Below, piece after piece: positions 1-64,000 of a stretch of 64,000 nucleotides of DNA (position 1 is its first letter; the number at the start of each line of letters is the position of its first letter). The notes beneath the pieces are model-generated. The model was not told the DNA's origin and made no database searches. It was given only the letters and a program-made list of their open reading frames with translations. The stretch comes from Mesostigma viride (taxonomy: Eukaryota; Streptophyta; Mesostigmatophyceae; Mesostigmatales; Mesostigmataceae): positions 5,831,269 through 5,895,268 of the forward strand of contig RPFO01000065.1 in assembly GCA_009746045.1 (NCBI GenBank). The letters are read 5' to 3'. The translations under genes were made by a program, and so were the position numbers.

Positions 1-3000
1 CTTCCTCGTTCCTGCGGCGGTCGGGCTTCTCGCCGATGTCACGCGGTTTGTCCGACATCTGCCATTGAATTAATGGGTGTTTGTGGTGGGAACGAGGGTC
101 ACAACGGTGGGGCCATAGGTGCGTGTGCGGTGTGTGTGTGTGTGTGTGTGTGTATGTTGGGGGTGGGGGTGGGGGCAAGGTCACCAACTTCGAATGGCAT
201 GTAACATTGCATGGGAACCATACTCGAGCGTGCTGAATAAAACAGACGATATCAGCACAGCCGGCTTTCAGAACAGCCCAAGGTTGTTTAAGACATGTAT
301 TGCATTCTGATGGCTCTTGTTGCCTAGTCAGCTACAAGCTCCGAGATTGCACTTGGATAGAAGCATAAGGCATCCACCGGCGGTGCGGCTCAAACGAACC
401 TGCTTGCGCAACTTGTTCCCACGCCCCTGCCCGTGGGGTGGACCGTGGGGGGGCGCCGCGGCGGCTCCCTGTGGGAAGAGCCAGGGGGGAAAGAGGGGGG
501 GGCGGAGCGAATGAAGAACAAGGGGCAAATCGCAGTGGCATCAGCGATCGCAGTTAGACATTGGCTTACTGAAGTAAAGGGTCGGGTTTGGGCGACCAGT
601 AGCAGCCAAAAGGCTTAAGACCCGCTGCGCTGGAATCATTCCCAGGGCAGAGCAGTCATTGGGTAATTGCATCCATCCCATCCCATGGAGGATTAGGCCC
701 ACCAAGTGAAATTACGAAAAGGCGCAGGCCAGTCAAACTTTCACCACACATTGAGGGCAGCATATGGCTGGCCTGCGCACAGGCATGGCAAGCTTAAGTG
801 CGCCTACCAGTATACTATCTGGCAGGGTGGTCCCCGGACTTCCCAGCGGCTCCCACCACTGGCTGCCTGCTGAGTTGTGGGTGAAAACTGTTCACATGAC
901 ACGCTCTATACGATGCCTGGCCCTAGGCTGGTTCCTCGTCAGCTTTGCTCCCCGACCTTGCCACGTTGCCATGAGATTATGAAAGGTCATCAACAAATAC
1001 CGCCAGTCGCGAGTAAAACAAATTACGGATGGCCAATATCCACGCCCGCGGGCCCACCTTGACGCTCTTGCTGGGCTTGAGTCCGTACTCCCTCACCCCG
1101 CTCCCGCTCCCTCCCCCGCCCCCCAAAGCGTCGGCCTCGCCATCCTCTGGGATAGGACCCCACCGGTTGGGCAGCGCATCGGGCAGCACGCCATGATGCC
1201 GCTCCGCGCCCATGCCCAGGCCATGACTGCCGTCGCGTGCCACACGTTTTTTTAAAAAATAGAGGTTCAGGTGGGGGTGTTTGAGAGGCACATGCGGGTG
1301 TTTGAGGACGTGTATTGAGGCAATGGTTGGGTGATTGAGAGGAAAACGCGGAGAATGAACCAAGGCACACAGGGGGATGGGGCGGGGTGGTGGTTGGGTG
1401 TTTTGCCAAGGCACACACAGGGGATAGGTGAACACCCAGGCATGCAGGTGGGGTGGGTCGCGGTGTGTGGGGGGTAGTTCACCAAGGCACGGCCACGCAA
1501 GAGCACGATGAGGACCGTTAGCGTGTGGCGTGGTCATCGCCTCAAGGCAGCGTGGAAGCAACCCTGTTGGCTACAGCCACAGGTTGTTGACGTCTGCCAG
1601 CATTTCTGCTCCCCGACATGGCCCCGCTGGCCCCTGCAGTATCCATGAGACAACCAGCTGTATAAGGGCATGGCTGAAAAGTGTCACGGCGCATGCTAGC
1701 TGCTGGCACGAGGCATGAGGATGGTAACCTCGGGCGGTCCCCAAGCTGTGAGCGGGGCACTGGCCAACCAACCTGGGCCATGCGCCACCAGAACATGCAC
1801 CAACATGCACGCTTCCTGCTGCGAGTGGCACATGTTCTGTAAGGGGACTTGGGGTACATTTGGGTGCACCAGCATTTGGGTCCATTCTTACTATCTTAGT
1901 TGTTACTGTATTGTGTCCATTCTTACTATCTATATATGTATTATCTATATATGTTTTGGGTCCATTCTTACTATCTTAGTTGTTACTGTATTGTGCATAC
2001 TGTCTTTCGGACCGTCCTTGGTGCAATAGGCTCCCGCCCCGTTGCCATCCGTCGATGGGACGAGTCCAGCATGAAGCATCTCTTTTCGTAAAGGACCACA
2101 GGAGCGTTGGTACGGCAAGACAGACAGGACATTGTAGTGCTTATGCCAGCGCTCCCACCTGCAAGCTATGCTGCAAGCCATGCTGCAAGCTATACTCCAA
2201 GCCATGCTGCAAGCTATACTGCAAGCCATGCTGAAAGCTATGCAGCAACATTGCTGCAAGCTTCCCCTTCCCCATGCATGCTTGCCCAGGGGCCCAAGGT
2301 CATCATTATCATTTATTGCAACATTCCACCCCATGCGTGCCATCCTGCGTTTGTTTCGATTGCCCTTCCCACAAGCAAGTAATACAGCGGTGCCTGTCGA
2401 ATGCCGATGAGGCCGCCATGCCCGCACACACCTTGGGTTCTTGAACGAGGACTCCTTGTCGCTGCTGTTGCCCATGGACAAGCGACTCTTGCCTGTCACC
2501 ATCCATGCCCAGGCAACACCCCACAAAAAGTCCTAACGACTAAGTCAGGCCCGCGCACGTCTAGCCATCTCGGCCGCAGCCGAGGCCGCATTTCCAAAGG
2601 AACGGGTAGAAGAGTAGGTGGACTTGCAGGAGGGGGAAGACAGGAGTGGAGTCAAGAAGGAAAATGGGAAATGCGCCACCGACTTAAGGTGCAACTAGGG
2701 GGAACAACGACATAAGGTGCCTACCACGCTGGGCAGCTACTGGTTCAAAAGGCAACCCTGTCAATAAACTCTTAAGGGTGGGAAGATGTCCCTACCCCAG
2801 AACTATGCGGGCAGGCGCAACATGCAAGAGTCCACAGTACAGACATGCACAGCATGGGACAAGGCCCCGAAGCGATGAGCTAGAGCTCAAAGCGGTTGGG
2901 CATGCCCATGGGTGGCAGGGAAAGGGGCTTCTGCTGCGCTGACCCCGATGAGATGGTTCCATAACTATATTTCCATATGACCCCGATGAGATGGTTCCAT

Positions 3001-6000
3001 AACTATATTTCCATATGATCCTGATGAGATGGTTCCATAACTATATTTCCATATGACCCCGATGAGATGGTTCCATAACTATATTTCCATATGATCCTGA
3101 TGAGATGGTTCCATAACTATATTTCCATATGACCCCGATGAGATGGGTCCATAGCTATATTGTTCCCTGCCTCACACAAAGATGTGGGTCACCTCACACA
3201 ACGTTGGCACAGGAAGATGCTGCCACCTATGTCGAGCCCCCGGGGGTAATAGCAGCAAAGGGGGCAGACCAGTGGCATACGGCGCGACGGTGGATCATGT
3301 GCCCACCACCATCGTGCACACCTGCGCCACCACCATGGACAGCGATGAGCCAGGTCGTGTGCACCTGCGCCACCACCATGGACAGCCATGAGCCAGGTCG
3401 TGTGCACCTGCGCCACCACCATGGACAGCCATGAGCCAGGTTGTGTGCACCTGCGCCACCACCATGGACAGCCAGGTCGTATGCACCAGCACATGCACGC
3501 ATCCTTCAAGGACGTACCTGACACATTCCTCTCCAAAATGGGCTCGACCCCATTATCCCTCTCGTTGTGCGCGTGGTCCTGCGCATACACAGAGAGGCAG
3601 GCGGCGCAGCAGCGCCCGCACCGGCAAGGACAACCAGCACACAAATGCAAACAAACATTGGCACGCAGAGAAACAAACATGAGCACACAGGCAAATAAAT
3701 CCAGCAGCCGGAGCATGCCTCAGGACGCGCTGAGACGGTCGCGGACCAGCCCCAGGCCCTACCACATGAAACCAACAGGACCACGTGGAAACCAACCTCT
3801 TTACCCCGTACCCAGCCACCTGGTGCTTGCATGGTGAGGCAGTAGACTCCCAACCCTGTGCCACCTCCATGTCCACACGGGGGGCCCAGCGAGGCCCTGG
3901 CGCGTGCGTCTGTTCCCTCTCAGCCCCCCTCCACCCCAACATGAAACACACGCACTGCCGCTGGCCTGCGGTTGGGATGTGAAAGGGGATATTTATACTG
4001 TTGCATCCACTACGATTGCTGGCTTCTACTGTTGCACTGTTAGTACGTATGTACGGGGATCCGCTCCGTGCCTGTGATGATCGGCTAGACCAGTCGCTGC
4101 CGGATTGACGGCCATGCTATCTTGGCACTTGGCCACGTTGCCACGTTGCCACGTTGCCACATTGCCACGTTGCCGGTGGTGGTAGGCCCACCCCATGGCT
4201 GTGAGGCCGCGCAGCCCTTTAACAAATTCACACAAGCTGTTACACAGGACTTGACTTCTGTGGAAACATCCATAAACAACAAATGCTACTTGTAGAGGCA
4301 GAATGCAAAATGCGCCAGGCGCAGCCAAATACCCTCGTGCGCCCTCACTCGAGTACACAGCATTGCACAAGGGAATGTGTGGGAAACAGCACGCATCGTA
4401 CCGCCCTCCACTAATCCTGGCAGCCCATGGCTCGCTTGCCCTGACACCCAGTTGCCAGAACGGCCAGCCACCACATGTCAGGGGGTACTGTCCACAACTG
4501 CAGCCCTCCACCATCCACAGCTACAGCGCTCGAGCCCCACAAGCGCAGAGCTCCCAAGGCCCACAAGCACAGAGCTCCCAAGGCCCACAAGCACAGAGCT
4601 CCTTAGGCCCACAAGCACAGAGCTCCCAAGGCCCACAAGCACAGAGCTCCCAAGGCCCACAAGCGCAGAGCTCCTAAGGCCCACAAGCACAGAGCTCCTA
4701 AGGCCCACAAGCACAGAGCTCCTAAGGCCCACTAGCACAGAACTCCCAAGGCCCACAAGCGCAGAGCTCCCAAGGCCCACAACCACAGAGCTCCTAAGGC
4801 CCACAAGCACAGAGCTCCTAAGGCCCACAAGCACAGAGCTCCCAAGGCCCACAAGCACAGAGCTCCTAAGGCCCACAAGCACAGAGCTCCTAAGGCCCAC
4901 AAGCACAGAGCTCCTAAGGCCCACAAGCACAGAGCTCCCAAGGCCCACAAGCACAGAGCTCCCAAGGCCCACAAGCACAGAGCTCCCAAGGCCCACAAGC
5001 ACAGAGCTCCTAAGGCCCACAAGCACAGAGCTCCTAAGGCCCACAAGCACAGAACTCCCTAGGTCCACAAGCACAGAGCTCCTAGGAACCGCGGGATCCC
5101 AAGAACGAGTCCACGCATAACCCCCCCGGAGCAAACGAAACGCTATCACTCACAAGCCAGCCCCTATCGGCTTTGCTAATAATGATAAGGGCCGCTCACC
5201 CTTCTCCCCACGTTGTCCGTCGCCCGGCGGCCATGCCTGGCCTCCCCATCCCCCGCGCCCGCGTTGCCGTCCGCGCCCCGGCCTGCCCCCGCCTCCCCGT
5301 TCCCGCCGCCGCCGTACTCCTGCGCCATGCGCGACTCCCACTCGCGCATGCGCTCCTGATCGCGCTCGGCGTCGCGATGGCGGAGGGGGGACCGCAGCTT
5401 CACCGCGTCACGCCCCGACCCGGCCGCCGTCACCAGCTCCTTGTGCTTGTCACGCATGCGGCGCCCGCCACCAGGCGCATCGCCGGCGCTGCTCTCGCTC
5501 GTCCCCGGCCGCGAGGACGCAGGGTCATCGGGTGCGACCGCGACCCCCCGGCGGCTGGTGGCGGGCGCGGGGGGGCCCACACTGGGAAGGCCCTGCTTGT
5601 GTGCGCCCTGGGGGACACGGGGGCGGGGGGGGGCGCAGCACATCGGGGTCCCCATGTGTGTATAAGTGGGGGCGGGGGAAAACCGTTGATGAAGGGGTGC
5701 ATGGTTAGCACCTAAGGGATATCAGGAGGCACTGAAGATTCAAATATAACAATTTTCAACCCTAGTATAGTAACATATAAATATCATCACGGCAGGGTAT
5801 TGATTGTGGCCGGTAAGTGCTTGGTGAGGGACCACTGGGCTTAAGGGTGCCGTGGATGGGCGTGCCTTCTCTTGCGAGTATGCTAGGGCCATGCTACGGG
5901 AGATGGCAGACAAGGTCTGCTTGTGGGAGCGAGCCCGCATGAAACATGATCAGTTGCGAGATGTGGGGATACAGGCGCATGTTGGGGGCGAGATGTGGGG

Positions 6001-9000
6001 ATGAGATACTCTCACCGTCTGGTGCAGGCCCAACGGTGGGTGCAATACAACAGAGCTGTTGGGATACCAGACCATGTTGGGATACCAGACCATGTTGGGA
6101 TACCAGACCATGTTGGGATACCAGACCATGTTGGGATACCAGACCATGTTGGGATACCAGACCATGTTGGGATACCAGACCATGTTGGGATACCAGACCA
6201 TGTTGGGATACCAGACCATGTTGGGATACCAGACCATGTTGGGATACCAGACCATGTTGGGATACCAGACCATGTTGGGATACCAGACCATGTTGGGATA
6301 CCAGACCATGTTGGGATACCAGACCATGTTGGGATACCAGACCATGTTGGGATACCAGACCATGTTGGGATACCAGACCATGTTGGGATACCAGACCATG
6401 TTGGGGTACCAGACCATGTTGGGATACCAGACCATGTTGGGATACCAGACCATGTTGGGATACCAGACCATGTTGGGATACCAGACCATGTTGGGGTACC
6501 AGACCATGTTGGGATACCAGACCATGTTGGGATACCAGACCATGTTGGGATACCAGACCATGTTGGGGTACCAGACCATGTTGGGATACCAGACCATGTT
6601 GGGGTACCAGACCATGTTGGGATACCAGACCATGTTGGGATACCAGACCATGTTGGGATACCAGACCATGTTGGGATACCAGACCATGTTGGGGTACCAG
6701 ACCATGTTGGGATACCAGACCATGTTGGGATACCAGACCATGTTGGGATACCAGACCATGTTGGGATACCAGACCATGTTGGGGTACCAGACCATGTTGG
6801 GATACCAGACCATGTTGGGGTACCAGACCATGTTGGGGTACCAGACCATGTTGGGATACCAGACCATGTTGGGGTACCAGACCATGTTGGGATACCAGAC
6901 CATGTTGGGGTACCAGACCATGTTGGGATACCAGACCATGTTGGGATACCAGACCATGTTGGGATACCAGACCATGTTGGGGTACCAGACCATGTTGGGG
7001 TACCAGACCATGTTGGGATACCAGACCATGTTGGGATACCAGACCATGTTGGGATACCAGACCATGTTGGGATACCAGACCATGTTGGGATACCAGACCA
7101 TGTTGGGATACCAGACCATGTTGGGATACCAGACCATGTTGGGATACCAGACCATGTTGGGATACCAGACCATGTTGGGATACCAGACCATGTTGGGATA
7201 CCAGACCATGTTGGGGTACCAGACCATGTTGGGGTACCAGACCATGTTGGGATACCAGACCATGTTGGGGTACCAGACCATGTTGGGGTACCAGACCATG
7301 TTGGGATACCAGACCATGTTGGGATACCAGACCATGTTGGGATACCAGACCATGTTGGGATACCAGACCATGTTGGGATACCAGACCATGTTGGGATACC
7401 AGACCATGTTGGGATACCAGACCATGTTGGGATACCAGACCATGTTGGGATACCAGACCATGTTGGGATACCAGACCATGTTGGGGTACCAGACCATGTT
7501 GGGATACCAGACCATGTTGGGATACCAGACCATGTTGGGATACCAGACCATGTTGGGATACCAGACCATGTTGGGATACCAGACCATGTTGGGATACCAG
7601 ACCATGTTGGGATACCAGACCATGTTGGGATACCAGACCATGTTGGGGTACCAGACCATGTTGGGATACCAGACCATGTTGGGATACCAGACCATGTTGG
7701 GATACCAGACCATGTTGGGATACCAGACCATGTTGGGGTACCAGACCATGTTGGGATACCAGACCATGTTGGGATACCAGACCATGTTGGGATACCAGAC
7801 CATGTTGGGATACCAGACCATGTTGGGATACCAGACCATGTTGGGATACCAGACCATGTTGGGGTACCAGACCATGTTGGGATACCAGACCATGTTGGGA
7901 TACCAGACCATGTTGGGATACCAGACCATGTTGGGATACCAGACCATGTTGGGATACCAGACCATGTTGGGATACCAGACCATGTTGGGATACCAGACCA
8001 TGTTGGGATACCAGACCATGTTGGGGTACCAGACCATGTTGGGATACCAGACCATGTTGGGGTACCAGACCATGTTGGGATACCAGACCATGTTGGGATA
8101 CCAGACCATGTTGGGATACCAGACCATGTTGGGATACCAGACCATGTTAGGGTACCAGACCATGTTGGGATACCAGACCATGTTGGGATACCAGACCATG
8201 TTGGGATACCAGACCATGTTGGGGTACCAGACCATGTTGGGATACCAGACCATGTTGGGATACCAGACCATGTTGGGATACCAGACCATGTTGGGGTACC
8301 AGACCATGTTGGGATACCAGACCATGTTGGGATACCAGACCATGTTGGGATACCAGACCATGTTGGGATACCAGACCATGTTGGGATACCAGACCATGTT
8401 GGGGTACCAGACCATGTTGGGATACCAGACCATGTTGGGATACCAGACCATGTTGGGATACCAGACCATGTTGGGATACCAGACCATGTTGGGATACCAG
8501 ACCATGTTGGGATACCAGACCATGTTGGGGTACCAGACCATGTTGGGATACCAGACCATGTTGGGATACCAGACCATGTTGGGATACCAGACCATGTTGG
8601 GGTACCAGACCATGTTGGGATACCAGACCATGTTGGGATACCAGACCATGTTGGGGTACCAGACCATGTTGGGATACCAGACCATGTTGGGATACCAGAC
8701 CATGTTGGGATACCAGACCATGTTGGGATACCAGACCATGTTGGGATACCAGACCATGTTGGGATACCAGACCATGTTGGGATACCAGACCATGTTGGGG
8801 TACCAGACCATGTTGGGATACCAGACCATGTTGGGGTACCAGACCATGTTGGGATACCAGACCATGTTGGGGTACCAGACCATGTTGGGATACCAGACCA
8901 TGTTGGGGTACCAGACCATGTTGGGATACCAGACCATGTTGGGATACCAGACCATGTTGGGATACCAGACCATGTTGGGATACCAGACCATGTTGGGATA

Positions 9001-12000
9001 CCAGACCATGTTGGGGTACCAGACCATGTTGGGATACCAGACCATGTTGGGATACCAGACCATGTTGGGATACCAGACCATGTTGGGATACCAGACCATG
9101 TTGGGATACCAGACCATGTTGGGATACCAGACCATGTTGGGGTACCAGACCATGTTGGGATACCAGACCATGTTGGGATACCAGACCATGTTGGGATACC
9201 AGACCATGTTGGGGTACCAGACCATGTTGGGATACCAGACCATGTTGGGATACCAGACCATGTTGGGATACCAGACCATGTTGGGATACCAGACCATGTT
9301 GGGATACCAGACCATGTTGGGATACCAGACCATGTTGGGATACCAGACCATGTTGGGATACCAGACCATGTTGGGATACCAGACCATGTTGGGATACCAG
9401 ACCATGTTGGGATACCAGACCATGTTGGGATACCAGACCATGTTGGGATACCAGACCATGTTGGGGTACCAGACCATGTTGGGATACCAGACCATGTTGG
9501 GATACCAGACCATGTTGGGATACCAGACCATGTTGGGATACCAGACCATGTTGGGTACCAGACCATGTTGGGATACCAGACCATGTTGGGATACCAGACC
9601 ATGTTGGGATACCAGACCATGTTGGGATACCAGACCATGTTGGGATACCAGACCATGTTGGGATACCAGACCATGTTGGGATACCAGACCATGTTGGGGT
9701 ACCAGACCATGTTGGGGTACCAGACCATGTTGGGGTACCAGACCATGTTGGGATACCAGACCATGTTGGGATACCAGACCATGTTGGGATACCAGACCAT
9801 GTTGGGATACCAGACCATGTTGGGATACCAGACCATGTTGGGATACCAGACCATGTTGGGATACCAGACCATGTTGGGATACCAGACCATGTTGGGGTAC
9901 CAGACCATGTTGGGATACCAGACCATGTTGGGATACCAGACCATGTTGGGATACCAGACCATGTTGGGATACCAGACCATGTTGGGGTACCAGACCATGT
10001 TGGGATACCAGACCATGTTGGGATACCAGACCATGTTGGGATACCAGACCATGTTGGGATACCAGACCATGTTGGGATACCAGACCATGTTGGGATACCA
10101 GACCATGTTGGGATACCAGACCATGTTGGGATACCAGACCATGTTGGGATACCAGACCATGTTGGGATACCAGACCATGTTGGGGTACCAGACCATGTTG
10201 GGATACCAGACCATGTTGGGATACCAGACCATGTTGGGATACCAGACCATGTTGGGATACCAGACCATGTTGGGATACCAGACCATGTTGGGGTACCAGA
10301 CCATGTTGGGATACCAGACCATGTTGGGGTACCAGACCATGTTGGGATACCAGACCATGTTGGGGTACCAGACCATGTTGGGATACCAGACCATGTTGGG
10401 ATACCAGACCATGTTGGGATACCAGACCATGTTGGGATACCAGACCATGTTGGGATACCAGACCATGTTGGGATACCAGACCATGTTGGGATACCAGACC
10501 ATGTTGGGATACCAGACCATGTTGGGATACCAGACCATGTTGGGGTACCAGACCATGTTGGGATACCAGACCATGTTGGGATACCAGACCATGTTGGGAT
10601 ACCAGACCATGTTGGGATACCAGACCATGTTGGGGTACCAGACCATGTTGGGATACCAGACCATGTTGGGATACCAGACCATGTTGGGATACCAGACCAT
10701 GTTGGGGTACCAGACCATGTTGGGATACCAGACCATGTTGGGATACCAGACCATGTTGGGATACCAGACCATGTTGGGATACCAGACCATGTTGGGATAC
10801 CAGACCATGTTGGGATACCAGACCATGTTGGGATACCAGACCATGTTGGGGTACCAGACCATGTTGGGATACCAGACCATGTTGGGATACCAGACCATGT
10901 TGGGATACCAGACCATGTTGGGGTACCAGACCATGTTGGGATACCAGACCATGTTGGGATACCAGACCATGTTGGGATACCAGACCATGTTGGGATACCA
11001 GACCATGTTGGGGTACCAGACCATGTTGGGATACCAGACCATGTTGGGATACCAGACCATGTTGGGATACCAGACCATGTTGGGGTACCAGACCATGTTG
11101 GGATACCAGACCATGTTGGGGTACCAGACCATGTTGGGATACCAGACCATGTTGGGATACCAGACCATGTTGGGATACCAGACCATGTTGGGATACCAGA
11201 CCATGTTGGGGTACCAGACCATGTTGGGATACCAGACCATGTTGGGATACCAGACCATGTTGGGATACCAGACCATGTTGGGGTACCAGACCATGTTGGG
11301 GTACCAGACCATGTTGGGATACCAGACCATGTTGGGATACCAGACCATGTTGGGATACCAGACCATGTTGGGATACCAGACCATGTTGGGATACCAGACC
11401 ATGTTGGGATACCAGACCATGTTGGGGTACCAGACCATGTTGGGATACCAGACCATGTTGGGATACCAGACCATGTTGGGATACCAGACCATGTTGGGAT
11501 ACCAGACCATGTTGGGGTACCAGACCATGTTGGGATACCAGACCATGTTGGGATACCAGACCATGTTGGGGTACCAGACCATGTTGGGATACCAGACCAT
11601 GTTGGGATACCAGACCATGTTGGGATACCAGACCATGTTGGGATACCAGACCATGTTGGGGTACCAGACCATGTTGGGATACCAGACCATGTTGGGGTGC
11701 GCACAGAAACCAGACCAAGGTAGATATGCATATGGTCCAACGTCTCGGGCTACCCCGAGCAGTTATGCGGAAGCACGGGAGCGCGTTCTCACTTCTCAGC
11801 AAACGAGGGTGGGCAGCCGCACGGAAAAGGAGACGTGCGCACCTGGTAACACAATCTGCCTTGGTTTGGAAAGTAGCGAAACTGTTTAGGGCTTAGGGCG
11901 ACACACTGGGTGACCTCCTCTTCCCACACGTGACATTACACAATGCTACGTATGGCACCTAATGGCTGATTTGTAACAAGTGCACCAAAATGCATGCAGA

Positions 12001-13153
12001 ATGTGTCAAGCTCCCCCGCAGGCCCCAGCAGCTGGACCACCACCCCACTTGCCACGCACGCACGTGAGCCCGGCACACTCACGTCGGAGGGGCTGCTGAT
12101 GTCATGGCACCACCTCCACTCAAGTGCCACCCAAACTGCACCCCCTAGGGAATCACATACAGCACACGGAGTGGGAGCGACAAGCCCCCCCTGCTGCCAT
12201 CACCCACCCTCTGGCTTAACCAGCATGTGCCCAGCCCGCACCTGACGAGACCACCTCCCTAGCCCGCGCCTAACTAGACCGCCCGCGCCTAACTAGACCG
12301 CCCGCGCCTAACTAGACCACCTCCCCATGCCCCACCTGATTGGACCACTTCCCTAGCTCGCACCTTACTAGACCGCCCGCGCCTAACTAGACCACCTCCC
12401 CATGCCCCACCTGATTGGACCACTTCCCTAGCTCGCACCTTACTAGACCGCCCGCGCCTAACTAGACCACCTCCCCATGCCCCACCTGATTGGACCACTT
12501 CCCTAGCTCGCACCTTACTAGACCGCCCGCGCCTAACTAGACCACCTCCCCATGCCCCACCTGATTGGACCACTTCCCTAGCTCGCACCTTACTAGACCG
12601 CCCGCGCCTAACTAGACCACCTCCCCATGCCCCACCTGATTGGACCACTTCCCTAGCTCGCACCTTACTAGACCGCCCGCGCCTAACTAGACCACCTCCC
12701 CATGCCCCACCTGATTGGACCACTTCCCTAGCTCGCACCTTACTAGACCACCCGCGCCTAGCTAGACCACTTCCCCATGCCCCACCTGATTGGACCGCGG
12801 CGAAACCTCCATCACATCCTTATCCTCGCCCGCGCCCGCCTCCTCCTCCCTGCGTGCCACCAGACTGCTCCGCCTCTCCCTCTCCTCTGCCTCCTTGGCT
12901 TCCTCGGCCGCGCGCCGTCGGCGCTCCTTCTCCTCCTCCTCCCGCCGCTCCTGCCGCCGCTGCTGCTCTTCTGCAGCAGCTGCGGCCGCCGCCGCCGCTG
13001 CTGAGGCTGCGGCCGCGGCAGCGGTGGCGGCTGCCATCGCGGCTTCCTTCTCGCGCTCCTCGCGCTCGGCCGCCTGCTGCTTTCCTTGCCGCGAGGCGGG
13101 CCGCGCAGAGGGTGGAGGGGCGGGGGCAGCCCTAAGCACGTCACCGTTCAGGC
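1..13153 (-). CDS. C-terminal tail exons of the CDKL-like kinase (partial, runs off left edge)
   Basis: Downstream of the kinase domain I infer further minus-strand exons at 13153-12786, 5607-5200, 1226-1064 and 58-1. The first joins exon 8 in phase through a split Gly codon and encodes an Ala/Glu/Arg-rich probable coiled coil (AEREEREKEAAM, then a run of Ala, then RREEEEKERRRRAAEEAKEAEE). The second encodes a basic and Gly-rich segment with RHRDAERDQERMREWESRMA and ends at donor AGG/GTGAGC. The third contains GPIPEDGEADALGGGG and ends at AAG/GTGGGC. The fourth starts after GGCAG with MSDKPRDIGEKPDRRRNEE and continues past the window. The phase between 5200 and 1226 does not match, so at least one short exon is missing from this model. 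Long disordered tails are usual for CDKL5-type kinases. The coding look is good but membership in the kinase transcript is inferred. The introns contain the 18-bp, 24-bp, 75-bp and other tandem arrays. Confidence 0.6.
119..176. repeat. GT microsatellite followed by G-rich GGGGGT tract
   Basis: A (GT)n run of about ten units is followed by TATGTT and a short GGGGGT-type tract. It lies in the inferred intron between the last two visible exons of the CDKL-like gene. The rest of 59-1063 shows no coding exon I can support. Confidence 0.8.
1877..1998. repeat. About 40-bp direct duplication with AT-rich spacer
   Basis: A segment of about 40 bp starting TTTGGGTCCATTCTTACT and ending GTTACTGTATTGTG occurs twice, near 1877 and 1957, separated by an AT-rich stretch with repeated TATCTATATATG. 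No function is visible. It lies in an inferred intron of the CDKL-like gene, in the gene-poor stretch 1227-5199. Confidence 0.75.
2156..2265. repeat. 15-bp tandem repeat (GCTGCAAGCYATRCT)
   Basis: About seven imperfect copies of a 15-bp unit alternate between CAAGCTAT and CAAGCCAT forms. The period is a multiple of three and the unit lacks stops, so short spurious reading frames arise on both strands. Intronic in the CDKL-like gene model. Confidence 0.8.
2941..3160. repeat. 38-bp minisatellite, about 6 copies
   Basis: Nearly identical 38-bp units start with GACCCCGATGAGATGG or GATCCTGATGAGATGG and end with CTATATTTCCATAT. The C and T variants alternate in the middle copies, which suggests that two-unit blocks were duplicated. 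Intronic in the CDKL-like gene model. Confidence 0.9.
3318..3478. repeat. 43-bp minisatellite, about 3.5 copies
   Basis: The units contain CACCACCATGGACAGC followed by ATGAGCCAGGTCGTGTGC with a period of 43 bp; the last copy is shortened. The period is not a multiple of three, so this is unlikely to be coding. It sits in an inferred intron. Confidence 0.88.
4133..4172. repeat. 8-bp repeat CCACGTTG, 5 copies
   Basis: Five tandem CCACGTTG units; the fourth has an A in place of G. Small, intronic in the gene model, with no visible function. Confidence 0.85.
4531..5085. repeat. 24-bp minisatellite, about 23 copies
   Basis: Tandem units of 24 bp contain AAGGCCCACAAGCACAG followed by AGCTCCT or AGCTCCC. 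The T/C choice at one position and occasional G/A changes are the main variants. Because 24 is a multiple of three and the unit lacks stops, long repetitive frames exist on both strands (for example PTSTELLR). I treat these as artefacts, because the array lies just downstream of the exon donor at 5199 on the minus strand and so in an intron of the CDKL-like gene. Confidence 0.95.
6061..11697. repeat. 18-bp satellite array, about 313 copies
   Basis: The unit is GGGATACCAGACCATGTT, repeated without spacers for 5.6 kb. Two versions are interspersed: the A form above and a G form with GGGGTACC, which carries a KpnI site. Other changes are very rare: one TTAGGG variant near 8147 and one single-base deletion near 9553 that shifts the register. 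Every frame of the unit lacks stops, so reading frames of up to about 1,960 codons appear on both strands; they are satellite artefacts. The array lies between the inferred exons at 5200-5607 and 12786-13153 of the CDKL-like gene, so it is probably intronic. Confidence 0.97.
12291..12785. repeat. 75-bp minisatellite, 6 copies, containing a copied exon-intron junction
   Basis: Six near-identical 75-bp units contain CCCCACCTGATTGGACC, CCCTAGCTCGCACC and GCCCGCGCCTAACTAGACC. The first motif also forms the real junction of the kinase-tail exon at 12786, which reads on the minus strand as GGTCCAATCAG/GTGGGGCATG. Each unit therefore carries an extra copy of that 5' splice site within the first 500 bp of the intron. 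A 149-codon minus-strand frame through the array is a product of the 75-bp (25-codon) period. Confidence 0.92.
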
Positions 13154-13628
13154 CTGCAGGGCGCGGACGGTAAACGGTGCAGCAGCGGAGCGACACAGTC
13201 CCGTGATTGCGTCACCAAGGTCAGAAGGGGTGAAACGAGATATTTAGGCTTTTGCATTCGGGAGACCCTTTCACGAAACTAAACGGAGCTCGTGCGCAGG
13301 GAAATGTGTAATGAGTAGAAATCTACGAGGGTAAGGGCAACAAGATTCATAATGAAAGGGTGCCTTGTGGCACCACAGCGAGGCTGCCATGCCGACCACC
13401 CTCCATCCAGGAATCTGTGCCTTATCATACATCTGCAACAACGACATGACCGGCAACCAGGGATGCATGCGGCTGGTGGCGCTCACCATTCACATCTCCA
13501 ACTAACGGCATGGGCTGGCAAGCGACAAGGCAGCAAGCGAAAGGGCGGAAATATACAGGGTGTAAGGGCTAGCCCTACAAAAGCCAGTGACCTAGATTAG
13601 AAATTCAAAAGAGCCGCGGCGCGCATAC

Positions 13629-16600
13629 CCTCAAAGTAGGGGTGCTGCAGGCACTGCAGGCCCGTCAGGCGCGCGGCTGGGTCCAGCTGCAGCAGCTCCT
13701 TCATGAACGACAGCGCAGGCTTGGTGAGCTTGCTGCCGTAACGCTGGTCCAGGCTCTGCCGAGGGGGAAAAGGGGGGGGGGGACGAGTTGACAACACAAG
13801 GGTAATGTATGGTTAGCCGCAGCGAGATTACATGGATAGGACCAAGGGGCAAGAGTGCGGGCAGGCCGATGATGAGAGGAGCCGACGGTCAGGCACGCAA
13901 CACTTTTACGATCATTTTGTCTCCCAACGGTCCATACCACGGCGGGCAGCCCTGACAATTTCTCAAAAAGAATCATTTACTTTGAAGTGCCGTGCTACAC
14001 CACAACCGTCGCGGGCAACCCTAACCAGAACTAATGAAGCCGGACAGCCGCGAAGTTTCGCTTTGGTTCAGAGTGCTTCTCATCTAGAGTGACAAGGCAT
14101 CCCGCAGGGCGGCCTACCCTCGTCACGTGCAACCCTCACCGCCCTCACGGCCACGAACAAAGGAAACATGGACCGTTGAGCGCGCTGTCGCATGGCTCAC
14201 CTCGTTGCGCGCGACCATGTCGGGGAACTTGAGCCCCCGGAAGCGCGGATTGCGCAGGAACATCTCGTGCTGATCCCTGGTGAGCGCGCCCAGCGCCCGC
14301 TGGATGATGAACAACTGCAAGCATGGGAGGGGAGGAGAAGGGTGAAGAGGGGGGCGGCGGGGGGCAAGGGGAGAGTGCCATGGGCGAGGGGGAGGGCATG
14401 GGGCAATGGGGGAGGGCAAGGGGGCGGAGAGGACGGCAAGGGTGGGGGAGGGCAAGGGGCAAAGGGAGGGTGCAGGGTGTGAGCTAGCACATACGATCCA
14501 GAGCCAGGCAGTTGTTTGGCGCGCATGAGCCTACTGAGGCTCCTTGAGAATGCGTCGTCATGCGTGGCTACCCTGGTGTGGTGGAGGGTAGTATAAATGT
14601 GGCTGCTGGCCGCTGCCTTGAATTTTATGGAAGCACACGGTGTGTCGTTCTTGCCCACATCGTGGTCACACATACATAAACAAATACTATAGTGCAGGAG
14701 TGATCAAAGTACATACCAGGGATGCAGCACACACACTAGTGGCCACTGTAATCGTAGTGCGGAATAGTCATACACACCAGTAGTCCATAGCAGCAGTACG
14801 TTACCCCTGTATCAGTCCACGCTATCAGTCCACGCTATCAGTCCAACCCATGCTATCAGTCCAACCCACGCTATCAGTCCAACCCACGCTATCAGTCCAA
14901 CCCACGCTATCAGTCCAACCCACGCTATCAGTCCATGCCATCAGCCAATGCTACCAGTCCATGCTATCAGTCCAACCCTTGCAATCAGTCCAACCCATGC
15001 TATCAGTCCATGCCATCAGTCAATGCTATCCGTCCATGGTACTGGTACATACAATGGGATGGGCCGATGCCAAGAAAAAACTCTTCCCCCCCTACGGCTT
15101 CGCAAGGTTGGATTGTGAAAACGCTGCCGTTCCCAGGGGCTCACCTGTCCCCCCCCCCCCCAGCGGCTCACCTGGTCCACGTCGCTCTCCCCCGGGAACA
15201 TGGGCTGGCCATCAGTCAGCTCCCCCATGATGCAGCCGATCGCCCACTGGTCCACCTCCTTCCCGTACTCAGTGCTGCCCAGCAGCAGCTCAGGCGCGCG
15301 GTACCAGCGCGTGGCCACGTAGTCAGTCATGTGCGCACCCTTGCCGCCAGCCGCGGGCACCGCGCGCGCAAACCCAAAGTCGCACAGCTTCATGATGCCC
15401 GGGTGTCCGGGGCCGCGCGGGTCCGGGTTAACCAACAGGTTCTCCGGCTGGGGGCCATTGGACAACGGAGGGGTGGAAGGGGGGGAGGCCGGGGGCATTT
15501 CATCAACCAAAAGTTAATATCAAGATGGGGGCGGGACATGCATGACCGAAGCAACAAATCCGCTCATTATATGATCCTCCTTAAAACAACAACCAGTCAA
15601 GGGGGCTGTACAGGGCCCACGAGACATTTTTACTCCTAGAGAAAACATGTCCAGGGAAGGATGTGCTACTTTCATGCTACATAGGTGCACCAATTAGGTA
15701 CAACAAGGCCCAGTGCTAGGGGAATTCCTGTGCCCCCGCGGGCACCGCCCCAATATGAGACCATGGAAGCCGACCCTGTGGTGGCGTTCGCCAGACTTCA
15801 CTGATTATCCGTACGTGAATTGCAAAAGGGGGTTGGCCTTGGGTTCCTGCCAGCACAGGACATGGAGCAGGGCATTCCTGGTTGTGTGGAAGCAGGCGCC
15901 AGAAGCATTTCTTGACACGACGATACCGTTGGAAAGATGATCATGGGCCATGACCTTGCCTGCCGATTAACAACTGCCTGATGAATACCAACAGTCGGAT
16001 GGGCCGTAACAAATCAAACAAGATGTTACTACGATTATTGTTTTTGTGGGCAACCACCTGGATGTCCCTGTGGATGATGCCCGAGCTGTGGCAGAAGTGG
16101 ATGGCCTTGCACAGCTGGAATATGTAGAAGCGCGCGTGCGCGGGGTCGAGCCCGTTGGGCTGCTCCTCCAGCACCTCGAGCAGGTTGCGCTCCACGTACT
16201 CAAACACCAGGTACAGCTTCTGCTTCCGACGGAACGCCTCCTTGAGGTTGACAATATTGTCGTGCTTGAGCAGGCGAAGCACCTGCCGATGCAAACAGGA
16301 AGGGGGGGGGGGGGGGGAGGACAAGGGCGGGGGCGACAACCACCATCGGGCACCATTATCGACAATTGCACAACCAGTTATACTGGTTCGTGTTGGTCAA
16401 TAAATATTTTCGCCCCTTACCCACCCCACCGCCCTGGTAAGAGAATCGATGCGTCTAACAACGGACACGCGCAGGTCGTTCCGCGATACATGGCTGCAGC
16501 GTCCAGCTTTTCGAATCCATTACCTGATGCGCTGAACATACTACAAGGACAGACAAAGGCTGAAAACGCACCTTGGGTGGTAATGCACCACCTGCACCTG

Positions 16601-19600
16601 AGGGAGAGATGGCAACCGGAGGAAAATAACTGGTTATGCCTCACTGCCTCTCCATTCCGTTGCAGAGCTTCCTGGAGCAAAAGCTCAAAAGCGCAACTTG
16701 GCGCTGCATGTCGCTTGCGTGGAAATAAGCAGGTCTCTTAGCTATGCATCCCATCAAATATCGAATCACATTGTAATCGTCATGAACACAACCAAACATG
16801 TTCTAACCAGTTTGCAAGGCCACAAACATACCTTGACCTCCCTAAGGGTGGTTTTCCGCACCACCTCATCCTCTGCACGCAAGGCCAGGCAGGTGTCAGA
16901 ATGATGGAAGATGTCAGGATGAAGTATACACCGTCATCACAAGCAGCAGGAAAGGAACCAGGGAAGCAAGGCAAATGTGCAAGAAGCGGCTCTAAATTAC
17001 AACTAATCCATCGAATGACTGCATAGAATGACTGCTATGGTGCTTGGACTGCCTTGAATGCTTGAGAGCAAGCAAGGGCACCAGGACACCAGCCAATGGG
17101 GAATGAGGTGAGTAGGTGCTGGCCACAAGCGTAGAGAAAGAAGTCACAGTGGTGTCTACCATTCTCAGATGATAATTGCCTTCATCCCTATTTTCTATTT
17201 GGCCATCTTACTTCCGCAAGTCAAGAGTTGTATGTACGGGTGCTGGCAACAACGATGCCGCAATGCACAGCAACTTGGAAGACTGGCAGCGAAAGTTGTC
17301 CAACATCGATTTCAAATAGTAGAGCAAGATAAGGCACCGCAGTACCGAATGTGCTCAACATCCTTTCAACTTCTCTCCTGCCCTCTGAGTCCAGTCAAAT
17401 GACTTCGACAGCCCTTTACAGATTACAGGTCACGACCTCTGCATGCAGCACAAGTAGCTATCTGGAGGAGAAACAATCCATTAACGAAGAAGAGGGGAGA
17501 GGAGGGAAGAATCGGAAAGGAGGAATGTGCATCCTGTTCTATGCTTTGAAATGGGTGACATTAAGCGGATGCCAGCAGAGGGGGGATTCCTCCGTGACAC
17601 GACACCAAGCCGCCGTACCGTCGCTTTCCTTGAACTTCTTAACGGCGACGATCTCTTGCGTCTCCTGGGAAGGAACGACATCACAACCATATCATTTTGA
17701 TAAACCATATCATTTTGATAAGCAAAATTGGTGCGAGAGGTCCCCAGTTCGATTCCGGTCGGATTCATTTGCAGATCGCGTTTTCCGCGTTTTCCGCGGC
17801 CCGGCACTGAACGCAAAGGTTTTCACCTTTGCGGAGTGTCTGATCAGAATATCATTTTGATAAACCGGGCACACCGGCTAGCACAGGGGCGTGTCAGAGG
17901 GTACTCTAGAGCCTCTTCCCAACATGGTTCCTAGGCGTGACATCGGGGTGCACATGTAATTTACTTCGAAACAGACCAGACCCATGGCTTTGCGGCCAGT
18001 GCACACCCACAGTGCATGCAATTGTAACATGGCATGCAGACCATGCATGTCTTATTGGGGAGCAACCACGCCTGGGCGCGAAGACCGACGTCTGTGAGGA
18101 GCCGTATATGATATTCTCTCCGAGAAGTGACACCACACAACATCATGTCACTCATCCACAACCAATACACAGGATGGGGTCATCTCACAAAAGCAACACA
18201 CATAACACCTCTCATTCGTAACGGCAACCAGATGGGGCCACACAGAGCTTTGGGGGCATCTTGTCGCGGCCTGGACAGAGACAGAAAAGGAGACCAGAGA
18301 AAAACCTGGTGTGTATAAGGGGGAGAGGAGGAAGGCGTATCGGGTACAGATAGGGGACTTGCCTACCGACGCTGCTGATATCCATAAGCCACCGATATCG
18401 CTAACATACCTATATTGAATGCCCCATCAGCATGTTGACAAACAGGAGGGTGTGGGTTGGTTTTGAAATTTGCCCAACGGATGCTGGCTATATTCAGAAA
18501 AAAATAAGTATGGTACACAGCACGATACTTGTGCATGATCAACGATCGATGCCTTGCAGCAGGATGCACATAACAGCCACCGCCGGTCGTGCAGGTACAC
18601 CCACGCACCTTGTTCCGGCACTTGAGCACGACGCCATATGCCCCTGTCAGGGTGACGACAAAGGGAGATGCCATAGAGCCATGCGGAGAGCGTTGAGCAG
18701 AGCGGCGAGGCCACAAAGGAGAAAGGTCCATGAGGAGGCGCATGAGGCGACAAAGGAGGAGACAGATGAGACTGGACAAAGTCTAAGCTTTTGCTGTGGC
18801 CCTCCCCGCCGAGGGGCCATGTGTGTGAGGTTGACAAAGGTGGGGTAAACTATGGGGCACAGGTAAGGCCATTAGAATGCAGCCGAGAGCGTTTCCAAGC
18901 TGATCCTATGCTCAATTGGCTGCTTCAGTGAGAGGATTCTGAGCAGGTACCATAGCAACAGTTGGTATCATCGCAAGTAGTATGACCGCAGAGACGTCAT
19001 GGTCTATGTCTTGTTGCCACAGGTAATGTTGTCATCATACCAAGTTGGTCACAGTGCCGCCACCATCCCAATCACCCCGCTGGCCAAGGGGCGGACCATT
19101 GTAGAACAAGGGACGGGTGCCAGTGGAGTATCTAACAGGGTATCCACAGCTGCCGTTGAACCTCCCGAGAAGCACCAGGAAACAAGGGCAAGGACTAAGC
19201 AGCCCTACTGGTTGATATGGACAGCCCAAACATTGCCTAGGGGCCCTGTGGCTTTCTACCATGCCACCGCTGGCTGGACATAGTAGTTGCGCCTGTGAAA
19301 TCAGGGGCATAACAAGCCAGCATGCAAAATCTTGGGTAACGCAGCTGTATGCAGTCCCGGTAGCCACAAACCTGCTTGTCACACCATCTCATCTATAAAC
19401 AGTTTAGGCAAAATGATCTCCACTCCCCCTGAATGTGTGCAACTGAACAGTTGGAGTAAAGCCCAGCCATCCATCCATTGGTCGCAGAAACCCTGCTCGG
19501 CCGCCCAATGCATCAAGTGCTTGAAGCTATGCATGAAATGCAACCCCAGTGGACAGCCGCATGAGAGAAATTACATCGGTGATGTCGTTCCTGACACAGA

Positions 19601-19733
19601 CAGCTACCACGGTTGACATTACTAAAAAGCTCGAGGATAATGTTTCATTTCGAATGCAAATTGCTACAAGCATGACTGCAGCATTGCACCAAGGAAGGTC
19701 GAACCCAAATGAACTATCTAACCACCCCCCCAC

Positions 19734-19768
<35 letters not shown>

Positions 19769-19981
19769 GCGCTTCGAAGTACACCCCTTCCGCTCACCCT
19801 TAAGCTGATAAAGAACGTATAGAGATTGCGGAACCACACACTAGCGGAACCACAAGGCCGAAAATGCGCTTCAAATTCAAATTGGTCATCAACGTACGTA
19901 TCTAAAAACACGTCATTACCGAAACTTCAACTAGAGCTCCTTACCTTCTCCCACAACGTTCACGACCTCGTACTTGTTCAT
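13629..19981 (-). CDS. CDKL5: CDKL5/LF5-like protein kinase, kinase-domain exons 1-8
   Basis: This is a Ser/Thr kinase of the CDKL group (CMGC family), whose members control ciliary or flagellar length (LF5 in Chlamydomonas, CDKL5 in animals). I assembled it by eye from eight exons with GT-AG borders and matching phases: 19981-19945, 18643-18609, 17664-17619, 16872-16832, 16282-16058, 15447-15172, 14314-14201 and 13755-13629. The start [13 protein letters not shown] matches the CDKL N-terminus. The glycine loop is GEGAYGVV, the ATP lysine is K33 in AVKKF, and the helix-C glutamate is E51 in TLREVK. The catalytic loop is HRDIQPEN at 124-131, DFG is at 151-153, the activation loop carries TDY at 169-171 followed by [10 protein letters not shown], and FPGESDVDQ ends exon 6. 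The kinase domain ends near residue 300. The catalytic-loop residue that is normally Lys is Gln here. Family assignment is certain; orthology to LF5/CDKL5 is inferred from the N-terminus and [15 protein letters not shown]. Confidence 0.93.
14811..15040. repeat. Degenerate 18-bp repeat (CTATCAGTCCAACCCACG)
   Basis: About a dozen imperfect copies of an 18-bp unit, some shortened, decay towards the right end (CCATGCCATCAG variants). The array lies in the intron between kinase exons 6 and 7. It is unrelated in sequence to the 18-bp satellite at 6-11.7 kb. Confidence 0.85.
17722..17848 (+). mobile_element. SINE-like insertion with tRNA-Pro-like 3' half and direct repeats
   Basis: The left part, TTGGTGCGAGAGGTCC followed by CCAGTTCGATTCC, resembles the anticodon stem, variable loop and T-arm (B-box) of a eukaryotic tRNA-Pro; the 5' half of the tRNA is missing. 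The 127-bp insert is bounded by ATATCATTTTGATAA at 17707-17721 and 17849-17863, with a third copy immediately to the left at 17689-17703. This fits a 5'-truncated, tRNA-derived retroposon with a 15-bp target duplication. It sits in the intron upstream of kinase exon 3. The tRNA resemblance is from memory of conserved tRNA features; family membership is unknown. Confidence 0.6.
19733..19765. repeat. (CA)n microsatellite in kinase intron 1
   Basis: About 16 CA units in the first intron of the CDKL-like gene. No other feature was recognised in 18644-19944. Confidence 0.9.
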
Positions 19982-20993
19982 GCTTGGAATTCAGGAGTCG
20001 CTGAACGGGCTCTATTGGGTAACTGGTCACAGGAGGCCTGGTTATCAGTCAGGCTAGCAAAAGCCCGCCGTCCACGGACGATGGGAAGCCGCGCTACGCG
20101 CCTGGTCCCTAGCACCATGTTGTCAGGTCCGACAACTTCGGAGCACAGAGGAAATCATATCATGGTTGGAGGGCTCAGAATGCTGAATCACGTCGGTTAC
20201 CACAGAATGTCGCTACATTGAACAGATTTCGACGACCATATATGCGCGCCGGCAACGCGGATAGCGCAAAGGCCATCTCTGGGTAAGCCTGACATTCTTC
20301 GATCAACGTGTCTTCGTTGCCCGACGACCGCGCCCGGGCGAAAATGTCTATCTCTAATGGCATAAATAAATTATTTGCTGCGTGCCGTTGTTTGTTATAC
20401 CTAGCCCGACGTTGGGGCCACCGGCATCGGGGCCGAAAATAGGTACAGGTGAGTATATCGAGATAATCGCACGGAGAAGTGGGCAACAGCCCATAACCTG
20501 TTGCGTGTTACCGCGTACTCGTCAGCAGCGTACTTGTACTTGTATGCATCCTTGTTGTTGTTGTTGTTGTTGTTGTTGCCCCTTGTTCTTGTTGTTTGTT
20601 GCCCACGCCGCACATGGGTAGCAGAGATTTGGAAACGGCCGAGGGCCAAGACACTGAACAGCATGCCTTCACAAGGATACAAAGAAACAAAGGTACTCAG
20701 CGGGGACATGTACGGTTGCATCATTCGATACACCCGCGTTGGTTAGTTAGTTAGTTAGTTAGTTGTATCCCACGCCGTTGGTACAACAGCTTGGTGTGTC
20801 CTATCAAACCTCCAAGTACTGAGTACCTAAAACAACAACTGAGTACATATAGGCAGTCGAACGGCAGATTGTGGGAGACGACAACAAGGTACTCAGCGGA
20901 GCATGGACGGTTGCATCATCGGGGACACCGGTTGGTACTTGGTACAACAGCTTGTTGTTGTTGTTGTCGCCCACGCCGCACAGCCGTTGGATC
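19982..20993. other. Upstream region of the kinase gene with repeat fragments
   Basis: This is the 5' flank of the minus-strand kinase gene. I see no clear promoter motif. It contains a (GTT)n run at 20551-20578, a (TTAG)n run at about 20742-20765, and a direct duplication: AAGGTACTCAGCGG plus about 45 bp occurs near 20690 and again near 20888, each followed by GGTTGCATCAT and a GGTACAACAGCTTG block. These look like pieces of a dispersed repeat rather than a gene. Confidence 0.6.
20600..20662 (+). repeat. Dispersed repeat copy A (inverted relative to 33488-33554)
   Basis: A 63-bp segment starting TGCCCACGCCGCACATGG and containing GAGATTTGGAAACGGCC and AGACACTGAACAGC recurs in reverse orientation at 33488-33554 with few changes. 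Both copies are next to GTTGTT-type runs. It probably belongs to an unidentified interspersed element. Confidence 0.8.
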
Positions 20994-21055
20994 CATTCAC
21001 GCCTTAAGTTGGGTTCGAGGTTTTCGATGGGTCAACCCAACTTAAGCCGTGAATG
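20994..21055. repeat. 22-bp inverted repeat next to the TTGAG array
   Basis: CATTCACGCCTTAAGTTGGGTT at 20994-21015 pairs with 21034-21055 with a single mismatch across an 18-nt loop. The structure ends about 15 bp before the first TTGAG unit. It may be a transposon end or a hairpin that helped start array expansion; the latter is speculation. Confidence 0.85.
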
Positions 21056-21070
21056 ACCCAACTTGAGATG

Positions 21071-23425
21071 TTGAGTTGAGTTGAGTTGAGTTGAGTTGAG
21101 TTGAGTTGAGTTGAGTTGAGTTGAGTTGAGTTGAGTTGAGTTGAGTTGAGTTGAGTTGAGTTGAGTTGAGTTGAGTTGAGTTGAGTTGAGTTGAGTTGAG
21201 TTGAGTTGAGTTGAGTTGAGTTGAGTTGAGTTGAGTTGAGTTGAGTTGAGTTGAGTTGAGTTGAGTTGAGTTGAGTTGAGTTGAGTTGAGTTGAGTTGAG
21301 TTGAGTTGAGTTGAGTTGAGTTGAGTTGAGTTGAGTTGAGTTGAGTTGAGTTGAGTTGAGTTGAGTTGAGTTGAGTTGAGTTGAGTTGAGTTGAGTTGAG
21401 TTGAGTTGAGTTGAGTTGAGTTGAGTTGAGTTGAGTTGAGTTGAGTTGAGTTGAGTTGAGTTGAGTTGAGTTGAGTTGAGTTGAGTTGAGTTGAGTTGAG
21501 TTGAGTTGAGTTGAGTTGAGTTGAGTTGAGTTGAGTTGAGTTGAGTTGAGTTGAGTTGAGTTGAGTTGAGTTGAGTTGAGTTGAGTTGAGTTGAGTTGAG
21601 TTGAGTTGAGTTGAGTTGAGTTGAGTTGAGTTGAGTTGAGTTGAGTTGAGTTGAGTTGAGTTGAGTTGAGTTGAGTTGAGTTGAGTTGAGTTGAGTTGAG
21701 TTGAGTTGAGTTGAGTTGAGTTGAGTTGAGTTGAGTTGAGTTGAGTTGAGTTGAGTTGAGTTGAGTTGAGTTGAGTTGAGTTGAGTTGAGTTGAGTTGAG
21801 TTGAGTTGAGTTGAGTTGAGTTGAGTTGAGTTGAGTTGAGTTGAGTTGAGTTGAGTTGAGTTGAGTTGAGTTGAGTTGAGTTGAGTTGAGTTGAGTTGAG
21901 TTGAGTTGAGTTGAGTTGAGTTGAGTTGAGTTGAGTTGAGTTGAGTTGAGTTGAGTTGAGTTGAGTTGAGTTGAGTTGAGTTGAGTTGAGTTGAGTTGAG
22001 TTGAGTTGAGTTGAGTTGAGTTGAGTTGAGTTGAGTTGAGTTGAGTTGAGTTGAGTTGAGTTGAGTTGAGTTGAGTTGAGTTGAGTTGAGTTGAGTTGAG
22101 TTGAGTTGAGTTGAGTTGAGTTGAGTTGAGTTGAGTTGAGTTGAGTTGAGTTGAGTTGAGTTGAGTTGAGTTGAGTTGAGTTGAGTTGAGTTGAGTTGAG
22201 TTGAGTTGAGTTGAGTTGAGTTGAGTTGAGTTGAGTTGAGTTGAGTTGAGTTGAGTTGAGTTGAGTTGAGTTGAGTTGAGTTGAGTTGAGTTGAGTTGAG
22301 TTGAGTTGAGTTGAGTTGAGTTGAGTTGAGTTGAGTTGAGTTGAGTTGAGTTGAGTTGAGTTGAGTTGAGTTGAGTTGAGTTGAGTTGAGTTGAGTTGAG
22401 TTGAGTTGAGTTGAGTTGAGTTGAGTTGAGTTGAGTTGAGTTGAGTTGAGTTGAGTTGAGTTGAGTTGAGTTGAGTTGAGTTGAGTTGAGTTGAGTTGAG
22501 TTGAGTTGAGTTGAGTTGAGTTGAGTTGAGTTGAGTTGAGTTGAGTTGAGTTGAGTTGAGTTGAGTTGAGTTGAGTTGAGTTGAGTTGAGTTGAGTTGAG
22601 TTGAGTTGAGTTGAGTTGAGTTGAGTTGAGTTGAGTTGAGTTGAGTTGAGTTGAGTTGAGTTGAGTTGAGTTGAGTTGAGTTGAGTTGAGTTGAGTTGAG
22701 TTGAGTTGAGTTGAGTTGAGTTGAGTTGAGTTGAGTTGAGTTGAGTTGAGTTGAGTTGAGTTGAGTTGAGTTGAGTTGAGTTGAGTTGAGTTGAGTTGAG
22801 TTGAGTTGAGTTGAGTTGAGTTGAGTTGAGTTGAGTTGAGTTGAGTTGAGTTGAGTTGAGTTGAGTTGAGTTGAGTTGAGTTGAGTTGAGTTGAGTTGAG
22901 TTGAGTTGAGTTGAGTTGAGTTGAGTTGAGTTGAGTTGAGTTGAGTTGAGTTGAGTTGAGTTGAGTTGAGTTGAGTTGAGTTGAGTTGAGTTGAGTTGAG
23001 TTGAGTTGAGTTGAGTTGAGTTGAGTTGAGTTGAGTTGAGTTGAGTTGAGTTGAGTTGAGTTGAGTTGAGTTGAGTTGAGTTGAGTTGAGTTGAGTTGAG
23101 TTGAGTTGAGTTGAGTTGAGTTGAGTTGAGTTGAGTTGAGTTGAGTTGAGTTGAGTTGAGTTGAGTTGAGTTGAGTTGAGTTGAGTTGAGTTGAGTTGAG
23201 TTGAGTTGAGTTGAGTTGAGTTGAGTTGAGTTGAGTTGAGTTGAGTTGAGTTGAGTTGAGTTGAGTTGAGTTGAGTTGAGTTGAGTTGAGTTGAGTTGAG
23301 TTGAGTTGAGTTGAGTTGAGTTGAGTTGAGTTGAGTTGAGTTGAGTTGAGTTGAGTTGAGTTGAGTTGAGTTGAGTTGAGTTGAGTTGAGTTGAGTTGAG
23401 TTGAGTTGAGTTGAGTTGAGTTGAG
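21071..23425. repeat. (TTGAG)n satellite, 471 perfect copies
   Basis: 2,355 bp of TTGAG without any visible substitution or indel, ending in an AT-rich TTTATATATATTCATTG sequence. It is upstream of the kinase gene. The perfect homogeneity contrasts with the variant-rich 18-bp array and suggests recent expansion, or assembly collapse or inflation. An 802-codon minus-strand frame (LNSTQ repeats) is an artefact. Confidence 0.98.
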
Positions 23426-23587
23426 TTTATATATATTCATTGAGAATGATAGATTACGGAGGTGAGATAGGCATGCAACATAAGGAAAAACCCGATAACT
23501 GGGAGAATAACCCTGAAGAAATTAATAGTAATCTGACACAGACATCCAAGGATCACGCCAGCGGCACAAGGTACAACTAACTATACA

Positions 23588-24028
23588 TCACAAAACTACA
23601 CGCAGCAACAGCGCTGCCGGCCCACCATGCAGGCCTGGAAGGGATCTAGACCGCATGGGTCGCGACAAACGGACAAAGTCGGCCCGGGTGCGGCGGAATA
23701 GCACATCAGCCACGGTGCGAGTGAGGGCGAGTGACAGGCGCTGCCGCCAATACGAGGACCACGTGCGGGCCGACCACGGGGCGGTCTGACCCTCGAGGTC
23801 GAGGCGGTCTTCACGGCGCTGGCAGCACTCGTGGAAAAACTCCGCTGTCTTGGGGCCCATGGCCCCGAACTCCTCAAGGACAAAGGGGATGACCCGGTGG
23901 GGCCCCACATTGCCGTAGGAGGCAAACTTGTCGCGCTCAGCCACAGCGGCAGCAGCGCCGGCATCCACAGCCGCCCGGAGGATGTGGCGACCGGAAAGCG
24001 GCCGAGCCACGGAGACTATATATATCAT
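23588..24028 (-). pseudogene. Retroelement ORF2 C-terminal remnant (tentative)
   Basis: A 146-codon minus-strand frame contains RDKFASYGNVGPHRVIPFVL, EEFGAMGPKTAEFF and SARTWSSYWRQRLSLAL. The pattern (basic residues, then a short 'PFVLE-FGA-G-' motif, then a region rich in R and W) resembles the region after the reverse transcriptase in degenerate plant and algal non-LTR elements. No catalytic motif is present, so the identity is tentative. It lies between the TTGAG array and an ORF1-like remnant on the opposite strand. Confidence 0.45.
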
Positions 24029-24380
24029 GGCGTCAGCGCTTGTCGGTGGCGCTGACTCGGGCCATGGCAGACATCATGCTCCGCCGTATGCGGGCTGATT
24101 TTCGGTGCAGCAGCTGGGCTATTAGGTTCCTCCCGTTAGGAGTTTCCATAATTGGTCTTATCGTAGTATATAGAGCTTTGACATGGCTCTGTATATAGGT
24201 TTATAGCTGGGCGTTTGCTTTGGTTTGAGTGATTTCACTCTGCTGTAAGCAATTATATTTTTAACATAGATATTGGTTGTCTCCTTGATATTGGTTGTCT
24301 CCTTGATATATAATACTGTAGGGCGCCACCTTTTCCACAGTTTCCCAAAAACCACCAACATTTCAAAAGTATCATACTTT

Positions 24381-24465
24381 CAAACACGCAGACAAGATAA
24401 CGGCAGGCTCGAGCTACCATGGTCCGGATTCTCCCGATTTCTGGCCTGCGCTGGTTGTCTCCTTG
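24381..24465 (+). mobile_element. 85-bp retroposon fragment with 12-bp target duplication
   Basis: The insert is flanked by GTATCATACTTT at 24369-24380 and 24466-24477. Its last 38 bp, starting ATTCTCCCGATTTCTGGCC and ending TTGTCTCCTTG, are identical to the right end of the inverted-repeat element at 53926-54241. Just upstream, at about 24275-24310, the terminal motif TTGGTTGTCTCCTTGATA occurs twice in tandem. The pattern of common 3' end, variable 5' end and 12-bp duplication suggests a short element mobilised by LINE machinery. Confidence 0.7.
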
Positions 24466-24529
24466 GTATCATACTTTACTTTCGAAACTAAGATCCTACG
24501 GTTCAGTATGGCGGGCCGACCTGCAGCAC

Positions 24530-25330
24530 GTGACCCCCCTTGCTGCCGATGTGGCGGCAATGGGAGGCACGCTGGCTACTGAGCTCCCTCACCTTTCCAC
24601 CACCTCCGCCTCCACCTCCACTGCATGCCATTTCCGCCTCCACTGCCGACATCAAGCAAGGCCCAGCTCCTCGACCTCGACCAGCGCCTCCAAGCCACCG
24701 CTGCACCGCCCTTGAGTGCTTGCACGACACCGCGGGCCGCATCACCGCCCAGGCGGTGAAGGACATCGCTGCCCAGCCGGCATTGGGAGGCCCGGCCAGC
24801 GATGCTCCTCCCACATGCAGTCCCATCCAGACCTGGGCGGACTTGCTTGGGTTAAGGGGACATGACACCACACCACCTCCACCACCTCCACCATCGCGGC
24901 GCAGCTCAAGCAACTGAACAAGCAGCACTTGACCTTCGTGAGGAGGCCGCACTCGACAAGCGCAGCCACAACGTCATAGTCAAGCACTTCGACTAGCCGG
25001 CCGACGAGACCTCCACGAGTCTTCTCACGGCATTAAAGCGCGACATTCTTGCCCCCATGCAACTCATGGCTCACTGGTGGTGAGCTGCGGATGTCGGCTG
25101 CATGTCCACCTCCCCCGCGCGCGGGGTAAGGCTGGCCCGGCACCCGTGCTCCTCACCTTTAAGTACATGGCGGACAACCTGTCGTCCCTTTTAAATGCCG
25201 CAATAAGCTCTCGCTGACTCGTTACACTACGCTGGACGACGACTTGAGTCACTTGACCCTGGCCCAGCAACAACGGCGACGCGAGCTATGGCCGACCTAT
25301 ACCTTTAGCTCCGGCAGAGCGCGCGGCAGG
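24530..25330 (+). pseudogene. Degenerate LINE ORF1 (gag-like) remnant
   Basis: Successive plus-strand pieces in shifting frames resemble an ORF1 protein of an L1-like non-LTR element: TADIKQGPAPRPRPAP, TAQAVKDIAAQPALGGP, a stretch reading LREEAALDKRSHNVIVKHFD followed by an in-frame stop, LLTALKRDILAPMQ, LTFKYMADNLSSLL, and LDDDLSHLTLAQQQRRRELW near the end. The last motif (LDDDL-TLAQQ--R-ELWP) is characteristic of these proteins. Several frameshifts and the stop make it non-functional. It is the host sequence into which the full-length LINE at 25456 was inserted. Confidence 0.6.
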
Positions 25331-25511
25331 GGGGAAACTGGTATACTGGAGGGGGGCGGTCATGCATCCACGTTGACCACAAGCCCTGGCAGGCACCTTC
25401 TGCCACCCCAGCAAACTCAATCTAGGGAATATATAACAGTAGTGTACGTAGATTAATTAATTAATTAATTAGTCTCGTGCTCCCGTTGGGGATCGAGTCA
25501 CGGAGCATTAA

Positions 25512-27409
25512 CACGTCGTACGTCAAAACTCAGTCCTAAAAATAGGACTGAGTATGCCAACTTTGAGATCATGTAGCGGTAAGGGTAGGGGGGTACCCCA
25601 TATGTTTGATATGCATCAGAGCACTCAATATCATGCTAATGCTTGGGCATATGCCTAAAAAATCATATGTTGACCAAATCATGTAAAATTTTACAAGGGT
25701 GTCAACCCATGCTCGCGATTTGGCAATTTTCTGTGGAAGGACGAGTTGGGAAAATGCAATAAAATCCATATGCATGTTGAAAAAATATAGGCGTGTAAAC
25801 AATATAGTTCTTGAAACATGGCAAAAAACTGGGCTCAATTTGGCCACAGCCTCTACCTGAAACTCACCAAAAACCACCAGCCCTAAGAATGGGTTTCGAG
25901 GTTGCTAGCAATGTGCAAGCATGTAAGTGCGGTCATACTACACACCACCGTGGCAACCAACCATGCCAATCAACTCATTTCCCTTCTTGCATAACAGGAA
26001 AACATACTTGCATCATCATATTGCAGTTATATTATACTTTAGTATATGTGTGAGAGCCTATGCACGCACGTAGGGAATGGGCATTGATACCTACCTACAA
26101 AGGGTTTTATTATGAGCCTTAACCACCAATATAATGGGTAGGTTAAGCATATTTCAATTGTTTTTAACAAGAATAGAGATGGCTAACACTGTCTTGCCTT
26201 GCCAGGGCATGGCCAACATAGTTGCTGGCACATGATGACAGTGGTTTATCACCAAGATTCTTCACTCACCCGTATAAGCTTGAAAGCACGCTGGATGCAG
26301 CCCATGGCCATACAATCACGCAGTATGAACGTAGCAAAAGAATAACTAACATCTATGAAGGTATTTAAATCCATACAGCGCCTAAAAAACTGCAAAAGTA
26401 CACTAGGGTAAGGCAAATGCCTGGTAACATCATAAAAAATGGGGGGTTTAGAGAGGGGCAGGCAACGGTCAAGAAAGCGCATCAAGATTCGAAACTGACA
26501 GCGCCTTGCAAGCTCAAACTCATGTAAGAACATAACAAAACGATGAGGTGACGATATTTCAGCTTTACCGTGCACGGATGGCGTTATCTTGGCCCAGGCG
26601 GTGCCCGCAAAAGTGACACTTGCGGCACACAAACCATGACATGACAGAGTGGTCGAAATCATCAAATCTTTACTGCCACTGACTTAATTCTACACACATG
26701 CATGATAATAAGTAGAAAGAAGCATATAAACCCTTCGAAATGCACCGTAAAGTAAATTTAGTCATCAATTCCGTCAACCTGCCTGGTCGCAGTTTTTTCC
26801 AGCAAGAGCAGTGCCGACACCTGGTAAATCGCATCCCCGGGAGCTAAAAATTGGTTTGTGTCATCTTTAGGACATATAAAATCTATTTCCTGGGTTTTAC
26901 CAGCTAAATCGTCCGCAAACGTAAACTGCATGCATGGGCGCAAGCCGCCATGGCTAGGTCGTGCATTTCCGGAACTCACGTTTCACGTGAAAAAGTACCC
27001 TTACCACCTGTACTTTGACCGTACATTTAGCCGCCCAAACAAAATCCAAAAAAATCGCAAAAATATGTCTAAGAAAGGTCATTTTACGTAGTATTTGAAT
27101 AAATTTTGAGGGAATTTTTTTGACAAACATTCCGACTTGGGCGAATTTTCTACGAAACCCAAAAACTCAGTCCTAAGAATAGGACTGATGAGTGCAGATG
27201 AGTGCAGCCTGCAGGTGTTGAGCCATGTCGCGTTGTCATACAGTACAGTAATTATATCCGGCCCTCGGCCACTATACTGTACAGAATTCTGTAGAATTCT
27301 CTGCTGCTGACTGCGGCGTGGGACACAACTACAGAGAGGACTTACCCCGACACTTACCCCGACTGAGTTGAACTCAGTCCTAAGAATAGGTGCAGTGACG
27401 AACGACGTG
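25512..27409. mobile_element. TTAA-duplicating DNA transposon with 14-bp TIRs, nested in the LINE
   Basis: Left end CACGTCGTACGTCA at 25512-25525; right end, read from the other strand, CACGTCGTTCGTCA at 27409-27396 (13 of 14 identical). TTAA flanks it at 25508-25511 and 27410-27413. The related LINE copy at 53571 has GGGGTTAATGCTCC uninterrupted, giving the empty site. TTAA duplication is typical of the piggyBac superfamily, though these tips are not the usual piggyBac tips. Subterminal palindromes CTCAGTCCTA-n-TAGGACTGAG occur at 25529 and 27165, and part of one near 27371. The interior is AT-rich compared with the LINE and has only short frames (for example 138 codons, minus, 26665-26249) without a recognisable transposase, so it is probably non-autonomous. 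Confidence 0.88.
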
Positions 27410-27519
27410 TTAACCCCGATGGATGGATGGATGGGTGCAAACAGTCCTACCGGTCTGAGCTATCTACATCCGCTACCTATATGACATCTATCTAACAGCA
27501 TTCTAACTACAACATCTAT

Positions 27520-30500
27520 CTAGACAGCCTCACGCTGCCCTAGGGGACCTGTCTGGCGTGCCTCCCACGGGTTTGCACACGCGGGCGCTTCCCCACAGGG
27601 GGGCCGGGGCTGGTTGTCCTCTATGACCTGGGCCCACTTGGCCTTGTCCATCATCTTCGTCCAAATCACGGAGAGGCCTAGGCCCCCCATGTCCTCTACT
27701 AGCTGTTCTTTGAAGGTGCGGGCCTTGCGGCGTCTAACATCACTGGGCCCGGCCCACGTCAGGAGGTGCCGGCCAGGCTGAGCTGGTCGCAGACCTGCGG
27801 GGGGGCCACGTGAGGTGTCAACCTGCATGGTTGGTGCGAGCTAAGTGCCCTACTAGCTGCAGGCGCCGGTGCTTAATGGTGTTGGTGATATATGGCATGC
27901 CCTGATACAGATCCTCGTTGCATGCGGACATGTGCAGCATATCCTACTCTGAAAATGGAACGCAGCATATGCTGGTGACCGCGCCGTCCAGCTTGCGGGC
28001 CAGGTCGGCGGTGAGGGTCCACGTCTCGGCCCCATACGTGAGAACAGGAAGGACGAGGACCTAGTTAATTGAACAGGTCTTGTTTCTCGATCTTGCCCAG
28101 GGGCTTGCGCCACAGGGCCCGGTACTGGCGTAAAGCGTGCCAAGCGAGGGAGATGCGATGCATGGTCCACATCAACCTCGCAGCTGGGGAGCAGGCTGCC
28201 CAGCAGCTTGACGCGGTCCCGATATACAGGACTCGAGAGCCGTCGAGGAGATAGAGGGGGGGCGGTGGGTGGGTTCACGAGCCCAACCACAAGGGCCTCT
28301 GTCTTCTTGCTGACCTCAAGCCCCACTGCACGGGCCTCGATAGCCAGGCAGTCAAGCCATGTCTGCACGTGCCCGGTGTCCTCGAAGAGGGTGGTGTCGT
28401 CTGCGTAGATGATGTCTGCCAGCCGAATCTCAGTGTCCGCTCCGCCATGCCAATATTTGTTATAGCGACCTGCACCCTTGGTTCCCTACCCACGATGCGA
28501 GCAAATCGCTTGCGCGCCTGAATCATTATACGTATTCGACCACAATAATTAATGAACAGGTACTGTAGGGCGACAGCACGCAGCCCTGCCACACACCCTT
28601 CTGTAAAGGGCATGGGGGCGTGGTCCCGTAAGAAGTGCGCACCGAAGTGGTGGACCCTTCATACAGGTTGCGGATGACAGCAATAAGGGGGCGGGGGATC
28701 TGGAACAACTCGAGGATGTCCCAAAGCGCAGGCCAGAAAACCGAATCGAAGGCTTTTTTGATGAAGTCCACCAGCACAAGGTGCAAAGGGGACTCACCAG
28801 GCTGAAGGCGTTGCAGTTCCTCCACCAGGCGGCGAGTAGCGAAGAGCGCCTGTACTGTGTTGCGACCTGAGCGGAAGCCGTGCTGAGTCTCGCTGAGGTG
28901 ACCGTCCAGGGCCGTACGTGCGCAGGCGGTTCAGGATGAGCCGCATAAGAAGCTTGAGGGGGGCACTTTGAATGCACACCCCTCTGTAGTTGCCGGGGTC
29001 GGCAGGCGACCCCTTGTTCTTGTACAGTGCATCGTGCGAAAACTGTGTTGCCAGGCCGCTGGAGGTGGTTGCGACGACAGCGGAAGGCGGTTGCAGATGT
29101 CCCGGAAGAGCAGCATAACACCTGTGTCTTCGAATTCGGCTGCAAGTTTTACATTTGCGGCAGGAATCTCGTCAGAGCCGGTGGCTGCGTCATAATAACG
29201 CAGGCGCTGGACCGCCTCCGTGACCTCGCGAGAGGTGAAAGGAGGCATGTCAGACGGGTCGCCAAGTGGGCCGACCAGCGGGGGGACTAGGTAGTCCGCC
29301 GCTGACCTAGGCGGGGCTGGGGGCCTGGACCGCCTCCGTGACCTCGCGAGAGGTGAAAGGAGGCATGTCAGACGGGTCGCCAAGTGGGCCGACCAGCGGG
29401 GGGACTAGGTAGTCCGCCGCTGACCTAGGCGGGGCCGGGGGCCCAGCGGTGAGCGGGGCCGGCCAGGGCGGCCGGGCGGGCGCGGCGGCGGCTGGGAGCA
29501 GGGGCGGGGGCGGCACAGCTGTCCCCACGACCTCGGCCGTGGCCGTGGCCCAGGTACGAAGCCGCTTGGCTGGGGCGCCGGGGACGTCGTGGCGGTGGGG
29601 CCGGCCGATCGTCCGGGTGCCCGAGGCGCTTGTACCAGAACCAGCCCCCCTTGCCGGCGTGCTTCTGCTGGCAGCGGCGCAGGTCCTTGACCATCTGCTG
29701 AGCGTCTGCCTTCTCAGCCTGCTCGTAGGCGGCCCTCAGAGCTGCTTGCAGCCCAGGTTTGGCGATCGGATCCCTGTTGCGGCGGAGCATCTGCCTGGCG
29801 GCGACCACTGTCGGTGCGTGACGGTGGACAGCAAGCTGTCGGCGCGGAGGCAAGGTGGGGAGGGTGCGGGCAGCCAGGCGATACTTGGCAGCGACATGCA
29901 CCGCGGAGGATCACTGAAATATCACCCGGCGGCGGAATGGCGTGTAACTGCTGCACGGCTGCGCCCCGGGCGTCGAAGACGGCCAGGAAATCATCCCTGT
30001 GCGACATAGCGGCCTGCTCTGCTGCTGACATCTTGTCGGCATCCTTCATCACAATCCGGAGCACCTTCAGATCTGGCTGAGGCGCCAGCTGTCGCGACGG
30101 TTTCACCCCAGGAAACCGCAATCTGATGCGAGCAAGCACGAGACGGTGCATGATCAGATTCCACTGTGCTGACAGAATCTTGCAGGACGCGAGCATCGAC
30201 AACTGCATGAGGGGCGCTGAGCCCGACGTACGCAGATATAGTCAAGGCACACCACCCGATCCGACGGCCCAAAAAAGGTGGCAAGCTGCTCAGCGGGGCG
30301 TGCGAAAGAAGCATTGCATGCAACCAGCGCAGATTCTGCCAGCAGATTCGCAAATAAAGGCCGGCGTGTTACCGTTGGCTGTCGTGTTGGTTGGGGAGTA
30401 CTGAGCGCCCCCAGTGCCAACTGGCAGCGTGGCGTTGGCGTCGAGCAGCATAACCAGGAAGTGCCGAGCTGGGATGTTGGCCTCCTCCTCCTTGAGGGCG

Positions 30501-31275
30501 TTGAAGAAGGCCTCACGAGTCACGTTCCGCCTGCATGAGCTCGACCCGCATGTGGTGCATATATCCCACGATAACGGTTAGCGTGTGGTGTGAATGGCCC
30601 TCAGTGGCCGAAAAAGTGGCCACTATAGCACACGCGGGGACCGCAACACGATGGACTGGAGCTGCTCTGATGCTGCCGGCGAGCACAAGAGGCCCACACC
30701 ACCTTGACCAGGCGCGTTGCCGCCACCATAGTGGAACCGCCAGGCCGCACGCCTGCAGGTCGTCGACCATCAGACCGTTGACCCCGTACTGAGTGTCAAC
30801 GGTGCGTCGGTGCTCCTGGACCCCGAGGACAGCGATCTTCTTGTCGGCGCACAATTAAGGCGATCAGCTCGTCGACGCGTTGGCGTGCTGCATGGGGTGC
30901 CGCCGCTCGTAGAAGGATCTGCAGGGAGGGTGCGCACATTAAAGCTTGCAATACCAAGAATGGGCCGTTGCCCTATTAGCGGGGGGGTGGGGGTGGGGGT
31001 GGGGGTGGAGAAGGGTAGTGCTGGAGGTGGGGGTGGGGGGGGGGGGGGGGGGGGGGAGGGTGGCGATTGGGGTTAATGCTTGTCAACGCATGGAGTCTTT
31101 CTTTCAGGGCGGATATGCGTCGTCTCCGTCCTGGCTGGGGTCGCCGGCGTGTCGACTGGGCCTCATCCCGCTCAAGGCGGGCTAGGAGGCGTGTGAGGCT
31201 GGTAAATTGGCGGGAAGGTTGACCGTGGCGTGCCTGGCGACCTTGCATCCTCATCATGCTCGCACGGTGCGACAT
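27520..31275 (-). pseudogene. LINE ORF2 (APE endonuclease, reverse transcriptase), frameshifted
   Basis: Minus-strand segments in several frames read in order as an ORF2 protein. The endonuclease parts are VDELIALMCADKKIAVLGVQ with EHR (31275-30750), MLLDANATLP (about 30450) and LDYICVRRAQ (about 30240). The reverse transcriptase parts are LVLVDFIKKAFDSVFWPALW and CPLQKGVWQGCVLSP (28825-28560), then ADIIYADDTTLFED, the catalytic YADD motif (about 28420). The C-terminus includes FKEQLVEDMGGLGLSVIW and ends at 27520. Multiple frame changes and a 118-bp internal duplication at 29207-29442 show that it is not translated intact. Confidence 0.88.
29207..29442. repeat. 118-bp tandem duplication inside LINE ORF2
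   Basis: Two adjacent copies, 29207-29324 and 29325-29442, begin CTGGACCGCCTCCGTGACC and differ at only a few positions. A period of 118 bp is not a multiple of three, so it disrupts the ORF2 frame. It arose after, or independently of, the insertion of this LINE copy. Confidence 0.9.
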
Positions 31276-31350
31276 GAGGGTGGAAAGGGGCTTGTTTATA
31301 AAAGGCTATGCCCAAAGCCTATTGTACCGCGAGGCCGCGAGGGTGTGCCC

Positions 31351-32719
31351 TTACCGGGCGCCCTCCATACCCGGGACGTGCGTGGACGATGATGACGCAG
31401 CTGGGGCGTGCTTGGGACGGCCCGACTTGTGCCGCTTGTTGGGAGCCTGCACATCCGTGCGCTGGCCGTTGATGAAGAGCACGGGGGTGTCGTGGACGAG
31501 GCGGACGTAGACCTTCTGGCCTTCATGCCTGGCCTTGATCGCCCAACAAACCGTTCTTGATGACTAGCTGGGCCGGGGAGAGTAGGTCGTCGAGGCTCGG
31601 CGCGTTTCTCCCGCCTAGGAGCTTGCGGGCCTGGAGTACCTTCACCTTGCTGGCCACATTCGCGAAGGTCACCCGGATGGGGCCAGGCTGGCCCGCCATC
31701 CAGGCGGCTGACTCAATGCGGATGCGTTCGTTGCCCAGATGCAGCCGGCCCACGATGAGGCTGTGGTACAGGCGTTGCGCTAGCATCAGGTCCGTTTCTG
31801 GCTGCTGCGCGACCTGGAAATACCGGACCACTATACTGCGTGAGCGCTGGTCCTCCTCGACAGCAGTCTTGTGGGCTGCAGCCCCCCTGCGTGCGGCATC
31901 CTCCATCAGGTTGGCAATGTCCGGCCGTCTGTTTCACCATGTTAGCGTAGCTGGTGGGTGCGGGGGCGGCTGGCTGGGGCGGGCTGGTCATGGCGGCCTT
32001 GACCTCGGCAATGCTGGAGTGGCCGGAGCTCAGCAGTGTCTTGGCGGATAGCAATGGATAGGGCGCCGAGTTGAGCGGCCATGTCGTCAACTTTCTTGTT
32101 GAGCTGGCGCAGGGTTGCGTCCGGCCGGGGAAGCAATGGGGTAGTGGCGGTGCCTTCGGCATCCTCGAAAGCGGCAACAAGTGCCCGGAGGCAAGGGGCC
32201 TTCGCGTAGCTCAGAAAAACAGAAAGACGAAGCTGTGAGTCGAGTTGTGTGAGAAAGACGAAGCTCCAGGTCGGCGATATCCGCCATAGAAATGGTCCCG
32301 CCAGCCGTGCTGGGAAAATATATCTCCTGGCCTTTGGCGTGCAGATGGCGCAGGGTAGCTTGCGCCTGCTCGGCGGTAAGCGAAAAGAACCGGTGCTCGG
32401 CGACAGCCTCGCCATGCATGAAGTCCGCTGGGTTAAACTCAGCGTCGTCGATGGCGTCGTCGTCGTCGTCGTCGTCAAGGGGGTCGTCCTCACGGGAAAC
32501 CTCGCTGGAAAGAGGCGCCGCAAGCGGAGGGATCTGGCTGTCCATCTCGTCGGCGGGGCCGGCACAGTGCCGCTTAGACGAGACGTTAATGGCGGCTTCA
32601 GCAGGCGGTGGCTGGGTCGCCATGGTGTCCACAGCGTCGACTAGTTGCGTAATGGTATGAGGCGCTGAATCCTCCCCATCGGCGGGGGAGTGGGAGGCGG
32701 CTGAAGGTGATTCCGCCAT
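31351..32719 (-). pseudogene. LINE ORF1 (gag-like, RNA-binding), frameshifted
   Basis: The start MAESPSAASHSPADGEDSAP lies 67 bp inside the element. An acidic stretch (DDPLDDDDDDDAIDD) follows, then TAPTSYANMVKQTAG-type sequence in another frame, an RRM-like core (RSRSIVVRYFQVAQQPETDL, GPIRVTFANVASKVKVLQAR, LDDLLSPAQLVIKNGLLG), and in a further frame VYVRLVHDTPVLFINGQRTD with a basic tail ending at a stop at 31351-31353. Small shifts near 32190, 31920 and 31525 break the frame. ORF1 proteins of this kind coat the LINE RNA; the domain name is inferred from pattern. Confidence 0.75.
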
Positions 32720-33031
32720 GGCTAGTTTCCGGAAAATACGATCCCTGCCTGCGCTAGTGCGGTTTATGATACATAGCAATACCGTAGTACGTAGATTAGT
32801 CAGGCTTAGCCTAGCATGTGGCCTACGCGCATCATGTGCGCCCATAATCATGATGGCCCCCCATGGATGACGCCTTCACTGAGAATTTAGCCGCCTAGCC
32901 ATGCCTACAATGGGACCCCCATGGATGTTGCATTAAGCATGTACTGTAGCCACTCATGAGTGCTCTGCCTATGCAGAGAGTCACTCTATGTTGAGAAGCC
33001 ATGCCCTATAGCGCTTGTGTAGCTCACTATA

Positions 33032-33084
33032 TATACTGATCTCATCAGAATATATACTGATCTCATCAGAATATATACTGATCT
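33032..33084. repeat. 21-bp repeat, about 2.5 copies
   Basis: Units of TATATACTGATCTCATCAGA plus one base, repeated in tandem. Each unit contains the short inverted repeat CTGAT/ATCAG. No function is visible. Confidence 0.85.
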
Positions 33085-33487
33085 TCCATGAGTTCCATCC
33101 CATATGACATGCAGGCCTTCTAGGCCAGTGAGTTCCCCACGCCGCCCCGTGCAGTGTGTGCCCGCCTGATCAATCAGGATGCATGACCCATCATGGTGGT
33201 GCAGAGTGCACCTTGCCGTGCCGCCCCCAGATGAGCAGGTGATAGTTAACATCCTACACCTGCAGGTTATAGCCCAGACTGTCGGTATCTAAAACCCATA
33301 GATGCCCCTTTCTCAGGGCTCAGTATGTGTTACATATGCTCCCCACGGAGCTATGTTCTTAATTAATTAATTAATAATTACTGGCGGGCCTAATATCTGA
33401 CGGTCAAACCTGCGAGTGGTACCAGGCAAAAAGGAATCACAATGATCAAGGGAATTTGGCTGTGCAAGTGTCCCACGCTGCGGACAA

Positions 33488-33554
33488 GCTGTTCAGTGTC
33501 TTGACCCTCGGCCGTTTCCAAATCTCTGCTGCCCATATTGTGCGGCGTGGGCAA
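33488..33554 (-). repeat. Dispersed repeat copy B (inverted relative to 20600-20662)
   Basis: Reverse-complement counterpart of the 20600-20662 repeat, containing GGCCGTTTCCAAATCTC and GCGGCGTGGGCAA. It is followed by CAACAACAA, the complement of the GTT run next to copy A, so the similarity extends slightly beyond the core. Confidence 0.8.
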
Positions 33555-34623
33555 CAGCAACAACAACTTGATAGGGAGTGCAGCCTGCACCTGCAACGAT
33601 TCTGCGTCCGAAAAGGCCAGGGCAAATCATGTACGGCAGGTACCGCACACACCAGGTCCTGTACGTCAGCTCTCATCAGTCAGCACGTCAGCATTGCATG
33701 TCCTTGACAGTTGACAGGTCTTCGATCCTGGTTCTTCAGATACTATTTAACGACCCGGCAATCGTGCAGTGGTACGGCCAGCACAGAGATCTCCGCTTCA
33801 TTCCGCCGCACGTGGCGGGGAACTTATTCAGAGGAGTCAGCCAGTCAGTTGGATCCCAATCATCCCACGCCGCACATAAGCAGCCAAGTCTTACAGGCTT
33901 CTGGGGCAACCACGCCAGCAACCTGCCATGCTTGTGCAGTTTCAGCCCAGGTTGCCATGGTCAGCCCACGCACTCGTGAGTCGATAGTCGTGACTTGAGA
34001 GCGAGAACAGCTGTTGCCATGCAGGTCACGTGAATCACAACTGCATCAACATCCAACCACAGCGATTGCCGTACTTGCTGAGATGTTTCCGTACAACTCA
34101 AGGGCCTTCCGACTTTAGAGAGTACGGAAGTGATCGCTGCACCTCGTCGGGTGTATAAGCACGAGATATTTGGGAACTTTATTTTGGGCGCAGGTCTGAC
34201 TGTTCCATGGAAAAGTGGCTTTTGGAACGGACCTGGCTGACAGACGCCATTGTCCGGGTGGGATGGCAGGAGACCGATGAAGTAAGACATTTCTGCGTAC
34301 TGGTTGGGTAACGTGCCTTCAAATTTGGCGCTAATGAGACGGTCTTTAATTTCGGGTGGGCTTTAGAACGTCATGGTTTCCATATTCGTTTTCCCAGTCG
34401 GGGTGATTGCAAACAAGTATGTATGCGCACCAAATATATGCACTGGCTAGGACTTCTTGATTTGGCCCAAAGCTGGACTACATGGAAAAGTTTGGGCAAT
34501 AGATGTGCCAGGATCGTCGCCAGATCTTTCTAAAAGTACCTGCAACACGATAAACAAGCTTGAGGCTCTTCCGGTTCCCTGACAGGAAATGTGTGAATAA
34601 AAGCATCTTCCAGCTACGTGAAC

Positions 34624-37600
34624 ATGGGTCGCGAAAAAGACGAAGATGACGCGGCTAGTATTCAGAGCGGCTCCACTGCCGCCACTGGGCAAACTCAAAT
34701 CTCGGAAGAGAAGGACATGCCGTCAAGCACCACGGAATCTTCGACGCTTCGGGTCTGTTACGATTGCCCGGTCTTGTCGGATTCCTGCATATCTAGGCGT
34801 TCTTTCCTCGGAAATCATGGCAGTTTGAGCAGCCACTCCAACTGGGATGCTTATTCCGTTTCTCCTATCAGCTAAATTCCGTTCCAAATTGAAATTCATT
34901 TGTGCTTTCTGCATGTCGCGACGTGTTTTCCTTTGCCCAACTTCAACCGCAGGACGCTGTGTTTGGCGTGCTGTATACCCTCTCGAGGGAAAAGTTTGCA
35001 CCATCGAGGGCCCTTGTCATTTTTTCAATCATTGTCGACTTTTTGCAGGTATATATATATATATATATATAGGTTGCAATGGCATTAAAGGAGAATTGTT
35101 AGCTGAAGGCCGCAGCCCTGCTTTTAGTTGCACTCTCTTGGGTTGAATTGATGCAATAGAAAGGAAATATTTCTATGGCCTGTGGTTTCGTGTTGCTATG
35201 CAGGCGCCTTTACAAATTAGCAAGGCGGTGTAGGTTGACATTCCACGATGTGGATATGGTTGATGTCCTTGGCTGTCCTCCCAGACAACATTTACTTGTT
35301 GTGAAGAGGTGTTGTGGCTCATTGCCTCTGCTAGCTTTGCACGCACAGATTGGAAATGAGCATTGCATACATTAGATTCCTAACAGAAATTCTTGTCGAT
35401 ACAAGGTGTGTGTTATGGCGCACGGTGGCCAGCATGGGACTGAGGCACTGTCTTGTCAAGCGTACGGAACACCGAGCTGATATGATTTTCTTATTTTGTC
35501 AATAGTAGTCTACTGGATCATTTTTCATACCCTGTGCAGGTGCCCGAGGGAAGCCACCTTTAGTATGGAGTACTACCCCTGACTCCATCTACCTTCTTGT
35601 ATTACCTGTAGCTGTACTACAGGTGTTTGATTCGTACTCTGACACACACGCATACATCAAATCATGCCCTTGATTGGCATGTGGACATCGCCCAGGTTGT
35701 TAGGGGGTATGCTGCCGAGATGACTTTTCACTGAAAGTCTCCACATGGTTGTGTAATGGCACTTGCCTAAAACCTTGTGTACTGAAGCCTGTAATGTCTC
35801 TTTCTGCATATACTCCGCACAGTTGGCCGTGTTCATCTACAGTCCGGCCTTTGGATGGAATATTGGAAGCGGCAACGTCGTCTGGAAGCTTCTCAACAAT
35901 GTCCAGGCAAGTTTTGCGCATCCTGGACCCACATGAAGCTAGCATGGTGCCCATACGCCTGATGCTTGCCTTGATGCAGTTGTGATATATATGATCCGCT
36001 GCAGACTTGGCAGATCCATGGACCTTATACCCTCCCCATCCTCAAATGCAACCTGTATGCTAGTAAGATTGTTATTTTATTTTATTGGTATCAACGTGGT
36101 ATGGTGAACAGGAAATTATATGTGCGGCATCATGAATCTTGCATGCTGAATTTTGCAAGCTATAGGGGGTTGTGGGTGAACCCTGGGTATGCCCCTAAAA
36201 ACCCACAGGCTCCGGGAGAGGCCTTTATATTCTCTCAAACCGGCGCCTCTGAATGAGTTCCAAGCCTATCTGTGCCACTGGACCAACGGGCAGCCACCTA
36301 CTGCACACGCTATGCTTTTGCTGTTTCGAAGCTTAACTACACCCACAGGGGATGCCGGATAGTTTCGACGGGTGCGATGGTGCACCCTGTGGCATGCCTG
36401 TGGCTTGAGGGAAGGTGGGGGGTGGGGGGTCTCTGCCCCCTGCCTGCTGTGCACACTCAGGGATTCGATTCACTCAGGTGCTCCGTGACTCCACGGGACT
36501 CCGCGGGAGCACGTGTTTAATCAATATGTGCGATAACATAGCCCGTGGGCTTGGCCAAAGATGTCCCTTATGGCATGCCAGTCCTGGAATGCTTCCCGTA
36601 AGCATCCGAGTCGGTTGCACACAAGGATGTTTAGTGAATTCATGGCTAGCAAATGCATTGTTTTGGCCCCTAAACAACGGGGAGGCTATGAAAATTGGGC
36701 TCGAACCACTTGGCATGGTTGTAGCCCCCTTGACCCGCAATAATGAGTTCCGCCATGGCATGTATCTGTCAACCCATGTGCTAGAGGTGGTTCTGGACTT
36801 ACTTTGTAATTGCTGGGTATTCTGCCAGTGCTCATGTGGCTGGTTGTTTTTGCCTCCTCGAAATGCTCAGTATTATGTCCCCCATAGTCTGATGCAGTTG
36901 TGCATTCTGTGTGTTCATGTTCGTCCATGCACGCTAAAGATGTAGGGCAAGCTATTGTAACTGGTGTCATGAAGCAGATGGATCTGTCATTGAGAACCAA
37001 AGGATCAACAGGCATTCAACCGAAAATCCACACCCTGATGCTTCTGCAGGAAGTCGTGTACCAATGGCAGTTGGTATAGTCACCCTTTCGCTGCTGTTGT
37101 GTGCATTTCAGGGGCAGGGGCGAAGATAGAGTTGGGGTTGAATGGTGGGTCCAGTGACTCTGTGTTAAGTTTGCTGGCTTAGAGCCAACATATTTATGCA
37201 AGTGCTCAAACAAGCAGTTGTCTCTTGTGCACGTGCAGTGGGTTTTTATCCTGTATGGTTTGTGGGGCTGGCTGTCTCACTTGCTTACCCTGCATTGCTG
37301 TGTTCATGCAGTCGGGGAGGGAAGTGGGGGCATCTTCGTGGCATGGATAACTTGGCTTTTCCTAAGCATTTGCTCAGTTGGCTGGCTGCTGACACCATGG
37401 CGCATGTCCTACTTGTTCGGCGCATGTTTGGTTTCCCATGCTTGCACTTGCCAGCTAAACAACCCTGTCGTTCAAGTTGGCCGCACCTTCTACATCGCCG
37501 TGTTCTTCATTCTCAGTGCCATCTTGGTGAGTGATAGGCTTGGACTTCCACAACATTCCGTTACTCTGTGGCTGCATCAATCTGTATAATGTCATATGTC

Positions 37601-40600
37601 TCTACAGATACCTTTCATTCTTTCTGGCGCCCAGAGAGGCATCGTTGGTGCATTCTCCTCATGTATGAGGATGTGCTGTAGATATGGGAACTGTCACCTG
37701 TTTGCCCTCGATGCCTGAATGTGCAAGATGCTTCCACAGGATCTCATGGGGCGTCTATGAGAAAACTGACACATTGCCATCACTCTCAGATATGGATTTT
37801 GGCCCGAGGGGTTACTTGGGAAGAACTGGTCACTCATAGCAGCTCGTGGCAGGCATTAGAGACCTTCTGAACCACCGACTTAGACCGCAGACCGCCGACC
37901 CGCCGTATCATGTGACCTAAGCCGGTGTCGAGCCACGATTAGGTACCACATACCTTGGACTGCCCTAAATTTCACAAAAATCAGAAAAATAAGTCAGACC
38001 AGTTCAGATCGGGTTGTTTGTGGTCAGTCGGCGCTACGTAGGCAGCGCCAAGATGTGATTCTACCGTGCCGCGCGAAATCTAACCACTTTTCTTCGTACC
38101 CAATCGTCCTTAAGTCGGTTCCTGCGTTGGGGTCGCCAGAAGGGGCGCCGCGCGACAGAACCGGCCACGAACTCCGCATTGATTTCAGTCCGAGCCTGTT
38201 TAGGTCGGAGTGCCGAAGTCGGTGGCTCAGAAGGGCTCTATTGTGTTGTACCTACCTGCATCTATGCCTTATGTCTAACAAGGTCCTGTCGGGGGGGGGA
38301 GACTGCGGGGGAAGCGGCAACAGGTTCACAAGCAGATGTTTTGAAGGTTAATGACTACGGAGTGCTCTTCCCCGTTCATTGGCATGGCGACTCGTTCTGG
38401 GCCTTTCTGCTAACTGAATTTCTTCCTGGAAGAGGCGATGATTGGAGGAGGCGTACCGAATTATTTTTGCGCAGGTGTCCCCGTTTCACGGGCGGCATCA
38501 CGCGTGCTGACACACGGAGCAGCATGAACGTGTCAACGTGGATGTAGCGTGGTTCCAGGGGGAAGCGGCGCAAGATTCTAGCTAATCACAGCTTCATGGC
38601 ATCCCTGCCTGTGCGTTTTGTGCCGTCTGCCACCAACAGCTCATGAGTGCCGCGATCTGCGCTTATGTGGCACACAACTTCAAGACCAACCACTTCCCAT
38701 ACGTGTGGCCGATCAAGCTGCTGCGCATCTTCGTCAGCGTCTTCTTCAAGTAAGATGTTGATACTGCTCTATTTCAGTGGTTATTTATATCTATTAGAAT
38801 CCGGGCTGTTTCGCTGCAGATGTTGACGAGTTTTTTTACGGCGCACCTTGTTTGTATCTGTGGCAATGTTCGCGATAACTTCTGGGCTAAGTCTTAAGCG
38901 TGTAGACGCTGAAATCACGTAAAAGTGTTTATCAGGAATCCTTGCCCCGTAGCAAGGAATGAGAGTGAGCTGGGCGATCACACAGAGGCCAGGTTGAGAG
39001 AACTTATCTAGCCGACAAGCACTGAGGTCATTGTCCATGGTAGGCTTCTGTGGAAGCATTGTGAATGTTCAGTTTGGCGGCAAAGCCGCTGTTTTTACTG
39101 CTTAGGCGATTGGCATTTACATGCATCCTGTCATGTCCTCAATTTGCTGTTATTCCAGTGCAGTTTTAAGGGACGTGCAGGGGGGGAGGAAGAGGATAGG
39201 GGAGGGTGGCACTACCTTTATTGATCCGTTTGTTGGTAAATGCAGATACTGATCGTAGCATTTGCGGTGTCACGCGGGCTGGCTTGCGCCTTGGGCTTGA
39301 CATGAAAGCGTGTGTGGGATGCACCCAAGTGCAAGATCATGCACAGATACTGAGTACTGGGAGTCATGCTGTGCCACTCACAAACATGCCTAGTGGATAC
39401 GGAGAACCCGACTACTTGTGTGCTTAGTTTATATCAATGATCGCACTACGGTCACCAGTGTAACTATGATTCCAGTTACTCCCTTCTGATAGCTGGTTCG
39501 TCCCGCTTGCTGCGCCTCTTCTACGCTTGTTTCCGATATGCAGCACGCTGTATATTTCTTCGCTGAACATATTCTTGGTGTCAGTGGACTGCTATGAGGA
39601 CGCTGTCACTGGTGTCTTGATGCTGGAGGCTTTCCCCAACCTGGTGAGTTCAAGGACCTGCATGCCTACAGTGACCAGGGTATGTTGCATGCCGTTTTGA
39701 TGTATTAGGCATTGCAGTCACATTTCTTGAACTCTTTCTCCCTCCCTCCCTCCCTCCCTCCCTCCCTCCCTCCCTCCCTCCTCCCTCCCTCCCTCCCTCC
39801 CTCCCTCCCTCCTCCCTCCCTCCCTCCCTCCCCCTCCCTCCCTCCCTCCCTCCCTCCCTCCCTCCCTCCCTCCCTCCCTCCCTCCCTCCCTCCCTCCCTC
39901 CCTCCCTCCCTCCCTCCTCCCTCCCTCCCTCCCTCCCTCCCTCCTCCCTCCCTCCCTCCCTCCTTCCCTCCCTCCCTCCCTCCCCCCTCCCTCCCTCTCT
40001 CGCTCGCTCTCGCTCACACACACACACACACACGCATACACACACACATGCAGCCCCACGTTCATGTGTGCTTTCCATGTTCGTAAAGGCTGATTTTGTG
40101 TTCATGCTGGCTGCAACTCTACGGCACATAGTGCTGACGTCCAGTCCCTATGCTCCATGTTCACATTGCCTTCGCGCCACAGGAGTGTGGAGATCCCTTT
40201 GTGCTCGTCATGGGCATTTGGGGCGGCATCATGTCCATCATCTTCTTCTCGATCGCCCTGCCTATGGAGATGGCGGAATATGAGACCGACCCCTTGTCCG
40301 ACAACTGGCTGGGTAAGTTGTCCCCTGCTGCCCTGATGTGCTCACGTGGAAAAGCTGCATGGCTGCGGTGTTGTATCGGTAATGCATAGCAGTACTGCGA
40401 CTTCAAAGTGTTGCACAAGAGCCCAAAAGTTCTGCCAGTATGGCCACATGCCAGTGCTTCCTTTGTCCTGCTACTACATGTAGTCTCATTTTATACTACT
40501 ACTATAACCAAGGCTGCTGGGCCACAGATAGGCACGATCGTCTTGGTGATGCGGGTAGATGCATGTGCAAGTCTCAAAGGCCTCAACATGCACCTGGTTG

Positions 40601-43600
40601 TTGGAAATGCCGCTTTTAGATGTTTTGGTCCTCTAGTTGGTTTGCGATTTCATCCTTAACACAATGTTCATGGAAAGCCTAATTGCTATTCATGGCAACA
40701 GGCACGAGAGGAAGTCCGAAAGGGTTGTATCGGGCAATGATGCACCATAACAACTTACTGTAGCCATTCAACCAATCTCCTCTTTCAGGGCCCGGGCACC
40801 ATTCTAACCATTTTACCCTCTGACCACCTCCCATCTGTCTTCTTCGGACAATGTTCACGTTGCCTACCCTCGCATGTGCACACGGCTATGCCGTCACACA
40901 CCACAGCCCGCCCCGACTCCAGGGAAGGTGTGCAGCTCTTCCTTCTCAAGACGAGCATGACGGTGCTGTCGCTGCTGCTGTCGCGCCACCAGAAGTTCCA
41001 GGGCATGGCGCTCCTCATTGTCTGCACGGCGATGTTCTACATCAGCGTGCGGTACCTACCCTACTACCACGAGTTCACAAACAAGTTCCGTAACGCCCTC
41101 TACTTCGGCCTCTTCTACATGTCCTGCATCCTGCTCATCAAGGTCAATGTGAAGGGCGACGACCACACGCAGACTCTCACGCTTGTGCTCGTGTTCGGCA
41201 ACGTGGCCGCGTTTGTCGTCGGCTGGTGGATCACCAAGTGGGCCATCTGGCGGCAGATGCTCCTCGGCCGCCGCTTCCTCAACCTCCCGATCGTCGTGCC
41301 TGAGGAGGAGGAGCAGGATGTGTACATCTTCAAGAGCGACCGCGACGTGCAGATCGCGTCGGTCGTCATGCGTGAGAAGATGAAGCGCGTCCACCGCAAG
41401 CTCACGGCGGACCCGGCCCATGTCGACGCGGGCGAGCTCATCTTGCTTGTGGGGCTCGCGCAGCACCCAGAGTCGGCCTTTCTGCACATCCAGTACATGC
41501 ACTTCTTGGCCACGGTACGATCGCCCGGGCCCTTCTCGTGCTCCATTGCCTGCCTGATCATCCCCCTGCACCTGTCCATGCTGCCTCCACCTATTTTTCC
41601 TGTTCCGATCCTTATTCCCAGGATAATCCTGCCACCATTTCTTTGTCAAGTCTAGTTAATTACCGACTCGCCTGGCATGGGATGGAATCCACGGATCATC
41701 CGACAGTGCTCGTTTGGGGCGCTGAAGAGCTTCCAAACAATGCTGCGTGAGACTCCTCATGGAGCCTTATTCGAAAATTCTCCTTAGAAAGCGTGTCCCT
41801 CGCGCAAAGTGGGTCATTTTATTTTGTTGCCGGCTAGTTCATGCAGGCATGTCATGGGAAACTGATTTAGGGAAACTGATGTAGAAAATCCTGCAGAAGT
41901 TTCCGCGCTCATGCTGCGCACCCACTTTTATCGCTTTGCGTGGCACTGCTCATGCCTCCCCCCTGCTCCCCCCCCCGCCCTGCCCCTTCCCACCATGTGC
42001 CCGTGCCGTGTGTCTACTTCCCCACCACGCCGGCCCACAGGTACGCAAGGACAACAGCAAGGCCAACCACCACCTGGAGACGGCGCGCGGGCTGAAGCTG
42101 ATGATGCGCGAGAAGTTCCAGATCTTCTGCCGCGATCGTGAGCGCATGCAGCAGGGCGGCGATGGCGCTGCCGCCGAGGGCGACAAGGCCATGGACCTCG
42201 TCTCTTACGTCGAGTTCCAGAGCAACCTGAACATTGCGCTCGACATGCACCGGTACGTGGGTAGGCGAGGTTGGGATGGGGTGACATGGGTTGAGACATG
42301 GCCATGAAAGGGCGTAACCAATCAGATGCCTTTTGACATGGTTTGTCAGGGAGTTCATTGGATTTCAACAATCTTGTCATTCTTGTTTTGAACGCCCTTA
42401 TTACACCGTGGCAGGCCCACCGGGGTTGTCTTTCAACGGTGCCTGCACTGCGACATCGGCACAAGCCACCACCTGTCAATATTCTTGCTTATCCCCTTTT
42501 TTTGTTTCCCTGACTGCTGCACTTGGCTGTATGGCTCATTGAGTTTCTGACCACGCGTGCTGTGCTGGGAATTCTGTCTATCGGTCGCTGTTGCTTCCAG
42601 GCGGGCGCTGATGGCGACCCGGGACTTCTGGCTGGTCCTCATGCAGCAAGACGTGCACTACAAGAAGCTGTCCATGGTAGGGACACTGGCCTGCGATGTG
42701 TTTTCCTGCTGCTTTGGCGTGGTCTGCGACCTTGTCAAGAAACCCAGCACTACTTGCGTCCCTAGCAGCACCGGCACAGGGCAGAGCACCAGTGAGACTT
42801 CTAAGAAGAAACTGTGACCTGGGTATTTAGCTAGTTGTTTTCATTCTCACTACGAATATCTAGAGCGAAGCGAGAGAACACGGACATCACAAATTGCCTT
42901 TCTTGACAGCGCCCCTGTGTCTCCATGCCCTGTCTCTCCACTGCCCCTCTGTCCATGCCCTCCCCCGTGGTCTTGGGCCCTTCATTCACGCCCTTTCTTC
43001 CTGCAGCTCTTCAACAGCATTGAGCACGCCGAGAGCCGCGCCAACCGCGCGTTCCGCTCGGTGCTGGAGCGCTACCCCAAGAACCCCAAGCTGCTGCGCA
43101 GCTACGCCGCGTTCCTGGAGGAAGTTCAGGTGTGTGGCCGCAAAAGTAGCGTGGGTGTCTGGTTCCCCATGTCATGAGCCACGGAATGGGTTACGTGAGA
43201 AATGTGCAGTGTATGCTACGCTGGCGTTCAAAGCTTTTGTTGGGGAAGTGGATGGTTGGTCGGCATTGTGTTTTATTTAATAGACTTTATAAGGGAGAGG
43301 CCTGTTCTATCAACTGGAGAGGTTGCAGCGTTGGAAGCACTCATAAGACGACAACTAGTGGAGATGGAAGTACGCAGCATTGTGTGGCATCTTGTGGCTT
43401 TGAGGATTCCCCGAGGCTGTACGTTCGTGCATTACCAAAGTGCCTGAATGACCCGTATAGAGCAAGCCTGAAAATCCTACCTGGAACATCGCCATGCTTC
43501 AAAGCTCGTTTGTCTCGTTGTCCTGGCTGAAGCCTGTTTACAGAAATATACTTCAATCATCCGACTCCTTGCTCATCCCGGCGACAAGGGCGCGAGCCGT

Positions 43601-44480
43601 GCTTTCTCACGCCACCCTGTCTGTCCTCACCGCCTTGCAGACTGTGTGCCACGCTTGTGTGCTGATTGTGAGGCCATGTTCTGTTACTGTGCGGTGTTCC
43701 CTGTCAAAAATCCGGTGCCATGTGTCCGGGGGGCATCCCCACTTCGTTTGTTGCGTTGTATCGTTATGTGGCGCCAGAACGACCCGGTGGCGGCCAAGAA
43801 GTACCTGCGCGAGGCGGAGCGGCAGGAGGAGATTGCCGCGGAGAACCGCAAGGAGGGCGGGCTGGATGATGAGAAGGACGGGGTCGTCATCATTGACAAG
43901 CAGGGCATCATCCTGGTATGCAGTGCAAGGGGTTAGGAAGGGGGGGGGGAACGGTTTTGGGAAAAGGAGGGAAAGGGGGGGAGGGGGAAGGTGCCATGTG
44001 TAGATGAGGTGGCGTTGGATATCAAGTATGGATATTGCCGGTGTTTCACACGATAGACGAACATATTAACCAAAATGTACAGCTCCATTTGACTGCGGTG
44101 GTGTCGGTGTCAGAAGCTGTGCTGATTTTGACGTACGTGCTATACATGGACACCTTGCTGGGCGGCCACTGAAGTGCCCTTCAAGTGGGAGGATGTCAGT
44201 GTTGGCTGTATCTCTTAGAAGTCATATTGAACGTCGAGTTGTAGTTCTGTTTCCCCATCCAGGGTTTTTTTGCCGCCCATGACGGAGAGTACCTTGGCAG
44301 CATGCTGAAGGTGGCCTTCTGTCTTATCCTGTGCTGGCCCCGTCGCTGTTGGTGCGCCCTCTACCCCCCAACCACCACCACTCAACCACCTACCCACCCG
44401 TCCCCAACACACATACGCACAACACACACAAACACACACACACACACACACACTTACTCACACACACACACACACACTTA

Positions 44481-44526
<46 letters not shown>

Positions 44527-47500
44527 AACACACCACAACGCGCGCACGCACACACACATCCACATGCATACAGATGGTGAACAAGGTGGCGCTGGAGCTG
44601 TGGGGCTACGCCAACATGGACGAGCTCATGGCCAAGAACGTGCGCATGCTCATGCCTCCGCCCTACAGCGGCGCGCATGACGGCTACCTGGTCGAGTACA
44701 ACCGCTCTGCGAAGGCCAAGGTCATGGGCACCACGCGCACGGTGCACGCGCTGCACAAGGAGAAGTAGGTGGCAGTGCATGGGCAGCATGTTGTGTACGA
44801 GCGAGGTTGTCATGAGGGATGGATTCCCTCTATTGTGGAGCGTGAGGAATCGTACTTTGCATCAGGATCCTGTGCCAGGGGGATGGTAGAAGTATTGTGT
44901 GGTTGTGCGAGTGATTGCTCCTCCCGTCTTTTGCTACAGACAAGTGCATGCCAGTACGCCCCACGTTATACCTCAACTGTCTATTTAGCCCCGGTCCGCC
45001 TACTTACATAACTCTGGGTCCTTGTGGGTTGGGGTCCGACCGCGTTGCACCTATGCAACAGCTTGCTCTACCCTCTCCCGCGCATGCCCCCCCCCCCCCC
45101 CCCCCCCCCCCCTTCCCCGCTCTCTAGAGTTTGAAGCTTTATGTTCAACGTCTGCTGTGGTTGCGGTAGCGACTGAAATTCCTTTCCTCGGGTGCTAAAC
45201 AGCATTTCTCGTGGCATCACGTCTGCCAGCAAGCTCAACTGCCCCATTTCCAACAAGCCCCATCCCTACCCACCCTAATCCTCAACGACAACACTTGCAA
45301 TATCCCGGTGCCCGACTGACCGCCCCGCCGCAGGCACACATTTCCGATCAGCCTGACCCTGTCGACCGTGGACAGCAACGGCAAGGTCACGTACATGGCC
45401 GTGGTGCGCGCGGTGGAGGAGGATGAGTCCATCTTGTTCAGTGTGGAGGGCAAGACGGGCAAGCTGTTGACCAGCAACATGGCGTTCACGACCATCCTTG
45501 GCTACAGCGCCGCCGACGCCAAGGGTCTCGCCGCGGGGAAGGTGATTGCCGAGCCGGGCGCACAGAACGAGCGCGAGCTGGCGGCCTACCTGGAGGAGTT
45601 TGTTCTGGCGCCCGGCATGCGCGACACACTCCCCCATGTGCGCATGTGCACGCGCGGCAATCAATTCCTGGGCGCCACCCTCTCGGTGGCCAAGGTCGGT
45701 GAGGGCGACGGCCGCGTGTTCCTGTGCACGATGCGCTCGCTCGCGGATGACGCGGGGACGATGACGATCGATGACAAGGGCAAGATCCTCGCCGTTAACA
45801 AGGTGGGCCCAGGGGGGGGGGGCGGGGGGCAGGGTGAGAATGGGCAGATGTTCCATTGATAGCATTTTTGCCACGCAGGCACAGGGGGTGGCATGGAGGG
45901 AAAGGGGTGGGAAAGGCACGGGGGCAGTGAGGGAAGAGCGGATGGGACGAATAAGTGTGTGAGGTGGTTGACAGTGGAGAGCTTCTTCAAGCTATCTTCC
46001 CATGATGTCAACTTGGTACGTTGGTATCTGCTGTGGGTGACTTGGAGCAGTGGCAAGGGGAGCGGGCGGCAAAGTGTCAATTGTTGCCCATGCTAAGTCA
46101 ATGGGACGGACGGGTGATGCGCCGAGTGCAGGCTAGACTTGAATTCTCGTTAATCTTCCTTTGTCTCTTGGAACAGCAGTACGACAAGCTTTTTGCCATG
46201 GCTTTACGCCCTTGTGGCCCTCTTCTTAGTGCCAGTGACTGGTATGATCCTTGACTGGTATGATGCGCGGGCCTTTGACTTTGGCTTGCCCACCTTGCAT
46301 TGCCTGACATCACGTCCAATATCCTGCTCGTGCCCTCGTCATCCCTCCCGTCCCCTTTCTCCCCCTCCCCCCCCCATTACCCTCTGCCCCATTCGCCCTC
46401 CCGCCCTGCCCTCCTCCCCTTTCCCCCCCGGCAGTACGTGGCGGACCTGCTGGGCTACTCGCGCGACAAACTGCTGGAGATGAACGTGAACGCGCTCATG
46501 CCGATGCCCTACTGCCGCTTCCACAACGGGTACCTTACGAACTACGTGGCAGGCCACCCGAGTGGGCGCGTCGTCGGGATGCCGGGTGGGCGGACTGTGC
46601 AGGCGCTGCATGCGAGCGGGAAGACCGTTCCCATCCAGCTCTCCGTGGAGGAAGGCAAGCCCAGCAAGGCGTCGGGCGGCGGGGGCGGCAAGCCCGCGCG
46701 CACGTTTAATGCTCGCATCTCGGCGGTCGATAAAGCCAAGCCGGACCCCCGCCAGGTGGACATGATCGTGAACGAGCAGACACTTGAGGTGCTCTCCGTC
46801 TCGCCCGCGTGCGAGCTGCTGCTGGGCTACAAGGTGGAGGACCTGATGGGCAAGCGCATTAGCAGCCTGCTCAAGCGCGAGGACAACGCCGAGGTGGATG
46901 ACCTGCTCGAGCTGCAGGAGGCGGAGGCCGGCCGCGGCAAGTCCAACCGTAGCGGCTGGCGCTTCCACATGAAGGTCGGGCCGGGCATGTCCAGTGCCGA
47001 GCAGCTGGCCAAGGGCATGCGCAGCGACGAGGGGTGGGAGGGCTACTTCCCTTGCTCGATCGCGATCAACCGCGCGGGGTATAACCCGGACAAGGACGCG
47101 GGGGGGAACGACCTGGTCGATGTGGGGGCGAGCGAGATGGAGGGGATCAGCCTCAAGATCTACCCGGCGTCGCTTCTCGAGGCGCTTATCGCGATCGACA
47201 TGACGGGCCGCGTGACGTACGCCAACGCCGACATGGAGCGCATGTTCGGGCGCAAGATTGCTGAGCTCGTCGGGCGCAACGTGGCGCAGATCATGCCCAA
47301 GGAGGTGGCCGCGCATCACGACGGCTACGTGCGCAACTACCTCAACACGGGCGTCAAGAAGCTAATCGGGACGCGCCGCACTGTCGAGGCGCGTGTGCGC
47401 TGCGGCGTGCCCCTCTTTGTCGACCTGGAGCTGTCCGAGGTCACCTCCCCGGCCATGCTCGCGCAGGCGGGCCTCCAGGGCGCCGCGCCAGGGACCCGCT

Positions 47501-50500
47501 TCATCGCCCGCATCGTCCAGACGCTCCAGAGCAGCGCGGAGCAGGAGGCCGAGGGGCGCCAATCGGACGCCGGCAGCAGCGCGGGAGGGGGCCCCACGAT
47601 CTTCGCGCCGGGGGTGGGCCTGAATGGCCACGGGAGCAGCCACAGCCACGGACACCACGGCCGCGTGATCGTGGGCGCGCCCGGTATCCCCCAGCTCAAG
47701 CTCCCTGATGTCGGGTCCCTGGTCAACGTTGACCGCAGCTCCATGTCAGGGACACCGGACACGACCACGACCGGCGCTGTCACTGCCCGCAACGTCGACG
47801 TCGGGTTCCTGGACGAGGGCGGCGGGACGGCGTCATCGTCAGTGACCGGTGGGAGTGCTTACGGAGGGGGCAACGGCTACGGCCAACCGCATAGCGGCCA
47901 CGGCCCCCCTGGCCGGCGCAACAGCATGGAGAGCATCGCGTCGAGCGCGGACTCGGACTCGCCACTCGTGCGCATGCGCGAGCTGGACAGCGCGCACCCG
48001 CACCACAGCGGCGCGCCGTCGGCCAAGGAGACGTTCTGGTCGATGGCCAAGGCCAACCTGCGCAAGAAGACAGAAGCGATCGTGCCCGGGATGCTGAGCT
48101 CGTCGGTGAGCCGCCCCGTGTGGGTGGACGAGGTGGCGTCCTCGGCCAAGAAGCGCGCGGGCACGCCCCCCCTGGTCAAGAAGGGCGCGGCGGGCAGCCA
48201 CCCGTTCTCGTCCCTGGCGGTCCCCGATGACGACGGCGCGAGCGACACGGAGAGCACAGGCACGCCCGGCACGCCGGACATGCGCCGGTCGCTGCTCGCA
48301 ACCAAGGAGCGGCGGGGCAGCGCCCACCGCGCGCAGGTGCTCATCAGCGGGGGCGGCGAGAACGTCGCGCACAAGCAGTCCAAGGTGCCCTTTGGCATCG
48401 AGGCGTTCCTTAACGACCAGGTGGCCGCGCCCGCGCCGCCCACCGAGGCCCACGACGAGGGCGACGACTCCCTCCCCGTGTCCAGCCCCGCGGGCCTCGT
48501 CATGTCCGGGGGCGAGCCGCGCAGCGCGCTCACCGCCAAGGGGGGCAAGGAGCGGCGAGAGCCGACCGACCGCAAGCAGCCCGTCCGGTTCGACGACGAC
48601 GAGGAGGACCCGGCGGCGGGGATGTCGACGCGGGGTGGGGCCATGGGAGCGACGGGTCGCAGCGGGGCAGACGGCGGCGACGGCAAGAGAACAGCGGGGG
48701 TGGACGACGCTGAGGACGAGAATGCACTCTCTGCGCGCCGGTCGCGCCGGTACAAGCGGCTCGTGCGGCTGCTGGGTGGGTGGGGCGTCCTGCGCGCGGC
48801 CCAGCGGGCGCGGCTGCACTCGCGCCTGGTCCTGTGGAGCCTCCTGCTGGCGCACGTGGTGCTGTTCGCCGCCACGCGGTACTTTGTGCGGCGGCACAAG
48901 GCGCTCATCCAGCACACGGACGCGGCGGGCACCGCGACCGGCTACGCGGCCGAGGTGCTGGTGGACGCCCGCACCATGGACGTGGTCGGGTTTGGTGGCG
49001 CGGCTGCAGCCTACTCATACTACCGGTCGCACAATGCAAGCGCATTCATGGCGGCCACCAACGACCACATGATGTCCATCCTGGACGTGTTTGAGTCGAC
49101 GCTCGAGTGGCTCTTCCTCGTGTACTCGGACGTGGGGGGGGCGCCCTCGGAGGACTCGCTCGCACACCTCTTCTCGACGCCGTCCCTCGACTTGGTCGAT
49201 TTCCAGGACACCGACCCCCCCCGGCTGGTCCCCTTCCAGATGGGCCTGTGGGATGCCTCCCGGCGGCTCATCGCCGACGGGCGCAAGCTGGCGCTCGCGT
49301 CGGACGAGGACAAGTCGTTGGGCCTCACGCACGACCGATCGTGGCGGTACCTGATCGACAACGGGCGCACAGTGATCATTCCCGCTCTGGAGCGCGCGCA
49401 GGAGCTGCAGCTGATGCGCACGATCGACTCGCAGGAGGCATTGCTCAAGCTGTTTGCCGTTGTCTTTGCGATCGAGGCCGGCGTGATCGTGCTGTTCGCG
49501 ATCCTGCACCTTGTGCGGCTCATCGCCGCCATCGGGGACGAGCGGCTGCGCACGTTCAGCATCTTCCTCTACGTGCCGCGCCCGCTGCTACGCATGCTCG
49601 CGTCCAAGAACCTCTCGGTCGGCGAGGAGGCTCTAGGGGACGCCGACGCGGGCGCGCAGGGCACCGTGGGCACCAACGACAGCGACGAGATGGCCCCCGG
49701 CGGTGGTGGCGACGCCGATGAGTCGTCGCGTGCGGCCTTCTTTGCGTCCACCCCCCGCGGGACCGACTCCCCCCGTGGGACAGGGACCCTGGGGAAGAAG
49801 CGCGGATCGGCGTTCAGCCGGCTGCGGCCGCGTGCGCTCGCGTCGATGATGTTTGTCCCCGCGGTCGTCGCGAGCAAGAAGCGACGCCAGCTCATCGCCG
49901 ACGGCATGGGCACCGTGCGCTACCTGCTCCCCTGCGTCGGCTTCCTGCTCCTGTCCTGCATGGGTTTCGCCATCACCTACTTTGTCATGGCGCGCTCGCT
50001 GGACCCGCTGCACGACATCGACGCAGCGCGCATGGAGATCTACCTGTCGACGCGCGTGATCTACGACACGCAGGAGCTCGTCGTGGCCGCACAGCGCGAG
50101 CCAACGTCGCCCAACGTGGCCGCTCGCCGGAGGGACTTGGCCGACACGGCCGAGTGGCACATGCGCTACCACAAGGGGCTCCTGTTTGGGGACCCCACGC
50201 TCGGGCTGACCGGGTCGCTCTACCACGGCGCCGGAATCGAGCAGCTCCAGTTTGGCGTGAACCAGTGCCTGCGGCGGGTCAAGTCACTGTGCTGGAACGC
50301 GAGCAACGACTACTACGTGACGACGCAGTCGGGCGTGGACGCGCTCACGCACGCGTTCACAAAGTACGCCAAGGTGCTCGCGCTCGACTCGGTCGCTGAC
50401 TTGTCCCCCGACGTGAGCGGCCGCTTCCACTACATCTGGGACGTGGGCCACGCGGACCTGCGCGATGGGCTGACCGCGCTCGCCGACAAGTACATCGAAT

Positions 50501-50922
50501 CGGCCATGAGCGGTATCGCGATCGACAACATCGTCGCCTCGTCCGTGTTCGCCGTCATCGTGGTCAGCCTGTGGCTGTACAACTACTACATGCTACGGCC
50601 ACTTGTCGCGATCGCGCGCAAGGAGAGCGACCGCGTGGCCGAGCTGCTCTCGCAGCTGCCCGCCACGCTCAACCTCGACACGATCATCACCGAGGTCTCT
50701 CGCCGCCAGCTCGTCTTTGACGGCTCCTTCTTCAGCTTCCGCTCCAAGGCGCTCATCGTGGACGGGCGCTCGCTTCAGGCGGCGAGCAAGGACCCATCGG
50801 ACACGCCACCGCTCGCCGACCTGGACATGAAGGAGATGCTGCCCAACACGCCAAAGGCGCCCTCGCGCATCGAAAAGGTCGGCGGGTTTTTCAACAAGGT
50901 CATGAACGACTATCTCATCTGA
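34624..50922 (+). CDS. Tmc-type (tiny macrocysts B-like) multi-PAS membrane sensor protein
   Basis: A large multi-exon gene. Exons with matching phases: 35823-35906, 37455-37526, 38640-38749, 39544-39643, 40183-40312, 40907-41514, 42041-42252, 42601-42676, 43007-43129, 43778-43915, 44574-44764, 45334-45802 and 46435-50922 (stop). Probable 5' exons are a start at 34624 (MGREKDEDDAASIQSGSTAA) and 34953-34993 (DAVFGVLYTLSREK); at least one exon joining them is unresolved. The N-terminal third is a multi-pass membrane block (TFYIAVFFILSAIL, NALYFGLFYMSCILLI and others). A helical segment with the family motifs VSYVEFQ, MHRRALMATRDFWLVL and KLLRSYAAFLEEVQ comes next, then PAS domains. Related proteins occur in protists and green algae and are annotated as tiny macrocysts B; their ligands are unknown. 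About 2,266 residues are mapped. The intron after 35906 uses a GC donor. Family assignment rests on remembered motifs. Confidence 0.9.
39738..40035. repeat. (CTCC)n tract followed by (CA)n in a Tmc-gene intron
   Basis: About 270 bp of CTCC repeats with scattered one-base deletions, then CTCTCGCTCGCTCTCGCTC and a short CA run. It lies in the intron 39644-40182, about 150 bp before the acceptor, with the pyrimidine strand being the sense strand. Confidence 0.95.
44415..44530. repeat. (CA)n tract close to a 3' splice site
   Basis: Runs of CA interrupted by TTACT and CTCACAAACAC, ending about 45 bp before the acceptor CATACAG at 44573. It is unusually close to the splice site for a variable-length repeat. 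The same intron region has short C-rich stretches. Confidence 0.92.
46435..50922 (+). CDS. Terminal 4.5-kb exon of the Tmc-type gene: PAS repeats and C-terminal membrane module
   Basis: One open frame of 1,495 codons follows acceptor CCCGGCAG. It completes PAS 3 (LLGYSRDKLLEMNVNALMP, then HNGYLTNYV), then holds PAS 4 (LLGYKVEDLMGKRISSLLKR, about 46766-46930) and PAS 5 (ALIAIDMTGRVTYANADMER, about 47173-47440, with HHDGYVRNY). PAS 1 and 2 are encoded by the preceding exons (43868-45750). The motif 'MP-----H-GY---Y' with '-G--RTV-A' recurs in PAS 1, 3 and 5, implying internal duplication. A Gly/Ser/charged linker spans about 47530-48780. Four hydrophobic segments follow: LVLWSLLLAHVVLFAATRYF (48828), AVVFAIEAGVIVLFAILHLV (49459), LLPCVGFLLLSCMGFAITYF (49924) and SSVFAVIVVSLWLYNYYMLR (50538). 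No kinase, cyclase or other output domain is visible. Confidence 0.95.
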   Translation, partial: YVADLLGYSRDKLLEMNVNALMPMPYCRFHNGYLTNYVAGHPSGRVVGMPGGRTVQALHASGKTVPIQLSVEEGKPSKASGGGGGKPARTFNARISAVDKAKPDPRQVDMIVNEQTLEVLSVSPACELLLGYKVEDLMGKRISSLLKREDNAEVDDLLELQEAEAGRGKSNRSGWRFHMKVGPGMSSAEQLAKGMRSDEGWEGYFPCSIAINRAGYNPDKDAGGNDLVDVGASEMEGISLKIYPASLLEALIAIDMTGRVTYANADMERMFGRKIAELVGRNVAQIMPKEVAAHHDGYVRNYLNTGVKKLIGTRRTVEARVRCGVPLFVDLELSEVTSPAMLAQAGLQGAAPGTRFIARIVQTLQSSAEQEAEGRQSDAGSSAGGGPTIFAPGVGLNGHGSSHSHGHHGRVIVGAPGIPQLKLPDVGSLVNVDRSSMSGTPDTTTTGAVTARNVDVGFLDEGGGTASSSVTGGSAYGGGNGYGQPHSGHGPPGRRNSMESIASSADSDSPLVRMRELDSAHPHHSGAPSAKETFWSMAKANLRKKTEAIVPGMLSSSVSRPVWVDEVASSAKKRAGTPPLVKKGAAGSHPFSSLAVPDDDGASDTESTGTPGTPDMRRSLLATKERRGSAHRAQVLISGGGENVAHKQSKVPFGIEAFLNDQVAAPAPPTEAHDEGDDSLPVSSPAGLVMSGGEPRSALTAKGGKERREPTDRKQPVRFDDDEEDPAAGMSTRGGAMGATGRSGADGGDGKRTAGVDDAEDENALSARRSRRYKRLVRLLGGWGVLRAAQRARLHSRLVLWSLLLAHVVLFAATRYFVRRHKALIQHTDAAGTATGYAAEVLVDARTMDVVGFGGAAAAYSYYRSHNASAFMAATNDHMMSILDVFESTLEWLFLVYSDVGGAPSEDSLAHLFSTPSLDLVDFQDTDPPRLVPFQMGLWDASRRLIADGRKLALASDEDKSLGLTHDRSWRYLIDNGRTVIIPALERAQELQLMRTIDSQEALLKLFAVVFAIEAGVIVLFAILHLVRLIAAIGDERLRTFSIFLYVPRPLLRMLASKNLSVGEEALGDADAGAQGTVGTNDSDEMAPGGGGDADESSRAAFFASTPRGTDSPRGTGTLGKKRGSAFSRLRPRALASMMFVPAVVASKKRRQLIADGMGTVRYLLPCVGFLLLSCMGFAITYFVMARSLDPLHDIDAARMEIYLSTRVIYDTQELVVAAQREPTSPNVAARRRDLADTAEWHMRYHKGLLFGDPTLGLTGSLYHGAGIEQLQFGVNQCLRRVKSLCWNASNDYYVTTQSGVDALTHAFTKYAKVLALDSVADLSPDVSGRFHYIWDVGHADLRDGLTALADKYIESAMSGIAIDNIVASSVFAVIVVSLWLYNYYMLRPLVAIARKESDRVAELLSQLPATLNLDTIITEVSRRQLVFDGSFFSFRSKALIVDGRSLQAASKDPSDTPPLADLDMKEMLPNTPKAPSRIEKVGGFFNKVMNDYLI

Positions 50923-52509
50923 GGGACTGGCAGTCATATGAGGTCACGGCCGGGGCGTGCTGCCATTTCGATGGTTGCAAGCAACTTATCCGGGTTACTG
51001 GCCGACATGGGCTTGCGTGCAGAGCGCTGGGTTTGTATCGTCTGCCGTGCGGCCAGCCAGCTTTGGGACATGCACAATTGGTGGTTTTGCGGGCAGTCCC
51101 TACCGTGTATATCCTTACTCTTTCGTATTTGCCATCCCATTTTGGAATCTGAATAACACGCCTCTAGGGCCACCGTTTTATGCGCCGCTGGGCTTCCCTT
51201 CACAGCATGAGTTCACCCACTGGTCAGTGTTTGCTCTCTCTGTACGACAGTGTATGATAGTTTTAGGGCTTGAGCTTCCTGCGGATAGAGTCCTCCCTGG
51301 TCAGTCCTGCATTGGTTGTCAGTTTGTCGATATATTCATAGGTTCAGGTGGCACTCCTACATCTTGCCATTTACTTCATAGTTGCTGTTGCTGTTGCAGT
51401 TGCGTGCTCGGGCACATTAGCCAGTGTGCTGCAACTGGTTGGCGCAGCCTGTTCTTCGCTGTCGGTGCATCTCACTATAGGCTGTCGTAAGAGTTATAAT
51501 CATATACGAGATAACACTGCAGGCTTGAATGCTTCAAAGTCAATTTTTCTGTGCATGTACCAATGCATGGCCCATGAAACTCATCGTGTCTAATAATCAA
51601 CGATCAGTTACTTGGTCATGCAAATGGGGGGTTTGCATTGGGGCTTCACGTTCGCTAACTAGGTGTCTCGGTTAAAAAACTAACTTTGCATGGGCAACTC
51701 AGTATTATCAATGAGTCACGCAGAACTTCACCCTCACGATGATTGACCCGTTGGGGAGTCGCGGGGCACAATAATGCATACTTCCCCTCCCTGGTTGTAA
51801 ATATGCACGTGACTGCGCGTCACGCGGGTGCCAATACAGAGTAAAGGAACCTTCAACCCCTATACACAATGAGGAGGGAGGGCGCCCTAGCTTCTCTCGT
51901 ACTGCCCCAAGTGGGCACAGAACAGCCATGCGCGACCCTGGGCGTTGAGGTCATCAAAAAGAGACATCCAATCCGCCGTGTGCCGAGAATACCCGCGTAG
52001 GTTAATTTTGGTGTTTATCGATGACGCGGGCAGGGAATGCTGCGGCCGGGGGATCTAGGACTGGGCGGCGACCGAGGGAGTGCATGCCCCGAGGAAGGCG
52101 GCGTTGGGCAGCCTGAGCGGTGCGGACGGTAGTGCACTGGCCTGCTGGATCGATCTCAGCATTAGCCGCATCCTGGATTGCGGTGATGAAAGGGTAGGGG
52201 CTGGCGGGCCGGGTCCAAGAGGTCAGGCGCGGCCGTAGCCAAGAGGGCGGAATGATCGATCGAGCCGGCAGATTTCCTTCCGCGACTGCGTGACCGCCAG
52301 AGCCCAAAAACGCCGCCAGGGCCAGGGCGGGCGGCGCAGGTCAGACCGCAAGCTGCCGCCCATCCGGCCGGGCAGGGAAGCGATGCGGATACGGATTGGG
52401 CCGGGAGATCGGGGCCGGGAACCAGCTGCGCCAAGGCTGACTGGCCGGATGCGTTCATCGTGGCCCTCGGCGGCCAGCCAGACCTGGGCGGGGAGGGCGC
52501 CCCGGAGCC
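50923..52509. other. 3' flank of the Tmc-type gene and unidentified GC-rich sequence
   Basis: No intact gene seen. From about 52000 to 52509 the DNA is GC-rich and has an open minus-strand stretch (for example SPPRSGWPPRATMNASGQSA). GC-rich sequence with open minus-strand stretches continues at 53636-53900, on the other side of the LINE insertion (WTSSAFWYATTDDFAINALR). The two sides may be one older element into which the LINE inserted; I cannot name it. Confidence 0.4.
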
Positions 52510-52521
52510 AATAAACGACGC

Positions 52522-53623
52522 ATCGTGGGCAGGGAACCAGGAGTGCAGGTTGCTAACAAATTCTGGCATGGCGGTGCGGACACGGAGATTCGGCTAGCAG
52601 ACATCATTTACGCAGACGACACCACCCTCTTCGAGGACACTGAGCACGTGCAGACATGGCTTGACTGCCTGGCTCTCGAGGCCCGTGCAGTGGGGCTTGA
52701 GGTCAGCAAGAAGACAGAGGCCCTGGCGGTTGGGCTCACCAACCAACCGCCGCCCCTCTATCTCCTAGACGGCTCTCGAGTCCTGTATCGGGACCGCGTT
52801 AAGCTGCTGGGCAGCCTGCTCCCCAGCTGCGAGGTGGATGTGGACCATCGCATCTCCCTCGCCTGGCACGCTTTACGCCAGTACCGGGCCCTGTGGCGCA
52901 AGCCCCTGGGCAAGATCGAGAAACAGGACCTGTTCAAGGTCCTCGTCCTTCCTGTTCTCACGTATGGCGCCGAGACGTGGACCCTCACCGCCGACCTGGC
53001 CCGCAAGCTGGACGGCGCGGTCACCAGCATGCTGCGTTCCATTTTCAGAGTAGGATATGCTGCTCATGTCCGCAATGAGGACCTGTACCAGGGCATGCCC
53101 TATATCACCAGCACCATTAAGCAACGCCGCCTGCAGCTAGTAGGGCACCTAGCTCGCACCAACCAGGTAGACACCTCACGTGGCGCCCCCCGCAGGTCTG
53201 CGACCAGCCCAGCCTGGCCGGCACCTCCTGACGTGGGCTGGGCCCAGTGATGTTAGACGCCGCAAGGCCCGCACCTTCAAAGAACAGCTAGTAGAGGACA
53301 TGGGGGGCCTAGGCCTCTCCGTGATTTGGAAGAAGATGATGGACAAGGCCAAGTGGGCCCAGGTCATAGAGGACAACGAGCCCCCCCAGTGGGGAAGCGC
53401 CCGCGTGTGCAATCCCGCGGGAGGCACGCCAGATAGCTCCCCCTAGGGCAGCGAGCGGCTGCCTAGATAGATGTTGTAGTTAGAATGCTGTTAGATAGAT
53501 GTAGTAGGTAGCCAATGTAGATAGATTAGACCGGTAGGAATGTTTGCACCCATCCATCCATCCATCGGGGTTAATGCTCCGTGACTCCCCAACGGGAGCA
53601 CGAGTCTTATTAATTAATTAATT
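52522..53623 (+). mobile_element. 5'-truncated LINE copy with 12-bp target duplication
   Basis: This is the same family as the full-length element at 25.5-32.8 kb, but on the plus strand and truncated within ORF2. It is flanked by AATAAACGACGC at 52510-52521 and 53624-53635. Homology starts with CATCGTGGGCAGGGAACC and runs to the 3' end with CATCCATCCATCCATCGGGG, TTAATGCTCCGTGACTCCCC, an imperfect hairpin and the (TTAA)n tail. It lacks the nested transposon found in the other copy. Both flanks and the tail are visible directly. Confidence 0.95.
52525..53446 (+). pseudogene. LINE ORF2 fragment (end of reverse transcriptase to C-terminus)
   Basis: The frame 52525-53250 reads through ADIIYADDTTLFEDTEHVQT (the YADD catalytic motif), GLEVSKKTEALAVGL, DRVKLLGSLLPSCEVDVDH, VLPVLTYGAETWTLTADLAR, ITSTIKQRRLQLVGHLARTN and into the C-terminus. 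A frameshift near 53180-53230 moves the remaining tail (FKEQLVEDMGGLGLSVIWKK) to another frame ending at 53446. This copy keeps the segment in a better state than the full-length element does. The N-terminal reverse transcriptase motifs and endonuclease are missing through 5' truncation. Confidence 0.92.
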
Positions 53624-53925
53624 AATAAACGACGCGAGGGTGCGCGCAAAACCAGAGAAGCAGCCCCTTGGTCAACGAATCATGAAGGCCAGCATGCAAT
53701 CAATGGCAAGACCTCAGCGGTGCGCTCGTCAGCGATGGCGGCCCGCAGGGCGTTGATGGCAAAATCGTCGGTGGTCGCATACCAGAACGCCGAGGATGTC
53801 CAACGCACGGAGACGTTCGTTCCAGCCCAGGAGCTGCAGCGGAAAGCCCGAGCAATCACCCTGGGGCGAGTACACCGCGTGCAATATTGGCCATGAGGGT
53901 CAACTATGTATGCATCAACGCATAT

Positions 53926-54241
53926 ATCAAGGAGACAACCAGCGCAGGCCAGAAAACGGATATATGCCCATGCAAAAAGCTTGTGTCCGTTCTGCAGCCT
54001 CTCTCTTCTGTTTTTCCTACTTACAAGAAGGCATCAGATTGAGCTTTGGGGATATGCTGCATGCTTGTCTAGCTTGCAATCATTTACACTTTTTACAGTG
54101 CACATGCCAGTTCCGTGGCTCTTTCCAGGATTTATTCCCAGTATTTGGCCAAGCATTAATTTTGCACAATGCCAATGAATTGAGCATTGGATTACCACCA
54201 TATTCTCCCGATTTCTGGCCTGCGCTGGTTGTCTCCTTGAT
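53926..54241. mobile_element. 316-bp MITE-like element with 30-bp inverted ends
   Basis: The left end, ATCAAGGAGACAACCAGCGC followed by AGGCCAGAAA, is the exact reverse complement of 54212-54241. The interior is AT-rich with no coding potential. The right 38 bp are shared with the 85-bp insert at 24381-24465. A target duplication is not clear. It could be a MITE, or two short retroposons joined head to head, since the same end also occurs alone with a LINE-type duplication. Confidence 0.72.
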
Positions 54242-54691
54242 ATTCTGACGATCAGGTGACTACATAAAGGATTGCTCATCCCTTCAGACCTGCTTTCCTA
54301 AAAGTCAGGTCAAACACTGTGTACATACTGCGAGGAGACGCATTGCCACACATGGATTCCTTGGCGGCAACGTATGATGAGCGTACATGAGCGCTCCCAG
54401 CGTGCCTGCTGAGCCCACAGCCAGCACTCGGGCCTACTAATTCACAGGCCACCAGGTGAATGAGTATCGCAAGCAAGTTAATTCCACGCTGGTAGGGTTA
54501 GTTGATGAAAGGCTCTTTTGGAGGGCTAGAGAAAACAGCCCCTGGGGCAGGATGCGTACACTCTTCGGCATACTTCTTTTCCCTTTCTATTTTCCCTCCA
54601 TCTCTGTCCCATTTTCTGTGTTCCCCTCACCTAACAATTGGACCCTACGTAAGCACCCATTGCGCTGCCACAGACGCCAGCCATCACTGTG

Positions 54692-55288
54692 TCACATCCA
54701 GCCGTCTCCTCCGCCCCACATCGGGTCTTCAATCTCTCTCACAATCACGTGGGGGTATCCGCGCGGTACGGCCGTGATGCATGTACGGACGACCACGGTG
54801 GCGTTGCTGGCGGCTACCGCACTCGCCAAGTCACACGGCCTCACCAAGGGAGATCTCAGCTTGGCAATCTCCATCTGTATGCCGTGGGCAACCGCGGCAA
54901 GGTCCATGACAGCACGTGCAGGGTAGTGTTAGGTGTATACATTTACTTAGCGATCACTGAGTGTTTATGACTAAATAGATAGCCACCATCCCCTTTCACA
55001 CTGCCACGGCGTGCACACTCCCCTGTCGTACCTCGCAGGTGCCGCAGCTGCCCGTGCAGCAGCTGGAGGGTATCTCCACGCCCGCACTGCTGGCCACCTG
55101 GACAAGCGCATCATGGGAGAGGGGAGCATAGTATCATGAATGAGCAAGGGTTCATGTCGCACGTGCATGCGATGCGATACATAAGTTCAAACATGTATAC
55201 CATAGGTCTACACGAGCTGCAACGGATACCAGGTGATTTGAGTCAATTTAATTAGATCTCATATACCATGTACATCATTAACACCATA

Positions 55289-55326
<38 letters not shown>

Positions 55327-56233
55327 CCTAACTACTTGCAGTGTGTGACCAGTTTAGTGATCATGTTCAGTCAAGTGAACGTTGGTGAAATGAGAAGAGG
55401 CTAGGTGCTCCCAGACATGTGGGCAGAAGCTTAGTGCAAAGCTACGGCTGTGAAAATACAAGAAGAGTTTTCTTACTTGATACTCTATTGATTCGATGAT
55501 GAATGACAGTTGAGAGCTCCCCTGAATTGGGTAGACGGTGAGACATGAGCAGGAAGGCAGCCAAAGCCTGCTCTTCCCAGACGCCATTGTCGCCACATTG
55601 CAGTTTGTAGGCGTATTCAGAGTGTGTATGCACAACGAGGGAGCAGTCACAGCCTGACGGTGGTTGTCTCACATAATGTCAGTAGCTTACAGACAGTCTG
55701 GTGTCCAGCTACGCAAACTGTGACCAGGTGGAGACCCTGGAATGTCTCTAGGGTGATTGCCATACACCTGGTTATGGATGGGACACGCCGGAAAAGACGT
55801 GGGAAAATGCGTTTTCCTTCTGAGAAAGCGTTATTCAAGGGTTTTCCAATATCGCAAACACCCAGAATGTACATGGGCGGATACATGCGGCAGTGACAAG
55901 CACGGACGGTCTTACCGCAAGGATATTGTCACCCGGGTGAGCTACCCTGGTCAGGCCACTAGGTAGGAAATGCAGCGTTACGGCGTCTTCCAGCGGCGGT
56001 GAAGGTTCTTCGCCTTCAGTTTTGCTGGCTTCGTGTGCCTGGGCTCTTATCGGAGTGCTGCGACGCATATGACCGGCCAAAATCCTGGCAGCTGAGGCAG
56101 CCCTGGCAGGATCGTTCAGTCTCTTTCGAACGATAGCCCCTGCCTTCGCAAAAGCTACCCTATCACGCTGACAAAGTGCGACGTTGGTCACCAATGTCCC
56201 ACTAGTGCCCACGCAGAATGTAGCAACAGACAT
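54692..56233 (-). CDS. Plant-type [2Fe-2S] ferredoxin-domain protein, probably plastidic (complete, 3 exons)
   Basis: Exons 56233-55916, 55097-55032 and 54874-54692 join in phase 0 to give 188 residues with a natural stop. The first about 60 residues (MSVATFCVGTSGTLVTNVAL and a basic stretch) look like a plastid transit peptide. The domain starts at VTLHFLPSGLTRVAHPGDNI. VEIPSSCCTGSCGTCE gives cluster ligands C119, C124 and C127 (C-x4-C-x2-C), and VVVRTC gives the fourth, C160. The C-terminal tail, VPRGYPHVIVREIEDPMWGG, resembles plant ferredoxin-like proteins such as PnsB3/NDF4 of the NDH-photosystem I complex more than soluble photosynthetic ferredoxins. The ferredoxin fold is secure; the PnsB3 relation is from memory and its role is inferred. 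It is convergent with the Tmc-type gene and divergent from the PDCD2-like gene. Confidence 0.92.
55288..55322. repeat. (CA)n microsatellite in ferredoxin intron 1
   Basis: About 16 CA units in the 818-bp first intron of the ferredoxin-like gene. No other feature was seen in that intron. Confidence 0.9.
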
Positions 56234-58799
56234 TACGGCTGATACGGTGTGGCTGGCCCGTTAGAACAGTATGCAGTTGCAACCTTAGCGCAGTGTGGCA
56301 CCTTTCCTGTGGCAAACTACGAGAACACCACGCTGGCAATCAAAGATCAATTGCGCGCACGTACGTCCAGACAGCAGTCCCGACACTGTTGGGCTTGGCT
56401 TTCAAAGTCTTGTTTTGGACAGCGTGCGGCCCACATCTTACTTAAAAGACGCTACGGCGAAGTACCGGCAGCCTCCTTATTTGAAAATTCGATGCAAATA
56501 AGCTCGCGCAGAGGTACGAACCTGGGATTACAAGCACCCATTCAAGGATAGCCATAACCGCACGCTCCCTTTCACCATTCGATGTAAGACCTTAGAGCCC
56601 GATTGAGTCCTGCCATGCCGTGTACAGTCATGCCGCGTTACGTTACGAGTTACGACCGTCGCCGTTTCCGCGACGGTCGGAACTTAAATTGGGGGCGTAA
56701 CTCAACGGTAGATTTAGCCACTTAGGCTACAGGACTGCCCAACGCTGACGAATCTGCGGACTGCGGCCGACTGCGGGTGTCCGATATGGGATTGTCGGAG
56801 CAGGCGGCGCGGCGTGACACTTCATAAGCCGCCATGGTTTCTGATGGCGGCTGTAACCCAATGTGGCAAGCGGCAGCAACTAAATAAATTTGCCTGTGAT
56901 CATGCAGCCTGGCCAGTGGCCTGACAGTTGGAGCCTTGGAGGCGAATTGGCGAAACACCACAACAGAAAGCAACAGCGACCAACACACGAGACAACTGAC
57001 TTTCATGAGAGCTCAATACTCTTGTATGGACTTCACTCACAGCAGGCTTCACTGATTGGATGTTGCCTTTAACGCCCTGCATAAGCCAGTGCTGCACGCT
57101 AGGAACCGTTGTGCGTAATTAGATGTCAACTTTGAGAAGAAATTGGCCATTGCAACTTGCCGACTGCATTCATGTGATAGAGTTTCTGCGCCTTCCCCAC
57201 GTCACGCTCCTTTTTTTATCGTAGCTACAGCGCCGCCAATTTGGGCGGGTTTACCATGGCGCCATGTAAGTTCTGGGATATCTTGTTCCGTCCATGTAAC
57301 GCTTTCGTCGATGTTATCCTGCCGCCCATATCTGCTTCATGGATATTTGCTAAAGGAATATGTTGTCCTCGGCTTAGCATGAAGTATGTTACCTGGTTTC
57401 CGTACCTGTTATTGGCCCATCCTCGGAATTTTTTATCAATGCATTTCAGTATCGAAGGAAGTCTTGCTTGGGCTTCCGGGGGCTTGGATAGACGCCACTG
57501 ATGCGGTTGGTGAAAACGAAGTTTACGAGACCAGGGTCGGCGCTGCGCCGGTGGGTTTGTAAATCCCTCAATCCTAGCGGCACTGTGCAGATTGGCGTAG
57601 CCGAGCGATTGCCATAATACCTTGAATAAACCTGTTATTTTTCTACCAGTTAATTGCAGCACTTCAGCCTCCTTTTATTCAGTCCTACTAGAGCTACCAG
57701 CAATATATATTCGTGAAAGCAACCGGCACATTATAAGGAGCACTGCATTATCTTATAATGGCTTGATTCCAGGGCCGAATTCTGCAGTAGGGTTACGGCG
57801 CTGCCACGGTTTCCGCTGTATCATGCCATACGGAAAAAAATTGTACATTCCGCTGATACATGTGTTGTTAATTGATTTGAAATGAATATCACAGATAATA
57901 CTACGTATTGGGCATGAACAGTAAATGCGTCCACGTATGAATCAGAATAGCAGCAAAGAATCTCAGTGATGGCGTGTACCGTGTAGACTGAAGGTTTTTG
58001 CAGGACAGTCAACAAGTGGCGCCCAGCCCGTCTTACTGTCATGGACTACCTAAATATATGGCAAGGATATCTGCAGGGAGGGTGCTGCAGGCATTAGAGA
58101 CGCAGATTTTCATTCTAATGTTGTGGATGTGATAGCTGTCCTTGGCACAAGTGCAGTTGCATCTCGTCAGGATACAGAGGAATTAGATATATAAGGCATT
58201 GGTCCTGCCGACTTCGATAATAAGGAATTGGTCCTGCAGGCCTCGCCCATCAACCCTGCCCAACGTTCACTCCTGCAGTTTTTATCAGAGCAAGCGGTGG
58301 AGCGGTTAAGAGTTTGGACCATGGCCCTTTTGGCTTTTTTTTCCACCTCCCTCCCTCCCTCCCTCCCTCCCTCCCTCCTCCCTCCCTCCCTCCCTCCTCC
58401 TCCCTCCCTCCCTCCCTCCCTCCCTCCCTCCCTCCCTCCCTCCCTCCCTCCCTCCCTCCCTCCCCCTCCCTCCCTCCCTCCCTCCCTCCCTCCCTCCCTC
58501 CCTCCCTCCCTCCCTCCCCTCCTCCCTTTTTTACACCCACACCCACACCCACACCCACACCCACACCCACGCGGTGTGCACGCCTCCCCCCCAACCCCCC
58601 AACCCACCCACCCACCCACACGCACACGCACACGCACGCGCACGCGCACGCGCACGCGCACACGCACACGCACACGCACACGCACACGCACACGCACACG
58701 CACACGCACACGCACACGCACACGCACACGCACACGCACACGCACACGCACACGCACACGCATACGCACACGCACACGCACACGCACACGCACACGCAC

Positions 58800-58831
<32 letters not shown>

Positions 58832-59436
58832 TATACTATACTATACTATACTATACTATACTATACTATACTATACTATACTATACTATACTATACTATA
58901 CTATACTATACTATACTATACTATACTATACTATACTATACTATACTATACTATACTATACTATACTATACTATACTATACTATAATGACCACACGCACA
59001 CGCACTCGAGACATCCCCAAGCATGCACACATGCACACGCATCGTCGGATACCAATTGTGCATAGTGAGGGCAAGTTTTTCTTGCAGTCGTCAGGAATGG
59101 TGCCTAAAGCTACACGTTTCAGCGGGAGCAATACCATGCCAACATCATTCACCGCCTGATAAGTAATGCTACTTCTGTCAATGAGAATATGAGGGACTTT
59201 ACCCCTCACTCTGCTTGCTACACGAACGTTGTGATGGTACTGGCACCCACCACAAGATCATGTCCTAGTGTTCCCTCCCCCCCCCCCGCGCACAGACACT
59301 CTACTTAAAGCATGTTTTGCTGGATTTTTTTCAGTGCCCTGTGCTATAGTTCCTGACCCTGTTGGTGTCTCCTTTATGAATCGGGCTGATGACCTTGTGG
59401 AGGCTTTTGGTGCCCGCGCCACTGCAATGATGACAG
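56234..59436. other. Divergent intergenic region; 5' exons of the PDCD2-like gene not found
   Basis: This is the shared upstream region of the ferredoxin-like gene (minus) and the PDCD2-like gene (plus). The 5' exons of the latter, expected to encode a short acidic segment ending in GG, should lie here but I could not identify them. A 146-codon minus-strand frame at 57662-57225 has no recognisable motif and ordinary base composition, so I do not call it a gene. A compound microsatellite occupies 58345-58985. Confidence 0.55.
58345..58985. repeat. Compound array: (CTCC)n, (CCCACA)n, (CACACG)n and (CTATA)31
   Basis: Four microsatellites follow each other with sharp borders: CTCC with one-base slips (58345-58530), CCCACA (58533-58568), a short CCCACC stretch, CACACG with some CGCACG units (58616-58830), and 31 perfect CTATA copies (58831-58985). 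Spurious frames through it encode HTHTHT or LYYTI repeats. It lies upstream of, or in an early intron of, the PDCD2-like gene. Confidence 0.97.
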
Positions 59437-61588
59437 GTGTGGCCAGAAGGGCTGTGCCCTGCGCCGGATGCCATTGATTGCGGGAAATGCAAGTCTCCTA
59501 TGTCGCTGGTCTTGCAGGTATGCACATGCCCAGAACTGCCTACTATCACCCCTGCTGCTTGGTAGGGTGCCTTTGTCTCATATTTAGTAGGGTGAATATT
59601 GCTGATTGGAGCAGTTTGAGAAAGCTCCCAAGGCCGGCTTTTTCTTAATTACTATGGCCACAATGTCCAGTGTGATGATGTCCAGGTGCCCTCCGAACGT
59701 GTCTCGGTACGGGCTTGGTACTAAGGGGCCTTCTACTAAGGGGCCTTCTACTAGTACCCCTGTATGCGCGGCTTGCCTGCACCGCTGCCCTGTTGGCTGC
59801 AGGCGTATGCCCCCTTGTCCGCATCCGAGACGGGGCATGCCGCGCTGCCGCAGCGTTGGCTGTTTGTCTTCGGGTGTGCGCGGAAGAATTGTGGTCTCGA
59901 TCCAGCCAGGTATGCCTCCTGTCTGTTTGTCCCCTGTAACTTGGTGCTTGTCCCTTCTAATTGCAGTGCTTGTCCTTGTTGTGGCAGTGCTTGTCCCTTC
60001 TTATGTGGTGCTTGTCCTTGTTGTGGCAGTGCTTGTCCCTTCTTATGTGGTGCTTGTCCTTGTTGTGGCAGTGCTTGTCCCTATTGATGTGGTGCTTGTC
60101 CTTGTTGTGGTGGTGCTTGTCCCTTCTTATGGCAGTGCTTGTCCCTGCTGCTATAGTGATTGTGTGGTGATACGTGCTGGCAAAGGCATTCAATTCTATT
60201 TATTCTAGCATCTACAGTCGGCCATCTATCGCACGCGTGTCAATTGTCTATAACCTGCTACATGCTTGTATCCTGTGCGTCTTGTTACATTTTGCCTGAA
60301 TTCCGGGGGGAGTTGAAGGGGGGGGGGGGGGGGGGGGGGGGGGGTATGTACATTATCTTTCAGTGTTGCATGAGCAATGCTGGTGGGGGGGTGGGGCGGG
60401 GGGTGGGGGGTGGGGTGGGGGAAGGTTGGTGGGCAATCCATTGTCTCATTATGCAATGTTTTTATATATTAAGTTGTCACACAGCGCTCATGAGGTTTCC
60501 TGTAAGTCCATGACTTCAATTTAATGTACATGGGTATTTGGGCTGCTCTCTTGACCTTGTATGGTCAACCATGAAAAATTAAGAGTGCATCTCGCGCACA
60601 CCTTTTGTGCATGGTGAGGGTCATGGTTGCAGGCATGATGAGCGGCCGAACCCCATGGTGCATGTTGCATGTGCTGTCTGGTGCCGCGAGACAGGCTCTG
60701 TGTGGAAGCAGACGCGTGAGTAGTCAAGTATTAGTGTTTTGCAGAGAATTCGTTCTTACATGGCATCCTTAGGGCTGTTTGGGTCATCCTCCATCGCTTA
60801 TTTGATAGCGACACAGGATGGCTACTCTTTGTGACGATGCTGTTGGGCCCATTGTGTGCCGTGTCTGTTTGTGGCGGCTGGCAGCTGGAAGGTGCTCCGC
60901 GTCCAGGCACCGCCACTCGAACCAGCCCAGACGCCACATGCAGGGCAGGCAGTGACCGTGGCTGCTGCAGAGACCCCCCCCGCTCGGTGTGGTGCCGAGG
61001 GAGGTGCTGTGCAGGGCAGGGACGGCCATGGAGTCGTTGGCGGGGAGGTCCCTGGCGTGCCGGTTGACACCCTGGGATGGGGGGAAGCTGTGGCAAGCTT
61101 TTCTGGCGATGCAGGGGCGGGGTGGGGAGATGAAGCCAGCACACAGGGGGGGCAATATGCGTGGGGGGACGGTGCTGGCTGGGGAAACGGTGGTCAAGAG
61201 AACAACTCCGCGAGTGGGTCTGCTGATTGGGGCACGAGCAAGGGGCATGGTGGGGGGGGGGAGGGAGCCGCGAGCGTGGCAGGGGGGACAGCCGCGTCGT
61301 GGCAACAGGGAGCGATGCCGTTTCAGGTGGACATGACGGCGTCCTCGTCCCAACCCACATGGGCGGCTGCAAGAGAGAACAATTCTGGGGATAATGATGA
61401 GGGCAGTGCTGGGGATAATGCTGGCGCCGGTGGCCCTCTGGACGAGCTGAGTGAGCTGGCCCGGGCGCTCTCCCAGGCATGCACGTCGGCTGTGGTGGAC
61501 CACGAGGCTGCCGGTCGGGCGACGGCCAAGAGCAAGAACAAGGCGCGGCGTGCCGCCAAGGAAGCGGTGCCGGCACACATGAGAGACG
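59437..61588 (+). CDS. PDCD2/Tsr4 (TYPP) family protein, partial
   Basis: Three exons join in phase: 59437-59517 (VWPEGLCPAPDAIDCGKCKS then PMSLVLQ), 59803-59909 (AYAPLSASETGHAALPQRWL then FVFGCARKNCGLDPA) and 60885-61588 (starting with a split Ser and WKVLRVQ). This matches the N-terminal zinc-binding half of PDCD2/Tsr4 proteins: ligands CGKC and C-x4-C in GCARKNC, the LLQ-YAPL motif and SW-VLR-Q. PDCD2 family members are dedicated chaperones for ribosomal protein uS5 in 40S assembly. The third exon continues with a low-complexity stretch rich in Gly, Trp and Asn, including five WG or GW motifs, then an Ala/Lys-rich segment up to donor GACG/GTGAGC. The N-terminal exons are unidentified; the C-terminal PDCD2_C domain must lie beyond the repeat at the right edge. 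Confidence 0.87.
59943..60150. repeat. 42-bp minisatellite, about 5 copies, in a PDCD2-like intron
   Basis: Repeats of GTGCTTGTCCCTTCTTATG and GTGCTTGTCCTTGTTGTGG half-units alternate, giving a period near 42 bp. They are in the intron 59910-60884. G-rich runs follow at about 60307-60342 and 60385-60420 in the same intron. Confidence 0.9.
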
Positions 61589-61691
61589 GTGAGCTGGTTG
61601 TGGGTTCAGGTCAACCGAATAAAGTGCTTTTGTTTGGAGGGGAAGATTGGCGAGCGGCTTATCCATCTGGGGCCTGGGGAAGGGGTGGATC

Positions 61692-64000
61692 CCTACCCTT
61701 TCCTTTCCTTTCCTTTCCTTTCCTTCCCTTCCCTTCCCTTCCCTTCCCTTCCTTCCCTTCCCTTCCCTTCCCTTCCCTTCCCTTCCCTTCCCTTCCCTTC
61801 CCTTCCCTTCCCTTCCCTTCCCTTCCCTTCCCTTCCCTTCCCTTCCCTTCCTTCCCTTCCCTTCCCTTCCCTTCCCTTCCCTTCCTTCCCTTCCCTTCCC
61901 TTCCCTTCCCTTCCCTTCCCTTCCCTTCCCTTCCCTTCCCTTCCCTTCCCTTCCCTTCCCTTCCCTTCCTTCCCTTCCCTTCCCTTCCCTTCCTTCCCTT
62001 CCTTCCCTTCCCTTCCCTTCCCTTCCCTTCCCTTCCCTTCCTTCCCTTCCCTTCCCTTCCCTTCCCTTCCCTTCCCTTCCCTTCCCTTCCCTTCCCTTCC
62101 CTTCCCTTCCCTTCCCTTCCCTTCCCTTCCCTTCCCTTCCCTTCCCTTCCCTTCCTTCCCTTCCCTTCCCTTCCCTTCCCTTCCCTTCCCTTCCCTTCCC
62201 TTCCCTTCCCTTCCCTTCCCTTCCCTTCCTTCCCTTCCCTTCCCTTCCCTTCCCTTCCCTTCCCTTCCCTTCCCTTCCCTTCCCTTCCCTTCCCTTCCTT
62301 CCCTTCCCTTCCCTTCCCTTCCCTTCCCTTCCCTTCCCTTCCTTCCCTTCCCTTCCCTTCCCTTCCCTTCCCTTCCCTTCCCTTCCCTTCCCTTCCCTTC
62401 CCTTCCCTTCCCTTCCCTTCCCTTCCCTTCCCTTCCCTTCCCTTCCTTCCTTCCCTTCCCTTCCCTTCCCTTCCCTTCCCTTCCCTTCCTTCCTTCCCTT
62501 CCCTTCCTTCCCTTCCCTTCCCTTCCTTCCCTTCCCTTCCCTTCCCTTCCCTTCCCTTCCCTTCCCTTCCCTTCCCTTCCCTTCCCTTCCCTTCCCTTCC
62601 TTCCCTTCCCTTCCCTTCCCTTCCCTTCCCTTCCCTTCCCTTCCCTTCCCTTCCTTCCCTTCCTTCCCTTCCCTTCCCTTCCCTTCCCTTCCCTTCCCTT
62701 CCCTTCCCTTCCCTTCCCTTCCCTTCCCTTCCTTCCTTCCTTCCCTTCCCTTCCCTTCCCTTCCCTTCCCTTCCCTTCCTTCCCTTCCCTTCCCTTCCCT
62801 TCCCTTCCCTTCCCTTCCCTTCCCTTCCCTTCCCTTCCTTCCCTTCCCTTCCCTTCCCTTCCTTCCTTCCCTTCCCTTCCCTTCCCTTCCCTTCCCTTCC
62901 CTTCCCTTCCCTTCCCTTCCCTTCCCTTCCCTTCCTTCCCTTCCCTTCCCTTCCCTTCCCTTCCCTTCCCTTCCCTTCCCTTCCCTTCCCTTCCCTTCCC
63001 TTCCCTTCCCTTCCTTCCCTTCCCTTCCTTCCCTTCCCTTCCCTTCCCTTCCTTCCCTTCCCTTCCCTTCCCTTCCCTTCCCTTCCCTTCCCTTCCCTTC
63101 CCTTCCCTTCCCTTCCCTTCCCTTCCCTTCCTTCCCTTCCTTCCCTTCCCTTCCCTTCCCTTCCCTTCCCTTCCCTTCCCTTCCCTTCCCTTCCTTCCTT
63201 CCCTTCCCTTCCCTTCCCTTCCCTTCCCTTCCCTTCCCTTCCCTTCCCTTCCCTTCCCTTCCCTTCCCTTCCCTTCCCTTCCCTTCCCTTCCCTTCCTTC
63301 CCTTCCCTTCCTTCCCTTCCCTTCCTTCCCTTCCCTTCCCTTCCCTTCCCTTCCCTTCCCTTCCTTCCCTTCCCTTCCCTTCCCTTCCCTTCCCTTCCCT
63401 TCCTTCCCTTCCTTCCCTTCCCTTCCCTTCCCTTCCCTTCCCTTCCCTTCCCTTCCCTTCCCTTCCTTCCCTTCCTTCCCTTCCCTTCCCTTCCCTTCCC
63501 TTCCCTTCCCTTCCCTTCCTTCCCTTCCCTTCCCTTCCCTTCCCTTCCTTCCCTTCCCTTCCCTTCCCTTCCTTCCCTTCCCTTCCCTTCCCTTCCCTTC
63601 CCTTCCTTCCCTTCCCTTCCCTTCCCTTCCCTTCCCTTCCTTCCCTTCCCTTCCCTTCCCTTCCTTCCCTTCCCTTCCCTTCCCTTCCCTTCCCTTCCCT
63701 TCCTTCCCTTCCTTCCTTCCCTTCCCTTCCCTTCCCTTCCCTTCCCTTCCCTTCCCTTCCCTTCCCTTCCTTCCCTTCCCCTTCCTTCCCTTCCTTCCCT
63801 TCCCTTCCTTCCCTTCCTTCCCTTCTTCCCTTCCCTTCCCTTCCCTTCCCTTCCTTCCCTTCCCTTCCCTTCCCTTCCCTTCCCTTCCCTTCCCTTCCCT
63901 TCCCTTCCCTTCCCTTCCCTTCCCTTCCCTTCCCTTCCCTTCCCTTCCCTTCCCTTCCCTTCCCTTCCCTTCCCTTCCCTTCCCTTCCCTTCCCTTCCCT
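61692..64000. repeat. CTTCC/CTTCCC polypyrimidine satellite, >2.3 kb, reaches window end
   Basis: Starts with about five CTTTCC-type units, then becomes TTCCC units with scattered shorter TTCC units throughout. Apart from one CCCC and one CTTC slip near 63780-63830 there is almost no other variation. It has C and T only on this strand, so it is a long homopyrimidine-homopurine tract able to form triplex (H-) DNA. It begins 103 bp after the last visible exon of the PDCD2-like gene and is probably intronic. Confidence 0.98.

Follow-up and report, generated by a model that had tools for sequence, protein, structure and literature searches.

The question raised by this locus is what moved a TTAA-flanked transposon into a LINE of the streptophyte alga Mesostigma viride when no transposase can be recognised within it. 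The window, that is, the whole 64,000-nucleotide stretch of DNA that was analysed, contains the element at 25508-27413 (1,906 bp with both TTAA counted). A sequence-only reading had placed the insertion to the base from a perfect TTAA duplication at its edges (25508-25511 and 27410-27413), 14-bp terminal inverted repeats identical at 13 of 14 positions (CACGTCGTACGTCA and CACGTCGTTCGTCA) and an uninterrupted homologous site in the same window, and had also described subterminal palindromes, nesting in a LINE and the lack of a transposase. Each of these observations was borne out, the palindromes being present at both element ends. The features are as follows.

25508..25511, no strand: left TTAA target-site duplication, seen in the letters and in the empty-site alignment
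25512..25525, plus strand: left terminal inverted repeat CACGTCGTACGTCA, the same sequence as at either tip of L048, a transposase-bearing element
25508..25922, plus strand: left end region in common with L048, about 80% identical beyond the first 150 consensus positions
25529..25552, no strand: left subterminal 24-bp palindrome CTCAGTCC-N8-GGACTGAG (element positions 22-45), a probable transposase-binding site
25951..27021, no strand: interior, apparently non-coding, with 68% identity to that of a CCCC-tipped element nested in the family copy L037
27166..27188, no strand: right subterminal palindrome, broken in the window copy by a later insert
27189..27360, no strand: secondary insert of 172 bp between GACTGA copies at 27183-27188 and 27361-27366
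27360..27380, no strand: outer right subterminal half-sites, one at right-end positions 47-54 that the insert has altered, the other at 34-41
27396..27409, minus strand: right terminal inverted repeat CACGTCGTTCGTCA, pairing with the left tip at 13 of 14 positions
27410..27413, no strand: right TTAA target-site duplication, seen in the letters and in the empty-site alignment
27414..28499, minus strand: interrupted LINE copy, with its 3' tail at about 25447-25507
52519..53631, plus strand: second, uninterrupted LINE copy, with the empty TTAA at 53571-53574

When the flanks of the element were joined and aligned with the second LINE copy in reverse complement, 190 of 213 columns were identical and the junction was gap-free with one TTAA. 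The host repeat was assigned to the LINEs from one full-length relative, in which a 1182-aa ORF matches RVT_1 (1.4e-25) and Exo_endo_phos; the ORF of the repeat itself gave 143 scored matches, its own location counted, from 20,047 first-look candidates. Pfam returned no credible domain for seven of the 45 listed open reading frames that overlap the element (top match E 0.31, far under the cut-off).

The host assembly (439,911,974 bases in 2,243 contigs) was searched for further copies, many of which had been expected. The exact tip with TTAA occurred at 159 sites (79 + 80), while its reversed form, used as a control, gave 0 + 0, and at up to two mismatches 135 + 140 sites were found, compared with 28 + 38. 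These counts suggest a genome total of roughly 80-105 elements. One hundred of the 159 sites were listed and resolved into 40 pairs and 20 singles; 33 pairs span 1,726-1,731 bp, and the other seven span 1,858, 1,906, 2,024, 2,083, 3,303, 4,054 and 4,711 bp. A search with the first 193 bp of the element produced 386 candidates, of which the best 40, including the window copy, were scored and were all 100% identical across the query. In the 39 fetched copies the query ensured the left TTAA, whose presence is therefore no independent evidence; the right tip, searched with up to two mismatches and without TTAA, was followed by TTAA in 36, as had been anticipated for other copies. The three exceptions were L025 and L027, with truncated right ends, and L012, which runs into N. 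A length of 1,723-1,739 bp with both TTAA was found in 34 of the 39, and nested insertions lie inside L011 and L037. The 4,054-bp pair on contig C1106 (L050) was rejected as a transposase source; it is a family copy with a large insert. In L011 (560-1173, family orientation) a copy comprising some 614 bp of left-end sequence runs straight into the left end of another copy, and the two have one TTAA in common.

A longer relative encoding a DDE transposase had also been named as a possible support, and one with the same tips was found in L048 (G000:C1413:1148162-1151464), which is 3,303 bp long, has tips matching at 14 of 14 positions and is flanked by TTAA on both sides. Its 855-aa frame is free of stops and encodes a protein (P0001) that matches DDE_Tnp_1_7 (PF13843) at 4.4e-49 in Pfam and, among solved structures, piggyBat (9c0f) best at 8.6e-16 and Trichoplusia ni piggyBac (6x67) at 3.2e-5. 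Across the seven transposases of this genome that were compared, the catalytic aspartates (459, 534 and 647) line up in every one. The C-terminus (C757, C760, C788, C791, C794, C799, C802 and H807) resembles a cysteine-rich domain, although no zinc domain passed the Pfam cut-off in this protein; most of these residues align in the relatives, the exceptions being C788, C799 (H in L051) and the partly aligning L055. The host genome as a whole gave 116 scored DDE_Tnp_1_7 matches among 463 candidates, all above the cut-off, and none of 14 control genomes gave any. The L048 protein itself retrieved 57 matches (2,672 candidates, 53 scored), and close relatives at 72-96% identity were located at five places (C202, two on C2, C502 and C1901), each broken or with stops. 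Among the 40 listed pairs, only those on C1413 and C202 have A at the variable position of both tips, and each of the two bears a transposase. Two of the relatives were set aside as candidate partners: L049 on C202, of 4,711 bp, has a broken frame and an insert near one end, and L053 on C2 showed one tip only. The intact-looking L048 transposase is thus predicted from its sequence to be the likely autonomous partner.

The ends of the 1,728-bp family and of L048 were compared by position. At the left end 149 of the first 150 consensus positions are identical to L048, after which identity falls to 18-23 of 25 per block, and at the right end 96 of the first 100 are identical, followed by 15-24 of 25 per block. 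The conserved zone spans the tip and the palindromes and may be what a shared transposase requires, the alternative being a recent conversion of the ends. Further in than 100-150 bp the similarity of the ends to those of L048 drops to about 80%, so the element could be moved directly by a different member of the L048 lineage. Taken together, the element is very probably a non-autonomous transposon of the piggyBac superfamily whose cut-and-paste movement at TTAA relies on a piggyBac transposase from another locus, most likely one of the L048 lineage. An enzyme of that lineage would act on it in trans, excising the element and reinserting it at another TTAA; by analogy with piggyBac and piggyBat, the cysteine-rich C-terminal part may dimerise on the CTCAGTCC-N8-GGACTGAG palindromes, of which there is one at the left end and a tandem set at the right. 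The burst that produced the 1,728-bp family is probably recent.

An alternative is that the main mobiliser was a different piggyBac lineage of this genome, for example one with CTCGT or CCCTT tips, acting through shared palindromes. Ends were found for L048 and four other transposase-bearing elements: L051 (3,332 bp, 63% protein identity to L048, tips CTCGTCGTCTGTC, CTCGT), L052 (3,333 bp, 43%, tips CCCTTMAACTGT, CCCTT), L057 (3,310 bp, 41%, tips CCCTTAAATGGTA, CCCTT) and the distant L055 (2,887 bp, tips CCCTTAGTCGGGA). In the family consensus and in L048 alike, the half-site CTCAGTCC/GGACTGAG occurs twice at one end (positions 22 and 38) and three times at the other (34, 47 and 63). L051 retains those at 22, 38, 34 and 47, L057 the same four plus an extra at 18, and L052 those at 38 and 63, where chance would give about 0.007 hits per 240 bases per element with equal base frequencies assumed. 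Since the half-sites stay at the same distances, the register is conserved in L051, L052 and L057 while the tips differ. No half-site was seen in the end bases of L055 that were examined. Exact CTCAGTCC or GGACTGAG was likewise absent from the fetched stretches of L054 (40% identity) and L056, whose element ends were not located; given its 40% identity, L054 speaks against a motif common to the whole lineage, provided that the fetched stretch includes its ends. Mobilisation by another lineage draws on half-sites in the same register and on many CTCGT- and CCCTT-lineage transposase copies without stops, but the tips of those lineages differ whereas those of L048 match, and it is regarded as unlikely.

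In a tree of seven proteins, L054 and L056 are sisters; of the four inner branches one is fully supported and two are open, the CACGT/CTCGT pairing has support of 84/99, and the branch to L055 is very long. With this limited support the direction of tip change is an inference; judging from their wider occurrence, CCCTT tips may be ancestral. The element nested in L011 (2,086 bp, CCCTTCAACTG) sits at a TTAA of that family copy, showed no long open frame, and has ends closely resembling those of the transposase-bearing L052.

A second alternative is that the family is a relic, in which the copies reflect an old spread, or segmental duplication and assembly haplotigs, and not recent transposition. 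Flanks are indeed common to L009 and L035, to L041 and L044, and to L015 and L042, so that part of the count is duplication or alternative assembly; the remaining printed flanks differ from one another. The 31 copies at distinct sites (the 35 aligned rows without the window copy and without three copies that have flanks in common) have a mean identity of 99.4% (range 98.6-100), a value biased upward because the compared copies were picked by similarity as the best 40 of 386. Their interiors, which had been expected to vary, are nearly identical instead. The joined flanks of 34 copies were also matched against the fetched loci and against the window, and for four of them (L026, L042, L045 and L046) a paralogous site with a single TTAA was found, at 94-99.7% identity across no fewer than 302 of 304 bases; such empty sites are repeat paralogues and not excision products. 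Weaker support came from L014 (partial, 96-98%) and L015 (86-89%). Several poorer flank matches lack a clean TTAA empty site and speak against recent transposition: the junction reads TGAA in L018 against L027 (89%) and TAAA in L021 against L015 (80%), is gapped for L019 against L011, L019 against the window and L045 against the window (79, 75 and 72%), and has three additional bases beside the TTAA in L021 against L033 (93%). With differing flanks, near-identical copies, empty sites and, in L048, an uninterrupted transposase with matching tips, the relic explanation is considered quite improbable. L015 and L042 occupy the identical TTAA position within one LINE family, by duplication or by independent insertion.

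Kolobok and Sola3 are other superfamilies that target TTAA. Movement by one of these is exceedingly unlikely, for although TTAA alone cannot separate the superfamilies and the tips violate the CCYT rule as quoted for piggyBac, the protein encoded between the L048 tips gave DDE_Tnp_1_7 (4.4e-49) as its sole Pfam domain over the cut-off and matched piggyBat at 8.6e-16.

Transposition by a piggyBac-type enzyme of the L048 lineage remains the preferred reading. The sequence-only reading had proposed piggyBac-like transposition from the TTAA target, and the finding of a piggyBac-type transposase between the same tips upholds that proposal. TTAA duplication was seen in the window copy against its empty site and in 36 of 39 copies, and L048 carries DDE_Tnp_1_7 with three catalytic aspartates between matching ends. 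Superfamily members also have a cysteine-rich C-terminal domain and excise through hairpin ends without leaving a footprint. A further feature of the superfamily is a 12-19 bp repeat starting CCYT, a rule stated in PMC5601938, and the 14-bp repeats here start CACG. Starts of CACTA (PMC10813416) and, in a beetle piggyBac clade, of CACGTT (PMC12732532) fall within the superfamily, so a CCYT start is not a strict requirement. The tips had been called unusual; this stands in so far as CACGT breaks the CCYT rule, but CAC starts are already known from piggyBat, with tips CACTTGG and CACTACG in the oligonucleotides given in PMC13405395, and from the beetle clade.

According to PMC11707139, the C-terminal domains of the piggyBat dimer bind imperfect palindromes near one end, and piggyBac has 19-bp palindromes that are asymmetric between its ends. 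The piggyBat element of Myotis lucifugus resembles the L048 system in TTAA targeting, CAC-starting tips, palindromes near an end and the best match to a solved transposase, and differs in its tips beyond CAC, its palindrome sequence, the algal host of the present system and a right end without a palindrome, whereas here both ends have one. The beetle CACGTT clade has a CACGT start and TTAA in common with L048 and differs in its beetle host. Trichoplusia ni piggyBac is alike in TTAA, the aspartate triad and palindromic internal repeats that are asymmetric between the ends, and unlike in its weak sequence match to the L048 protein.

The family had also been taken as undescribed, which holds within the literature searched: no paper describing the 1,728-bp family was found, the tip letters led to no transposon paper by title, and the papers listed for piggyBac with streptophytes or with Haematococcus showed no such element. 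The word piggyBac is absent from the main text, as available, of the Mesostigma genome paper (PMC6947507). IMG/VR gave 0 matches for the tip pattern and 0 for the palindrome pattern, phage records gave none, and Rfam gave no match on the window.

The interior does not come from L048. Consensus positions 1-415 and 1497-1728 align to L048, and the rest of the element matches nothing in nine transposase loci; a simple internal deletion of L048 was therefore rejected, as 415 + 232 bp of ends align and the interior does not. Positions 444-1515 share 68-69% identity with the interior of the 1,697-bp CCCCTAAATGG-tipped element nested at TTAA in L037 (L037:1420-3116), and a related interior occurs as a 1,065-bp stretch in L017. 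By these matches the element is a chimera, in which L048-type ends enclose an interior common to another TTAA family. The CCCCTAAATGG-tipped family, which has no half-site motif at the ends of the L037 insert, looks abundant (1,469 candidates, the 40 scored all at 100%). A coding interior was rejected, the substitutions against the L037 insert being even over codon positions (91/346, 100/348 and 102/345). Non-autonomous, MITE-like derivatives of piggyBac have only their ends in common with the transposase source and form many near-identical copies; Trichoplusia ni piggyBac itself has CCC tips. Unlike such derivatives, the present family is long for a MITE at 1.7 kb, and its interior is not an L048 deletion and resembles a differently tipped TTAA family.

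Combining these results, we consider it an evenly balanced proposition that one algal piggyBac lineage changed its cleavage tips (CCCTT twice at 41-43%, CTCGTCGT at 63%, CACGTCGT here) and kept its internal palindromes at the same distances, that recognition of tips and of internal sites evolves separately, and that interiors were swapped between TTAA families to yield chimeras that burst. The locus appears to represent a young two-part piggyBac system, an intact-looking enzyme with a non-autonomous burst, in a streptophyte alga; none was found in the literature searched. The Rubisco small subunit of the host matches that of spinach (1aa1, 9.6e-44) better than that of Chlamydomonas (1gk8, 6.8e-36). 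Sister families whose tips differ but whose internal sites are common amount to a natural experiment on the tip bases that piggyBac transposases read, and that reading is relevant to gene-delivery tools.

The window copy is 178 bp longer than the usual length of about 1,728 bp (both TTAA counted), owing to the 172-bp insert with its bordering 6-bp GACTGA duplication, which disrupts one right-end palindrome and arrived later than the element itself. Outside the insert the window copy has 10 differences from the family consensus in the first 1,681 positions and 0 in the last 53. Searched on its own (40 matches scored of 94 candidates, own place included), the insert has a 96% match at one further place, covering query positions 1-145 of 173, the other matches being partial. 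Positions of about 104-145 recur in many places at 91-98%, so the insert contains part of another repeat.

Elsewhere in the window, an 18-bp tandem repeat at 6057-11696 (313 copies, 98% matches) is open in several frames, and pentanucleotide arrays of GTTGA (x471, 100% matches) and TCCCT (x474) occupy 21070-23427 and 61690-64000, the latter reaching the window end. A 1547-aa open frame with PAS domains lies at 46279-50922.
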